Shown here one piece after another: positions 1-43,176 of a stretch of DNA of 43,176 bases (positions within the stretch are counted from its first letter, which is position 1; each line of letters begins with the position of its first letter). The notes beneath the pieces were generated by a model. That model had not been told where the DNA came from, ran no database searches, and saw nothing but the letters and a program-made list of their open reading frames with translations. This DNA is from a virus: positions 1 through 43,176 of the IMG/VR virus record IMGVR_UViG_3300023301_000025. One strand, written 5' to 3'. Both the position numbers and the translations under genes were made by a program.

Positions 1-1
1 C

Positions 2-100
2 GAAGACAAGGAGCGTTTAGTATTAATTGCAGAGGAGAATAAAAGATATAAGCAAGCATTCCTGAGAGAGGAAAGTAAAAAATCTAAAGTGGGAAAATGA
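2..100 (+). CDS. 3' end of a truncated gene, unknown product
   Basis: An open frame runs from the window edge to a TGA at 98-100 and gives 32 residues rich in Lys and Glu, ending in KKSKVGK. The 5' part lies outside the window. A 15-codon frame starting with the ATG at 97 overlaps this stop but is too short to call as a gene. No function can be assigned. Confidence 0.45.
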   Translation, partial: EDKERLVLIAEENKRYKQAFLREESKKSKVGK

Positions 101-162
101 CAGAGGTAGAGTTTGATAAATTCACATGGGATTGGATTAAATAAGGAAGATAGAGGAAAGGG

Positions 163-378
163 ATGCAAGTAGATAAAATATTGAATAATTGTTCGAATTG
201 TGGGGGTGAAGCGGAGATGATAATGCACCATGTTAAAGGAACAGTGAACAGACTGAGTTATTTTGTGAGGTGTGTTGAATGTGGAAAAAGACAAGTAAAT
301 AGTTATAAAAGAGATTCTATGGCAATTGAATCATGGAACACATATAACAAAGGAGTGGATGATGATAGTAAGGTTTAA
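163..378 (+). CDS. Lar-like zinc-ribbon protein (restriction alleviation family)
   Basis: A 71-aa protein with two cysteine pairs, C10/C13 (CSNCGGEAE) and C37/C40 (RCVECGK), and a C-terminal AIESWN. This is the CPxCGGEAE...CxxCG...AIEAWN layout of the Lar restriction-alleviation-like family, common in phage and prophage. Lar of Rac prophage modulates type I restriction; whether this relative does so is unknown. The start has an AGGAAAGG ribosome site. It overlaps the next gene by 20 bp. Confidence 0.7.
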   Translation: MQVDKILNNCSNCGGEAEMIMHHVKGTVNRLSYFVRCVECGKRQVNSYKRDSMAIESWNTYNKGVDDDSKV

Positions 379-547
379 TGAAAAAGACACAATCATTTCA
401 TGTGGTAAACATTGGTTCAAAAGTGGTACGGGAACAAGCACTGAGTCAAATGGTTGCTGGAATTGTTATAACAAAGGAAATTGTGAGTACGAAGGTGGAC
501 ATATAAAAGGCATAGCAAGGGGAGGAGAGTTGAAAAATGGAAGATAA
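359..547 (+). CDS. small cysteine-containing protein, unknown
   Basis: I take the ATG at 359 (or 362), 5-8 nt after AAAGGAG at 349-354, rather than the longer in-frame ATG at 326, which lies inside the preceding gene without a ribosome site. The product is about 62 aa, with C26 and a CWNCYNKGNC cluster that could bind metal. It overlaps genes on both sides, so it is probably translationally coupled. No family recognised. Confidence 0.5.
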   Translation: MMIVRFNEKDTIISCGKHWFKSGTGTSTESNGCWNCYNKGNCEYEGGHIKGIARGGELKNGR

Positions 548-698
548 AACACTAAACCTATGTGAAACATGTGAAAAATGTTTTGCAGATTGTGATTCTG
601 AAAAAGAAGGAGAGGATTTTTCCTTTGGAACAGGTGTGGGATTCGATAACATATACAAATGTAATTCGTATAAGGAGGAAACAGGGAATGGAAGATAA
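537..698 (+). CDS. small cysteine-rich protein
   Basis: A 53-aa frame preceded by GGGGAGGAGAG. It starts MEDKTLNLCETCEKC and has CxxCxxC...C spacing (C9, C12, C15, C19) suggesting one metal site. It overlaps neighbours by 11 bp on each side, the packing seen throughout this cluster. No function assigned. Confidence 0.55.
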   Translation: MEDKTLNLCETCEKCFADCDSEKEGEDFSFGTGVGFDNIYKCNSYKEETGNGR

Positions 699-897
699 AA
701 TTAAGGATATCAAAGAAACGGTAGCATTTTTCAAAGGAATGTGTGTGGATATGGCGTTATACGGGAGTCGTGCAGAAAAGGGTTCTGAAACGTATGATAG
801 TGCAATGGAAAATATTGAGCACTTGACAATTGGTGTTGAAGCACTTGAATTACAGCTCAAGAGTTTGCAAAAAGTAGAACAGAAGCATGGGTTTTAA
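688..897 (+). CDS. small helical protein, unknown
   Basis: The ATG at 688 follows a strong TAAGGAGG at 671-678, so I reject the upstream in-frame start at 562. The 69-aa product is charged and predicted helical, with a Leu/Glu-rich C-terminal half (EALELQLKSLQKVEQK) that could form a coiled coil. No family recognised. Confidence 0.6.
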   Translation: MEDKIKDIKETVAFFKGMCVDMALYGSRAEKGSETYDSAMENIEHLTIGVEALELQLKSLQKVEQKHGF

Positions 898-905
898 GGA
901 GAATA

Positions 906-1082
906 ATGATGAAATACTACGCATCGAAGAGGTATAAAGTCGTTTGCAAAAAGGGTTGTTATCATGTTAAAAATATAAAACCAGAGAACATTGTTGAATA
1001 CATAACACTAGAAGAGGCAATTGACGATGGGTGTAGACCTTGTAAGCATTGTCTGAGAGAGAGGGAAAAGGAAATATGTTAA
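906..1082 (+). CDS. Ada-type zinc-binding domain protein
   Basis: Product about 58 aa from tandem ATG codons (906/909) after AAGGAG. The pattern KGCYHVKNIKPENIVEY...EEAIDDGCRPCKHC matches the stand-alone metal-binding domain related to the N-terminus of Ada (CxxxxxIKPEN...F.S.EEA...GYRPCxxC). In Ada this domain binds zinc and accepts methyl groups from phosphotriesters. Small stand-alone versions are usually unstudied, so DNA binding is possible but unproven. Confidence 0.6.
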   Translation: MMKYYASKRYKVVCKKGCYHVKNIKPENIVEYITLEEAIDDGCRPCKHCLREREKEIC

Positions 1083-1441
1083 TAGACGCTATCAAATACA
1101 TAGAAGAGAGAAATAGACTAACAGAAAACTGTGGCGTGAGATGTGATAACTGTAGACTTTACAATAAAAAAAATTTTGAAAAAGGAGAAATTTACTGTTT
1201 TAAAGATAAGACAATTTCTATTAACATAGTTGAACAGTGGTCAAAGGACTGTCCTGCTGAGACGGTGTTAAGTGAGCTTACAAAGAGATATCCGAATCAC
1301 GAAGTAAATGTCGATACTTTAATACCAACTATTTGTCCATCTGTGTTAAATAAAGACTACACAGACAAATGTAAAGGCAATAGAGGTCGAGAATATCTGT
1401 CTTGTAAAGAATGTTGGAATCAGCCGGTGATTAAGGAGTGA
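1076..1441 (+). CDS. cysteine-rich protein, unknown
   Basis: I choose the ATG at 1076, after GGGAAAAGG, over an upstream TTG. The 121-aa product has a central CGVRCDNC and a C-terminal CKGNRG...LSCKECW, giving two likely metal-binding clusters. It overlaps the previous gene by 7 bp. No known family recognised. Confidence 0.6.
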   Translation: MLIDAIKYIEERNRLTENCGVRCDNCRLYNKKNFEKGEIYCFKDKTISINIVEQWSKDCPAETVLSELTKRYPNHEVNVDTLIPTICPSVLNKDYTDKCKGNRGREYLSCKECWNQPVIKE

Positions 1442-1443
1442 GA

Positions 1444-1653
1444 ATGAAAATAAATAATATACTGCTGCGATTCCTATTGTATTATTTAATATTAATTGGA
1501 ATATGTGTAGTTTGGTTGGCAATTGATATTGGGGAATTTGGAATTGCACAGCCAAGTAGGGCAGACACAGTTGTTACTTTTATACTTTCTCTCTACATAT
1601 ATAGAGACACAATCCGTTTTGTAGATAGGAATAAGACAGAGAGGGCAAATTAA
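1444..1653 (+). CDS. small membrane protein
   Basis: The ATG at 1444 follows AAGGAG at 1434-1439; a GTG at 1438 is in frame but too close to the ribosome site. The 69-aa protein has a hydrophobic helix at about residues 7-28 and a second at about 41-56, with a basic C-terminus. This suggests a two-pass inner-membrane peptide of unknown role. Confidence 0.55.
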   Translation: MKINNILLRFLLYYLILIGICVVWLAIDIGEFGIAQPSRADTVVTFILSLYIYRDTIRFVDRNKTERAN

Positions 1654-1654
1654 A

Positions 1655-1867
1655 ATGAGAGATACTAACCGCATAAAATCATTTCTTAAATCTTTTGAAA
1701 GCTTGTGGAACGAATATCCAGATTTAAGATTTGGACAATTAATTCATATTTTAAAGGTAAATGGAAACCTTAATAGAGACACTTTTTATGTTGAGGATGA
1801 AGATTTTTTAGAAGCTATAGAAAAATATTTAAGAAACAAAGGAGAGGATAACTATGGGAATGTATAA
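1655..1867 (+). CDS. conserved small phage protein, unknown
   Basis: A 70-aa protein whose core, NEYPDLRFGQLIHIL followed by FYVEDEDFLEAI, resembles a widespread small phage/prophage family with a PDLRxGQLI...FYxEDxEL pattern and no known function. It overlaps the start of the next (broken) reading frame by 14 bp. Confidence 0.6.
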   Translation: MRDTNRIKSFLKSFESLWNEYPDLRFGQLIHILKVNGNLNRDTFYVEDEDFLEAIEKYLRNKGEDNYGNV

Positions 1868-2357
1868 CACTATATGAGGTCATGCTAGATGCCCATATTG
1901 CAACAAAGTAAATGAGGTTGACCAACAAATTAAATGGACAAATGATTGCAATTTAGATGTATTCATAGTAGGCGATAGGATAAATGCAGAAGATGGTGTT
2001 TATTCATGCTCTTTTCACGATGGTGGCTTTAATATATATTGCGAACATTGTGGCAATGGTTTTTATTATGAAATGACGGTTAAAGACGGTGTTCTTACGG
2101 AAATCAAGTCTATGGATAAGGTTACGGAAGAGGGTATGGCTAAAACGAGATATGTATTTAAAAAACGCAATGAGGAACAGATGGAATGGATAAGAGAAAT
2201 GACTAATAGGATTAAAGGAGAAAAAACAGAATTTAAATGCCCAGTGGGTTGTATGTTGGATAATTGTTCTTCTAAAGGATATGGATTAACTTGTCGAACT
2301 TGCATACATAGGCAAGAAATAGAAAAAGCCGTACCAGAAGGAGGGGGGAAATTATGA
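1854..2357 (+). pseudogene. zinc-ribbon protein gene interrupted by an early in-frame TGA
   Basis: A frame starting at ATG 1854, after GGAGAGG, is open to 2357 except for one TGA at 1875-1877, the 8th codon. The flanking peptide reads MGMYNTI-stop-GHARCPYCNKVN, then CEHCGNGF, then a basic linker, then a C-terminal cluster CPVGCMLDNC...CRTCIH. The zinc-binding N-terminus lies downstream of the stop, so the frame was evidently coding. TGG (Trp) to TGA is a one-base change. Either the gene is dead, or only a shorter protein from ATG 2073 is made, or the base is a sequencing error or strain variant. Confidence 0.6.
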
Positions 2358-2599
2358 ATAAGAAAGAATTAATTAAAATTTTAGAGCAGGTAGATGACGA
2401 TACCGATATTATTACTGTGTCATCAGATTGTGAATTAAAAGGTTCACTTGTAAAGGCTTATGTATCAATTGGAAATTATGAAGAAAAAATAAATAATTTT
2501 AAGGATGATTTTGATGAGACATTTTATTCACAAGTTGTTTATAATTATGTAGACATAGCAAATCAAAATAGTAAAAAAGTACTAATTATTCGTGGATAA
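2354..2599 (+). CDS. small acidic protein, unknown
   Basis: An 81-aa protein starting at an ATGA overlap with the preceding frame, after GGAGGGGGG. The N-terminus (MNKKELIKILEQVDDDTDI) resembles small phage proteins that open with a KELxxxLxxxxDD helix. The rest is a mixed beta pattern. Function unknown. Confidence 0.6.
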   Translation: MNKKELIKILEQVDDDTDIITVSSDCELKGSLVKAYVSIGNYEEKINNFKDDFDETFYSQVVYNYVDIANQNSKKVLIIRG

Positions 2600-2602
2600 A
2601 TG

Positions 2603-2626
2603 AATAATTTTAAAGGAGATTTAAAA
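2603..2626 (+). repeat. duplicated leader sequence, copy 1
   Basis: A 24-bp stretch starting AATAATTTTAAAGG is identical to 3717-3740. Copy 2 holds the working ribosome site (AAAGGAG) of the gene at 3740. Copy 1 has the same ribosome site but no usable gene directly behind it; a second AAAGGAGG follows at 2639-2646. Confidence 0.7.
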
Positions 2627-2653
2627 AGCTTAAATTATTAAAGGAGGTATAAA

Positions 2654-2804
2654 ATGCAAGACAAGCTAGAGGAACTAAGGTATCTGGTTTGGAGCCTAGA
2701 TAGACCGAATCCCACCATTCCAAGGGTACGATGAGCTACACAGGAGGATGCGAATTATTATAGCGAGAATCGACGACATGTTGTTGGAGATAGAGGAGGA
2801 ATAA
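2654..2804 (+). pseudogene. small gene with probable frameshift
   Basis: An ATG at 2654 behind a strong AAAGGAGG opens a frame (MQDKLEELRYLVWSLDR...) that stops after 26 codons. Another frame carries a convincing continuation, PPFQGYDELHRRM...LLEIEEE, ending at 2804 just before the next gene. Joining them across a shift near 2700-2715 would give a helical protein of about 50 aa. I read it as a frameshifted small gene; programmed shifting is possible, but I see no slippery heptamer. Confidence 0.4.
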
Positions 2805-2805
2805 A

Positions 2806-3408
2806 ATGAAATTTGATTTTAACAAATACATAGGTAAATATGCAATGCACTGCAAGACAGAAAAAGAAGCAGTGGAATTTTGCAAGGTTATGGATAAAAA
2901 TGGTAGAGTATGGGATGATGGCGATTGTTACACAAATGAAATTAATTATCAGAGGTATAAAACAAGGACTTGTTATTCACTAAATATTGGAACTTTCGCT
3001 GATTTAGAGTATTTTAAAATGAAAGACTACACGATTTTAGAGTGGGAGGATTTTATGGGATTTACAAAGGATAGTTTGAAAATTGGTTATGTTGTTCAGT
3101 TTGAAAATGGCGTTTATGCAATGTTTGTGAACACATTAATAGGTTTGGTTTTCATAACACAAGATGGGGAGTTTGTAAAATTAACCGACTATAAGGGCAG
3201 CTTGGCAACTTTTTCTAATACCGACATTGGGGCGAGTTATAGTATCGTAAAAGTATTTGGATTTAGTAGACTCACAATGGCTATTTTAAATATAACCCCT
3301 TATGACAGGGAACTACTATGGGAACGTAAAGAATCAGAGAAACTAACAAATCAAAGGATTGTGGATAAATTCATTATTGATATCGAGGATTTGAAAACCA
3401 AGAAATAA
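2806..3408 (+). CDS. phage protein of unknown function, two-domain
   Basis: A 200-aa protein behind GAGGAGG. The N-terminal 85 residues (YAMHCKTEKEAVEFCKVM ... CYSLNIG ... YTILEWEDFM) match a domain seen in many Firmicutes phage proteins, where a query/cofactor-like fold ends in an ILEWEDFM-type motif. Residues 90-170 (KIGYVVQFENGVYAMFVN...) look like a second, beta-rich domain found beside it in similar proteins. No catalytic residues are evident and the role is unknown. Confidence 0.65.
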   Translation: MKFDFNKYIGKYAMHCKTEKEAVEFCKVMDKNGRVWDDGDCYTNEINYQRYKTRTCYSLNIGTFADLEYFKMKDYTILEWEDFMGFTKDSLKIGYVVQFENGVYAMFVNTLIGLVFITQDGEFVKLTDYKGSLATFSNTDIGASYSIVKVFGFSRLTMAILNITPYDRELLWERKESEKLTNQRIVDKFIIDIEDLKTKK

Positions 3409-3419
3409 GGAGGAATAAA

Positions 3420-3713
3420 ATGCAAGCGCATAAAAAAACGTTAATGGCAGTAAAAGAATTTTTAGAATCACAGGAGGGTTGGGATTTAAGTGAATTGAAA
3501 GAACAGTTGATAGAGGACACAAATTTATTAAGGCACGAAGCGGCAGAACCTTTCGCTTTATCAGTTGATGAGTGCGGAATTGAATGGAGCGGAGAAGATA
3601 TTTGTATACTATCTGATTTTTTAGATGTTTACACTGATAAATTTATTGAGAGAATGTGTAATATATTGGATTCATTTGTAGGTGAAGAGTTATTTTTATC
3701 TGATGAACAATAA
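3420..3713 (+). CDS. acidic protein, unknown
   Basis: A 97-aa protein after AAGGAGG, strongly acidic and predicted helical (LKEQLIEDTNLLRHEAAEPF; a C-terminal helix ending FVGEELFLSDEQ). No family recognised. The high negative charge would be compatible with a DNA-mimic or adaptor role, but nothing specific supports that. Confidence 0.6.
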   Translation: MQAHKKTLMAVKEFLESQEGWDLSELKEQLIEDTNLLRHEAAEPFALSVDECGIEWSGEDICILSDFLDVYTDKFIERMCNILDSFVGEELFLSDEQ

Positions 3714-3716
3714 AAC

Positions 3717-3740
3717 AATAATTTTAAAGGAGATTTAAAA
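3717..3740 (+). repeat. duplicated leader sequence, copy 2
   Basis: Identical to 2603-2626. The AAAGGAG within it is the ribosome-binding site of the gene whose ATG begins at 3740. It marks a local duplication of an intergenic leader within the small-gene cluster. Confidence 0.7.
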
Positions 3741-4015
3741 TGAGTGAAAAATATGTAGAATTATACCCAGAGTCTAAAAAAATGCAAGATGTTTCTCAAG
3801 ACTCTCAGAAACTAGGTAAATTTTTAGAATATATTATGGATAGATATAGTTTAGTAGATATAAACGATTTTAGGAGTAACAATAGCGTTCCTATTGGATA
3901 TTCTTCAAATATTGATATTGAACACGTTTTAGCAGATTATTTTGATATTGATTTAAACCTAGTCGAAGAGGAAAGACGGAAGGCTATAGACTATCTGAGA
4001 AATTCAAGCAAATAG
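3740..4015 (+). CDS. small protein, unknown
   Basis: A 91-aa acidic protein from the ATG directly after the duplicated leader. The middle (LGKFLEYIMDRYSLVDINDF...HVLADYFDIDLNLVEEERR) is predicted helical; it recalls short proteins with a winged or four-helix layout, but no family match can be claimed. Between its stop and the next gene, a 22-residue frame (TTG 4034 to TAA 4102) reads like coding remnant but lacks a ribosome site. Confidence 0.55.
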   Translation: MSEKYVELYPESKKMQDVSQDSQKLGKFLEYIMDRYSLVDINDFRSNNSVPIGYSSNIDIEHVLADYFDIDLNLVEEERRKAIDYLRNSSK

Positions 4016-4121
4016 GAGAACGATATTGAGAGATTGATATTTACTGTTGGTAGCGTTAAATATGACTTAAATAAAATTCTTGAAAAAAATGAAGATATTT
4101 AAAAGGAAAGGAACGGATAAA

Positions 4122-4397
4122 ATGAATAAAGAATCAATGCTGATAATGTTGCAAGATGGGAAAACGATAATAAGCTTAGATAGTGTAACTGAGTTTAGAA
4201 CCAGTAATAAAGATATTTATGCTTATAAAAATCTTTCTGGTAATAACGTAAGGTTAGGAACTTATGATAATGACAAAGATATAGAAGAGGTAATGTCTCA
4301 ATTATTATATATAACTAAGGTGTGTGGAGTTTATACTCTGCCAAAAATCAATGAAATAGTAAGAAGTGAAATTAAAATAGATAAAACCAAGGGCTAA
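4122..4397 (+). CDS. small protein, unknown
   Basis: I start at ATG 4122, preceded by AAAGGAA, rather than an upstream TTG at 4080. The 91-aa product begins MNKESMLIMLQDGKTIISLDSV and looks like a small beta-rich protein. The LQDGKTI...VTEFR pattern is reminiscent of short phage proteins built on one antiparallel sheet. No function assigned. Confidence 0.55.
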   Translation: MNKESMLIMLQDGKTIISLDSVTEFRTSNKDIYAYKNLSGNNVRLGTYDNDKDIEEVMSQLLYITKVCGVYTLPKINEIVRSEIKIDKTKG

Positions 4398-4455
4398 AAA
4401 GAAATACAAAGTAGAAGGTGTGGATTCGATACGCATAGGATTGAAGGAGAAAAAA

Positions 4456-4911
4456 ATGAACGGATTGTATAAAGTAAAATTCATACAAAATATTATATTA
4501 GAAAGCGGGAAATGTATAAGATATATAGGTAATTTCAATAATTTAATGTATGGGGAAGCCGGTAACAACACCAAGACTATAGGTAATTGGAAGAATTTAA
4601 TAGAATATCTAAGTTTAGACATTCAACTTTTTGAAAAAAAGACGCTCTTTAATCGCATTTACTGTATGATTAATTACACAAATGAAAGTGGAGTTACTAA
4701 TAAGGTTAGATTATATAAGGATGAATTTAAAACGGCTTATTTTAGAGCGGAGTTTAGATATGTTGGTTATGATGATGTAAAGATGAGTAGATTAATTGAA
4801 GAATTATCTGTGGAAGAGTTTATGTTACTCACAAAAGAAAATTTAACTGAATCTTATAAAGAAAATTTTGTTTGCGATGAAAGGAGTGGGATGGAAGGGT
4901 TTAAAATATGA
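4456..4911 (+). CDS. hypothetical protein
   Basis: ATG 4456 sits 8 nt after AAGGAG; the upstream in-frame ATG at 4420 has no ribosome site. The 151-aa product alternates aromatic and basic residues (IYCMINYTNESGVTNKVRLYK) and ends in an acidic helix (LIEELSVEEFMLLTKENL). No known domain recognised. Confidence 0.55.
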   Translation: MNGLYKVKFIQNIILESGKCIRYIGNFNNLMYGEAGNNTKTIGNWKNLIEYLSLDIQLFEKKTLFNRIYCMINYTNESGVTNKVRLYKDEFKTAYFRAEFRYVGYDDVKMSRLIEELSVEEFMLLTKENLTESYKENFVCDERSGMEGFKI

Positions 4912-4993
4912 AGATTAAATAAGGAAGGGAAGAAAGTTTTTATAAAATGCGCTAGATGGATTAGCGTTGTTTAAGGGGAAAGTGGTGTAAATA

Positions 4994-5146
4994 GTGAAGA
5001 AAATAAGTTTGGAATTATCAAATAATGAATACCGTGCATTTAAAATAATAATAGATAATGGGTATTCTGTTTGTCAAAGTGATTGCGTTTATAATGAATG
5101 CACTTTTACTATTGCGAGGCAATCATTGGAAAATATGTTTAAATAG
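4994..5146 (+). CDS. small protein with GTG start, unknown
   Basis: A 50-aa frame from GTG 4994 after AAGGGGAAAG (spacing long). It reads KKISLELSNNEYRAFKIIIDNGYSVCQSDCVYNEC..., with four cysteines in the C-terminal half. It ends about 50 bp before the promoter of the next unit. Short and with an imperfect ribosome site, so moderate confidence only. Confidence 0.4.
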   Translation: MKKISLELSNNEYRAFKIIIDNGYSVCQSDCVYNECTFTIARQSLENMFK

Positions 5147-5195
5147 GTAATTAGGAGCAAGAAAAAATAAAAATTAGTAATTAAAATATAATATA

Positions 5196-5224
5196 TTGAC
5201 AATAGCATAAAGACAATGTACAAT
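5196..5224 (+). promoter_or_regulatory. sigmaA-type promoter upstream of the ATAG repeat
   Basis: TTGACA at 5196-5201, 17-bp spacer, TACAAT at 5219-5224. A diverged copy of the recurring AT-rich motif (ATTAAAATATAATATA, 5180-5195) directly abuts the -35. The predicted start, about 5231, falls inside the ATAG microsatellite. Confidence 0.75.
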
Positions 5225-5228
5225 GATT

Positions 5229-5305
<77 letters not shown>

Positions 5306-5317
5306 AGGGAGGATGTT

Positions 5318-5515
5318 ATGGATATAATAGATGGAATGCAAATTAAAGGATACAAGGACAGATTCAAGGTGATTGAGCTATCTGAGGATGAGAAAAGTAT
5401 AAGGATTAGCTTTAACGGTCAGATGCCAAGAGACTATGCGCTGCTGTATGATAGTAAAGATAGTCCTTACTTTCTATATAAGGAGTCTGAGAAGGTAATT
5501 ATTAAGCATTGTTAA
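5318..5515 (+). CDS. small protein behind the microsatellite, unknown
   Basis: A 65-aa protein with a good GGGAGG site. Sequence MDIIDGMQIKGYKDRFKVIELSEDEKSIRISF... suggests a small beta barrel. It is the only gene of the transcript starting at about 5231 before the intergenic region at 5516-5708. No family recognised; it opens the control region of the element. Confidence 0.6.
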   Translation: MDIIDGMQIKGYKDRFKVIELSEDEKSIRISFNGQMPRDYALLYDSKDSPYFLYKESEKVIIKHC

Positions 5516-5600
5516 TCAATTAAAAAATAAAACATTTGACTGTAGTAGAACTATATGATAGTCTTGTGAAGTTACGTTAAAAGTTTCACCCCTGTGGACT

Positions 5601-5648
5601 AAGAGCAGATTAAACATACCTGTTCTTTTACCACTCTAAGAGTTTAAT
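5601..5648 (+). other. possible RNA pseudoknot in a 190-nt intergenic region
   Basis: AAGAGCAG (5601-5608) can pair with CTGTTCTT (5620-5627), one G-U pair. The loop contains ATTAAAC (5609-5615), exactly complementary to GTTTAAT (5642-5648). Together these would form an H-type pseudoknot in the leader of the gene at 5709. A weak -35 (TTGACT, 5536-5541) lies upstream. No known riboswitch class is recognised. Confidence 0.4.
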
Positions 5649-5708
5649 ATCGCTTTGTCTTGAAAAGTGTAAATAAGTGAAAATGAATCATAAAAATAAG
5701 GAGTCAAA

Positions 5709-5942
5709 ATGGAAAGTGGCAACAACAGAATCCAGAAGCTAGTGATGGGACTGAAATCAGAGGGTATCGTGTCTACCCATCATAATTACAACACTAGAGA
5801 TTTACATACTTTAAACGCATTAATTGAGAATGAACAGGATTGGAAAGAATATGTTGCAGTGTGGAAAGGCAATGAACGTAAGTATCACTTATCCTACATA
5901 TTGTTACTATTTAAGAGAGATAAGGAAAGAGAGCGAGCTTAA
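5709..5942 (+). CDS. small protein, unknown
   Basis: A 77-aa protein behind AAGGAG. It starts MESGNNRIQKLVMGLKSEGI and ends in a basic tail (LLFKRDKERERA). It sits just upstream of the MazF-fold gene but has its own leader, and a separate promoter lies between them. It does not look like a MazE antitoxin: I see no AbrB-type swapped-hairpin pattern. Confidence 0.55.
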   Translation: MESGNNRIQKLVMGLKSEGIVSTHHNYNTRDLHTLNALIENEQDWKEYVAVWKGNERKYHLSYILLLFKRDKERERA

Positions 5943-5965
5943 ACGATGAATTTTAAGCTCTTAAA

Positions 5966-5981
5966 GATAAAATATAATATA
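5966..5981 (+). repeat. recurring AT-rich motif, one mismatch
   Basis: GATAAAATATAATATA, 24 bp after the stop of the 77-aa gene and starting 29 nt before the -35 of the MazF-like gene's promoter. Confidence 0.75.
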
Positions 5982-5994
5982 TTTAAAATAATGC

Positions 5995-6023
5995 TTGACA
6001 ACGTATTCATTATAGTTTATAGT
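5995..6023 (+). promoter_or_regulatory. promoter of the MazF-like gene
   Basis: TTGACA at 5995-6000, 17-bp spacer, TATAGT at 6018-6023. The predicted start is near 6030, giving a leader of about 40 nt before the ATG at 6069. Confidence 0.75.
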
Positions 6024-6068
6024 CATTATTATAAGAAGATATAAATATTGAAAAGGAGAGTGTTATCA

Positions 6069-6662
6069 ATGGATAGAGAGAAGACTACTGATTTGAAGTC
6101 AGTAAGTGTTAAAAGAGGATGTATATACTTATGTGATTTGGGCATCGTGGAAGATTCTGAGCAAGGCGGTATAAGACCTGTATTAGTAATTAAAAACCAA
6201 AAAGGCTGCGATTGCGGAACTGTAGTTACTATTGTTCCAATCACAAGCCGAATTAACAAAGGATACTCTCTTCCTACACATGTATCTGTGGGAGAAGAAT
6301 CGGGATTGATTGTTGATAGCGAACTTATGATAGAACAAATAAAAATTATTTCAAAAAGAAAATTGTTATTCAATGGTAAACTAAGACCTGTTGGTGAAGT
6401 GAGTGACGAAATTATTAAAATGGTACAAAGTTCCATACTAAAAGACTTAGGGTTTGTGAATCTGTATTTTAGTGAGGTAGAAGCTTTTAGATTACTTGAC
6501 GCTTTCACTGAGATACGTAGAATCCCTAATCTAGTACTGGCTAAACGTCTCATCCTAAATGAGTTTAAGGATTATTGCGGACTGTATAACAAGGACTACA
6601 ATGCGATTTACAGAATGTACACAGAATCACAAATTAAGCGAGCAAATGCAAAGATTGCTTAA
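6069..6662 (+). CDS. MazF/PemK-fold endoribonuclease-like protein with C-terminal extension
   Basis: A 197-aa protein from ATG 6069, 11 nt after AAGGAG. Residues 14-115 follow B. subtilis MazF almost motif by motif: VKRGCIYLCDL, SEQGGIRPVLVIKNQ, TIVPITSRI, LPTHV, VDSELMIEQIKIISKRKL. The usual catalytic Arg (R36 in GGIRP) and Thr (T59 in PITS) are present, so RNA cleavage is possible. Typical MazF proteins are 110-120 aa; about 80 extra residues follow (DAFTEIRRIPNLVLAKRL...). No antitoxin gene is recognisable next to it. It is transcribed alone, between the small control-region genes and the YopQ/MrpR-like operon, so a regulatory role or a non-classical toxin is possible. Confidence 0.85.
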   Translation: MDREKTTDLKSVSVKRGCIYLCDLGIVEDSEQGGIRPVLVIKNQKGCDCGTVVTIVPITSRINKGYSLPTHVSVGEESGLIVDSELMIEQIKIISKRKLLFNGKLRPVGEVSDEIIKMVQSSILKDLGFVNLYFSEVEAFRLLDAFTEIRRIPNLVLAKRLILNEFKDYCGLYNKDYNAIYRMYTESQIKRANAKIA

Positions 6663-6704
6663 ACTTTAACACTTTACAATTGTAATATAATATAAATTAA
6701 GTGG

Positions 6705-6733
6705 TTGACATTTAAGGGGATAAAATATATAAT
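6705..6733 (+). promoter_or_regulatory. near-consensus promoter of the YopQ/MrpR-like operon
   Basis: TTGACA at 6705-6710, 17-bp spacer, TATAAT at 6728-6733: the best sigmaA match in the window. A motif copy with one mismatch (GATAAAATATATAATA, 6719-6734) overlaps the -10, and a diverged copy lies upstream near 6680-6694. A protein binding the motif here would directly block RNA polymerase. Confidence 0.85.
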
Positions 6734-6816
6734 AATTTAATAAGGTTGAAAACAAAAAATTCTGTCAATTGGAAATTAATTTTAACCTTTTTTGTATTAG
6801 AAGGGGGATGGTAAAA

Positions 6817-8145
6817 ATGCTACAAGAGAGATATGATTTAGAAAAAAAATTAGACGGTGTTCTTGAAGAGTATAATCCAAATAAGAAAATGCGAGATGTG
6901 CTTAAAACTCAATTGGGGAAACATGGGATTCTTAACAGTGAGTTTCAACAAGTTTGGCTTAGGAATACTTCGCTAGACGGAGTTGAGCTACCTTTAATTT
7001 ATCTATTGACAAAGTACCTATATGAAAGAACAGGAGAATCTTCAATTGAAACCTCTAAATATTTTACTGAGACAGAAATAAAAGATGGAGATATCTATGT
7101 AAGAGAAGTCGTTGACGAGACTCTGGAATATCCAATAACGTTTGAGGATGTTCTAAGATGCCGAGAAGACCAATATAATTTTTATCTATCTATTCAACAA
7201 ATAAAGAAATTATTAGATAGTAAGATAATAACATACAACTTTGATACGCAAAGGTCGCCAAAACATAAGGTTAATAATGATGGTGGTTTGATTAAAGTTA
7301 TTAATATAAATCGACAAGCTGTAAAAGAGATAACAAAAGACCTGCTTGAAAATAATTTTATTACTAATTGCATAACGTTCAATTTACTACAAGATGGAAA
7401 GGATAGTTTCGTTTATAACGAAAAGAAAAATGAGTTAACTATCCTATCTGGCGAAGTCAATGTTATTGATGGGTTTCATCGGTGTTTGAGCATGATAAAT
7501 GCACTCTCAATCAATCCAAACTTAGAATACATTACAGAAGTTAGATTTACTAATTGGGGGGTTGAGAAATGTAGGAACTTCATATTTCAAGAAGATAAGA
7601 AAAACAAAATTAACAAACGCTATATCCAGTCCGTTGTAAACACAGGAAAATGGGGCAATAAAGTAATTGGAAAATTAAATGATGGAAACGGTGACTTAAA
7701 AGGTAAGATTACAACAGATTTTGCATTAGTAAAAATCAACAAAGCTTTCACTATGTTCGACTTTATGTCGAATGCTGTAGATACTCTTTGGGATATAAAA
7801 ACAAACATGGACGTAAGCAATTTATCAAACTATCTAACAGACTTCTTTGACCATATTATAGGATATAAAGCCGAAGACTTTGTTGAAGACGTAGGAAAAT
7901 CTAGGGAGAAAAGTGTTGTTACCATGCCGGCTATGTTTATTGGGTATTTATCACTAGCTAAAAAGTTACAAGACGACCCAAATAAATATGAAAAACTGGA
8001 AGCTTTTTTAAATAAAACTGATTTTAATATTGAGAGTCAAGAGTGGCTAAAACTTAACATAATTAATAGAAGTAAAAAGCCAACTATCACCTTAAATAAA
8101 TCAAACGTTAAGAACATTATTAACTACTTTAATGAGCTAGTATGA
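6817..8145 (+). CDS. DGQHR-type protein, SPbeta YopQ-like
   Basis: ATG 6817 lies 9 nt after AAGGGGG; the in-frame ATG at 6808 touches the ribosome site. The 442-aa protein contains TQR at 144-146 and VIDGFHRCLSM at 216-226. This is the QR...DGxHR signature of the DGQHR/DndB-like group, which includes the DndB repressor of phosphorothioation operons. Length and the partner downstream resemble, from memory, SPbeta YopQ (about 460 aa), which precedes the repressor gene yopR/mrpR. It is the first gene of a two-gene operon with a very strong promoter. The biochemical role is unknown; a nucleotide- or DNA-binding regulatory partner of the next gene is my inference. Confidence 0.65.
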   Translation: MLQERYDLEKKLDGVLEEYNPNKKMRDVLKTQLGKHGILNSEFQQVWLRNTSLDGVELPLIYLLTKYLYERTGESSIETSKYFTETEIKDGDIYVREVVDETLEYPITFEDVLRCREDQYNFYLSIQQIKKLLDSKIITYNFDTQRSPKHKVNNDGGLIKVININRQAVKEITKDLLENNFITNCITFNLLQDGKDSFVYNEKKNELTILSGEVNVIDGFHRCLSMINALSINPNLEYITEVRFTNWGVEKCRNFIFQEDKKNKINKRYIQSVVNTGKWGNKVIGKLNDGNGDLKGKITTDFALVKINKAFTMFDFMSNAVDTLWDIKTNMDVSNLSNYLTDFFDHIIGYKAEDFVEDVGKSREKSVVTMPAMFIGYLSLAKKLQDDPNKYEKLEAFLNKTDFNIESQEWLKLNIINRSKKPTITLNKSNVKNIINYFNELV

Positions 8146-8161
8146 GAGGAGATGAGCACTT

Positions 8162-9148
8162 ATGTACAACGAGGAGTTGAAAGTAAGATTTTTTAGTGAA
8201 TACCCAGAAGCCACCGCAAAAGTATACCGAGCTAGTTTAATGCAGATTGATGATTCAGAAGAATTTTACAGGAAAGACGTTTTCAATTTTTCATTTGAGC
8301 AGCTCGATAATGCATTTAAGTCAATACAAGCAAAAACATTGTCAGCAGTTAGGAGAATAGTTAGTCCTGTGTTGGAGTATATTAGATGGGCGAACTCTGA
8401 GGGGTTTGTTCCTACAAAGATTGGTATTACAGACCTGTTCATGGGAGAGAAGCTTAATGATTATGTTTGGAAACAAGCACAGCAAAGTAGCTATATAAGA
8501 AGAGAGGAAATGTATGGGCTATGTGAATTTCTAGCTAACGCTGTAGATAAGACTGTTCTAGTCCTAGCATATGAAGGTATTAATGGAAGAGAAAATTTTG
8601 AGATGTTGAATTTAAAGTTTAGTGATATTGATTTCTCTAGTAAAACGATAAGAGTTACAAATATTGATGGCGAGGTAAGAGATGTCTTTATAGAAGACCA
8701 AGAGACATTGGATATATTGAAAGAGGCAAGGAGAGAGAGTAGTTACCTATTAGGTAATGGAGATAGCCCTAGAAGCAAACGGAAAGAGTTTGATTTAGTT
8801 GACACCCCCTATGTTATAAGGAAAATAAATAGACGAAGAGATGCATATGATAATGAAGTAGTTACCATTGGATTCCTACTTGGGAAAGTAACTAGAATTT
8901 TTAAAGGTAAAAAAGATAGAGCGACAGGTGATTATACTGAAGAACCTTATCTATCCGACTGTGAATTTTTAAATTTAACAACTCTTTCCAAAAGCGGATT
9001 TTTTGACTACTGTATGAGACTGGAAGAAATAAAAGGTGAATTAAGCACCTTAGATTATGAAAAAGCATGTATAAGATATGGAATTAATAGAGGGAACTTA
9101 CAAAGTTATAAAAGACAATATTTAGATTGGAAACAAAGTGCAAGATAA
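8162..9148 (+). CDS. tyrosine-recombinase-fold protein, candidate MrpR-like lysogeny repressor
   Basis: A 328-aa protein, second gene of the operon, 16 bp after YopQ-like. Residues 1-110 form a helical core-binding-like domain. Residues 135-157 (YEGINGRENFEMLNLKFSDIDF) match box I of tyrosine recombinases, R143 included. The later HxxR box and an obvious nucleophilic Tyr context are missing (LNLTTLSKSGFFDYCM occupies the place), so strand exchange is unlikely. SPbeta MrpR (YopR, about 325 aa) is a repressor with exactly this decayed recombinase fold, and it follows yopQ. The C-terminal YGINRGNLQSYKRQY segment fits that family as I recall it. An ordinary but divergent integrase is the alternative. 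Confidence 0.65.
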   Translation: MYNEELKVRFFSEYPEATAKVYRASLMQIDDSEEFYRKDVFNFSFEQLDNAFKSIQAKTLSAVRRIVSPVLEYIRWANSEGFVPTKIGITDLFMGEKLNDYVWKQAQQSSYIRREEMYGLCEFLANAVDKTVLVLAYEGINGRENFEMLNLKFSDIDFSSKTIRVTNIDGEVRDVFIEDQETLDILKEARRESSYLLGNGDSPRSKRKEFDLVDTPYVIRKINRRRDAYDNEVVTIGFLLGKVTRIFKGKKDRATGDYTEEPYLSDCEFLNLTTLSKSGFFDYCMRLEEIKGELSTLDYEKACIRYGINRGNLQSYKRQYLDWKQSAR

Positions 9149-9166
9149 TTTCTTGCCTTTTACATA

Positions 9167-9182
9167 GATAAAATATAATATA
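9167..9182 (+). repeat. recurring AT-rich motif, one mismatch
   Basis: GATAAAATATAATATA, 18 bp after the repressor-like gene and starting 29 nt before the -35 of the ligase promoter: the same spacing as at 5966 and 27031. Confidence 0.75.
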
Positions 9183-9195
9183 ATTAATAAAAGAG

Positions 9196-9224
9196 TTGAC
9201 AGCTACTAAGTGAGGTGTTATTAT
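9196..9224 (+). promoter_or_regulatory. promoter of the DNA ligase / replication region
   Basis: TTGACA at 9196-9201, 17-bp spacer, TATTAT at 9219-9224. It is the first promoter after the repressor-like gene, so it may start the early/replication transcript. Confidence 0.75.
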
Positions 9225-9269
9225 GGTAATAGAAGTTAACGAGAGAGAGAATATAGAAAGGTAAATAAG

Positions 9270-11219
9270 ATGAGAACGATTAGAAGAATTAAAGAATTGG
9301 TAGATGTGTGCAATTTTCATTGTAATTTATACTACTCACATAATACCCCCCAAATCACAGACAAAGAGTACGATGAAATGTATGACTTTCTAGCTGCTTT
9401 AGAGCAAAAAGTGGGGGTGGTTATGAGCAATTCACCAACACAGAGAGTAGGATACCAAATGTCCGCAAAGCTCGCTAAGACGGCTCACAAAACCCCTTTA
9501 TTATCATTAAACAAGACTAAAGATGTATCTGATTTAGAAAAATTTCAAGGAAAACATTTCTGTATATTAATGCACAAATTGGACGGATTAACAATTGAAT
9601 TGGATTATGTCGATGGAGTTTTAGTAGAGGGGTCAACTCGTGGGAGTGGATTTGAGGGAGAAGTCGTGACCTCAAATATTAGAACATTTAAGAATGTACC
9701 GGCAACAATTCCATTCAAAGGGACTCTCAGAATCTCTGGCGAAGCAATCATATATAAGGATGATTTTGAAAGACTTAACTCAAAACTTGCGGATGGAGAT
9801 AAGTACAAGACACCAAGAAATTTAGCAAGTGGTTCTATTAGACAACTAGACCCTAAAGTATGTGCCGAGAGAAAGCTTAGGTTTTATGCGTTTAATGTTT
9901 TAGAATGTAGTGAACAGGTTGAGGATTTAAAATCAGAATATCTTGAGTGGCTTGAAACGCTGGGATTCGATGTAGTTACATATAGAATAGGTAGCTCAGA
10001 GAGTATGAGACAGTCTTTGATTAATGCGGCAGAGGAAATGTACCTACCTATTGATGGTTTGGTTCTGACATATAATTCAATTAAATACTCTAATACGTTT
10101 AGCACAACTTCTCACCATCCGCTTCATAGTTTAGCATATAAATTTTATGATGAATCGCAAGAAACTATTTTAACCGATGTTGAGTGGAGTGTATCGAGAA
10201 CAGGTCAAATTAACCCCGTAGCAGTCTTTAACACGGTTTTAATAGACAATACCGATGTAAGTAGGGCATCACTATTTAATGTGTCATTTATTAGGGAGCT
10301 AGGCTTAAATATTGGTAATAGAATACTTGTTTCTAAAAGAAATATGATTATACCATACATTGAAGATAACTTAGATAGGGGAATGGTAATGGAGATACCA
10401 AAAATCTGTCCTTCATGTTCAGAACCGGTTGTATTAAAAACAGATGGAAGTGCTGAAGTACTGATGTGTACAAATGAAAACTGTCCATCAAGGCTATTAG
10501 CTAAGTTCACTCACTTTGTATCAAAGAGTGCGATGAATATAGATGGACTATCGGAAGCAACATTAGAAAAGTTTATTGATGAGGGGCTATTGGAGACATT
10601 TAGCGATATTTACTATTTAGACCACACTAAACAATTCATTATTAATCTGGACGGGTTTGGTCAGAAATCGTATGATAAATTGTCAGCAAATATAGAGAGT
10701 AGCAGAAATGTTAAACTAGAAAACTTCATAGTTGCACTTGGGATTCCGAATGTGGGAAGAACAGCTTCAAAAACAATAAGCAAATATTTTGATGGAGATT
10801 GGTATAAATTTGAAAAGGCTTATATTGAAAAATTCGATTTTGCAAAACTAGATGATTTTGGCAAGACTATGAATGAAAATATATATAAGTTTTTATACGA
10901 AGGAGAAATGGAATGGGTAGACTTAGTTAGTGAGATGAAGTTTATTAAAGAAGAAAAAACAGAAAATGATTTTAAACTTTTAGATGGAAAGGTCTTTGTT
11001 ATAACTGGAAGCCTTGACACTTTTAAAAATAGAGACGAATTGGCAGAGCTAGTATCCTCAATGGGTGGTAAAGTCTCCGGAAGTGTTTCAAAAGGGACAA
11101 CATATTTAATTAATAATGATATATCCTCAACAACAGGGAAGAACAAAAAAGCTTTAGAGTGTGGTGTTACTATAATTTCAGAAGATGTGTTTAACAAGCT
11201 TATTCAAAGAGAAGTGTAG
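9270..11219 (+). CDS. ligA: NAD+-dependent DNA ligase
   Basis: A 649-aa protein, close to full bacterial LigA length. The Ia domain (NLYYSHNTPQITDKEYDEM, residues 19-37) binds NMN. The nucleotidyl lysine is K103 in HKLDG, with STRGSGFEGE as motif III region. The OB fold follows, then a C4 zinc finger (C380, C383, C400, C405), helix-hairpin-helix repeats (about 415-540) and a C-terminal BRCT domain (about 570-649, DGKVFVITGSL). It seals nicks in DNA with NAD+ as cofactor. A complete cellular-type ligase in a phage suggests independence from the host enzyme during replication. It has its own promoter at 9196. Confidence 0.95.
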   Translation: MRTIRRIKELVDVCNFHCNLYYSHNTPQITDKEYDEMYDFLAALEQKVGVVMSNSPTQRVGYQMSAKLAKTAHKTPLLSLNKTKDVSDLEKFQGKHFCILMHKLDGLTIELDYVDGVLVEGSTRGSGFEGEVVTSNIRTFKNVPATIPFKGTLRISGEAIIYKDDFERLNSKLADGDKYKTPRNLASGSIRQLDPKVCAERKLRFYAFNVLECSEQVEDLKSEYLEWLETLGFDVVTYRIGSSESMRQSLINAAEEMYLPIDGLVLTYNSIKYSNTFSTTSHHPLHSLAYKFYDESQETILTDVEWSVSRTGQINPVAVFNTVLIDNTDVSRASLFNVSFIRELGLNIGNRILVSKRNMIIPYIEDNLDRGMVMEIPKICPSCSEPVVLKTDGSAEVLMCTNENCPSRLLAKFTHFVSKSAMNIDGLSEATLEKFIDEGLLETFSDIYYLDHTKQFIINLDGFGQKSYDKLSANIESSRNVKLENFIVALGIPNVGRTASKTISKYFDGDWYKFEKAYIEKFDFAKLDDFGKTMNENIYKFLYEGEMEWVDLVSEMKFIKEEKTENDFKLLDGKVFVITGSLDTFKNRDELAELVSSMGGKVSGSVSKGTTYLINNDISSTTGKNKKALECGVTIISEDVFNKLIQREV

Positions 11220-11260
11220 AGAATTAGTTACTATATTACTATACTATGAAGGGAGGTGAA

Positions 11261-11548
11261 ATGTTAATGACAGCAGAGGAAATTTTGGATGAGATAGTAT
11301 GCGTGTGCGAAGAAGTTTTAAAGGCAGATGGATTTGATAATTGTGTTATAGGATTATGCGAATCAGCAAACGGTCAAACCGTAATTGCTTATGACAAGCA
11401 AAAAATGATTAAGACTATGGTAGACAGAGACGGTATTACATATGAAGAAGCAGAAGAGTATTATGATTATAACATCTTAGGCTCATACATGGGAAGTTCA
11501 ACACCGGTATATATAGAATTGTTTAATGAGGGTGATTTTGATACATAG
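11261..11548 (+). CDS. small acidic protein, unknown
   Basis: Starts at ATG 11261 (or 11267) after GGGAGGTG. The upstream ATG 11246 precedes the ribosome site and is rejected. The roughly 95-aa product (MTAEEILDEIVCVCEEVL...) is acidic, with an EEAEEYYDYNILGSYMG segment typical of small phage proteins of unknown function. It is followed directly by the AT-rich motif. Confidence 0.6.
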   Translation: MLMTAEEILDEIVCVCEEVLKADGFDNCVIGLCESANGQTVIAYDKQKMIKTMVDRDGITYEEAEEYYDYNILGSYMGSSTPVYIELFNEGDFDT

Positions 11549-11551
11549 ATA

Positions 11552-11567
11552 AATAAAATATAAAATA
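11552..11567 (+). repeat. recurring AT-rich motif, one mismatch
   Basis: AATAAAATATAAAATA lies 4 bp after a stop codon and runs straight into TAAGGAG, the ribosome site of the transglycosylase gene. No -35 box follows. Confidence 0.75.
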
Positions 11568-11580
11568 TAAGGAGAATTAA

Positions 11581-12321
11581 ATGATTAACAATAGCAATAA
11601 ACGTAAAATAGCAATCATAGGGCTGGGAATAGCAATTACTATAATCATCACACTATGTATAATAGAAGCTTTCGAAGTCTATGCTATTAACAATATTACA
11701 GCCTCAACAACTGTGGGAGCAGCAACCATCGTAACGCCAGAAATGGTAAGAGAATTTGAAGATGAGAGAGGTGTACTATTTGAGATAGAAACAGAGAAAG
11801 CAGAAATAGAAGCAGAATCAGAAGCAGAGAAAATGTCAACTAGACCGGAGTATAATATTATATTACCAGAAGAGTATCAAGAGTTTTTATGGTCAAAGTG
11901 TAATGAATATAATTTATCATATACACTAGCACTGGCAATCATTTGGAGAGAGTCGAGAATGGATGCCGAAGCGGTCAATCACAATACCAATGGGACTTAT
12001 GATACCGGTTTATTCCAGATTAACAGCAACACCATGTACGCACTATCTGAAGACTTGGAAATGGAAAATTTCAAACCAAAGAATCCTTATCAGAACATAG
12101 AAGTGGGAATATACTACATAAGCATATTGCGTAATAGTTTCATAGATAATTACAGTGAAGAAAATACCTTTAGTGCTGTGTGTATGGGTTTTCACAGAGG
12201 AGGAAATAAAGCTGAGTCATTGATTAATAGAAACGGTATCAGTATAGCTAATAATAGTACATATGTATTGAAAATATTAGAATGTAAAGAGCAACTAGAG
12301 CGCTATGGCGAATTTACCTAA
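11581..12321 (+). CDS. membrane-anchored lytic transglycosylase
   Basis: A 246-aa protein with one N-terminal membrane helix (residues 9-29), an Ala/Glu-rich stalk (50-90) and an SLT-type catalytic domain. The likely catalytic Glu is E124 in IIWRESRMDAEAVN, followed by DTGLFQINSN (141-150), the GLFQIN hallmark. It would cleave peptidoglycan glycan strands outside the membrane. It sits among replication genes rather than lysis or tail genes. That fits a VirB1-like wall-opening role or a lysogenic role better than virion entry, but a lysis role cannot be excluded. Confidence 0.85.
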   Translation: MINNSNKRKIAIIGLGIAITIIITLCIIEAFEVYAINNITASTTVGAATIVTPEMVREFEDERGVLFEIETEKAEIEAESEAEKMSTRPEYNIILPEEYQEFLWSKCNEYNLSYTLALAIIWRESRMDAEAVNHNTNGTYDTGLFQINSNTMYALSEDLEMENFKPKNPYQNIEVGIYYISILRNSFIDNYSEENTFSAVCMGFHRGGNKAESLINRNGISIANNSTYVLKILECKEQLERYGEFT

Positions 12322-12374
12322 AAGGTTAAGAAGTAAGACAATTAAAAATAAAATATAAAACTTTTTGTCGAAAC

Positions 12375-12403
12375 TTGACATACCTACGATTATAGTATAT
12401 GCT
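12375..12403 (+). promoter_or_regulatory. promoter before the zinc-ribbon and SSB genes
   Basis: TTGACA at 12375-12380, 17-bp spacer, TATGCT at 12398-12403. A diverged motif copy (AATAAAATATAAAACT, 12347-12362) precedes it, at nearly the same distance (28 nt) as the copies before other promoters. Confidence 0.65.
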
Positions 12404-12464
12404 AAGTAGTATACCAACACAAGAAAAATTCGTTAACACCCAAATTTACTAACTGGAGGTACTA

Positions 12465-12770
12465 ATGCAGGAACAGGCATACCGTGCAAATGATAAAGAA
12501 GAAGCCATACCTAATGTAGCGACCATATCCCACTATTGTAACAAATGTGGTAAAGAGGAGTCATATTCTGAAAATGACATTAATGATTTAATTAAAAAGG
12601 CAAGATGGCATAAGCTTGACTTGGGGAGAATGGGATATGGAAGTTCAATGGATGGTAGCGATATTGAGTTTGAGATTTGTGACAGTTGCTTGAAAGCTTT
12701 CATAATGTCTTTTGAAAATCCAGACAGCGTTACATGTAGCGGTTCAAACTGCTACTCAGAAGAGAGTTAG
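12465..12770 (+). CDS. zinc-ribbon protein, unknown
   Basis: A 101-aa protein behind GGAGGT. CNKCGKEE near residue 25 and CDSCLKAF near residue 77 make a split CxxC...CxxC zinc ribbon of the kind found in many small phage proteins. A further CSGSNC occurs at the C-terminus. Its position before SSB suggests an early function, not identified. Confidence 0.65.
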   Translation: MQEQAYRANDKEEAIPNVATISHYCNKCGKEESYSENDINDLIKKARWHKLDLGRMGYGSSMDGSDIEFEICDSCLKAFIMSFENPDSVTCSGSNCYSEES

Positions 12771-12836
12771 ATTACATAAGATTTGTATAGAGTAGATTTG
12801 TAACCATTATAGAAATAACTTTAAATAAATCATAGA

Positions 12837-12852
12837 GATAAAATATAAAATA
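12837..12852 (+). repeat. recurring AT-rich motif, perfect copy
   Basis: GATAAAATATAAAATA in the 150-bp gap before the SSB-like gene. No clear -35/-10 pair is seen at the usual distance downstream. Confidence 0.85.
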
Positions 12853-12924
12853 TTAGTATCTAAACAGCACGTAAAAATTAAACTGTAGTTATTGTAAAAT
12901 TTAAACATATAAGGAGAAAAGTAA

Positions 12925-13851
12925 ATGAGTGATAAGATTAGAGCGTTGGATAACAGCGTAAAACTGGTAGGTAAGATTACAGAATTTGAGTACAGAACAG
13001 GGATTTCAAAGGCTAAAATAAACTATGTTAGTTTAAAAGGTGTCTTACAGTTTGGAAAGACAAAGGCAGAGTCAAGAAGGTTTGAAACTTATGTTCAAGA
13101 AGTTAGTAGTAAGGGAAAAGAGAGCAAGATGTATGAACCAACATTGGCTTTTGCTCAAAATGCAAGGTCGGTTGTTAAATTCGGTGCGGCAGATGCCACA
13201 GAGATTAGTATACAGGGGGCACTTGAGCCAAATGATTACGTTAACTCAAAGGAGATGTTAATTGAGGGAGTGTCTGTCAAGGCTAAGTTCTTTAATGATG
13301 TAGAAGGTGATTATACAGGTCAAATTGATATTGAAGGGTACATACAATCCATTAACCCAGAAACAGCAGGAGAGGACGAAGCAGAGACAGGGCGTTTGAA
13401 GTTTAACTTATTAAGTGCTGATTTCTTTGGTAATCTTGTTCCTATAAGAAACATCATTGTTCCGGCTAAGTTGAAAGATGTTTTCGAAAAAAACTATACT
13501 GAGGGTCAAACTGCAAAGTTTTTTGTTGGGTATGAAGTGAACACAAAGGAAGAGCCTAAACCCGAAACTGGTGGTATTGGTGAAAGAAGAGTAACAGAAG
13601 GTAAATCGTACTTGGAAATGGTTATGACTGGTGCTGACAGTGCTGTTGACGAAGATGATGAAAGAGGAATCAAAGATGATACTATCAGAATAGGGCTTGT
13701 GGAGCGTAAGGCAAAACTTAATGAGATTAAGGAAAAAGGGTATCAAGGTAAAAAAGGAACAGGTGGTGCTGCAACGGGAGCTGCCAGAACAAGTATGGGC
13801 AGTCAAAACAAGCCGGCAGCTATTGACTCGGATGATGAAATTCCCTTCTAA
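12925..13851 (+). CDS. single-stranded DNA-binding protein (phage type)
   Basis: A 308-aa protein behind AAGGAG. It ends in a Gly/Ala/Gln-rich linker and the acidic tip DSDDEIPF, the C-terminal signature by which bacterial SSBs recruit replication and repair proteins. The N-terminal 230 residues are beta-rich (KLVGKITEFEYRTG...VSLKGVLQFG), compatible with OB folds, and about twice the length of a normal SSB domain. It lies directly upstream of a Sak4-like ATPase, a common SSB-recombinase pairing in phage. It would coat single strands at the phage fork. Confidence 0.8.
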   Translation: MSDKIRALDNSVKLVGKITEFEYRTGISKAKINYVSLKGVLQFGKTKAESRRFETYVQEVSSKGKESKMYEPTLAFAQNARSVVKFGAADATEISIQGALEPNDYVNSKEMLIEGVSVKAKFFNDVEGDYTGQIDIEGYIQSINPETAGEDEAETGRLKFNLLSADFFGNLVPIRNIIVPAKLKDVFEKNYTEGQTAKFFVGYEVNTKEEPKPETGGIGERRVTEGKSYLEMVMTGADSAVDEDDERGIKDDTIRIGLVERKAKLNEIKEKGYQGKKGTGGAATGAARTSMGSQNKPAAIDSDDEIPF

Positions 13852-13854
13852 AGA

Positions 13855-13870
13855 GATAAAATATAAAATA
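13855..13870 (+). repeat. recurring AT-rich motif, perfect copy
   Basis: GATAAAATATAAAATA, 4 bp after the SSB stop and 27 bp before the AAAGGAG of the next gene. No sigmaA promoter follows. Confidence 0.85.
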
Positions 13871-13909
13871 GTACATAGTATATAACTAATAAATAAAAGG
13901 AGATACATA

Positions 13910-14920
13910 ATGGATTTAACTAACCCCCCTATAACAGTTGTTGAAAAATCAACACAGGGAAAAACCATGCTATGGTATGGTGACAATAGAACTGGGAAGA
14001 CTGCCAATGCAGTGAAAATGCCAAGACCTTTTGCCGTTGCTTTTGAAAACGGATTGAACGCTATTGCCGGCTTACCTTTTTGGCAACCTACAAAATGGAA
14101 AGAAGCCAAAGATATATTAAAAGAATTTAAAAGACCAGAAGTAAAGGCAATGTATGACACTATTTTACTAGATACATTAGAAAAAGCAGGAAGAATGCTT
14201 ATTAAGTATATCTGTGCAAGACATGGTGTAGATAAGATTGGCGATGCCAATAATGGGTTTGGTGCGTATTCAGAAGTAGAGCAGGAGTGGGATGATTTTA
14301 TTACCGCTTTAGCCAATGAAGGATACACAGTTGTAATCATTGCACATGAGACTATGCAAATGCCAGTTGACGCAGAAACAGGGAAGAAGTATGAGAGAAT
14401 TGTACCAAAGGGAGATAAGAGAGTAGTGTCTTCAACTTGCGACTTAGTTGATATCATTGGATATTGTATGTCTAATGGATTTGATGAAGAAGGAAATGAA
14501 CAAATGTCTTCAATATACTTTAAAGATGCAAAACATTTTAAAGCAGGTTCAAGATGGACTAGTATCACTAAATCTGTAGTCTTCAATGTTCCAAATGTTA
14601 CAGAAGCAATCGTCAATGCAATAACAGCTCAAGAGGTGATTGATGGCTCAGAGCACTACACTGACAAAAAAGTAATTGCCGCTCCAGAAGTTAAAAAAAC
14701 TTTTGAAGAAATTGTAGATGAGATTAAAGTTCAAGGTGGTGTCCTTAAAGAAAAGACTGGTTCATTCGCACTCTTTACAGAGATGGTTGAAGCCAAGCTT
14801 GGAGAAGGGGAAAAAGTAAGCGGCTGTACCGTAAAGCATAGAGAAATCCTTGAGGAACTTTTAGATGAGATGATTGAAAAAGCAGAAGCGCTAGATAAAA
14901 TTCAAGAAGAAACCAAATAG
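13910..14920 (+). CDS. Sak4-like RecA-fold ATPase
   Basis: A 336-aa protein. Walker A is GDNRTGKTAN at 24-33. The early PRPFAVAFENGLNAIAG and the TILLDTLEKAGR Walker B region match the phage nucleotide-binding (Sak4-type) family. Those proteins are short RecA/Rad51-core ATPases that promote single-strand annealing or exchange, often with an SSB partner encoded next door, as here. A C-terminal helical region (about 240-336) is highly charged. An intrinsic terminator follows at 14950-14985. In SPbeta a similar ATPase gene lies at the head of the yorG-yorL cluster, from memory. Confidence 0.8.
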   Translation: MDLTNPPITVVEKSTQGKTMLWYGDNRTGKTANAVKMPRPFAVAFENGLNAIAGLPFWQPTKWKEAKDILKEFKRPEVKAMYDTILLDTLEKAGRMLIKYICARHGVDKIGDANNGFGAYSEVEQEWDDFITALANEGYTVVIIAHETMQMPVDAETGKKYERIVPKGDKRVVSSTCDLVDIIGYCMSNGFDEEGNEQMSSIYFKDAKHFKAGSRWTSITKSVVFNVPNVTEAIVNAITAQEVIDGSEHYTDKKVIAAPEVKKTFEEIVDEIKVQGGVLKEKTGSFALFTEMVEAKLGEGEKVSGCTVKHREILEELLDEMIEKAEALDKIQEETK

Positions 14921-14949
14921 GAAATGGGTAAATAAAAATAAATAATAAG

Positions 14950-14985
14950 ACAAGGGGGAGAGATGTACCTCTCCTCTTGTTTTTT
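14950..14985 (+). terminator. intrinsic terminator after the Sak4-like gene
   Basis: ACAAG-GGGG-AGAG pairs with CTCTCC-TCTTGT around a short loop (ATGTAC), with a one-base bulge, followed by TTTTTT. The stem is GC-rich for this region. It separates SSB/Sak4 from the helicase-primase genes, though read-through is likely because the next gene starts 20 bp on without a visible promoter. Confidence 0.8.
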
Positions 14986-15004
14986 GGAAACGAGGTGTTA
15001 AAGC

Positions 15005-15523
15005 ATGGTCGAACCTAATCTTAAACCTAAAGTTGAGTATAGAAAAAAATGCCCTGTGTGTGGAATTATGAATCAGAAAGAAGCCACTACTTTATACAAC
15101 CAAAAGTACTTCTGTCCCGACTGTGTTGAAATATTCCGTATTGAAACTAAAGATAGGTTTGAGTTGATTGATTATATTATTGAGCTTTATGGTGAAGTTC
15201 CAAGTGCAGTAATATTCAAGCAAATCAAAGAGTACAAAGAAGAATATTCCTATACATATAAAGGGATGAAAGCAACTCTAAACTATTTTTATACGGTTTT
15301 AGAAGGGAATGATGTAATAGCTGGGACAGGGATAGGGATTGTTCCTTATTTATATAATGAGACAAAAAGATATTACAGTGATTTAAAAACAATAAAAGAT
15401 AGTGTGAAAAACACTGATTTTGACGAGATTAAAAAAATCAAAACTGTACATATAAAAAAGACGGATTTAAAAGGGAAAGAAAAGTACAAAGATATGGCTA
15501 TGATTGATATTAGCCAATTATAA
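15005..15523 (+). CDS. zinc-ribbon replication-cluster protein, unknown
   Basis: A 172-aa protein with an N-terminal C4 ribbon: C16/C19 (KKCPVCG) and C37/C40 (YFCPDC), followed by a helical region (ELIDYIIELYGEVP...) and a Lys-rich C-terminus. It lies immediately before the replicative helicase, the place of SPbeta yorH as I recall it. A helicase loader or adaptor role is plausible from position only. Confidence 0.65.
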   Translation: MVEPNLKPKVEYRKKCPVCGIMNQKEATTLYNQKYFCPDCVEIFRIETKDRFELIDYIIELYGEVPSAVIFKQIKEYKEEYSYTYKGMKATLNYFYTVLEGNDVIAGTGIGIVPYLYNETKRYYSDLKTIKDSVKNTDFDEIKKIKTVHIKKTDLKGKEKYKDMAMIDISQL

Positions 15524-15541
15524 CTATAGAAAGGAGTATGC

Positions 15542-17176
15542 ATGGGGAAAGTACAGCTAACAAGTTATGTGAATAAGCAAGCGATACGAGAAGTATTGGG
15601 CTGCTTTATTCAAAAACCTTCTTTAATGAGGGATTATAAAACATCTAAGAATGACTTTCCAGAAACGTTTCATAAACTTATATTTGCTTCGATGAGTAAT
15701 CTTTATAAAAACGGAGCTGAGAATATTGATGCAGTGGCTATAGACGAATACCTCTCACACTATGAAACACAATATAAACTATTTGAAAAGAATTTAGGGA
15801 CAGACTATATTAGCGATGTTGAAGAACTTGCCAATCCAGTGAACATTAAATATTACCATGACCAACTAAAAAAGTTCTCTCTTTTGAGAAGGTATGTTGA
15901 GTTTGGCGTTGATGTTTCAGAATATTTCAATCCTAGTGAAATTGACCCTGTTACTGTTGAAAATCAGATAGACAATCTGGACAACAGTTCAATACAAGAC
16001 ATAGTAAACCACTACAAAAAGAAGCACCTTGAAATAGTATCTCCATTTACAATATCAGAAGGTAGAGATGGAAAAAAAGCGGGAGTTGGGGGAGCTGAGC
16101 AAAAAGAGAAGTGGAAAAATGATACTGCTTGGGGAATAGGATATGCCAGTGCTTATCTAACAACAGCACTTCACGGTTTAAGGAGAGGAAGATTCACTGT
16201 AAAATCTGCCGGTAGTGGTATTGGTAAAACCCGTACTGCAATATCAGATATAGGATGTTCGTGTTCACCATACTTGTATGATAAGAAATTAGGGAAATGG
16301 TTAAGAAATGCAAACGGTATAGATAACGGAGTATTATACATAGGAACTGAAATGGAACTACTAGAAGAGATAGACCCTATCCTTTGGGCTTACATAGCTG
16401 ACGTAGCTCAAGACCATATTGAATTTAATATGTATGAGGAAGGTGAGGAGGCAAGAGTAGATGAAGCAATAAGGATATTAGAAGAAGACGCTAACATTTG
16501 GTTTGAATATGTTCCTCAGTATGACTCAGAAATGTTATACGAAATTGTTGAGGAGCATAAGATAAAACACAATATTAACCATGTATTTTTCGACTATATC
16601 CACACGACTGTTGAGCTGTTGAGTGAATTTTCAGCCCAATCAAAAACAAGGATGGTAGTAAGAGAAGACCAAGTTTTAGCAGGGTTATCAAGTAAATTGA
16701 AAACTCTTGCAAAAAGGTTTGATGTATCATTTGACAGCTCTACTCAAATCAGCGGTGATTATAAAAATGATAATAACAGAGATGAAACTATTGTGCGAGG
16801 TGCGAAAGCAATAATTGACAAAAGTGACAACGCTTTAATCGCAATGCCACCATCTGAAAAAGAATTGAAAAAGGTTGAGCCGATATTGAGAAGTATGATA
16901 GGATGCCCCACTCCAAATTTAGTATATTCTTTATACAAAAACAGAGGTGGGAAATGGAATAAAATCAAAATATGGCTTTATGTGGATTATGGAACAATGA
17001 GAACCTATGACCTGTTTGTAACAGACTATGAGTATCGCCTAGATGGTGACAAAGTTAAGGGAATGGAGAAAACGTATATCAATATAGAAGATGCTGAAGT
17101 AGTCAGTGAAGAACCAATTAAGATTCCCATTGACGCTCTGCCTAAGAAAATAATTGATGATTTGCTAGACGTTTAA
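15542..17176 (+). CDS. DnaB-like replicative helicase
   Basis: A 544-aa protein. The N-terminal helical domain (1-165) resembles DnaB N domains (IREVLGCFIQKPSLM...). The RecA-like motor has Walker A SAGSGIGKTRT (222-232), GTEME (268-272) and Walker B HVFFDYIHT (347-355), then arginine-rich RTMVVREDQVLAGLSSKLKTLAKRFDV, as in DnaB motif 3/4 regions. It would unwind DNA 5'-3' at the fork. It is followed by primase with a 12-bp gap; this pairing matches SPbeta yorI-yorJ. Confidence 0.85.
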   Translation: MGKVQLTSYVNKQAIREVLGCFIQKPSLMRDYKTSKNDFPETFHKLIFASMSNLYKNGAENIDAVAIDEYLSHYETQYKLFEKNLGTDYISDVEELANPVNIKYYHDQLKKFSLLRRYVEFGVDVSEYFNPSEIDPVTVENQIDNLDNSSIQDIVNHYKKKHLEIVSPFTISEGRDGKKAGVGGAEQKEKWKNDTAWGIGYASAYLTTALHGLRRGRFTVKSAGSGIGKTRTAISDIGCSCSPYLYDKKLGKWLRNANGIDNGVLYIGTEMELLEEIDPILWAYIADVAQDHIEFNMYEEGEEARVDEAIRILEEDANIWFEYVPQYDSEMLYEIVEEHKIKHNINHVFFDYIHTTVELLSEFSAQSKTRMVVREDQVLAGLSSKLKTLAKRFDVSFDSSTQISGDYKNDNNRDETIVRGAKAIIDKSDNALIAMPPSEKELKKVEPILRSMIGCPTPNLVYSLYKNRGGKWNKIKIWLYVDYGTMRTYDLFVTDYEYRLDGDKVKGMEKTYINIEDAEVVSEEPIKIPIDALPKKIIDDLLDV

Positions 17177-17188
17177 GGAGGATGTGAA

Positions 17189-18316
17189 ATGTATGATAAA
17201 GAGTCCATCCTTGAGAAGATAACTGAAGAAGACGTTCTGGAAATAATGAAGAATTTTAATGCGTTCCCATTTGGAGAGTTCAAAGAGAATGAGATATGGT
17301 TCAGCACTGTTTGTCATGGAGGAGGTAGCCATAAGCTATGCTATTTCAGAGATTCAAAAACATTTAATTGTTATACCAATTGTGGGAAAATGAGTCTGTT
17401 TGATTTTGTAGCTAAAGTTGCAAATTGCAAAACCTTTGGGGAATCATTAGGTTTTGTTGCAAATGCAATAGGGTTGAATAGTAGAGTGGGGTTTAATTCA
17501 AAACCTATCTACAACAGTAATAAACGAGAGCTTTCTGAAATAAACAAATACATAGCGATGAGAAACAAAACCCGAACATCTTTAACCCATTTACCACCAT
17601 TTGACACTGGGAAACTTTTAGACTATTTTGAAAGCGATGTGTTTTATAATGGATGGGTTAATGAAGGTATTTCTATCTCAACAATGGAATTTTTCAAAAT
17701 AAAATGGTATGAGTTAGAAAAGCATATTATCATTATGCATTTAAATATGCTAGGGGAAATTGTGGGTGTTAGAAGACGTAGTTTACAGGAAAGAGATAAG
17801 GCTAATAAATATATGCCAGTGATTGTTGAAGGTGTGGTTTATAAGCACTCTCTCAATAAGAACTTTTACGGGCTATATGAGCATTTAAAGGGTATTAAAA
17901 AATTCAAAAAAGTTGTGATTGTAGAGTCAGAAAAGAGTGTTCTATTGGCACATGAGTATTATGGTGAGGATGCCTTTGTTATAGCCACTTGTGGATTTAA
18001 CGTTAGCAACTGGCATAGAAACATACTATTAACTTTAGGTGTTAAGGAAGTGATACTTGGATTTGACAAGGACTTTGAGGTATTGGATTTTGAAGACTCT
18101 GGTGATGACGAGAGCGATGATTCTGCTAGGTTTGACCATTATGTTAAACGTTTATACTCAATCGCTTATAAATTTGCACCGTTCTTCACAACGTATGTGT
18201 TATGGGATAGATTCGGGAAACTAGATAAAAAAGACTCTCCTTTTGATAAGGGGAAAGAGACATTAGAGTTTTTAATGAAAAATAAAGTTGAAATAACAAC
18301 TAATAGAGAGGACTGA
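17189..18316 (+). CDS. DnaG-type DNA primase
   Basis: A 375-aa protein. The N-terminal zinc module has C42, H43/H48, C51 and FNCYTNCG (C61, C65), as in CHC2-type primases. The TOPRIM domain shows VVIVESEKSVLLA (E246) and GFDKDFE (D293, D295), the metal-binding acidic residues for RNA primer synthesis. It is shorter than bacterial DnaG (about 600 aa), lacking a helicase-binding C-terminal domain. The gene sits between helicase and RecJ in one operon. Confidence 0.85.
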   Translation: MYDKESILEKITEEDVLEIMKNFNAFPFGEFKENEIWFSTVCHGGGSHKLCYFRDSKTFNCYTNCGKMSLFDFVAKVANCKTFGESLGFVANAIGLNSRVGFNSKPIYNSNKRELSEINKYIAMRNKTRTSLTHLPPFDTGKLLDYFESDVFYNGWVNEGISISTMEFFKIKWYELEKHIIIMHLNMLGEIVGVRRRSLQERDKANKYMPVIVEGVVYKHSLNKNFYGLYEHLKGIKKFKKVVIVESEKSVLLAHEYYGEDAFVIATCGFNVSNWHRNILLTLGVKEVILGFDKDFEVLDFEDSGDDESDDSARFDHYVKRLYSIAYKFAPFFTTYVLWDRFGKLDKKDSPFDKGKETLEFLMKNKVEITTNRED

Positions 18317-20248
18317 TTGGAATTAATGGAAAAATTAAAATATAAAGTTTTGCGTGATTATGAGTTTAGTACTGAAGATGATTTTTTAGATACCATACTA
18401 AAAGCCGCAGGAGTTGAGAATGTAAAAGAGTTTTTAAATGTTCGAAAGGGGCATACTCACGACCCATTCTTGCTTAAAAATATAAAAGAGGGAATAGAGC
18501 TACTGCACAATAGTATTGGAAAAGGCAAGAAAGTGTATCTACAAGTTGATTGCGATGTTGATGGTTACACTTCCAGTTCTTACATATATCAATTCATAAA
18601 AGAGATTGCACCGGATACAGAAATAGTCTATGGGATGCATTACAAAAAAGAACACGGTATATTTTTTACCGATATTGAAAAGATAGAAGGTTTAGATTTA
18701 ATCATAGTGCCAGATGCGGGTTCGGATTCAATCGAAGACTGTAAACAGATAAAAAAGGTTATGAAAGTTCCCGTGTTAATTATAGACCATCACGAAATAG
18801 TAAAGGAAATTTACAAATATGCTACACTTGTAAATTGTACAGATGGTGTTTATCCAAACAGAAATCTTTCTGGAGTCGGGGTAGTGCATAAATTTTGTTT
18901 AGCATATTGCGAACAGTATGAGCTTCCTATTGAAACATGTGATAGATATTTAGATTTAGTATCTTTAGGAATGATTGCAGATAGTATAGATATGCGAGAT
19001 TTAGAAACCCGTTATTATACATTAGAAGGATTGAAAGATGAGAACAAACACAATTCATTCATTAATGAGATAGCTGAACGTTTTGCAGAGGACATGAAGT
19101 TAGGGCATACTATTACATCTTATGGTTGGGTAATTGCACCAAAGATAAATGCAGTAGTTAGATACGGCAAAGAACAGGAACAAATTGACCTGTTTAGAGC
19201 CTTTATAGGTGAGTTTGATGATACGGTTTACCAACCTCGCAGAAAAGTCAAAACAGACCCTAAGCCAGAAACGGAAATACATAGTTTACAAAAAACAATG
19301 GCAAGAGTTGCAAGTAACGTAAAGCAACGACAGGATACACAGGTTAGGAATTTCATGGTAAAGCTTGATAGAAAAATAGTAGATGAGAAACTAGATAAGG
19401 ATAGTGTTATCATACTTGATGCCGGAGAGATTCTAACTGTAAAATCCGTAAGTGGTTTGGTAGCCAATAAGTTAATGGACAAATATAAACGACCAATTGT
19501 CATTTTAAAGCCAATGAGTACTGAGTTAGGGGATAAAGATGATGAAAATGAAGTGTTTGCAGATGATGGAAGTAAAGTACTTGTAAAAGATACGGCTACA
19601 CTGCTCGCAGAAGAGGATGCTAAAATTGAAAGATTTGGTGGTTCTGCTAGAGGTTTTGAAAGTGAAGCTATTCCAGATTTCAGACAATTCCTATTAGATT
19701 TAAACCTGTTTGATAAATGTGCAGGTCATCCTATGGCGTTTGGAATAGAGTTAAAAAAAGAAAATGTTCAAATAGCAAGAGATAAGTGTAATTCACTAGT
19801 CAATATTGACGACTTGGTAACTATACATGAAGTTGACTATTCCATAAAAGCTAAAAATCTAACCTCAAAAGGTATTGTAGATGTGGCGAATGCGTATCAG
19901 GTATGGGGGAATAAGGTAAGCGAACCAACCTTTGCTATTACTGATATTGATATCACAGGTGCGGATATTCTCGCCTTTGGTGAAAACAACGGATTTGTGA
20001 AGTTTAAGTATAAAGATATCGGCTTTATCAAAAAGTACTGTAAGAAGGGTGTGTATGAAGATATTTCTCTAAAGGACAGGAATACACTAGGAGAAAATAC
20101 TAAACCTTTAAAGTTAACTATAATAGGAACTTTTGTGTTTAATGAGTATCAAGGAGTCAGATACCCTCAAATTAATATTAAGAAATACTATACCGAGGAA
20201 AGGTTTGAAAAAGCAAGTGTAGACATGGACATTGATGATATATTCTAA
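18317..20248 (+). CDS. RecJ-like DHH single-strand exonuclease
   Basis: A 643-aa protein. I start at TTG 18317, 5 nt after GAGAGGA; ATG 18326 is possible but 14 nt away. DHH phosphoesterase motifs: VDCDVDG (D78, D80, D82), VPDAGS (D133) and IIDHHE (157-159). A DHHA1-type C-terminal half contains RFGGSARGFESEAIPDF and AGHPMAFGIEL. RecJ degrades single-stranded DNA 5'-3'. Placement directly before the polymerase matches SPbeta yorK-yorL and suggests a job in primer/Okazaki processing or recombination. Confidence 0.85.
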   Translation: MELMEKLKYKVLRDYEFSTEDDFLDTILKAAGVENVKEFLNVRKGHTHDPFLLKNIKEGIELLHNSIGKGKKVYLQVDCDVDGYTSSSYIYQFIKEIAPDTEIVYGMHYKKEHGIFFTDIEKIEGLDLIIVPDAGSDSIEDCKQIKKVMKVPVLIIDHHEIVKEIYKYATLVNCTDGVYPNRNLSGVGVVHKFCLAYCEQYELPIETCDRYLDLVSLGMIADSIDMRDLETRYYTLEGLKDENKHNSFINEIAERFAEDMKLGHTITSYGWVIAPKINAVVRYGKEQEQIDLFRAFIGEFDDTVYQPRRKVKTDPKPETEIHSLQKTMARVASNVKQRQDTQVRNFMVKLDRKIVDEKLDKDSVIILDAGEILTVKSVSGLVANKLMDKYKRPIVILKPMSTELGDKDDENEVFADDGSKVLVKDTATLLAEEDAKIERFGGSARGFESEAIPDFRQFLLDLNLFDKCAGHPMAFGIELKKENVQIARDKCNSLVNIDDLVTIHEVDYSIKAKNLTSKGIVDVANAYQVWGNKVSEPTFAITDIDITGADILAFGENNGFVKFKYKDIGFIKKYCKKGVYEDISLKDRNTLGENTKPLKLTIIGTFVFNEYQGVRYPQINIKKYYTEERFEKASVDMDIDDIF

Positions 20249-20249
20249 A

Positions 20250-20265
20250 GATAAAATATAAAATA
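20250..20265 (+). repeat. recurring AT-rich motif, perfect copy
   Basis: GATAAAATATAAAATA begins 2 bp after the RecJ stop and ends 3 bp before AGGAGG, the ribosome site of the polymerase gene, leaving no room for a normal promoter. Confidence 0.85.
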
Positions 20266-20279
20266 ATAGGAGGAAAAAT

Positions 20280-21794
20280 GTGAAAGATAAAGACAGAGAT
20301 AAAGATAAAAACAATTTAGATTTTATGAGTACGCATAATCATACAGAAGATTCTAATTTTAGATTAAAAGATTGTATCATTAGAGCTGAAGATTTGGTTA
20401 ATAGGGCAATTGAGTTGGGCTATAAGGGAGTATGTGTTACAGACCATGAATCATTATCTTCTCACATTCGAATCCTACAAAGGTACACTTTTCTTAAAAA
20501 GCTTAAAGTAAAATACTTAAATGCTGTTAAAAATAATGAATTGGGTGAAATCGAGAAGGATAAGGATATGAAGAAAAACTTATCCTTATTGAAGAAAATG
20601 CCGGATGATTTTAAACTTGGGCTTGGAAATGAGATTTACTTAATTGATGATATGAATGATGTCACAGTGAATTATGAATCCGGAGTCACTAAACACTGGC
20701 ATTTTATATTGATAGCAAAGAATAAAAAAGGACATGAGCAATTAAGACAAATCTCATCCCAGAGCGCTTGGAAAAACTGGTTTAGACAAGGTAGAGTGGA
20801 GCGTGTTCCAACTATTAAATCAGAGCTAGAGAACATCGTAGGGGATGATAAAGGGAATATTATTGCTACGAGTGCCTGTTTAGGTGGGGAGCTGCCTAAC
20901 CATATTCTCTCATATTTCAGAGATGGCAACCAAGAATCAAAAATAAAAATACATAACTTTATCACTTGGGGAATCAATACTTTTGGAAAAGAGAACTTTT
21001 TTATAGAGTTAGCTCCTACACTGGAATCTCCCCAAGAGGATATATTGGAAACACACTCACAAATTACGTTTAATAGAAATGCAGTTAAAATAGCAAAAAG
21101 CTACGGTTTAAAATGCACTGTAGCAACCGACAGTCACTATTTAGAGAAAGACCATAGGAAAGTCCATGAGGCGTATCTAAATGCCGATGATGATAACTCA
21201 AATAACAGAGAGTTAGGAGATTTCTACGCAACCACCTATATGATGGAGACAGAAGAGATAGTTGAGCTTTTGAGTAGCCATTTAGAATCGGAAGATGTAG
21301 AAGACTGTTTCAAAGGGACTATGGAGATTCACAGTATGATTGAAGATTACAATTTATCACATTCTGTAATTGTTCCTAGAGACAAGAACATTCCAGACTT
21401 TGAAGTAGTAGGTTTGTTTAAAGATTGGTATAAAGCTTGTCCTTATATCAAGCTATTTGCTGAATCTGAAGACATTCAAGAACGATATTTTTTATACAAA
21501 TGTGAAGAAGGGTTTGTAAATAAGAAACAATCTTTAAATGAAAAAAATATAAAACGTATCAATATAGAGATGGAAGAGATTTGGAAATCATCGGAGAAGA
21601 TTAATATGAGAATCGCTCCTTACTACATTCTAGTAGAAGCATTGGTGAATAAAATTATGTGGAAAGTCTCATATGTTGGGATTGCCAGAGGTAGCGTTAC
21701 AGGTTTTTATACTGCTTACCTAATGGATATTACACAAATGAATCCACTTGATTACAACTTACCACATTGGCGACATTTGAGTTCTGAAAGACCT
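20280..21794 (+). CDS. dnaE: DNA polymerase III alpha (DnaE type), exon 1
   Basis: Starts with GTG 20280 after AGGAGG. Exon 1 encodes 505 residues. The N-terminal PHP domain shows THNHTEDS (H19, H21), VTDHESL (about 52-58) and TDSHYLEKDHRKVHEAYL. The start of the palm follows, with ARGSVTGFYTAYLMDITQMNPLDYNL and ending HLSSERP. Splicing to 22137 gives SSERP-ELPDIDID and a predicted polymerase of 1,364 aa, a normal DnaE size. Without splicing, translation ends at a TAA in the intron after 507 residues. It is the replicative polymerase of the element and follows RecJ as in SPbeta yorK-yorL. Confidence 0.9.
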
Positions 21795-22136
21795 TTGGTA
21801 TAAGAGGGTCATGTAGTAGTAATATTACATAAAAACTTTGTGAACTGCTTGAATGGCAGGTGCACATCTTACGTTAGTAGCTATAGGAAATGATAGTTAA
21901 AAGATGTGCTAACAGGGGAAGCCTATAGCAACTGTCGTGAGACAGACGTACGGTAATCCTGTGCCAAGCTGTGCTACACAATAGCACGGAAGGTCTAACG
22001 ACTATCGAAAACACACCTAAAATATAGGTGGAAGTGAGTAGAGTAGAGCTGATTTAATCACAGTTCGAAGCGCAAAGCCCCATTTTAAATGGGTGAAGAT
22101 ATAGTCTATTCCCTATAGAAATATGGGGTAGAGAAG
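21795..22136 (+). other. ORF-less group I intron in the polymerase gene
   Basis: 342 nt with clear group I core elements: CGGTAATCCTGTGCCAAGC (21950-21970 region, P/Q), GAAGGTCTAACGACTATCG (R/S) and GAAGATATAGTCT (P8-P7 end). P1 is formed by 5'-exon GACCT (21790-21794) with GGGTC (21806-21810), giving the required U-G pair at the splice site. A P9 stem, CCCTATA-GAAA-TATGGGG, precedes the terminal G (22136). Removing exactly 21795-22136 restores the expected ERPELPDIDID. No homing endonuclease is encoded, so current mobility is unlikely. Confidence 0.93.
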
Positions 22137-24716
22137 GAATTGCCAGACATAGATATTGACACAGAAGCATCTAAGAGACATCAAATATTTGCTTCTATGA
22201 AAGAGTATTACGGAGTTGAGAATGTTCTTAATATTTTAACTCTAAAAACAGAAGGAACTAAAAGTACGGTTCAAACAGCATGTAGAGGTTTAGGAATAGA
22301 CAGCGACACTTCTCAATCTATTGCAGATATGATTCCGTTTGAAAGAGGAGCTAACTGGTCTTTAACTGATTGTTTTACAGGTAATGATGGGAAAGACAGA
22401 CATCCAGTTAAAGAGTTTATCGCTGAAATTGATAAGTATGAAGACTTAAAAGACGTAATGCTGATGATTGAAGGGTTAGTATGTGGAAGGTCTATACATG
22501 CTTCTGGTGTGTATATATTTGAAAATGGATACCTAGCACAGAACAGTAAAATGAAAGCCCCTAATGGAACTGACATCACAGCTTGGACTATGCATGACTC
22601 AGATTGGGCAGGAGGATTAAAGGTTGACTGTTTAACAATAAAGGCTTTAGATAAAATCCATACAACGGTAGACTTGCTTACAAAATACGGAATGATTGAA
22701 GCTGAAGGGACAATAAAAGAAACTTACACTAAATATATCCATCCAGACGTACTTGAATATAGAGATTCTGAAATGTGGAAAATGATAGCTGAGAATAGTT
22801 TGATTGATGCGTTTCAATTTGATACAGATGTAGGGTCAAACGCAGGTAAGAGAGTAAAACCAACGTCTTTGCCAGAGCTAGCAGTTGCAAACTCATTGAT
22901 GAGATTAATGGCTGATTATGGAGATGAACAACCTATTGATATTTATGTAAAGAATAAAAATGACATAAGCCTCTGGTATAAAGAAATGACTGAATGGGGA
23001 TTAACTGAAGAAGAGGTAAAAACTTTAGAGCCGCACTTACTTCCTGTTTATGGAGTGGCTGATACTCAAGAAGTTGTAATGAAATTAACGATGGATAAAA
23101 AGATTGCAAACTTTAATGTAGCAGAGGCTAATAAAATGAGAAAAGCTATTGCTAAAAAAGACCCTAAGATATTACAAGAGGTTCAAGACTTGTTTAGTGA
23201 AAAAGCAAAGGAGACAGGAACTAGGAATGAATTAATTTCTTATGTTTGGGGAGTACAAATCAAACGTCAGCTTGGGTATTCATTTTCCATGAACCATACT
23301 TTCCCCTACAGTGGGATATGCGTTCAAGAATTAAACCTTGCACATAGGTTTGATAAGATATTTTGGAACACAGCTTGCTTAACTGTAAATGCAGGAGCAG
23401 ATGAGAGTAATGAAAACAATAAAAATACGGAATACGGTAAGATAGCGAAAGCCATTGGAGAAATACAGAGTAAAGGTCAGATGATAGCACTTCCACATAT
23501 AAACAAAGCACAGTTTAGCTTTGCTCCAGATTTAACTACAAATGAAATAGTATTTGGGCTTAAAGGTATTTGTGGAATAGGTGATGATATTGCATCTGCA
23601 ATTATAGCCAACCAGCCATTTTCAAGTTTCAACGACTTTGTTATTAAAATGAAAAAGTACAAAGATAGTGACGCTGATAATAAATTTGGAGACAGTGCAA
23701 TTATTACTTTGATTAAAAGTGGTGCTTTTGATGAATTAACAGGTAAGAACAGAACTAAGATTATGGAAATGTTCATTAGAAGTATCTCAGAACCTTTGAA
23801 GAAATTAGATTTAAAACATATTCCTATACTTAATCAATTAGGACTACTGACAGAATCACAGACAAAGTTTGAATTAAGACTTTACGGTTTTAGGAAGTAC
23901 TTATATGCTCCTAAGTTTCTTGTAAAGCAGACCGGTAAATCTGACACCACAAAATATTACTCTTTAGACTCTAAGTTTGCAGAACCATTCTTCTTTAAGA
24001 ATTTTGAAACAAACATGATTGAGGATAAAGATTACGAGTATACGGAAGAGGGTTCAATTCTAGTTAAAAGAGGTAGTTTAGACAGAGAATATGATAAATT
24101 GGTCACACCTTTTAAAGAGAATACCCTAACTAAAAGCGATATTCTTGATAATGTCAATGAGTTTAGGTTCAAATCTAAGTGGGATGAAAAAGTAAGTGGA
24201 ACTATTTCAAAATGGGAAATGGACAGTTTATCATTTTACTACCATGAACATGAGCTTGAGTGTGTTGACAAAGAGGAAAACTTAATTGCTGATTATTATG
24301 AAATGCCAGAAATACCTATAATAACAGATAAGTATGTGTACAGAGGAAAAGAAAGACCAAGATTTCAGCTTTATAAAATTTGCGGAACAGTATTGGATAA
24401 AGATAAAAATAAAAGCACAGTAACAATATTGACACCCACAGGTGTTGTATCAGTTAAATTTTACAAAGGTCAATTTGGTTTCTACGACAAGCAAATATCT
24501 GAAGTTCTTGAGGGAGACACAAAGAAAACCGTTTTAGAAAAATCATGGTTCTCAAGGGGTTCTAAACTATTAGTAACTGGATTCAGAAGAGGAGACACTT
24601 TCATACCTAAGAAATATGTAGATTCAGCATTTAGACATACGTTGCAACTAATAACAGAAGTAAGTGATGGAGAATTAAAACTTCAAACAGAAAGGGCAGG
24701 ATACGAGGAGCAATGA
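22137..24716 (+). CDS. dnaE: DNA polymerase III alpha (DnaE type), exon 2
   Basis: 859 residues, starting ELPDIDIDTEASKRHQ. PDIDID holds the two catalytic aspartates of C-family polymerases, so the intron interrupts the gene one codon before its active site. Next come VENVLNILTLKTEGTKSTVQTACRGLG, a fingers region (GYSFSMNHTFPYSGICVQ), a helix-hairpin-helix-like stretch (FGLKGICGIGDDIASAI) and a C-terminal OB region (KICGTVLDKDKNKSTVTIL). An apparent TTG start at 22140 is only the spliced frame. The stop overlaps the start of the next gene (ATGA). Confidence 0.9.
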   Translation, partial: ELPDIDIDTEASKRHQIFASMKEYYGVENVLNILTLKTEGTKSTVQTACRGLGIDSDTSQSIADMIPFERGANWSLTDCFTGNDGKDRHPVKEFIAEIDKYEDLKDVMLMIEGLVCGRSIHASGVYIFENGYLAQNSKMKAPNGTDITAWTMHDSDWAGGLKVDCLTIKALDKIHTTVDLLTKYGMIEAEGTIKETYTKYIHPDVLEYRDSEMWKMIAENSLIDAFQFDTDVGSNAGKRVKPTSLPELAVANSLMRLMADYGDEQPIDIYVKNKNDISLWYKEMTEWGLTEEEVKTLEPHLLPVYGVADTQEVVMKLTMDKKIANFNVAEANKMRKAIAKKDPKILQEVQDLFSEKAKETGTRNELISYVWGVQIKRQLGYSFSMNHTFPYSGICVQELNLAHRFDKIFWNTACLTVNAGADESNENNKNTEYGKIAKAIGEIQSKGQMIALPHINKAQFSFAPDLTTNEIVFGLKGICGIGDDIASAIIANQPFSSFNDFVIKMKKYKDSDADNKFGDSAIITLIKSGAFDELTGKNRTKIMEMFIRSISEPLKKLDLKHIPILNQLGLLTESQTKFELRLYGFRKYLYAPKFLVKQTGKSDTTKYYSLDSKFAEPFFFKNFETNMIEDKDYEYTEEGSILVKRGSLDREYDKLVTPFKENTLTKSDILDNVNEFRFKSKWDEKVSGTISKWEMDSLSFYYHEHELECVDKEENLIADYYEMPEIPIITDKYVYRGKERPRFQLYKICGTVLDKDKNKSTVTILTPTGVVSVKFYKGQFGFYDKQISEVLEGDTKKTVLEKSWFSRGSKLLVTGFRRGDTFIPKKYVDSAFRHTLQLITEVSDGELKLQTERAGYEEQ

Positions 24717-27031
24717 TAAACGACATTATAAAAATTGAAGGAAGATTCTCCTATACTTTATTCCCTAAACTTCCTAAAATTTTAGGAACGGAAGAAAATA
24801 AATTTGGAATAGTGTGTTGGAACGTAACATCTGTACTAGATGGAGTTTTAGATAAAGATGAACGAGAATCTATAGTTATCACAGGTAATTATGAGCAAGA
24901 GGTTGCTAGAAACAAAGTTTATACAATCATGGCAAAAGAGATAAAGCATGAGAAATATGGGAAGCAATTCCAGTTAATATTTATAGGTGAAATTCTAAAT
25001 TTAACAGGAGTTGTAAATCAAAAAGGGTTTCTAAGAACGTTTCTCAATGAGAATCAAATTATTGAAATGTTTAAAGTGTTAGACGACCCTTTGAAATCTA
25101 TCTCTGACCATGATTTAGAGGCTTTGAAAAAGGTCAAAGGTGTACAAGACTATGTTGGTCAAAGAATTATTGATAGGTATGAAGAAGGAAAAGACTATTG
25201 CGAAGTATATTTGAAACTAGATGGGTTAGGACTAACTCCTAATTTCATTCAAAAACTGGTACGTGTATACGGCAGCCCGCAAAAAATAATAGAGATAGTA
25301 ACAGAAAACCCTTACCAATTAAGCTTTGATATTGATGGTATAGGATTTAAAACTACTGATAAAATTGCTATGAGTAACGGTATAGACCCCAAATCGGAAA
25401 AAAGGGTAATAGGATACATAAATTATATATTAGACGAATTAGGAGAGAGTGGCAACTCTTACACTACTGCTGGTCAGTTGGCGGCTTATATATTTGATGA
25501 ATTTGATGGGAGAGAAAACATCTTAGAAGTTTACTATGATGGAGATGGTAAGGTTGATGGAACTAATATTTCAAGAGCGTTAGAATACATGGAAGCAAAA
25601 GGGAAGGTTATTTTAGAAGATGCCGAACCTAAAAATCAGAGAAGGGTATATTTAACAAAATATTGGCTCTTAGAAAATGAAATCGCTGAACATTTAAAAA
25701 GGCTTTCAAATGCCCCTAATAGTTTTAAATATAATAACTGGGAAGATGTACTTCTCTCTCAAGAGAATAAGCAAAGATGGACATTCACAGATGAGCAGAG
25801 ACAGGGAATAAAATTAGGTCTTGACAACCAAGTCTGCCTAGTCACCGGAGGGGCAGGAACAGGAAAATCTAGTTTGGTATCTGGAATATTAGCAGCTCTG
25901 AAAGATTATAATTTTGCCCAAACCGCTTTAAGTGGAAAAGCAAGTGCCAGACTTCAAGAAGTTACGGGACAAAAAGGCTCTACAATACATAGGCTACTGG
26001 GGTTTAACCCACAAGAGGGGTTCACTTATAACGAATATAACCAACTGCCAAACGATATTATCATACTTGATGAAATCTCATTGGTAGGAGGGCAAATATT
26101 CCTTTCATTATTAAAAGCGATACCAACAGGTGCTAAATTATTTGTGCTTGGGGATATGGGACAATTAGAAAGCATTGGCTGTATGAACCTTGCTCACGAT
26201 TTATATGAATCGGAACATATAGCTACTGTTGAACTGTCTAAGATACATAGGCAAGCTCAAAAATCAGGTATAATAGTTGCCTCTAAACAAATTAGAAGTG
26301 GTGAGAGTATATTCGATAAGAGTTTTGTGGGGGATTTGACTCTTGGGGAATTAAAAGATATGCATTTTAAAATTTTCAGTGACACAGGGCAAACAAGAAA
26401 AATAGCTATTGAAGAATTTAAAAGGTATTGGAAAAGCGATTTGGTGAGTGATATTATGGACATACAAATCCTTTCTCCTGTTAAGAATAGGGGAGATGCT
26501 TGTGTTGCTAAATTGAACGATGATGTTCAAAACTTTGTTAATCCATCAATTACTGGAAAAAATGAAAGGGAAATTGTTTATAAAGACATCTTATACACTT
26601 TGCGAGAGGATGATAAGGTAATGGTTGTTAAGAACAATTATAGACTTTTAAATAAGTATGGTAAAGAAACATTTGTATTCAATGGATGGACTGGAACAGT
26701 TCAGAGCATTGACAATCATAGCGAAACCGTAAGAATTTACTTCTCAATTATAGATGATACTATTATGTTCCCTTTTGAACTATTGCCCTCAAGTGTAGTG
26801 TTGGGGTATGCATCTACCGTACATAAGTATCAAGGGAGCAGTGCGAAAGTTATCATTGGAGTTTTCGATTATTCAACACCGCCCTCAATGCTAACAAGAG
26901 AGCTACTGTATACACTGCTAACAAGAGCTGAAAAAGAATGTACATTGGTTTGTCAGAACAGAGCAGTATCGAAAGCGATTAATGCAAGTGGGGTAACTGG
27001 TAAAAATACCTTTTTATGTGAACTATTGTAG
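24713..27031 (+). CDS. RecD2-like DNA helicase
   Basis: A 772-aa protein, the RecD2 length class. An N-terminal OB-like region and helix-hairpin-helix repeats (about 110-240: VKGVQDYVGQRI, YGSPQKIIEIVTENPYQL, IDGIGFKTTDKIA) precede a superfamily 1B motor. Its motifs are GGAGTGKSSL (about 378-387), DEISLVGG, GDMGQLESIG and the C-terminal STVHKYQGSSA...LLYTLLTRAE. RecD2 unwinds DNA 5'-3' and works in repair and fork processing. Translationally coupled to the polymerase by a 4-bp overlap; the last base of its stop is the first base of a perfect AT-rich motif. Confidence 0.9.
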   Translation: MINDIIKIEGRFSYTLFPKLPKILGTEENKFGIVCWNVTSVLDGVLDKDERESIVITGNYEQEVARNKVYTIMAKEIKHEKYGKQFQLIFIGEILNLTGVVNQKGFLRTFLNENQIIEMFKVLDDPLKSISDHDLEALKKVKGVQDYVGQRIIDRYEEGKDYCEVYLKLDGLGLTPNFIQKLVRVYGSPQKIIEIVTENPYQLSFDIDGIGFKTTDKIAMSNGIDPKSEKRVIGYINYILDELGESGNSYTTAGQLAAYIFDEFDGRENILEVYYDGDGKVDGTNISRALEYMEAKGKVILEDAEPKNQRRVYLTKYWLLENEIAEHLKRLSNAPNSFKYNNWEDVLLSQENKQRWTFTDEQRQGIKLGLDNQVCLVTGGAGTGKSSLVSGILAALKDYNFAQTALSGKASARLQEVTGQKGSTIHRLLGFNPQEGFTYNEYNQLPNDIIILDEISLVGGQIFLSLLKAIPTGAKLFVLGDMGQLESIGCMNLAHDLYESEHIATVELSKIHRQAQKSGIIVASKQIRSGESIFDKSFVGDLTLGELKDMHFKIFSDTGQTRKIAIEEFKRYWKSDLVSDIMDIQILSPVKNRGDACVAKLNDDVQNFVNPSITGKNEREIVYKDILYTLREDDKVMVVKNNYRLLNKYGKETFVFNGWTGTVQSIDNHSETVRIYFSIIDDTIMFPFELLPSSVVLGYASTVHKYQGSSAKVIIGVFDYSTPPSMLTRELLYTLLTRAEKECTLVCQNRAVSKAINASGVTGKNTFLCELL

Positions 27032-27046
27032 ATAAAATATAAAATA
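27031..27046 (+). repeat. recurring AT-rich motif, perfect copy
   Basis: GATAAAATATAAAATA; its G is the last base of the RecD2 TAG stop. It starts 29 nt before the -35 of the promoter at 27060. Confidence 0.88.
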
Positions 27047-27059
27047 ATTAAATAAAGTG

Positions 27060-27088
27060 TTGACATCAATATCAACTAAGTATATAGT
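27060..27088 (+). promoter_or_regulatory. promoter of the RNA-repair region
   Basis: TTGACA at 27060-27065, 17-bp spacer, TATAGT at 27083-27088. The leader to the next start is about 70 nt and contains AGTAACTGT (27088-27096) able to pair, with one mismatch, with ACAGTTGCT (27118-27126) around a purine-rich GAGAAGGGGG loop. Confidence 0.75.
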
Positions 27089-27164
27089 AGTAACTGTGAG
27101 AAGGGGGAAACCATTCGACAGTTGCTATTGTTTATTTATTTAAGGAAGAAAAGAGGTTTAGAAC

Positions 27165-27614
27165 GTGAGCAAGATTGTAAATGATTACATAGGAAAAAAA
27201 GGGAGATTAACTGGTAATGACAATAAAGTCCGAAAAATCAATAGGATTCGCATTGCTCTGTTTGTTTATTGTCAACAGATAAATTATCAAGATTGCAGTT
27301 TAACCTATGATGACATGCTAGATAACGCTGAAGATTTAGCAGAAATTTTAACGGAGTACATTCTATTACAAGGAAAAAGTAGAAGAATAGAAATGTTTAC
27401 AGACGTAGAATTTATAGATAAGTATATTGAATCGGGAGAGAAAAAAAGTAGATTAAAATGGTTCTCAGATAACGAGGTCTATATGCTTAGTAGACAAGCC
27501 ATAGAGTCATCTGCTGAAATAGTTCCATTCGACAGATACAGCGAAGCCGAGAAGAAGCTACGCAATAACTTATTGAATGAATTAAGCGAAGAGAGAAAAG
27601 TTAGAGAAAAGTAA
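27165..27614 (+). CDS. hypothetical protein, GTG start
   Basis: A 149-aa basic protein from GTG 27165 after AAGAGG (spacing long), so the start is uncertain. N-terminus SKIVNDYIGKKGRLTGNDNKVRKINRIRIALFVYCQQ; C-terminal helix EAEKKLRNNLLNELSEERKVREK. No domain recognised. It is first in the transcript that leads into the RNA-repair genes. Confidence 0.6.
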   Translation: MSKIVNDYIGKKGRLTGNDNKVRKINRIRIALFVYCQQINYQDCSLTYDDMLDNAEDLAEILTEYILLQGKSRRIEMFTDVEFIDKYIESGEKKSRLKWFSDNEVYMLSRQAIESSAEIVPFDRYSEAEKKLRNNLLNELSEERKVREK

Positions 27615-27629
27615 TAGAACGGTTTAGTA

Positions 27630-27645
27630 GATAAAATATAAAATA
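27630..27645 (+). repeat. recurring AT-rich motif, perfect copy
   Basis: GATAAAATATAAAATA between the hypothetical gene and the kinase-HD gene, 16 bp after a stop. No TTGACA follows; a GAGAGGG ribosome site comes 13 bp later. Confidence 0.85.
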
Positions 27646-27673
27646 TATTTAATAAAGAGAGGGAAAATAACAA

Positions 27674-28600
27674 ATGAGTAAGCCAAAATTAATGATGCTT
27701 GTAGGACTTCCGGCATCTGGAAAATCAACAATGTCCAAACAGTTACAAGAGATACATAATGCAGTTGCACATTCGTCAGATAAAATTCGTGAAGAAATTT
27801 CCGGAGATAGAGCTAATCAGAGTATTAACCAAGAAGTATTTGAGCTTTTACATAAGAGAGTTAAAGAGGATTTGAAGGCAGGTAAGAACGTTGTGTATGA
27901 CGCTTGTAATATAAATTGGAAAAGGAGGAAATCATTCCTATCCGAGTTAAAAGTTGACTGTGAGAAAGTATGTATTTTTCTCGCTACTCCCCACAAGGAC
28001 TGTGTAGAGCTGAATAACAGCAGGGAAAAGCCCATTCCTACCGATGTAATCACAAGGATGTATAAGAATTTTTATATTCCTCAGAGCTATGAAGGATGGG
28101 ATTTGATTCAAACTGTTTGGAATTACGATGAAAATAAATATGATTTGAGTAGATTAATGGAAGAGTTATGTAATTTTGAGCAAGATAATATCTACCATGA
28201 TTTAAGCGTAGGTGCACACTGTATTGATTGTGCAGTTAGAGTAGGAGGTCGTAATCCAACATTAGAGAGAGCTGCATTATTACATGATATTGGAAAGCCT
28301 TTCACTAAAAAGTTTGAGGATTCAAAAGGGAATACTACTGAGATGGCTCATTATTACCAACATCATTTAGTCTCGGCTTATGATAGCCTATTCTATCCAA
28401 GTCCTAGTCTAGTAAACTCTATTGACACAATGGAAGTAGCAGCATACATAACATGGCATATGCACGTATATTTTCTAAAAGAGGAAAAGTCTATAGATAA
28501 ATTTGTAAAAATAGTAGGACAAGAGTTTTGGGATGATTTGTTATTATTAAATGCTGCTGATAAATTAGCAAAGAAAAGGAGAGGGCAAAGTGAGTTATAA
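27674..28600 (+). CDS. polynucleotide kinase - HD phosphatase fusion (RNA end-healing)
   Basis: A 308-aa protein with an N-terminal P-loop kinase (GLPASGKST, 11-19; Pnk-like, with DKIREEISGD and VVYDACNINWKRR) and a C-terminal HD domain: H182, H204-D205 in LLHDIGKPF, H230/H231, and D297 in NAADKLAK. Such fusions heal broken RNA: the kinase phosphorylates 5'-OH ends and the HD domain removes 2',3'-cyclic or 3'-phosphate. HD-Pnk of Runella has both activities but with the domains in the opposite order (HD first), as I recall. The start of the RNA ligase gene overlaps its end by 11 bp, so healing and sealing enzymes are coupled. Confidence 0.85.
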   Translation: MSKPKLMMLVGLPASGKSTMSKQLQEIHNAVAHSSDKIREEISGDRANQSINQEVFELLHKRVKEDLKAGKNVVYDACNINWKRRKSFLSELKVDCEKVCIFLATPHKDCVELNNSREKPIPTDVITRMYKNFYIPQSYEGWDLIQTVWNYDENKYDLSRLMEELCNFEQDNIYHDLSVGAHCIDCAVRVGGRNPTLERAALLHDIGKPFTKKFEDSKGNTTEMAHYYQHHLVSAYDSLFYPSPSLVNSIDTMEVAAYITWHMHVYFLKEEKSIDKFVKIVGQEFWDDLLLLNAADKLAKKRRGQSEL

Positions 28601-29909
28601 CGGATACATAACAAAGATTAAGGATTTGAGAAAGCACTCAAACGCAGATAGGCTACAAGCAGGTACATGTTTTGGGAATCAAGTAATTGTTTCTATGGAA
28701 ACGACTGAGGGGCAGATGGGAGTTTATTTTCCGACAGACGGAAGGTTGGGAGAAGAGTACTGTATTGAAAACAATCTATTAAGAAAAAAGAATGACATGG
28801 GCGTTGAAATTGGTGGATACCTTGATGAAAGAAGACATGTAACATCATTGAAACTTAGAAAAGAAATGTCAGATGGTTTGTTTATGCCATTAGAGAGCTT
28901 GTCGAAGTTCACAGATATTAAAGCTCTTAAAGACGGAGATATGATTACAGTTTTAAATGGAATTACAATCTGTGAGAAATATATTGTTAAAAGTAAATGT
29001 ACAAACTCGATTAATAAAACGAAGAAGGAAACAAAAAAAGAATCGAGAAAAAGTAAATCAAAGTTTGTATTTTTCAATGAACATATTAACACAACCCAGT
29101 TAGCTTATAATAAACATCAATTTGCAGTGGGAGACTTATGTTACATAACATTGAAGGTACACGGGACATCTGCAAGAACAGCATTCTCTTTACAGGAAAC
29201 AAAATCAAGACAAACATTCTTAACAAAATTATTCAAGAAGAAAACTATAACAAGAGCGTGGAAACCTGTTTCTGGCAGTAGAAGGGTTACGCTAAATTTT
29301 GAAAAAAATAATGGTGGATATTATAAAGATAATGGTTTTAGAGAAAAATATCATAGCATAGTTGGCGAAAAACTTCATAAAGGAGAGACATTTTTTTACG
29401 AAATAGTAGGGTACACAGGAAAAGACAGTTTTATTATGGGTCAGTGCAATAACAAAAAGTTAAACGATAAAGATTTCGTGAAAAAATATGGAGAAATTAC
29501 GAGTTTTACATATGGTTGTGAGAACGGTGAAAACGATATTTACGGATATAGAATGACAATGACTAATGAAGATGGATATGAAGTTGAGTATAGTCAAGAA
29601 TTGTTAAAACTAAGATGTGAACAAATGGGAATTAAATGTGTTACAGAATTTGATAAATTCATCTTCACAACAATTGAAGATTTAATGGAAAGAGTTGATA
29701 AATTCTACGATGGAGTAGACCCTGTTGGAAAGACGCATATTAGAGAAGGTGTAGTTGTCAGGATTGATGGGAAAGAAAAATTTAAAGCATTTAAGCACAA
29801 GAATGATTCATTTAAAATATTGGAAGGAATTATTAAAGCAGATGCTGTTGAGCCAGATATGGAAGAAGCCGAAGATGGTCAAGAAGCAGAGTTAGGGGAA
29901 GAACAATGA
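28590..29909 (+). CDS. ATP-dependent RNA ligase
   Basis: A 439-aa protein. Residues 1-130 form an OB-like N-terminal domain. A Lys/Ser-rich linker (135-158) leads to the nucleotidyltransferase domain: motif I TLKVHGTS with K189 as predicted AMP-accepting lysine, FFYEIVGYTG (268-277) in the motif IIIa position, REGVVVRID (385-393) as motif IV and KAFKHKND (399-406) as motif V. The C-terminus is acidic (about 425-439). An N-terminal OB extension is also seen in the Deinococcus-type ligase (Rnl5). It would seal ends prepared by the kinase-HD protein, most likely host tRNAs cut by an anticodon nuclease. Confidence 0.88.
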   Translation: MSYNGYITKIKDLRKHSNADRLQAGTCFGNQVIVSMETTEGQMGVYFPTDGRLGEEYCIENNLLRKKNDMGVEIGGYLDERRHVTSLKLRKEMSDGLFMPLESLSKFTDIKALKDGDMITVLNGITICEKYIVKSKCTNSINKTKKETKKESRKSKSKFVFFNEHINTTQLAYNKHQFAVGDLCYITLKVHGTSARTAFSLQETKSRQTFLTKLFKKKTITRAWKPVSGSRRVTLNFEKNNGGYYKDNGFREKYHSIVGEKLHKGETFFYEIVGYTGKDSFIMGQCNNKKLNDKDFVKKYGEITSFTYGCENGENDIYGYRMTMTNEDGYEVEYSQELLKLRCEQMGIKCVTEFDKFIFTTIEDLMERVDKFYDGVDPVGKTHIREGVVVRIDGKEKFKAFKHKNDSFKILEGIIKADAVEPDMEEAEDGQEAELGEEQ

Positions 29910-30256
29910 ACGTAATAAAGGACTCTGTGAAAGGAAAATATAATACATATCGTATAGAAATACTAGAGATAAGTGATTATGGATGCGACTCATTGAAAAT
30001 AGTAATAAAAAGGGGAAGGCTAAAAAGTAAAGTGAAAATACTAAGTGTGTTAAATTCATTGTTTAAATACAAAACTTTAGCAGTATATGAATTTGATTCC
30101 GCTTGCCCAACATATGAGGAATATGTAAATGATTTGATTAAATGTGCTACAGTGTGCGTTACAAACTATGAAAATTCAATTGAAGAAGAAACAACAGATA
30201 TGGAATCAAAAGCTTATTCAATTGTAAAATTTAACCGATGGGATGGAAAGTTATAA
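29906..30256 (+). CDS. hypothetical protein
   Basis: A 116-aa protein that overlaps the ligase stop (ATGA), hence coupled to the RNA-repair genes. Basic N-terminal half (YRIEILEISDYGCDSLKIVIKRGRLKSKVK) and an acidic C-terminal half. No family recognised; an accessory RNA-binding role is conceivable only from position and charge. Confidence 0.6.
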   Translation: MNVIKDSVKGKYNTYRIEILEISDYGCDSLKIVIKRGRLKSKVKILSVLNSLFKYKTLAVYEFDSACPTYEEYVNDLIKCATVCVTNYENSIEEETTDMESKAYSIVKFNRWDGKL

Positions 30257-30301
30257 CTACTCTAAAAAAGAAACAGAAAGAGAGAGGAAAAGAGGTAAAT
30301 T

Positions 30302-30742
30302 ATGGAAGGTATAAAAACTATAATAATATTCTTCATATGTGGAGCGCTGGTTGGATTTGGGTTGTGGATATCTATTGAATGGCTTGTTCATCGAGCGATG
30401 ACAAAAGAGAAGGATAGTTTAGTCGGAATTGGAGTTGCTAATTATAAACAGTTTATAACTGAATTTGAAAAAGTAAGAGATGAAATGGAATACATAGGAA
30501 ATGGTAATGGGTTTGGGGGCAAAGCTTACTCATATAAGACTGGTCGAAAACATTACTATTACGCTTCAATTATATATTTTAATCATATCGGTATGTTAAT
30601 GAGAACACCGTGGGACTTCTTTATGGTAGAGAGGTACACGAAAAAGTATGCGGATTATATACTTAGAAAACCACGACTTAGGGAAAAACTTGTAGAAAAA
30701 CAGAGAAAAGAAGAGTTTAGGCTAAAAAGGTACGAGTGGTAG
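30302..30742 (+). CDS. membrane protein, paralogue A
   Basis: A 146-aa protein with an N-terminal membrane helix (about 5-28, TIIIFFICGALVGFGLWISIEW), then HRAMTKEKDS, GVANYKQFITEFEKVRDEMEYI, a central beta-like region, and a strongly basic C-terminus (LREKLVEKQRKEEFRLKRYEW). The helix-HRxM-xYxxFxxxFExV layout is shared with the gene at 30990. Probably anchored with the basic domain in the cytoplasm. Function unknown. Confidence 0.65.
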   Translation: MEGIKTIIIFFICGALVGFGLWISIEWLVHRAMTKEKDSLVGIGVANYKQFITEFEKVRDEMEYIGNGNGFGGKAYSYKTGRKHYYYASIIYFNHIGMLMRTPWDFFMVERYTKKYADYILRKPRLREKLVEKQRKEEFRLKRYEW

Positions 30743-30749
30743 GTGAGAT

Positions 30750-30989
30750 ATGAGATATAAGGAGGAATTGGTATCAGCAGCTATAGAAAGGTATGATTTT
30801 GGGTTTACGTCAGAATGTGATGCGGATACAAAAGTTGTGCTATACGGAGCAATTTGTAACCACTGTGATGAGTATTTTACAAGTAGTGTGATAGGTGTAT
30901 ATTGTGACAAATGTAAAACAGAACAGCAACCGTGGTGGGCTGAATCCTATTGTAAAAGGAGGAAGGTAGAAAGAGAGAAGGTGTACTGA
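30750..30989 (+). CDS. zinc-finger protein, unknown
   Basis: A 79-aa protein after AGGTGAG. Contains ICNHCDEYF and VYCDKCKTEQ, a CxxC...CxxC ribbon about 16 residues apart, followed by WWAESYCKRRK. It lies between the two paralogous membrane proteins with 8- and 0-bp gaps, so the three form a unit. Confidence 0.65.
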   Translation: MRYKEELVSAAIERYDFGFTSECDADTKVVLYGAICNHCDEYFTSSVIGVYCDKCKTEQQPWWAESYCKRRKVEREKVY

Positions 30990-31382
30990 ATGGAATATTT
31001 AATAGGAGTGGTGATTGGAATTGTAATAGTTTACTCTATAAGTTGGTTCTCTCACAGAATGATGTATAGTACAAAAACAGAACCTTGTGGATACGCTACT
31101 TTTGCACAGTTCCTAAGAAAGTTCGAAAGTGTTGAGGGAGTATTGACTATCGAATACAGCAATGCAATATTTATTACAGACCCCCGCCGGATATATAGGC
31201 GTAGAGCTTCTATACATCTGAACTGTATAAAATTTGGGGAGAATTACATGATAATCCGTTTCTCTAATTGGGGGAAATTTGTTTTATGGAGATATGCGTT
31301 TCTTAGAGGTAAAAAGATAGAAATGGAAAATATAAGAAAAGAGAATGGCAGCGATTTAGACTGGAGTTCTTTGAATGAGTAA
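30990..31382 (+). CDS. membrane protein, paralogue B
   Basis: A 130-aa protein with N-terminal helix (about 3-20, YLIGVVIGIVIVYSISWF), SHRMMYS, then GYATFAQFLRKFESVEGVL. The same order and spacing of elements as in the gene at 30302 indicates an old tandem duplication with the zinc-finger gene in between. Basic central region (TDPRRIYRRRASIHL). No function known. Confidence 0.65.
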   Translation: MEYLIGVVIGIVIVYSISWFSHRMMYSTKTEPCGYATFAQFLRKFESVEGVLTIEYSNAIFITDPRRIYRRRASIHLNCIKFGENYMIIRFSNWGKFVLWRYAFLRGKKIEMENIRKENGSDLDWSSLNE

Positions 31383-31403
31383 TAAGAAGATACATATTAA
31401 CTA

Positions 31404-31419
31404 GATAAAATATAAAATA
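31404..31419 (+). repeat. recurring AT-rich motif, perfect copy
   Basis: GATAAAATATAAAATA followed within 4 bp by AAGGAG, the ribosome site of the next gene. No promoter boxes fit between. Confidence 0.85.
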
Positions 31420-31434
31420 ATTAAGGAGAAATAT

Positions 31435-32208
31435 ATGGTAGAAAAATGTATAGCTTGTAAAGGAACTGGCACAGTCAACGAGAAACCTTGTGAAGAGTGT
31501 GGTGGTAAAGGAAAGATAAAAATTGAATACGATATCTTAAAATTAATAGGGAGATATAGAGTGCTTGCTCATTATGATGTTGGCACAAATGATTTTCCTC
31601 GTACATACAATGGAAATTTCAACCCCACATTCGGAGATTTCTATTTAAAATGCCCTCATAAATCGGAAATAAAAGATGCTTTTGATGGTCAATTAATGGC
31701 TTACATCCCATCTATCGGCAGAGGGAGAAATATTAGAAACGCTTTAGTTGAAAAGTATGGGGAGGATATTATATACGACTACGAAGAAACCGATGGGGAG
31801 ATATTGTTCTTTTTTAGCATAAAGGATATAGATAAAATATCAACGTTTATGAAGCCGACTAAGAGTGGGGTTAAGATTAAGCCATTTAGCGTCAAGAACC
31901 TACCAAAAGGGGCTTACACCATTCCACAGTGCGATTTAGACGGTTATAACGCAACAATTAGCGCCATACCTACACGTACTATGAATAATAAAGGAAGACA
32001 GATAATTATGCCGGATGGTGTGATTATTAAAAAATTACTAAGTGAATTTGATACTGTTATACATAAGATTAAAGGGAAAAAATACATAGTTGAAGCAGAG
32101 AGAAGACTTGTTGGTTTAAAGCCGAAAGAGTTCATACACTCTTTGGGAATGTGGGATAGGTTTTTAGAGTATTTAAAAGTAGAAGTTAAAGTTTATAGTA
32201 AAAAGTAA
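31435..32208 (+). CDS. DnaJ-type zinc-finger protein, otherwise unknown
   Basis: A 257-aa protein. The N-terminus has CIACKGTG and CEECGGKGKI (C5, C8, C19, C22), i.e. one pair of CxxCxGxG repeats like half a DnaJ zinc centre. The remaining 230 residues (YRVLAHYDVGTNDFPRTYNG..., FYLKCPHKSEIKDAF...) are not recognised. There is no J domain, so it is not a DnaJ chaperone; the finger probably binds protein or nucleic acid. Confidence 0.6.
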   Translation: MVEKCIACKGTGTVNEKPCEECGGKGKIKIEYDILKLIGRYRVLAHYDVGTNDFPRTYNGNFNPTFGDFYLKCPHKSEIKDAFDGQLMAYIPSIGRGRNIRNALVEKYGEDIIYDYEETDGEILFFFSIKDIDKISTFMKPTKSGVKIKPFSVKNLPKGAYTIPQCDLDGYNATISAIPTRTMNNKGRQIIMPDGVIIKKLLSEFDTVIHKIKGKKYIVEAERRLVGLKPKEFIHSLGMWDRFLEYLKVEVKVYSKK

Positions 32209-32220
32209 AGGGGATTCATA

Positions 32221-32741
<521 letters not shown>

Positions 32742-32747
32742 ATAAAT

Positions 32748-33041
32748 ATGAATAATAGAATTACACAAGCTACAAGATTAGAGAGCTTGAATGAAATCAA
32801 GTCATCAATCCCCACAAGACAGGAAGAATGCCTTAGTAGTTTGAGGAAGATGGGCACTGGAACAGCTTCAGAATTAGCTTACGACTTATACGCTTTGGGG
32901 TTTACTGATAGCTTCCAGAGGAATTATACCCACCCAAGATTAAATGAATTAGTTAAAGATGGAGTAGTTGAAATCATTGGTAAAGAGAAGTGCAAGTTTA
33001 CAGGAAGAAAAGTTGCTGTTTATAGAGCTACGAGTGCTTAA
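32748..33041 (+). CDS. winged-helix-like phage protein
   Basis: A 97-aa protein: ITQATRLESLNEI...RQEECLSSLRKMGTGTASELAYDLYALGF...RNYTHPRLNELVKDGVVEIIGKEKCKFTGRKVAVYRA. The order helix, ASELA helix-turn-helix, RLNELVKDG recognition helix, then the wing GRKVAVYR is that of small winged-helix (MarR/ArsR-size) proteins, common in phage early regions. Probably DNA-binding. Translation starts from the (AG)13 repeat. Confidence 0.65.
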   Translation: MNNRITQATRLESLNEIKSSIPTRQEECLSSLRKMGTGTASELAYDLYALGFTDSFQRNYTHPRLNELVKDGVVEIIGKEKCKFTGRKVAVYRATSA

Positions 33042-33063
33042 AGTAGCGAGAGAGGAAACAATT

Positions 33064-33291
33064 ATGGTAAAAAGTTATTCAAGAGGGCATGAAATATATT
33101 ATGATGGACTATGCTGGAAATACCTAGACACAGATGAAATGTACGATGATAGCAGACCTTGTGTAAAATGTGACTGTTATCCAACCTCAGAGGGGTATGA
33201 TGCGTGTACAGGACATGTGGAAGGTGCAGTAAGCGTATGTTGTGGGCATGATGTCGAAGATGTTTATATGGTTTTGGAAAAGGAGGAATAA
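33064..33291 (+). CDS. small conserved phage protein, cysteine-rich
   Basis: ATG 33064 after GAGAGG; the longer in-frame start at 32968 lies inside the previous gene. 75 aa with YSRGHEIYYDGLCWKYLDT...RPCVKCDCYPTSEGYDACTGH...CCGH, a pattern I recognise from many short Firmicutes phage proteins (SRGHEIYYDG..RPCxRC..PTxEGYDACxGH). Likely zinc-binding; no known function. Confidence 0.7.
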   Translation: MVKSYSRGHEIYYDGLCWKYLDTDEMYDDSRPCVKCDCYPTSEGYDACTGHVEGAVSVCCGHDVEDVYMVLEKEE

Positions 33292-33542
33292 TGGCTATAC
33301 TGAAAGTAGAAATACCAAATGGAGAATATTGTAGCGATAAAAATAGATTAGGCTGTATCTATGCTAGGCATCACGAATTAGCAGGGGAGCATAACTGTAC
33401 AATTTTTGACCAACCTATAAAGCTTAGAGGATTTAAAGTAAATGGAGAGCTGCGAATGGCGTTTGAAAAATGTGATAAATGCAAAGAGAAAAACATTCTT
33501 AATGATTTTAACTCAAGTACTATACCAGATAGGGATGTTTGA
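33291..33542 (+). CDS. small cysteine-containing protein
   Basis: An 83-aa protein overlapping the previous stop (TAATGG) with AAGGAGG upstream. Cysteines in YCSDKNRLGC, HNCTIF and EKCDKCKEKN suggest one metal site. Common phage small-protein type; function unknown. Confidence 0.6.
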   Translation: MAILKVEIPNGEYCSDKNRLGCIYARHHELAGEHNCTIFDQPIKLRGFKVNGELRMAFEKCDKCKEKNILNDFNSSTIPDRDV

Positions 33543-33543
33543 A

Positions 33544-33636
33544 ATGGGAAATACACTAAAAGGATTCTGGAGAAGAGTCAGATGTTTCATAGGGCGTAAG
33601 TATAATAATTTATTTTATTGTTATTTATATAGATAA
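33544..33636 (+). CDS. possible 30-aa basic peptide
   Basis: ATG 33544 immediately follows the previous stop: MGNTLKGFWRRVRCFIGRKYNNLF.... Basic and amphipathic, with no clear ribosome site, so it would rely on coupling. The stop lies within a perfect AT-rich motif. Real translation is uncertain. Confidence 0.3.
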   Translation: MGNTLKGFWRRVRCFIGRKYNNLFYCYLYR

Positions 33637-33647
33637 AATATAAAATA
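33632..33647 (+). repeat. recurring AT-rich motif, perfect copy
   Basis: GATAAAATATAAAATA starting 28 nt before the TTGATT -35 box of the promoter at 33660, within 1 nt of the spacing at 5966, 9167 and 27031. Confidence 0.85.
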
Positions 33648-33659
33648 ATTAAAAATATG

Positions 33660-33688
33660 TTGATTAAATAAGGTAAGTGTAGTATTAT
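33660..33688 (+). promoter_or_regulatory. promoter before the small zinc-finger and ribonucleotide reductase genes
   Basis: TTGATT at 33660-33665, 17-bp spacer, TATTAT at 33683-33688. The leader is about 35 nt to ATG 33731. It could drive the nucleotide-metabolism block. Confidence 0.65.
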
Positions 33689-33730
33689 ATAAATATACAG
33701 AAAGTTATAGTTAATAAGGAAGGGGGCGAA

Positions 33731-34009
33731 ATGCAGAGAGAATTTAAAAAAGAAGTTAAAATACCATACACAGTAGAATTAATTAAAACTTTCTTTGGGT
33801 GGAATAGGTGTAAAATTTGCGGTAGAGAATTTAGAAGAGAGCAAGGATGGTTGATTAAGGTGCTTTCTCAAGTAACAATATATAGAGGGTATGGAGCGAT
33901 ACAGCCATTTACAACTATATATGTTTGTTGTAAATGTAAGCCAAACATAGAATCAGCTACCCTATATGCTAAATCTTTATACAAACCTCGTCCACCAAGA
34001 AAAGATTAG
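33731..34009 (+). CDS. zinc-finger protein, unknown
   Basis: A 92-aa basic protein behind AGGAAGGGGG. RCKICGREFRRE (about residues 26-37) and VCCKCKP (about 69-75) form a split zinc ribbon. The C-terminus KSLYKPRPPRKD is basic and proline-rich. Probably nucleic-acid binding. Confidence 0.6.
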   Translation: MQREFKKEVKIPYTVELIKTFFGWNRCKICGREFRREQGWLIKVLSQVTIYRGYGAIQPFTTIYVCCKCKPNIESATLYAKSLYKPRPPRKD

Positions 34010-34051
34010 AAGAGTTGAATAAATAAAATCAAAAGGAGAGGAGGTACGAAC

Positions 34052-34300
34052 ATGCCTAGATTAGAAAATTGGACATTGCATGATATTCATGGAGAAATAA
34101 TTGAACCAATTGATTTCGATGTAGAAAAAGCTGGAATCATATTTGGATTTGTTTATGATGATGAAAAAAACAGATTCCTAAATGGCACTTATATACACAC
34201 ATCACAAGTGCAGGAGATTGATTTACACAACCGTTTCGGTATAACGAGAAATACACGTTATGAGCTTGGGGAGAGATTAGTAAAAGACGATAGAGGATAA
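34052..34300 (+). CDS. small conserved phage protein, unknown
   Basis: An 82-aa protein behind GGAGAGGAGG. MPRLENWTLH...I...TSQVQEI...TRNTRYELGER matches a frequent small phage protein type (MPRLENW..., with ITTSxVxxI and TxNTxYEL) often found beside nucleotide-metabolism genes. Function unknown. Confidence 0.65.
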   Translation: MPRLENWTLHDIHGEIIEPIDFDVEKAGIIFGFVYDDEKNRFLNGTYIHTSQVQEIDLHNRFGITRNTRYELGERLVKDDRG

Positions 34301-34325
34301 AGCCAGAAGGGATAAAATACATATT

Positions 34326-36662
34326 ATGAGCGTAAGGAAAAGAGATGGAAGAGTTGTGCCATTTGATTCACAGAGAATCGTGGACGCAATTGAAAAAACA
34401 ATGAGTGAAACTGTAATTGGTGTTGATTTGGATTTAGCAAAGGAGATTGCGGAATTAGTCAGGATTGAGGTTTGTTCGCAACAGGAGATAATGACTGTAG
34501 AACATATTCAAGATACAGTTGAGGATAAGTTAATGCTCAGTAATAGAAAGGATGTTGCTAAAAATTACATTAGATACAGAAATAATAGAAGTATAAGCAG
34601 AGGTAAGCCGAATAGTGCATACAGACTATTAGATGATGACTTTATATCACAGTACAAACACAAACCATCAAACATGCAACCACTAGGTGAATTTGTTTAT
34701 TATAGAACTTATTCGAGATATTTACCAGACGAAAAGCGTAGGGAGTACTGGTGGGAAACGGTTAGAAGAGCAGTTGAATATAATTGCAGTCTTGCTCTCA
34801 CAACTAAGGAGGAGGCACAGAGACTATTTGATAACATGTTCAATCTGAAGCAGTTTTTAAGCGGTAGAACAATTTGGGTAGGTGGCACAAAAGTCTCAAC
34901 GATGTACCCTATGTCCAACTTCAATTGTTCGTTTGAAATAATAGAAGATTTTGAGTCATTTATAGATTTATTTTATCTACTAATGCTAGGTTCTGGGGTT
35001 GGAGTGAGAATCCTAAGAGAAGATGTTAACCAATTACCATCGGTTAGAACAAGTTGTGAAATCATACATAAAGACTATCACGGTTGCTTAGCTGAGGATA
35101 GGGCAGAGAATACAAGTTTGATATTTGATAATCAAGTTGCTAAAATTATAATTGGTGACAGTAAGAACGGATGGGTAGACGCCCTAAAGTATTACTTATC
35201 ACTTATAACAGAGCAGCAATTCAAAGCGGTCAAGACGATTATTTTTAACTACGATAGCGTTAGACCTTCCGGTGAAAGATTAAAGACTTTTGGTGGAACT
35301 GCTAGCGGACATGAAGCATTGAAAAATGTGTTCACAAAGATAGACAGGATAATAAAAAACAAATCAGCTATTGGAACAAAAGTTAAGTTAAAGCCAATTG
35401 ATTGTTTAGATATCTGTAACATTATTGGTGAAGGAGTTGTTGTTGGGGGTGTGAGGAGAACCGCAGAAATTAGCCTATTCGACTCAGATGATGAGGAATG
35501 TATTAATGCTAAATCTGATTTGTACAAAGAAGTAGAAGGACAGTGGATTGTAGATAATGAAATTGTTCATAGAGGCATGAGTAATAATTCAATTTACTAT
35601 AAAGAAAAACCTACAAGAGAAAAATTACATTGGCAGATTGAAAAAATGAGATTTTCTGGTGAACCAGCGCTTATCAACGAAATTGCTGGAGCAAAGAGAC
35701 GAGAAAACTTCAATGGAGTGAATCCATGTGCGGAAATTCTCCTCGATTCTAAAGGAATGTGTAATTTAACAACAGTAAATGTAATGGGTTTTGTAGAAAA
35801 TGGAATACTTAACACTGAAAAATTATATGAAGCACAAAGAATGTCAGCAAGGGCTGGATACAGAATGACTTGTATTGAACTGGAATTACCTAAATGGAAC
35901 AATGTACAACAGAGAGATAAGTTAATTGGTTGTTCTTTAACTGGATGGCAAGATATGGTTAATGCTACTAATATGACTACAAAAGTACAGAAATATTTGT
36001 TACAGGAACTTAGAGAGGTAGCCACCACTTCCGCTAAGGAATATGCAAAGGCTTTGGGACAAAAAGAACCACTACTTGTAACAACGGTTAAACCAGAAGG
36101 TACACTGAGTCAATTACCAGTGGTTTCAAGCGGGATACACTACTCACACTCTCCATATTACATAAGAAGAATAAGAGTTAATACACAAGACCCGATTGTT
36201 AAGGTTTGTGAAGAACTTGGGTATCCAATAAAACCAGAGGTCGGACAAGACTATGCGACAGCAAAAACAAAAGTTGTAGAATTTCCTGTTAAAGCACCCG
36301 ATGGCAAAACAAAATATGATGTCTCAGCAATAGAACAGCTTGAGAATTATAAGATGTTTATGGAAAACTATGTTGACCACAATGTTAGCATTACTGTCCA
36401 TGTTAGAACCCATGAATGGGAAGAAGTAGAACAATGGATGTGGGATAATTGGGATGATGTAGTAGCTGTTTCATTCCTATCTCTTGATGATAATTTTTAT
36501 GAGTTATTGCCATACGAAGCAATTACGGAAGAAGAATATACTGCACGAAAAAAAGCAATGCGACCATTTATTCCATCTTTAATTCAGAGATATGAAGTTG
36601 AAGAAATGGAATTAGATTTGGGAACAAGCGACTGTGCTACGGGGGCATGTCCAATTAGATAG
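34326..36662 (+). CDS. nrdJ: adenosylcobalamin-dependent ribonucleotide reductase (class II, triphosphate type)
   Basis: A 778-aa protein. N-terminal ATP-cone (SVRKRDGRVVPFDSQRI, 2-18, to about 90). Catalytic body: GRTIWVGGTKV...MSNFNCSF with C201, GSGVGVRIL, then NPCAEILLDSKGMCN with C468 as thiyl-radical cysteine, E470, and C479 as the partner of C201. C-terminal redox pair C770/C775 in CATGACPIR, which re-reduces the active site. This layout matches the monomeric B12-dependent NTP reductase of Lactobacillus leichmannii, plus an ATP-cone. It makes dNTPs without oxygen, so the host must supply cobalamin and is probably anaerobic or facultative. Confidence 0.93.
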   Translation: MSVRKRDGRVVPFDSQRIVDAIEKTMSETVIGVDLDLAKEIAELVRIEVCSQQEIMTVEHIQDTVEDKLMLSNRKDVAKNYIRYRNNRSISRGKPNSAYRLLDDDFISQYKHKPSNMQPLGEFVYYRTYSRYLPDEKRREYWWETVRRAVEYNCSLALTTKEEAQRLFDNMFNLKQFLSGRTIWVGGTKVSTMYPMSNFNCSFEIIEDFESFIDLFYLLMLGSGVGVRILREDVNQLPSVRTSCEIIHKDYHGCLAEDRAENTSLIFDNQVAKIIIGDSKNGWVDALKYYLSLITEQQFKAVKTIIFNYDSVRPSGERLKTFGGTASGHEALKNVFTKIDRIIKNKSAIGTKVKLKPIDCLDICNIIGEGVVVGGVRRTAEISLFDSDDEECINAKSDLYKEVEGQWIVDNEIVHRGMSNNSIYYKEKPTREKLHWQIEKMRFSGEPALINEIAGAKRRENFNGVNPCAEILLDSKGMCNLTTVNVMGFVENGILNTEKLYEAQRMSARAGYRMTCIELELPKWNNVQQRDKLIGCSLTGWQDMVNATNMTTKVQKYLLQELREVATTSAKEYAKALGQKEPLLVTTVKPEGTLSQLPVVSSGIHYSHSPYYIRRIRVNTQDPIVKVCEELGYPIKPEVGQDYATAKTKVVEFPVKAPDGKTKYDVSAIEQLENYKMFMENYVDHNVSITVHVRTHEWEEVEQWMWDNWDDVVAVSFLSLDDNFYELLPYEAITEEEYTARKKAMRPFIPSLIQRYEVEEMELDLGTSDCATGACPIR

Positions 36663-36670
36663 ATTGTATA

Positions 36671-36686
36671 GATAAATTATAAAATA
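36671..36686 (+). repeat. recurring AT-rich motif, one mismatch
   Basis: GATAAATTATAAAATA, 8 bp after the reductase stop, followed at once by AAAAGGAG, the ribosome site of the dUTPase gene. Confidence 0.75.
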
Positions 36687-36705
36687 TAAAAGGAGAAATA
36701 ACAAA

Positions 36706-37362
36706 ATGAAAACAAACAGAAAAGTAAAAGACATAGTAATACTCATCATTCAGTTTATCATAATAACACTTGCTGTTATCTTCCTGCCTCAGAATTTAGC
36801 AACAGTGGCAATTATGGGAGTCTTAATATGGGTATTCGCAAGAGTGATTTTACAGGAGCGAAAAGAAAGAATCTTTAGTTTTGCTAAGATACGGGAGGGT
36901 GCGAAGATACCTACTAAAAGAGAGGAAGACGGTTGCTATGATTTATTTCCATGTATAAGTGAAGATATTGTCATTCAACCTTTCACAAACGTGCTAGTTC
37001 CTACAGGGATAGTAAGTACGTTCAGTAGCAGATACAGAATAGCATTTAGAGAGCGTGGGAGCAATACAAAAACGAATGCGTTAATATTAGCTGGGCAGAT
37101 TGATTCCGGTTACAGAAATGAGCACTTCATAAGTGTTTATAATGGGAACACTATTCCGTTAGTAATTAGCAACAATGTCAGAGAAATCCAAAGGACGAAG
37201 GGAACGAAAGATAAGATTACTATTCCATCATCGAAAGCTTTATGCCAGTTCGCTATTGAGGAAGTTCCTCATGTATACATTAAAGAGGTTTTGTATGATG
37301 AGGTAGCAGAATCTAAGTCTGAACGTGGAATGGGAAAATTGGGAAGCACTGATAAGAAGTAA
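36706..37362 (+). CDS. membrane-anchored dUTPase
   Basis: A 218-aa protein with two N-terminal hydrophobic helices (about 9-27 and 31-49) and a trimeric-type dUTPase domain. Motif I DGCYDLFP (75-82), II FRERGSN (114-120), III AGQIDSGYRNE with catalytic D133, IV ALCQFAI, V RGMGKLGSTD (207-216). It hydrolyses dUTP to dUMP and PPi, keeping uracil out of DNA and feeding dTMP synthesis. Ordinary phage dUTPases are soluble and about 140-170 aa; a hairpin anchor holding the enzyme at the membrane is unusual. The fusion is in one uninterrupted frame with AAGGAG before the first helix. Confidence 0.85.
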   Translation: MKTNRKVKDIVILIIQFIIITLAVIFLPQNLATVAIMGVLIWVFARVILQERKERIFSFAKIREGAKIPTKREEDGCYDLFPCISEDIVIQPFTNVLVPTGIVSTFSSRYRIAFRERGSNTKTNALILAGQIDSGYRNEHFISVYNGNTIPLVISNNVREIQRTKGTKDKITIPSSKALCQFAIEEVPHVYIKEVLYDEVAESKSERGMGKLGSTDKK

Positions 37363-37396
37363 AATAATAATATATACCTCAGTATGGCAACTATAA

Positions 37397-37618
37397 GTGG
37401 AATTTATCAATGAAACCAAAGAAACTTATTTGAATTTTAAAGGGGAGTTTAAAGACACGGAAACTGGGTTTGATAATGACATTGATATTCACTTACGCAT
37501 AGACACGTTAATATATCAAAAATACGACTGGACTATTAATGACGGCATCTTAACCGTAGCTTTGAAAGAGATAGTTAATGTCAGACCGGAGTTTGACCAA
37601 GAAAGGGGGTTGTTATAA
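37397..37618 (+). CDS. small protein with GTG start, unknown
   Basis: 73 aa from GTG 37397. No good ribosome site is visible, so the start is uncertain. FINETKETYLNFKGEFKDTETGFDNDIDIHLRIDTLIYQKYDW looks beta-rich. Its stop overlaps the next ATG (TAATG). Function unknown. Confidence 0.5.
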   Translation: MEFINETKETYLNFKGEFKDTETGFDNDIDIHLRIDTLIYQKYDWTINDGILTVALKEIVNVRPEFDQERGLL

Positions 37619-37845
37619 TGAAGTTTGTAGATGAACTATTTGATAAATACACTCTTATTAGAGACGAAATTAAAATTGATATGAGTAGAGTTTGGGATGA
37701 AAGCTCACCATATCACAGAGGTAGTGAGGTTGTTCTAACAAACATTCTAACAGGTGAGTTTGTGAGAGAGTTTGGGGATTCTGGTACTTCTCAGCTTGGA
37801 CTGCTTGAGAGAGGATTAATAGAATATAAGAGGGTTGTTAAGTAA
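37618..37845 (+). CDS. small protein, unknown
   Basis: 75 aa: MKFVDELFDKYTLIRDEIKIDMSRVWDESS...GEFVREFGDSGTSQLGLLERGLIEYKRVVK. GAAAGGGGG precedes the TAATG junction. Short, with a helix then strands; not recognised. Confidence 0.6.
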   Translation: MKFVDELFDKYTLIRDEIKIDMSRVWDESSPYHRGSEVVLTNILTGEFVREFGDSGTSQLGLLERGLIEYKRVVK

Positions 37846-37865
37846 GTTAATAGGCTATTAGAGAT

Positions 37866-37887
37866 AAGGGAGTGTTCAATCTCCCTT
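37866..37887 (+). other. small hairpin between genes
   Basis: AAGGGAG and CTCCCTT are perfect 7-bp arms around an 8-nt loop. No T-run follows, so it is either a weak or attenuating structure or one protecting the 3' end. Confidence 0.5.
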
Positions 37888-37907
37888 TGGAATTAAAGGA
37901 GAGAGAT

Positions 37908-38132
37908 ATGAGGTATAGCTATAGTAACAATGCAAGTATAGGGTGCGTGAAAGTTATATGGATAATGTTGGTGAATATATTTCTAGGTGGGTTTTGTGTT
38001 GATGTCATATTAGGCTGGTTTGGTAAAAACATACCGTTCTACGGTGATGCAGTTATGGGATTCTTTACAGGTCAATTTGCAATCCCCATAGCGATTGTAG
38101 GCAGCATATTAAAATGGTTTGGAATATTTTAA
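37908..38132 (+). CDS. small two-helix membrane protein
   Basis: ATG 37908 lies after AAAGGAGAG; an upstream ATG at 37872 is inside the hairpin and rejected. 74 aa with hydrophobic segments at about 12-36 and 47-70. The sequence VKVIWIMLVNIFLGGFCVDVILGWF recalls the YqaE/PMP3-like or small phage holin-like size class, but no match can be claimed. Confidence 0.55.
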   Translation: MRYSYSNNASIGCVKVIWIMLVNIFLGGFCVDVILGWFGKNIPFYGDAVMGFFTGQFAIPIAIVGSILKWFGIF

Positions 38133-38154
38133 AAAAAGAATGGAAGGATAATCA

Positions 38155-38766
38155 ATGAAAACTAAAATTAATAAAATTGAGGGTGATTGGAAAGATGTTA
38201 AGAATAAGTGTCGAACCACAGTTAATAAAGGGCATACAGAGAACGAGTCTTCTAGTAAGTTTAAAACAGACTTATTAATATCAGAACACAGTCCTGCTAG
38301 ATTAATTAAAGTGAACTGGATGTGGGACGAAATTAAATCATGGTGCGCAACTCACTGGTGCAGACATAAATGGGAATGCTTTATCTCAACGAGAAGAAGT
38401 GACCGAACCGGAATTGATAGAGGGGATTTATCACAGAATGAGCTGGTTACATTTGAAGGTGAAGGGAATGCACAGAACTTAATTGACACATGGAGAAAAA
38501 GATTGTGCTACCAAGCAAGCCTTGAGACTAGAGAATACGCAGAAGATTTTAAAATCACTTTAAGAGATTATGAGTCAGAGTTAGCAGATACATTGCAAAA
38601 AAACTGCATTTATAGATGTGGTTGCCCAGAGTTTGAAGAGTGTGGATACTGGACAGCATTTATGAAGAAACACAGTGATATTGATTTGTTAAACATTAGG
38701 AAAAGATATGATGCTGAAAATATAGATTTTTATAAACTACATAGTAAGGAAAAAATCAATCTATAA
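38155..38766 (+). CDS. ThyX-like protein (flavin-dependent thymidylate synthase superfamily)
   Basis: A 203-aa protein. LLISEHSPARLIKV (41-54) and ATHWCRHKWECFISTRRSDRTGIDR (65-89) resemble the EHxxF/R region and the RHRxxSxNxxSxR signature of ThyX. Here the signature reads CRHKWECFISTRRSDR, i.e. RHK, with the rest shifted. A C-terminal CIYRCGCPEFEECGYW cluster may bind zinc. Similar phage proteins are usually annotated as ThyX. Neighbours (dUTPase, 5'-nucleotidase, dNMP kinase, ribonucleotide reductase) fit dTMP or modified-pyrimidine synthesis. The altered motif leaves open a different pyrimidine-modifying reaction. Confidence 0.6.
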   Translation: MKTKINKIEGDWKDVKNKCRTTVNKGHTENESSSKFKTDLLISEHSPARLIKVNWMWDEIKSWCATHWCRHKWECFISTRRSDRTGIDRGDLSQNELVTFEGEGNAQNLIDTWRKRLCYQASLETREYAEDFKITLRDYESELADTLQKNCIYRCGCPEFEECGYWTAFMKKHSDIDLLNIRKRYDAENIDFYKLHSKEKINL

Positions 38767-38791
38767 AATAAAAAATAGAAAGGATTAAAAA

Positions 38792-39349
38792 ATGATAAAA
38801 AACAAAAGATTAAAAATTGGGATTGATTTAGATAGTGTTCTCAATAATTTAAACGAAGTGTGGATAGATGTGTACAACAAAGACTATTCTGACAACCTCA
38901 CGAATGAGGATATTCTAACTTGGGACATAGCTTCCTACACCAAACCAGAGTGCGGAAATAAAATGTTTGACTATTTGCTCACACCTAACTTCTTTAGAGA
39001 TTTAGGTATGCAGCCAGATGCGAGAGAAGTGGTGGAGTGGCTTTCTCAGTGGGCAGACCTTTATATTGTAACTGCCTACCACTGGGAATGCTGTAAAGAT
39101 AAGGTGCTATGGGTGAAAAAGAATCTTCCGAACTTTGATGAAAAGAATGTGATTTTTTGCAATGATAAATCGGTTATGGATTTAGACTACTTGATAGATG
39201 ATAGAGACTTAAATATTGAAACATTTCATGGAACTGGAATTATATTTGACCAACCGTATAATAGGAACATGAGTAAAGAATATTTCAGAGCTTATGATTG
39301 GATAAGTATATTAAACTATTTCAAAGGCTACTTCAGAATTAAAATATAA
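38792..39349 (+). CDS. 5'(3')-deoxyribonucleotidase-like HAD phosphatase
   Basis: A 185-aa protein. Motif I IGIDLDSVLNNL (9-20) supplies the nucleophile D12 and acid/base D14; VTAYH (motif II Thr) and DYLIDDRDLN (motif III/IV acids) follow. The size and DLDSV signature are those of the NT5C family, which dephosphorylates deoxynucleoside monophosphates. In phage it may remove unwanted or host nucleotides (for instance dUMP or modified dNMP). Its stop lies within an AT-rich motif copy. Confidence 0.8.
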   Translation: MIKNKRLKIGIDLDSVLNNLNEVWIDVYNKDYSDNLTNEDILTWDIASYTKPECGNKMFDYLLTPNFFRDLGMQPDAREVVEWLSQWADLYIVTAYHWECCKDKVLWVKKNLPNFDEKNVIFCNDKSVMDLDYLIDDRDLNIETFHGTGIIFDQPYNRNMSKEYFRAYDWISILNYFKGYFRIKI

Positions 39350-39353
39350 AATA
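39338..39353 (+). repeat. recurring AT-rich motif, two mismatches
   Basis: ATTAAAATATAAAATA overlaps the last codons and stop of the nucleotidase gene and is followed by ATAGGAG, the ribosome site of the kinase gene. Confidence 0.6.
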
Positions 39354-39370
39354 GATAGGAGAATACATAT

Positions 39371-39925
39371 ATGAAACCAATAATAATAACCGTATCTGGG
39401 CAAGCAAGAGCGGGTAAAGGGGAAACTTGCAATATACTTGAAAGAAAATTTAATGAGATTGGAAAGAGGTGTTTGCAGATTAATTATGCCGATTACCTAA
39501 AATTTATTCATGCAATGTACATGGGTGGTGACAAGGATAATATATTTGCCAGAACACCAGATAGTAGAACTGGATGGCAATTACTAGGCACTGAAATAGT
39601 TCGTAAAGTAGACCCAAACTTCTGGGTTGATACTGTTATTAATACAGTAAAGGTTATAGGCGGTGAATACGATTATATATTAATTTCAGATTCACGCTTT
39701 GTTAATGAAATCCAACGCTTTGCTGAAGAAGAATATATTGTCTTCCCAGTTCATGTTGAAAGGATTGGATTTGATAATGGACTTTCAGAAGAGCAAAAAG
39801 CACATGCCTCAGAACATGGACTGGATGATTATCTATTTAATCACTACATAGAAGCAGAAAATAATATTGAAAGTCTTGAAGAGAAAGTTGAAAATCTATT
39901 TACCTTTCTCGTGAGAGGATATTAA
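39371..39925 (+). CDS. deoxynucleoside monophosphate kinase-like
   Basis: A 184-aa protein with P-loop SGQARAGKGET (9-19), DYLKFI...GRTGWQLLGTE-like region (RTGWQLLGTEIVRKVDPNFW) and ILISDSRFVNEIQ (Walker B and base-recognition region). This matches the T4 gp1 / phage dNMP kinase family, which phosphorylates dNMPs to dNDPs. With the reductase, dUTPase and ThyX-like genes it completes a dNTP supply line. Confidence 0.8.
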   Translation: MKPIIITVSGQARAGKGETCNILERKFNEIGKRCLQINYADYLKFIHAMYMGGDKDNIFARTPDSRTGWQLLGTEIVRKVDPNFWVDTVINTVKVIGGEYDYILISDSRFVNEIQRFAEEEYIVFPVHVERIGFDNGLSEEQKAHASEHGLDDYLFNHYIEAENNIESLEEKVENLFTFLVRGY

Positions 39926-39927
39926 GT

Positions 39928-40410
39928 ATGGTTAGGTATGAGGATGGAGACATACTAACCTCTGACGCAAATGTAATATTTCATCAAGTTAATTGTCAAA
40001 TGGCTATGGGGTCTGGATTAGCAAGGCAAGTTAGAAGATGGTGTCCAAAACATTACGAGGACTTTATTGGATATTCAAAAACAATGAAACCAGAAGAATT
40101 ACTAGGTGATTGGATATGTACGAAATATAATAATCACACTAAAGTTGTAGGTCTGTTTGGACAACTAAATTATGGCACAACTAAACGTCATACAGATTAT
40201 AATGCTTTAGAAAAAGGACTTGTAGAAATTAAAGAAATAGTAAACTTACTCCCAAATAATTATCCAAACTGTAGATTCGCTGTCCCCTATAATCTTGGCT
40301 GTGGTCTTGCCGGCGGTGACTGGAACGTTGTAAGAGCAATGCTGATAAGACTATTTGGGGATACGAGCGATGATGCCTGTGATATTACACTGGAGATATG
40401 GAAATACTAA
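39928..40410 (+). CDS. macro-domain protein (ADP-ribose binding/hydrolase)
   Basis: A 160-aa single macro domain: YEDGDILTSDANVIFHQVNCQMAMGSGLARQVR, GLFGQLNYG, and AVPYNLGCGLAGGDWNVV. NCQxxMGSGLA and GCGLAGG are the ADP-ribose-binding loops. Such proteins hydrolyse ADP-ribose-1''-phosphate or remove ADP-ribose from proteins or nucleic acids. In this phage it could process tRNA-splicing-type by-products of RNA repair or reverse host ADP-ribosylating defences. It follows the kinase gene by 2 bp. Confidence 0.88.
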   Translation: MVRYEDGDILTSDANVIFHQVNCQMAMGSGLARQVRRWCPKHYEDFIGYSKTMKPEELLGDWICTKYNNHTKVVGLFGQLNYGTTKRHTDYNALEKGLVEIKEIVNLLPNNYPNCRFAVPYNLGCGLAGGDWNVVRAMLIRLFGDTSDDACDITLEIWKY

Positions 40411-40420
40411 AGGAGAAAAA

Positions 40421-40774
40421 ATGGAAAGATTAGAACTTCAACTACTAGAATTAAATGATGATAATTTAGCTAAAAGAGTCATTGACAATAACGATGTTCA
40501 AAACTGCCTATTAGAGTTATCAAATTTAAAAGATGATATATATAATGAATTAACTATTTCATTACCGTATCCAATTGGTACACCAGTGTGGAGAGTGCAA
40601 AGATGCGAATTTAAGTCTTGTAAAATGTGCGGCTGCAACAACAAATATGGTGATTGCGAAATGGAACAGAGAAAAAGAATTAGAAAAGGTACGTTTTCAG
40701 TATCTGATATTTACAAATACGAATTGACTGTCTTTATGAGTCTTGTGGAAGCAAAGGAGAGTTTAAACAAATGA
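40421..40774 (+). CDS. cysteine-containing protein, unknown
   Basis: ATG 40421 after AAAGGAG; the longer frame from 40355 is inside the macro-domain gene. 117 aa. The N-terminal half is helical; the C-terminal half has RCEFKSCKMCGCNNKYGDCEMEQRKRIRKGTFSVSDI, a cysteine cluster resembling a widespread small phage protein (GTPVWRV...C...G.FS.SDI). Function unknown. Confidence 0.6.
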   Translation: MERLELQLLELNDDNLAKRVIDNNDVQNCLLELSNLKDDIYNELTISLPYPIGTPVWRVQRCEFKSCKMCGCNNKYGDCEMEQRKRIRKGTFSVSDIYKYELTVFMSLVEAKESLNK

Positions 40775-40917
40775 AGGAAATGACGGATTTTGAAACAATA
40801 CATAAAAGAGAGTTAACAATAAAAGAAATCGCAGAGTATGAGTTAAATGTAATTTTTAAAGGTAATGTGGAACTGTATAATAAAGCAAAAGCATTGTGCG
40901 AGATTATGTGTGATTAA
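40771..40917 (+). CDS. small protein, unknown
   Basis: A 48-aa frame beginning in an ATGA overlap with the previous gene, with AAAGGAGAG upstream: MKEMTDFETIHKRELTIKEIAEYELNVIFKGNVELYNKAKALCEIMCD. Predicted all-helical. It is the last gene of the plus-strand block, before the two-way terminator. Confidence 0.55.
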   Translation: MKEMTDFETIHKRELTIKEIAEYELNVIFKGNVELYNKAKALCEIMCD

Positions 40918-40933
40918 GCACAGAAATGACAGT

Positions 40934-40967
40934 AACTATTCCCAAAATCATTATTTACGGAATAGTT
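40934..40967. repeat. inverted repeat in the convergent gap
   Basis: AACTATTCC (40934-40942) and GGAATAGTT (40959-40967) are perfect 9-bp arms separated by 16 bp. A lone TTGACA follows at 40973-40978 without a well-placed -10. It may be an operator or an RNA hairpin. Confidence 0.45.
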
Positions 40968-40988
40968 TGAGATTGACATAAGACGTAT

Positions 40989-41022
40989 AAAAAGAGAGTA
41001 TGATAACCCATACCCTCTTTTT
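40989..41022. terminator. bidirectional intrinsic terminator
   Basis: AAAAAGAGAGTATG and CATACCCTCTTTTT pair over 14 bp with one mismatch around a short loop; A- and T-runs flank both sides. It stops the long plus-strand operon and the minus-strand parAB transcript. Confidence 0.85.
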
Positions 41023-41024
41023 AT

Positions 41025-41558
41025 TTACTCTTTTTTCTCTATCTTTTCCAATGCTTTTATAGCTAATATCTGTAATCTTTTAATATCTTTTTTTACTGCT
41101 CTCTCTATATAGTCTTGAGAAACATAAGCATCTATTGCCATTCTTACTAATTCACTTTCCCCAACAAATTCCTCATTTGCCATGAGAGATATCCCTATTA
41201 TTTGTTTATGGGTAAAATAATATGTTTTTCTCTCATGTCTTTCTTCTTCTACTTTTTCCCCCACAATATCCACTTTTGTGTCTATTTGAGCAATTTTATT
41301 GTCATTTGCTGTGAAACCCTCACCCACCTCTTTTTTATCGCTCTCCGGCTCACTAGTGACGTTAGAGACGGTTTCTGGAACTGCTTCTACCTCTTCTTTG
41401 ATACGTTTTTCTATTTTGTCCTTCTTCACTTCCTTTTTAGGCTGCGTTTTCTTTTTATTACTTAAAGGAGATTCCTCTTTTGGGACGGTTATGCCAAATA
41501 GTGCATATGTCGCCTCTTGTTGGCTTGACTGTGCCTTTTCTGTACTATTCTTGCTCAT
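41025..41558 (-). CDS. ParB-like centromere-binding protein (ribbon-helix-helix)
   Basis: A 177-aa protein whose start overlaps the end of ParA by 14 bp. Residues 1-108 are a charged, likely disordered arm (KKTQPKKEVKKDKIEKRIKEE, then acidic). Residues 110-147 (RKTYYFTHKQIIGISLM...GESELVRMAIDAYV) have strand-helix-helix form, as in ribbon-helix-helix adaptors of type Ib partition systems. It would bind the centromere repeats upstream of parA, repress the operon, and stimulate ParA ATPase through its N-terminal arm. It lacks the large KorB/Spo0J-type ParB domains. Confidence 0.75.
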   Translation of the reverse strand: MSKNSTEKAQSSQQEATYALFGITVPKEESPLSNKKKTQPKKEVKKDKIEKRIKEEVEAVPETVSNVTSEPESDKKEVGEGFTANDNKIAQIDTKVDIVGEKVEEERHERKTYYFTHKQIIGISLMANEEFVGESELVRMAIDAYVSQDYIERAVKKDIKRLQILAIKALEKIEKKE

Positions 41559-42321
41559 CAGTTTTTCCCCCCTCTATAAACTCTTGTATGAATCTTATAT
41601 AATCTTTTGTAGCATCGTGGTTTATGGAAAACTCATAAATGGTTTTTGTTTCCATCTGAGCATCTCCTACTACAACTGAATCCCTAATAGACGATTCATA
41701 AATTTTAGCATCTAAAAATTTGGATACTTCTGTCATAGCTTTTGAAATATTTTTATCTCTCCTAGTAGTTACTTTCCTCTTCGTTAATAATATTCCGTCT
41801 ATTTCCAAATCGGAATTTAAATGTTTTTTTGCAAGGTCTATAGTTTGCTTCAATGCTGAAACACCTCTCATAGCAAAACTATCTAACGACATTGGTATTA
41901 TTATTTTATCAGAAGCCGTAAAAGCCATTAGCATCATTGCCCCTAAATTTGGAGGTGTATCTATAATAATATAGTCGTAATCGTCCCTAATTGGCTCTAT
42001 AACGCTTTTTAATATATAAGGGCGTTCTGCTTCACTAAATAGCATTTCTGCCCTTGCTAGGTTAGCTGAAGCCGGTAGAAAGTCTATTCCCTGTCTTTGT
42101 ATTATAGCATCTTTAATTTCTATATCTTTTAAAAACACATCTAAAATTGATGGTTTAAATTCCCAAGCTCCCATGTAGGCTGATAAATTCATACTAGCAT
42201 CTAAATCAATTGCTAAAATCCTCAACTCTGGGTATAAGTATTTAAGACCAGCCGCAAAAGCTGAAGCTGTAGTGGTCTTCCCTACCCCACCCTTTTGATT
42301 AGATATTGTTATAACCGACAT
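41545..42321 (-). CDS. parA: ParA-family partition ATPase
   Basis: A 258-aa protein. I start at the ATG at 42321-42319, which has GGAGGGG upstream and begins MSVITISNQKGGVGKTT; the frame continues upstream only because the repeat region lacks stops. Deviant Walker A KGGVGKTT (10-17), AIDLDAS (A' box) and YIIIDTPPNLG (Walker B) are present. No N-terminal helix-turn-helix, so this is the small type Ib class, as in Soj-sized plasmid ParA proteins. It would move plasmid copies apart by ATP-driven nucleoid binding. It forms an operon with the RHH gene downstream. Confidence 0.93.
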   Translation of the reverse strand: MSVITISNQKGGVGKTTTASAFAAGLKYLYPELRILAIDLDASMNLSAYMGAWEFKPSILDVFLKDIEIKDAIIQRQGIDFLPASANLARAEMLFSEAERPYILKSVIEPIRDDYDYIIIDTPPNLGAMMLMAFTASDKIIIPMSLDSFAMRGVSALKQTIDLAKKHLNSDLEIDGILLTKRKVTTRRDKNISKAMTEVSKFLDAKIYESSIRDSVVVGDAQMETKTIYEFSINHDATKDYIRFIQEFIEGGKTDEQE

Positions 42322-42361
42322 ATTCACCCCTCCGTTCCTTATTATCGTCTTTATTAATTCA

Positions 42362-42390
42362 ATTATAATATTAATAAAAATGTAAGTCAA
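42362..42390 (-). promoter_or_regulatory. parA promoter
   Basis: On the minus strand: TTGACT (42390-42385), 17-bp spacer, TATAAT (42367-42362). The predicted start is about 35 nt before the ATG. The degenerate repeat field begins immediately upstream of the -35, the usual place for a partition centromere/operator. Confidence 0.85.
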
Positions 42391-42399
42391 GAGTTTTTT

Positions 42400-42711
42400 G
42401 TGTACTTGTATGTTTGTATACTTGTACATTTGTGTACTTGTATGTTTGTATACATGTGTTCATACATACATTTACACTTGTGTACTTATATACATGTGTA
42501 CTTATATACATGTGTGTTTGTATACTTGTGTACTATCAAATCTCTGTCTAAATTTATATTCCTATGTATACATGTATACATATATGAATACTTGTGTACA
42601 TGTATACTTGTACGTTTGTATATATGAATACTTGTGTACATGTACGTTTGTATATATGAATACTTGCGTACATGTATACATGTATGTTTGTGTGTTTGTG
42701 TACTTGTATTT
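42400..42711. repeat. centromere-like degenerate repeat field
   Basis: About 310 bp of TGTAC/TGTATAC/TGTTTG steps with almost no other sequence. Clear sub-repeats: a 16-bp unit TGTACTTATATACATG at 42481 and 42497, and TATATGAATACTTG at 42581, 42621 and 42653. A non-repeat island lies at about 42535-42565. Stops are scarce, so open frames here on both strands are artefacts. The position upstream of parA suggests the ParB-binding centromere. Confidence 0.75.
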
Positions 42712-42778
42712 ATTTATTGGAAAGGTTTGAGGTTTTGAGGGTTTAAAAAAGAAAAGAAAAAGAGAATACCAACAATCG

Positions 42779-42818
42779 GTATAGTTAGGTATAGTTGAAG
42801 TATAGTAGTACGTATAGT
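42779..42818. repeat. four phased GTATAGT heptamers
   Basis: GTATAGT begins at 42779, 42789, 42800 and 42812, spaced 10-12 bp, about one helical turn apart. This suggests one protein binding on one face of the DNA, for example a replication initiator or regulator. Confidence 0.7.
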
Positions 42819-42826
42819 AGTGAACA

Positions 42827-42839
42827 TGCAACGGTTGCA
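42827..42839. promoter_or_regulatory. short palindrome TGCAAC-G-GTTGCA
   Basis: Perfect 6-bp arms around one central base, between the heptamers and the first iteron. Such palindromes next to iterons are often operators of Rep or binding sites for host factors; the role here is inferred. Confidence 0.5.
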
Positions 42840-42863
42840 ATTAAAAGGCTGTGGAGTCGAAAA

Positions 42864-42967
42864 GGTAACTCAATGACTGTTAAAGGTAACTCAATGACTG
42901 TTAAAAGGTAACTCAATGACTGTTAAAAGGTAACTAAATGACTGTTAAAGGTAACTCAATGACTGTT
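42864..42967 (+). repeat. iteron array, five direct repeats
   Basis: Five copies of GGTAACTCAATGACTGTTAA begin at 42864, 42885, 42907, 42929 and 42950, spaced 21-22 bp (two helical turns). Copy 4 has one change (CTAAATG) and copy 5 is cut after GACTGTT. The period and identity fit Rep-binding iterons of a theta-replication origin. Confidence 0.88.
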
Positions 42968-43103
42968 CGCCTCTTTCCCCAGACTAGAAATTACAATTCT
43001 TTAGTAGTTTTTCTTTTAATTGATGCAATATTACCACTAAAACGACCCCAAAGCAATGAATTAGTTATATTTATTATTAGAAATAAGAAATATTTATTTT
43101 TAA
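42968..43103. other. AT-rich spacer between iteron arrays, possible DNA-unwinding region
   Basis: 136 bp without repeats; the right half (43050-43103) is almost only A and T. Placed between iteron arrays, it could be the melting region of the origin. A frame of 75 codons at 42938-43165 crosses the iterons and is not considered a gene. Confidence 0.45.
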
Positions 43104-43176
43104 GCAGTCATTTGGTTACCCTTTTAAGGATTGAGCAGTCATTTGGTTACCCTTTTAAGGATTGAGCAGTCATTTG
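43104..43176 (-). repeat. second iteron array, inverted, cut by the window end
   Basis: A 31-bp unit, GCAGTCATTTGGTTACCC plus CTTTTAAGGATTGA, begins at 43104 and 43135, and a third copy begins at 43166 and is cut off. CAGTCATTTGGTTACC differs from the reverse complement of the first array's core (CAGTCATTGAGTTACC) at two positions. It is therefore a related iteron in the opposite direction and with a longer period. The array continues beyond the window. Confidence 0.85.

What the first reader, a model, noticed from the sequence alone, without database searches (positions are those of the whole stretch)
6705..9148. Candidate SPbeta-type lysogeny switch: YopQ-like DGQHR protein plus recombinase-fold repressor
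Two genes of about 442 and 328 aa under the strongest promoter in the window. The second has recombinase box I but lacks the HxxR box, as does SPbeta MrpR. The motif copy over the -10 suggests autoregulation. If right, this extends the MrpR type of repressor to a plasmid-like phage, with a DGQHR protein (DndB-like) as obligatory partner of unknown role.
Basis: partly seen in the sequence, partly recalled or inferred. Interest (0 to 1): 0.75.

Follow-up and report, generated by a model that had tools for sequence, protein, structure and literature searches.

The report
MrpR-type phage repressor with YopQ partner
Two neighbouring genes in this virus fragment are distant relatives of the repressor pair that keeps the Bacillus phage SPbeta dormant, but here the pair stands without the known phage "arbitrium" signalling genes and directly beside a phage-borne MazF-type RNA-cutting toxin gene, a layout shared by a whole clade of related phages.

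Summary
8162-9148 (328 aa) is an MrpR/YopR/SroF homologue: Pfam MrpR_N_CB E 1e-15, PDB SroF and MrpR by sequence (1e-21, 4e-14), and an AlphaFold2 model whose best solved folds are phi3T SroF on DNA and SPbeta MrpR, far ahead of active recombinases. The catalytic arginines and histidine are missing. 6817-8145 (442 aa) is YopQ/SroE (DndB profile above cut-off, DGFHR motif). YopQ is always followed by a YopR: 80 of 80 viral loci found with YopQ alone, but YopR also occurs without YopQ. The window's strongest sigma-A promoter drives the pair, and one of 15 copies of a directional AT-rich element (0.2 expected) overlaps its -10. The element has the layout of SPbeta's MrpR operator SPBRE but does not match its sequence significantly, so operator function is inferred. 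AimR and YopM-P are absent. Instead an intact MazF-like gene (6069-6662) with an element-flanked promoter sits 150 bp upstream; all 'MazF-adjacent' loci tested fall in one supported YopR clade. Relatives there also carry AgrB between MazF and YopQ. A 59-60% identical pair lies in Anaerovorax odorimutans. New variant of a known kind; no function was tested.

The parts
6705..6733 (+). sigma-A promoter TTGACA-17-TATAAT of the yopQ-mrpR operon
   Evidence: only 12/12 match in the window
6717..6734 (+). AT-rich element copy GGGATAAAATATATAATA overlapping spacer and -10 (proposed operator)
   Evidence: PWM scan, repeat families D3/D4
6817..8145 (+). YopQ/SroE-like protein, 442 aa, DndB family, DGFHR at residues 218-222
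   Evidence: PF14072 E 9e-8 above cut-off, phrog_5732 7e-84, tblastn to SPbeta yopQ, AF2 model pLDDT 86
8162..9148 (+). MrpR/YopR/SroF-like repressor, 328 aa, tyrosine-recombinase fold without catalytic set
   Evidence: PF22822 1e-15, phrog_5830 2e-51, PDB 9rd5 1e-21 and 8a0a 4e-14, fold search, residue table
5964..5981 (+). element copy directly upstream of the mazF-like promoter
5995..6023 (+). promoter TTGACA-17-TATAGT of the mazF-like gene
   Evidence: 11/12 match
6069..6662 (+). MazF/PemK-like endoribonuclease, 197 aa, MazF core plus C-terminal extension of about 70 aa; Arg36 and Thr59 at the MazF active-site positions
   Evidence: PF02452 2e-20, PDB MazF 2e-17, residue positions
5709..5942 (+). 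small gene (77 aa) with a homologue directly upstream of yopQ in Anaerovorax odorimutans
   Evidence: blastp 36% over 67 aa, E 3e-7
5178..5195 (+). element copy directly before TTGACA of the promoter at 5196
9165..9182 (+). element copy upstream of promoter 9196-9224 and the NAD-dependent DNA ligase gene
11550..11567 (+). element copy abutting the Shine-Dalgarno of gene 11581
12835..12852 (+). element copy
13853..13870 (+). element copy upstream of the YorG/Sak4-like gene 13910
20248..20265 (+). element copy abutting the Shine-Dalgarno of the Pol III alpha gene 20280
27029..27046 (+). element copy upstream of promoter 27060-27088
27628..27645 (+). element copy upstream of gene 27674
31402..31419 (+). 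element copy abutting the Shine-Dalgarno of gene 31435
33630..33647 (+). element copy upstream of gene 33731
36669..36686 (+). element copy abutting the Shine-Dalgarno of the dUTPase-like gene 36706
39336..39353 (+). element copy abutting the Shine-Dalgarno of gene 39371
13910..24716 (+). SPbeta-type replication module in the order of yorG-yorL (Sak4-like, YorH-like, DnaB, Toprim, RecJ, Pol III alpha in two ORFs)
   Evidence: Pfam, SPBc2 map, same order in relative G003

Best explanation
The pair is a YopQ-MrpR (SroE-SroF) type lysogeny repression module of an SPbeta-related phage, probably of a clostridial host near Anaerovorax. In the lysogen the operon is read from the 6705 promoter. The 328-aa protein, a recombinase fold that has lost catalysis, binds a directional AT-rich element present in about 15 copies at promoters and translation starts of the phage's lytic, replication and nucleotide genes and keeps them off, together with the ParB/Srx-like YopQ protein. 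It limits its own synthesis through the copy on the 6705 promoter and also controls the adjacent mazF-like gene, whose promoter is flanked by a copy. SHOWN: homology, fold, loss of catalytic residues, operon layout, element enrichment and placement, conserved pairing. INFERRED: repression, the element as the operator, autoregulation, YopQ as co-repressor, control of MazF.
For: Profile, PDB-sequence and fold matches to MrpR/SroF at E 1e-14 to 1e-21, against 5e-5 and weaker for active recombinases; catalytic positions lost; YopQ-YopR adjacency in 80 of 80 viral loci, 31 of them below 80% YopR identity; 15 + strand and 0 - strand element copies against 0.2 expected; 12 of 15 copies sit before a Shine-Dalgarno or TTGA(C/T) against 26% of AT-rich control positions, the two placements seen for the experimentally bound SPBRE at yopM/yopV and aimR (PMC10516654); the same element family, with strand following gene direction, in the 139-kb relative G006; SPbeta yorG-yorL gene order downstream.
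Against: No binding or phenotype data exist. The element does not match SPBRE significantly (p 0.95), and its core is shared with G006 although the two YopR proteins are only 25% identical, which would also fit a promoter read by another conserved factor. The MrpR_C_cat profile scores below its curated cut-off (20 against 27 bits). The record is a fragment, so integration, structural and signalling genes cannot be judged.
Confidence: 0.8

Rival explanations
1. The AT-rich element is a phage-specific promoter (read by a YonO-like polymerase or a modified host polymerase) and not, or not only, the operator of the MrpR-like protein.
For: It is directional and abuts Shine-Dalgarno sequences; its core is nearly identical in G006 despite 25% identical repressors; it is not enriched in G005, which carries a 39% identical YopQ; a YonO-like polymerase lies next to the Anaerovorax pair.
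Against: SPBRE, with the same placement, is bound by MrpR in vivo (PMC10516654). Several copies sit just upstream of complete sigma-A promoters, where a second promoter would be redundant. No YonO-like protein was found in the window or in G006.
Confidence: 0.4
2. The mazF-like gene is an unrelated moron or addiction gene that happens to lie upstream, not part of the lysogeny decision.
For: Toxin genes are common in such phages; an AbrB gene and a PIN-like ORF precede the YopQ-YopR pair in the P. larvae plasmid; in E3, G006 and G012 MazF genes lie far from YopQ; the Anaerovorax pair has no MazF beside it.
Against: All MazF-adjacent loci tested fall in one supported YopR clade (98/97); MazF is the effector of the phi3T decision (PMC10769878); the gene's promoter carries the element in the PaimR layout; no MazE or ribbon-helix-helix antitoxin family match was found in the window.
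Confidence: 0.5
3. The 328-aa protein is an active tyrosine recombinase or integrase.
For: PHROG label 'integrase', recombinase fold, Tyr320 aligned with MrpR Y304.
Against: Arg I, His and Arg II positions are lost; Foldseek ranks the MrpR/SroF structures about eight to eleven orders of magnitude ahead of recombinases.
Confidence: 0.03
4. The 442-aa protein is a DndB regulator of DNA phosphorothioation rather than a co-repressor.
For: Pfam DndB above its cut-off.
Against: Its best relatives are YopQ proteins, always next to YopR. No Dnd genes were seen among the window proteins scanned, but not every ORF was scanned.
Confidence: 0.04

Closest known systems
SPbeta MrpR/YopR and phi3T SroF (phi3T_97), PDB 8a0a, 8bj6, 9rd5, 9rgl
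   Same: two-domain tyrosine-recombinase fold without catalysis, gene directly downstream of YopQ/SroE, repeated upstream elements in the phage genome
   Different: about 21-26% identical; a different repeated element; the homologue of K169 is D169; an extra insertion near residues 249-262 shared with the Anaerovorax copy
SPbeta repressor operon yopMNOPQR (sroABCDEF) with arbitrium aimR-aimP upstream
   Same: last two genes (Q, R) in the same order, upstream of the yorG-yorL replication module
   Different: no YopM, N, O, P or AimR homologue found; an own promoter directly before yopQ; a phage-borne MazF-like gene upstream
DndB / DGQHR proteins (PF14072), ParB-N/Srx superfamily
   Same: profile match, DGxHR motif, weak fold match to ParB/Noc N-terminal domains (E about 0.06)
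   Different: paired with a repressor, not with DNA-modification genes
Host MazF of B. subtilis as used by phi3T
   Same: MazF core with the Arg and Thr active-site positions
   Different: encoded by the phage itself next to the repressor pair, with a C-terminal extension
agr genes of C. difficile phage phiCDHM1 (PMC3901668)
   Same: phage-borne AgrB, as in relatives of this window
   Different: in the relatives it lies between MazF and YopQ-YopR; no agrB in this window

Membership tests
MrpR/SroF repressors | MrpR N-terminal core-binding domain (PF22822) | tested here: met
   58.6 bits against cut-off 27, E 1e-15
MrpR/SroF repressors | MrpR C-terminal domain (PF22823) | tested here: inconclusive
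   20 bits against cut-off 27, E 6e-4; phrog_5830 matches the full length at 2e-51
MrpR/SroF repressors | overall fold closest to MrpR/SroF | tested here: met
   AF2 pLDDT 89, pTM 0.75; top seven PDB hits are SroF/MrpR/YopR
MrpR/SroF repressors | loss of recombinase catalytic residues, C-terminal Tyr kept | tested here: met
   I140/N141, D169, T273, S276/K277; Y320 aligned with Y304
MrpR/SroF repressors | specific binding to a repeated element and repression of lytic genes | not testable with these tools
   element family found, no binding data
SPBRE operator of SPbeta (a feature of SPbeta itself, not required of the protein family) | operator sequence like SPBRE | tested here: not met
   PWM comparison p 0.95; a different element is expected for a 20-25% identical DNA-binding protein
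SPbeta sro operon / arbitrium locus | YopQ directly followed by YopR | tested here: met
   16 bp apart
SPbeta sro operon / arbitrium locus | YopM, YopN, YopO, YopP in the operon | tested here: not met
   no phmmer hit in the window
SPbeta sro operon / arbitrium locus | AimR/AimP upstream | tested here: not met
   no AimR hit in the window, including the 6.7 kb upstream; the record is a fragment
YopQ/SroE (DndB-like) | DndB profile and DGxHR motif | tested here: met
   31.9 bits against 29.1; D218, G219, R222 invariant in 31 YopQ sequences
MazF/PemK toxin | PF02452 with active-site Arg and Thr | tested here: met
   73 bits against 23; R36, T59 aligned with solved MazF
MazF/PemK toxin | adjacent MazE antitoxin | tested here: not met
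   no PF04014 or PF01402 match in the window

The most novel reading that the evidence does not exclude
In this clade the phage carries its own MazF effector inside the lysogeny locus under control of the MrpR-type repressor, so the decision circuit that phi3T builds from host MazF plus arbitrium is self-contained. In sister phages an agr-type peptide system (AgrB between MazF and YopQ-YopR) fills the slot that arbitrium occupies in SPbeta, which would make it a second peptide-communication system plugged into the same repressor.
Probability: 0.25. Interest if true: 0.85.

Novelty: new variant of a known kind. Interest (0 to 1): 0.55.

Why it matters
The yopN-yopR operon was reported as found only in B. 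subtilis SPbeta-like phages with arbitrium (PMC8612738). Here the two-gene core YopQ-MrpR is seen in a much wider set of phages and circular elements, many without arbitrium, and in a clostridial genome. It suggests that YopQ-MrpR is the ancestral lysogeny core onto which different input and output modules (arbitrium, agr, host or phage MazF) are fitted. That makes the open question of what arbitrium finally acts on testable in simpler relatives.

Tried and rejected
Operator = SPBRE by sequence: rejected as not significant. A regulatory hairpin in the yopQ leader: no more stable than shuffles (z 0.06). Rfam elements in the window: none at gathering thresholds. A MazE-like antitoxin in 5709-5942: no profile hit; it is instead a homologue of a small gene upstream of the Anaerovorax yopQ. 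Close relatives of the 328-aa protein or of MazF by single-protein scans of viral contigs: none. DNA-level relatives of the locus among phages: none. A solved structure of a YopQ homologue: none. An 11-member YopR alignment and wide YopQ alignments were too diverse for pattern scans. AgrB in the window: only a chance-level match inside the dUTPase-like gene. Unsupervised element discovery in E3, Perkons, G029 and G005 gave over-represented AT-rich words upstream of genes, but I could not separate these from ordinary leader composition, so they are not used. Papers naming SroF or SroE in the phage sense were not found by search.

Full report
Observation. The two genes, their sizes and their promoter are as described. 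The 12-of-12 sigma-A promoter at 6705-6733 is the best in the window. The downstream gene starts 16 bp after the upstream one ends. The second protein lacks HxxR. Its 'box I' is a look-alike: aligned to MrpR, the positions of the catalytic set read I140/N141 (Arg I), D169 (Lys), T273 (His) and S276/K277 (Arg II); E147 and Y320 are kept (reference residues from PMC10516654, Table 3).

Identity of the 328-aa protein. Pfam names MrpR_N_CB (1e-15) and, below cut-off, MrpR_C_cat (6e-4); PHROG 5830 matches over the full length (2e-51). By sequence the closest solved chains are 9rd5 (1.4e-21) and the SPbeta YopR/MrpR entries (about 1e-14). The AlphaFold2 model (30 sequences, pLDDT 89, pTM 0.75) is closest to 9rd5 'Phi3T SroF bound to DNA' (3.5e-16), 8a0a MrpR (4.5e-15) and 9rgl, the SroF-Sar repressor-antirepressor complex; active recombinases start at 5e-5. 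TM-scores are moderate (0.50-0.62), as expected when the two domains are free to move.

Identity of the 442-aa protein. DndB (PF14072) above cut-off, phrog_5732 7e-84, tblastn to SPbeta yopQ, phi3T_96 and Geobacillus E3 gp147. D218, G219 and R222 of the DGFHR motif, with Y140, Q145, R146 and N189, are invariant in 31 divergent YopQ sequences. Its model (pLDDT 86, pTM 0.46) has only weak fold matches, the best being the N-terminal CTPase domains of Noc and ParB (E about 0.06, probability 0.84-0.98). In phi3T the gene is sroE (PMC10769878). That SroE and SroF are both master repressors is from Brady et al. 2023, whose text I could not read (reference seen; content from memory).

How general is the pair. 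A scan of viral contigs with YopQ alone returned 80 loci; in 80 of 80 a YopR homologue follows within -88 to +79 bp, and 31 of these are below 80% YopR identity. The reverse is not true: YopR homologues without YopQ beside them occur in Thermoanaerobacterium, Alicyclobacillus KKP_3916, P. urinalis, BcoS-136 and 2S-4. In KKP_3916 a GmrSD_N protein stands in YopQ's place, and the P. larvae plasmid copy is short. The published statement that the yopN-yopR operon is restricted to arbitrium phages of B. subtilis (PMC8612738) therefore does not hold for its last two genes.

The repeated element. The core TAAAATATAAAATA occurs 15 times, always on the + strand (0.2 expected), mostly intergenic. Twelve of 15 copies are followed either by a Shine-Dalgarno sequence or by a TTGA(C/T) -35-like word, against 26% of AT-rich control positions. 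I re-derived SPBRE from nine of the ten promoters bound by MrpR in ChAP-seq: it shows the same two placements (before the Shine-Dalgarno at yopM and yopV; before TTGAC at aimR). The sequences, however, do not align better than shuffled columns (p 0.95). The 139-kb relative G006 has 48 copies of the same core (3.5 expected), on the - strand up to about 89 kb and mainly on the + strand beyond. SPbeta, E3, Perkons, G005 and G029 do not have this core enriched. So the element is real, directional and phage-group specific; that it is the operator is the best inference, and that it is a promoter is the main rival.

Surroundings. Downstream lie NAD-dependent DNA ligase, a transglycosylase, and then Sak4-like, YorH-like, DnaB, Toprim, RecJ and Pol III alpha genes in the order of SPbeta yorG-yorL (the same order in G003), further on a class II ribonucleotide reductase, a dUTPase-like gene and ParA. 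The window is thus a piece of an SPbeta-related phage. Directly upstream of the pair is a MazF-like gene (6069-6662) with both active-site positions, its own Shine-Dalgarno and a promoter at 5995 preceded by an element copy. In the tree of 38 YopR proteins the window, an Anaerovorax copy, G003 and the L061/L077/L078/L090 group form one clade (98/97) that holds every 'MazF within 3 kb' locus tested; arbitrium phages have none in their loci. No antitoxin of the MazE or ribbon-helix-helix families was found in the window. In phi3T, host MazF promotes lysogeny and arbitrium acts by controlling it (PMC10769878), so a MazF gene at this place is suggestive, not conclusive.

Relatives. In G003 and the L061 group an AgrB gene (1e-34 to 1e-37) lies between MazF and YopQ, in several members with a further membrane-like protein of unknown family. 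AgrB occurs in 12 of 36 YopQ-YopR records searched; by coordinates it is also directly downstream of YopR in G021 (one stop codon in the frame) and about 3 kb downstream in G030. Phage agr genes are known from phiCDHM1 (PMC3901668), but a link with MrpR-type repressors was not found in the papers I could search.

Host. The only genome hit with YopQ patterns is Anaerovorax odorimutans DSM 5092 (60% YopQ, 59% YopR), 1.4 kb from spoIVA and next to a YonO-family RNA polymerase (phrog_8308 1.7e-95). The YorL-type polymerase of this phage has no good match there (29%). A clostridial host near Anaerovorax is likely but not shown.

Verdict. The finding is a new variant of a known kind: the YopQ-MrpR core without arbitrium and YopM-P, with a new repeated element and a phage-borne MazF. 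Regulation itself was not tested.

Noticed in passing
L077:8329-8961, L061:8219-8911, L090:8132-8773, L144:4627-5421 (G003 44627-45421): AgrB genes between a long MazF-like gene and YopQ-YopR in phages of the same YopR clade, in L077 and L090 with an additional membrane-like protein of about 280 aa; possible agr-type signalling in place of arbitrium.
   Followed up: partly
L139:5273-13200: Anaerovorax odorimutans chromosomal island with a YonO-like RNA polymerase (920 aa) divergent to a YopQ-YopR pair 60/59% identical to the window's, ending 1.4 kb before spoIVA; remnant prophage, satellite or immunity island.
   Followed up: partly
window 20280-24716: DNA polymerase III alpha gene in two ORFs (20280-21803, 22140-24716) with 336 bp between, while relative G003 has one ORF (90322-94002); no Rfam intron at gathering threshold.
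   Followed up: partly
window 5229-5313: About 20 tandem ATAG units between the promoter at 5196-5224 and the 65-aa ORF 5318-5515; a possible phase-variable spacer.
   Followed up: no
window 42362-43161: Upstream of the divergent parA-like gene: about 330 bp of GTATAC/GTGTAC-type 8-bp repeats, then five 22-bp iterons AAAGGTAACTCAATGACTGTT and inverted 31-bp copies; looks like a centromere or replication origin of a plasmid-like prophage.
   Followed up: no
L006:4567-5778: Alicyclobacillus phage KKP_3916 has a GmrSD_N (PF03235) protein in the place of YopQ upstream of its YopR homologue.
   Followed up: partly
L007:3461-3931: P. larvae plasmid pPLP3: an AbrB/MazE-family gene followed by an ORF that looks like a PIN-domain toxin, about 1.2 kb upstream of its YopQ-YopR pair; another toxin-antitoxin module near the switch.
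   Followed up: no
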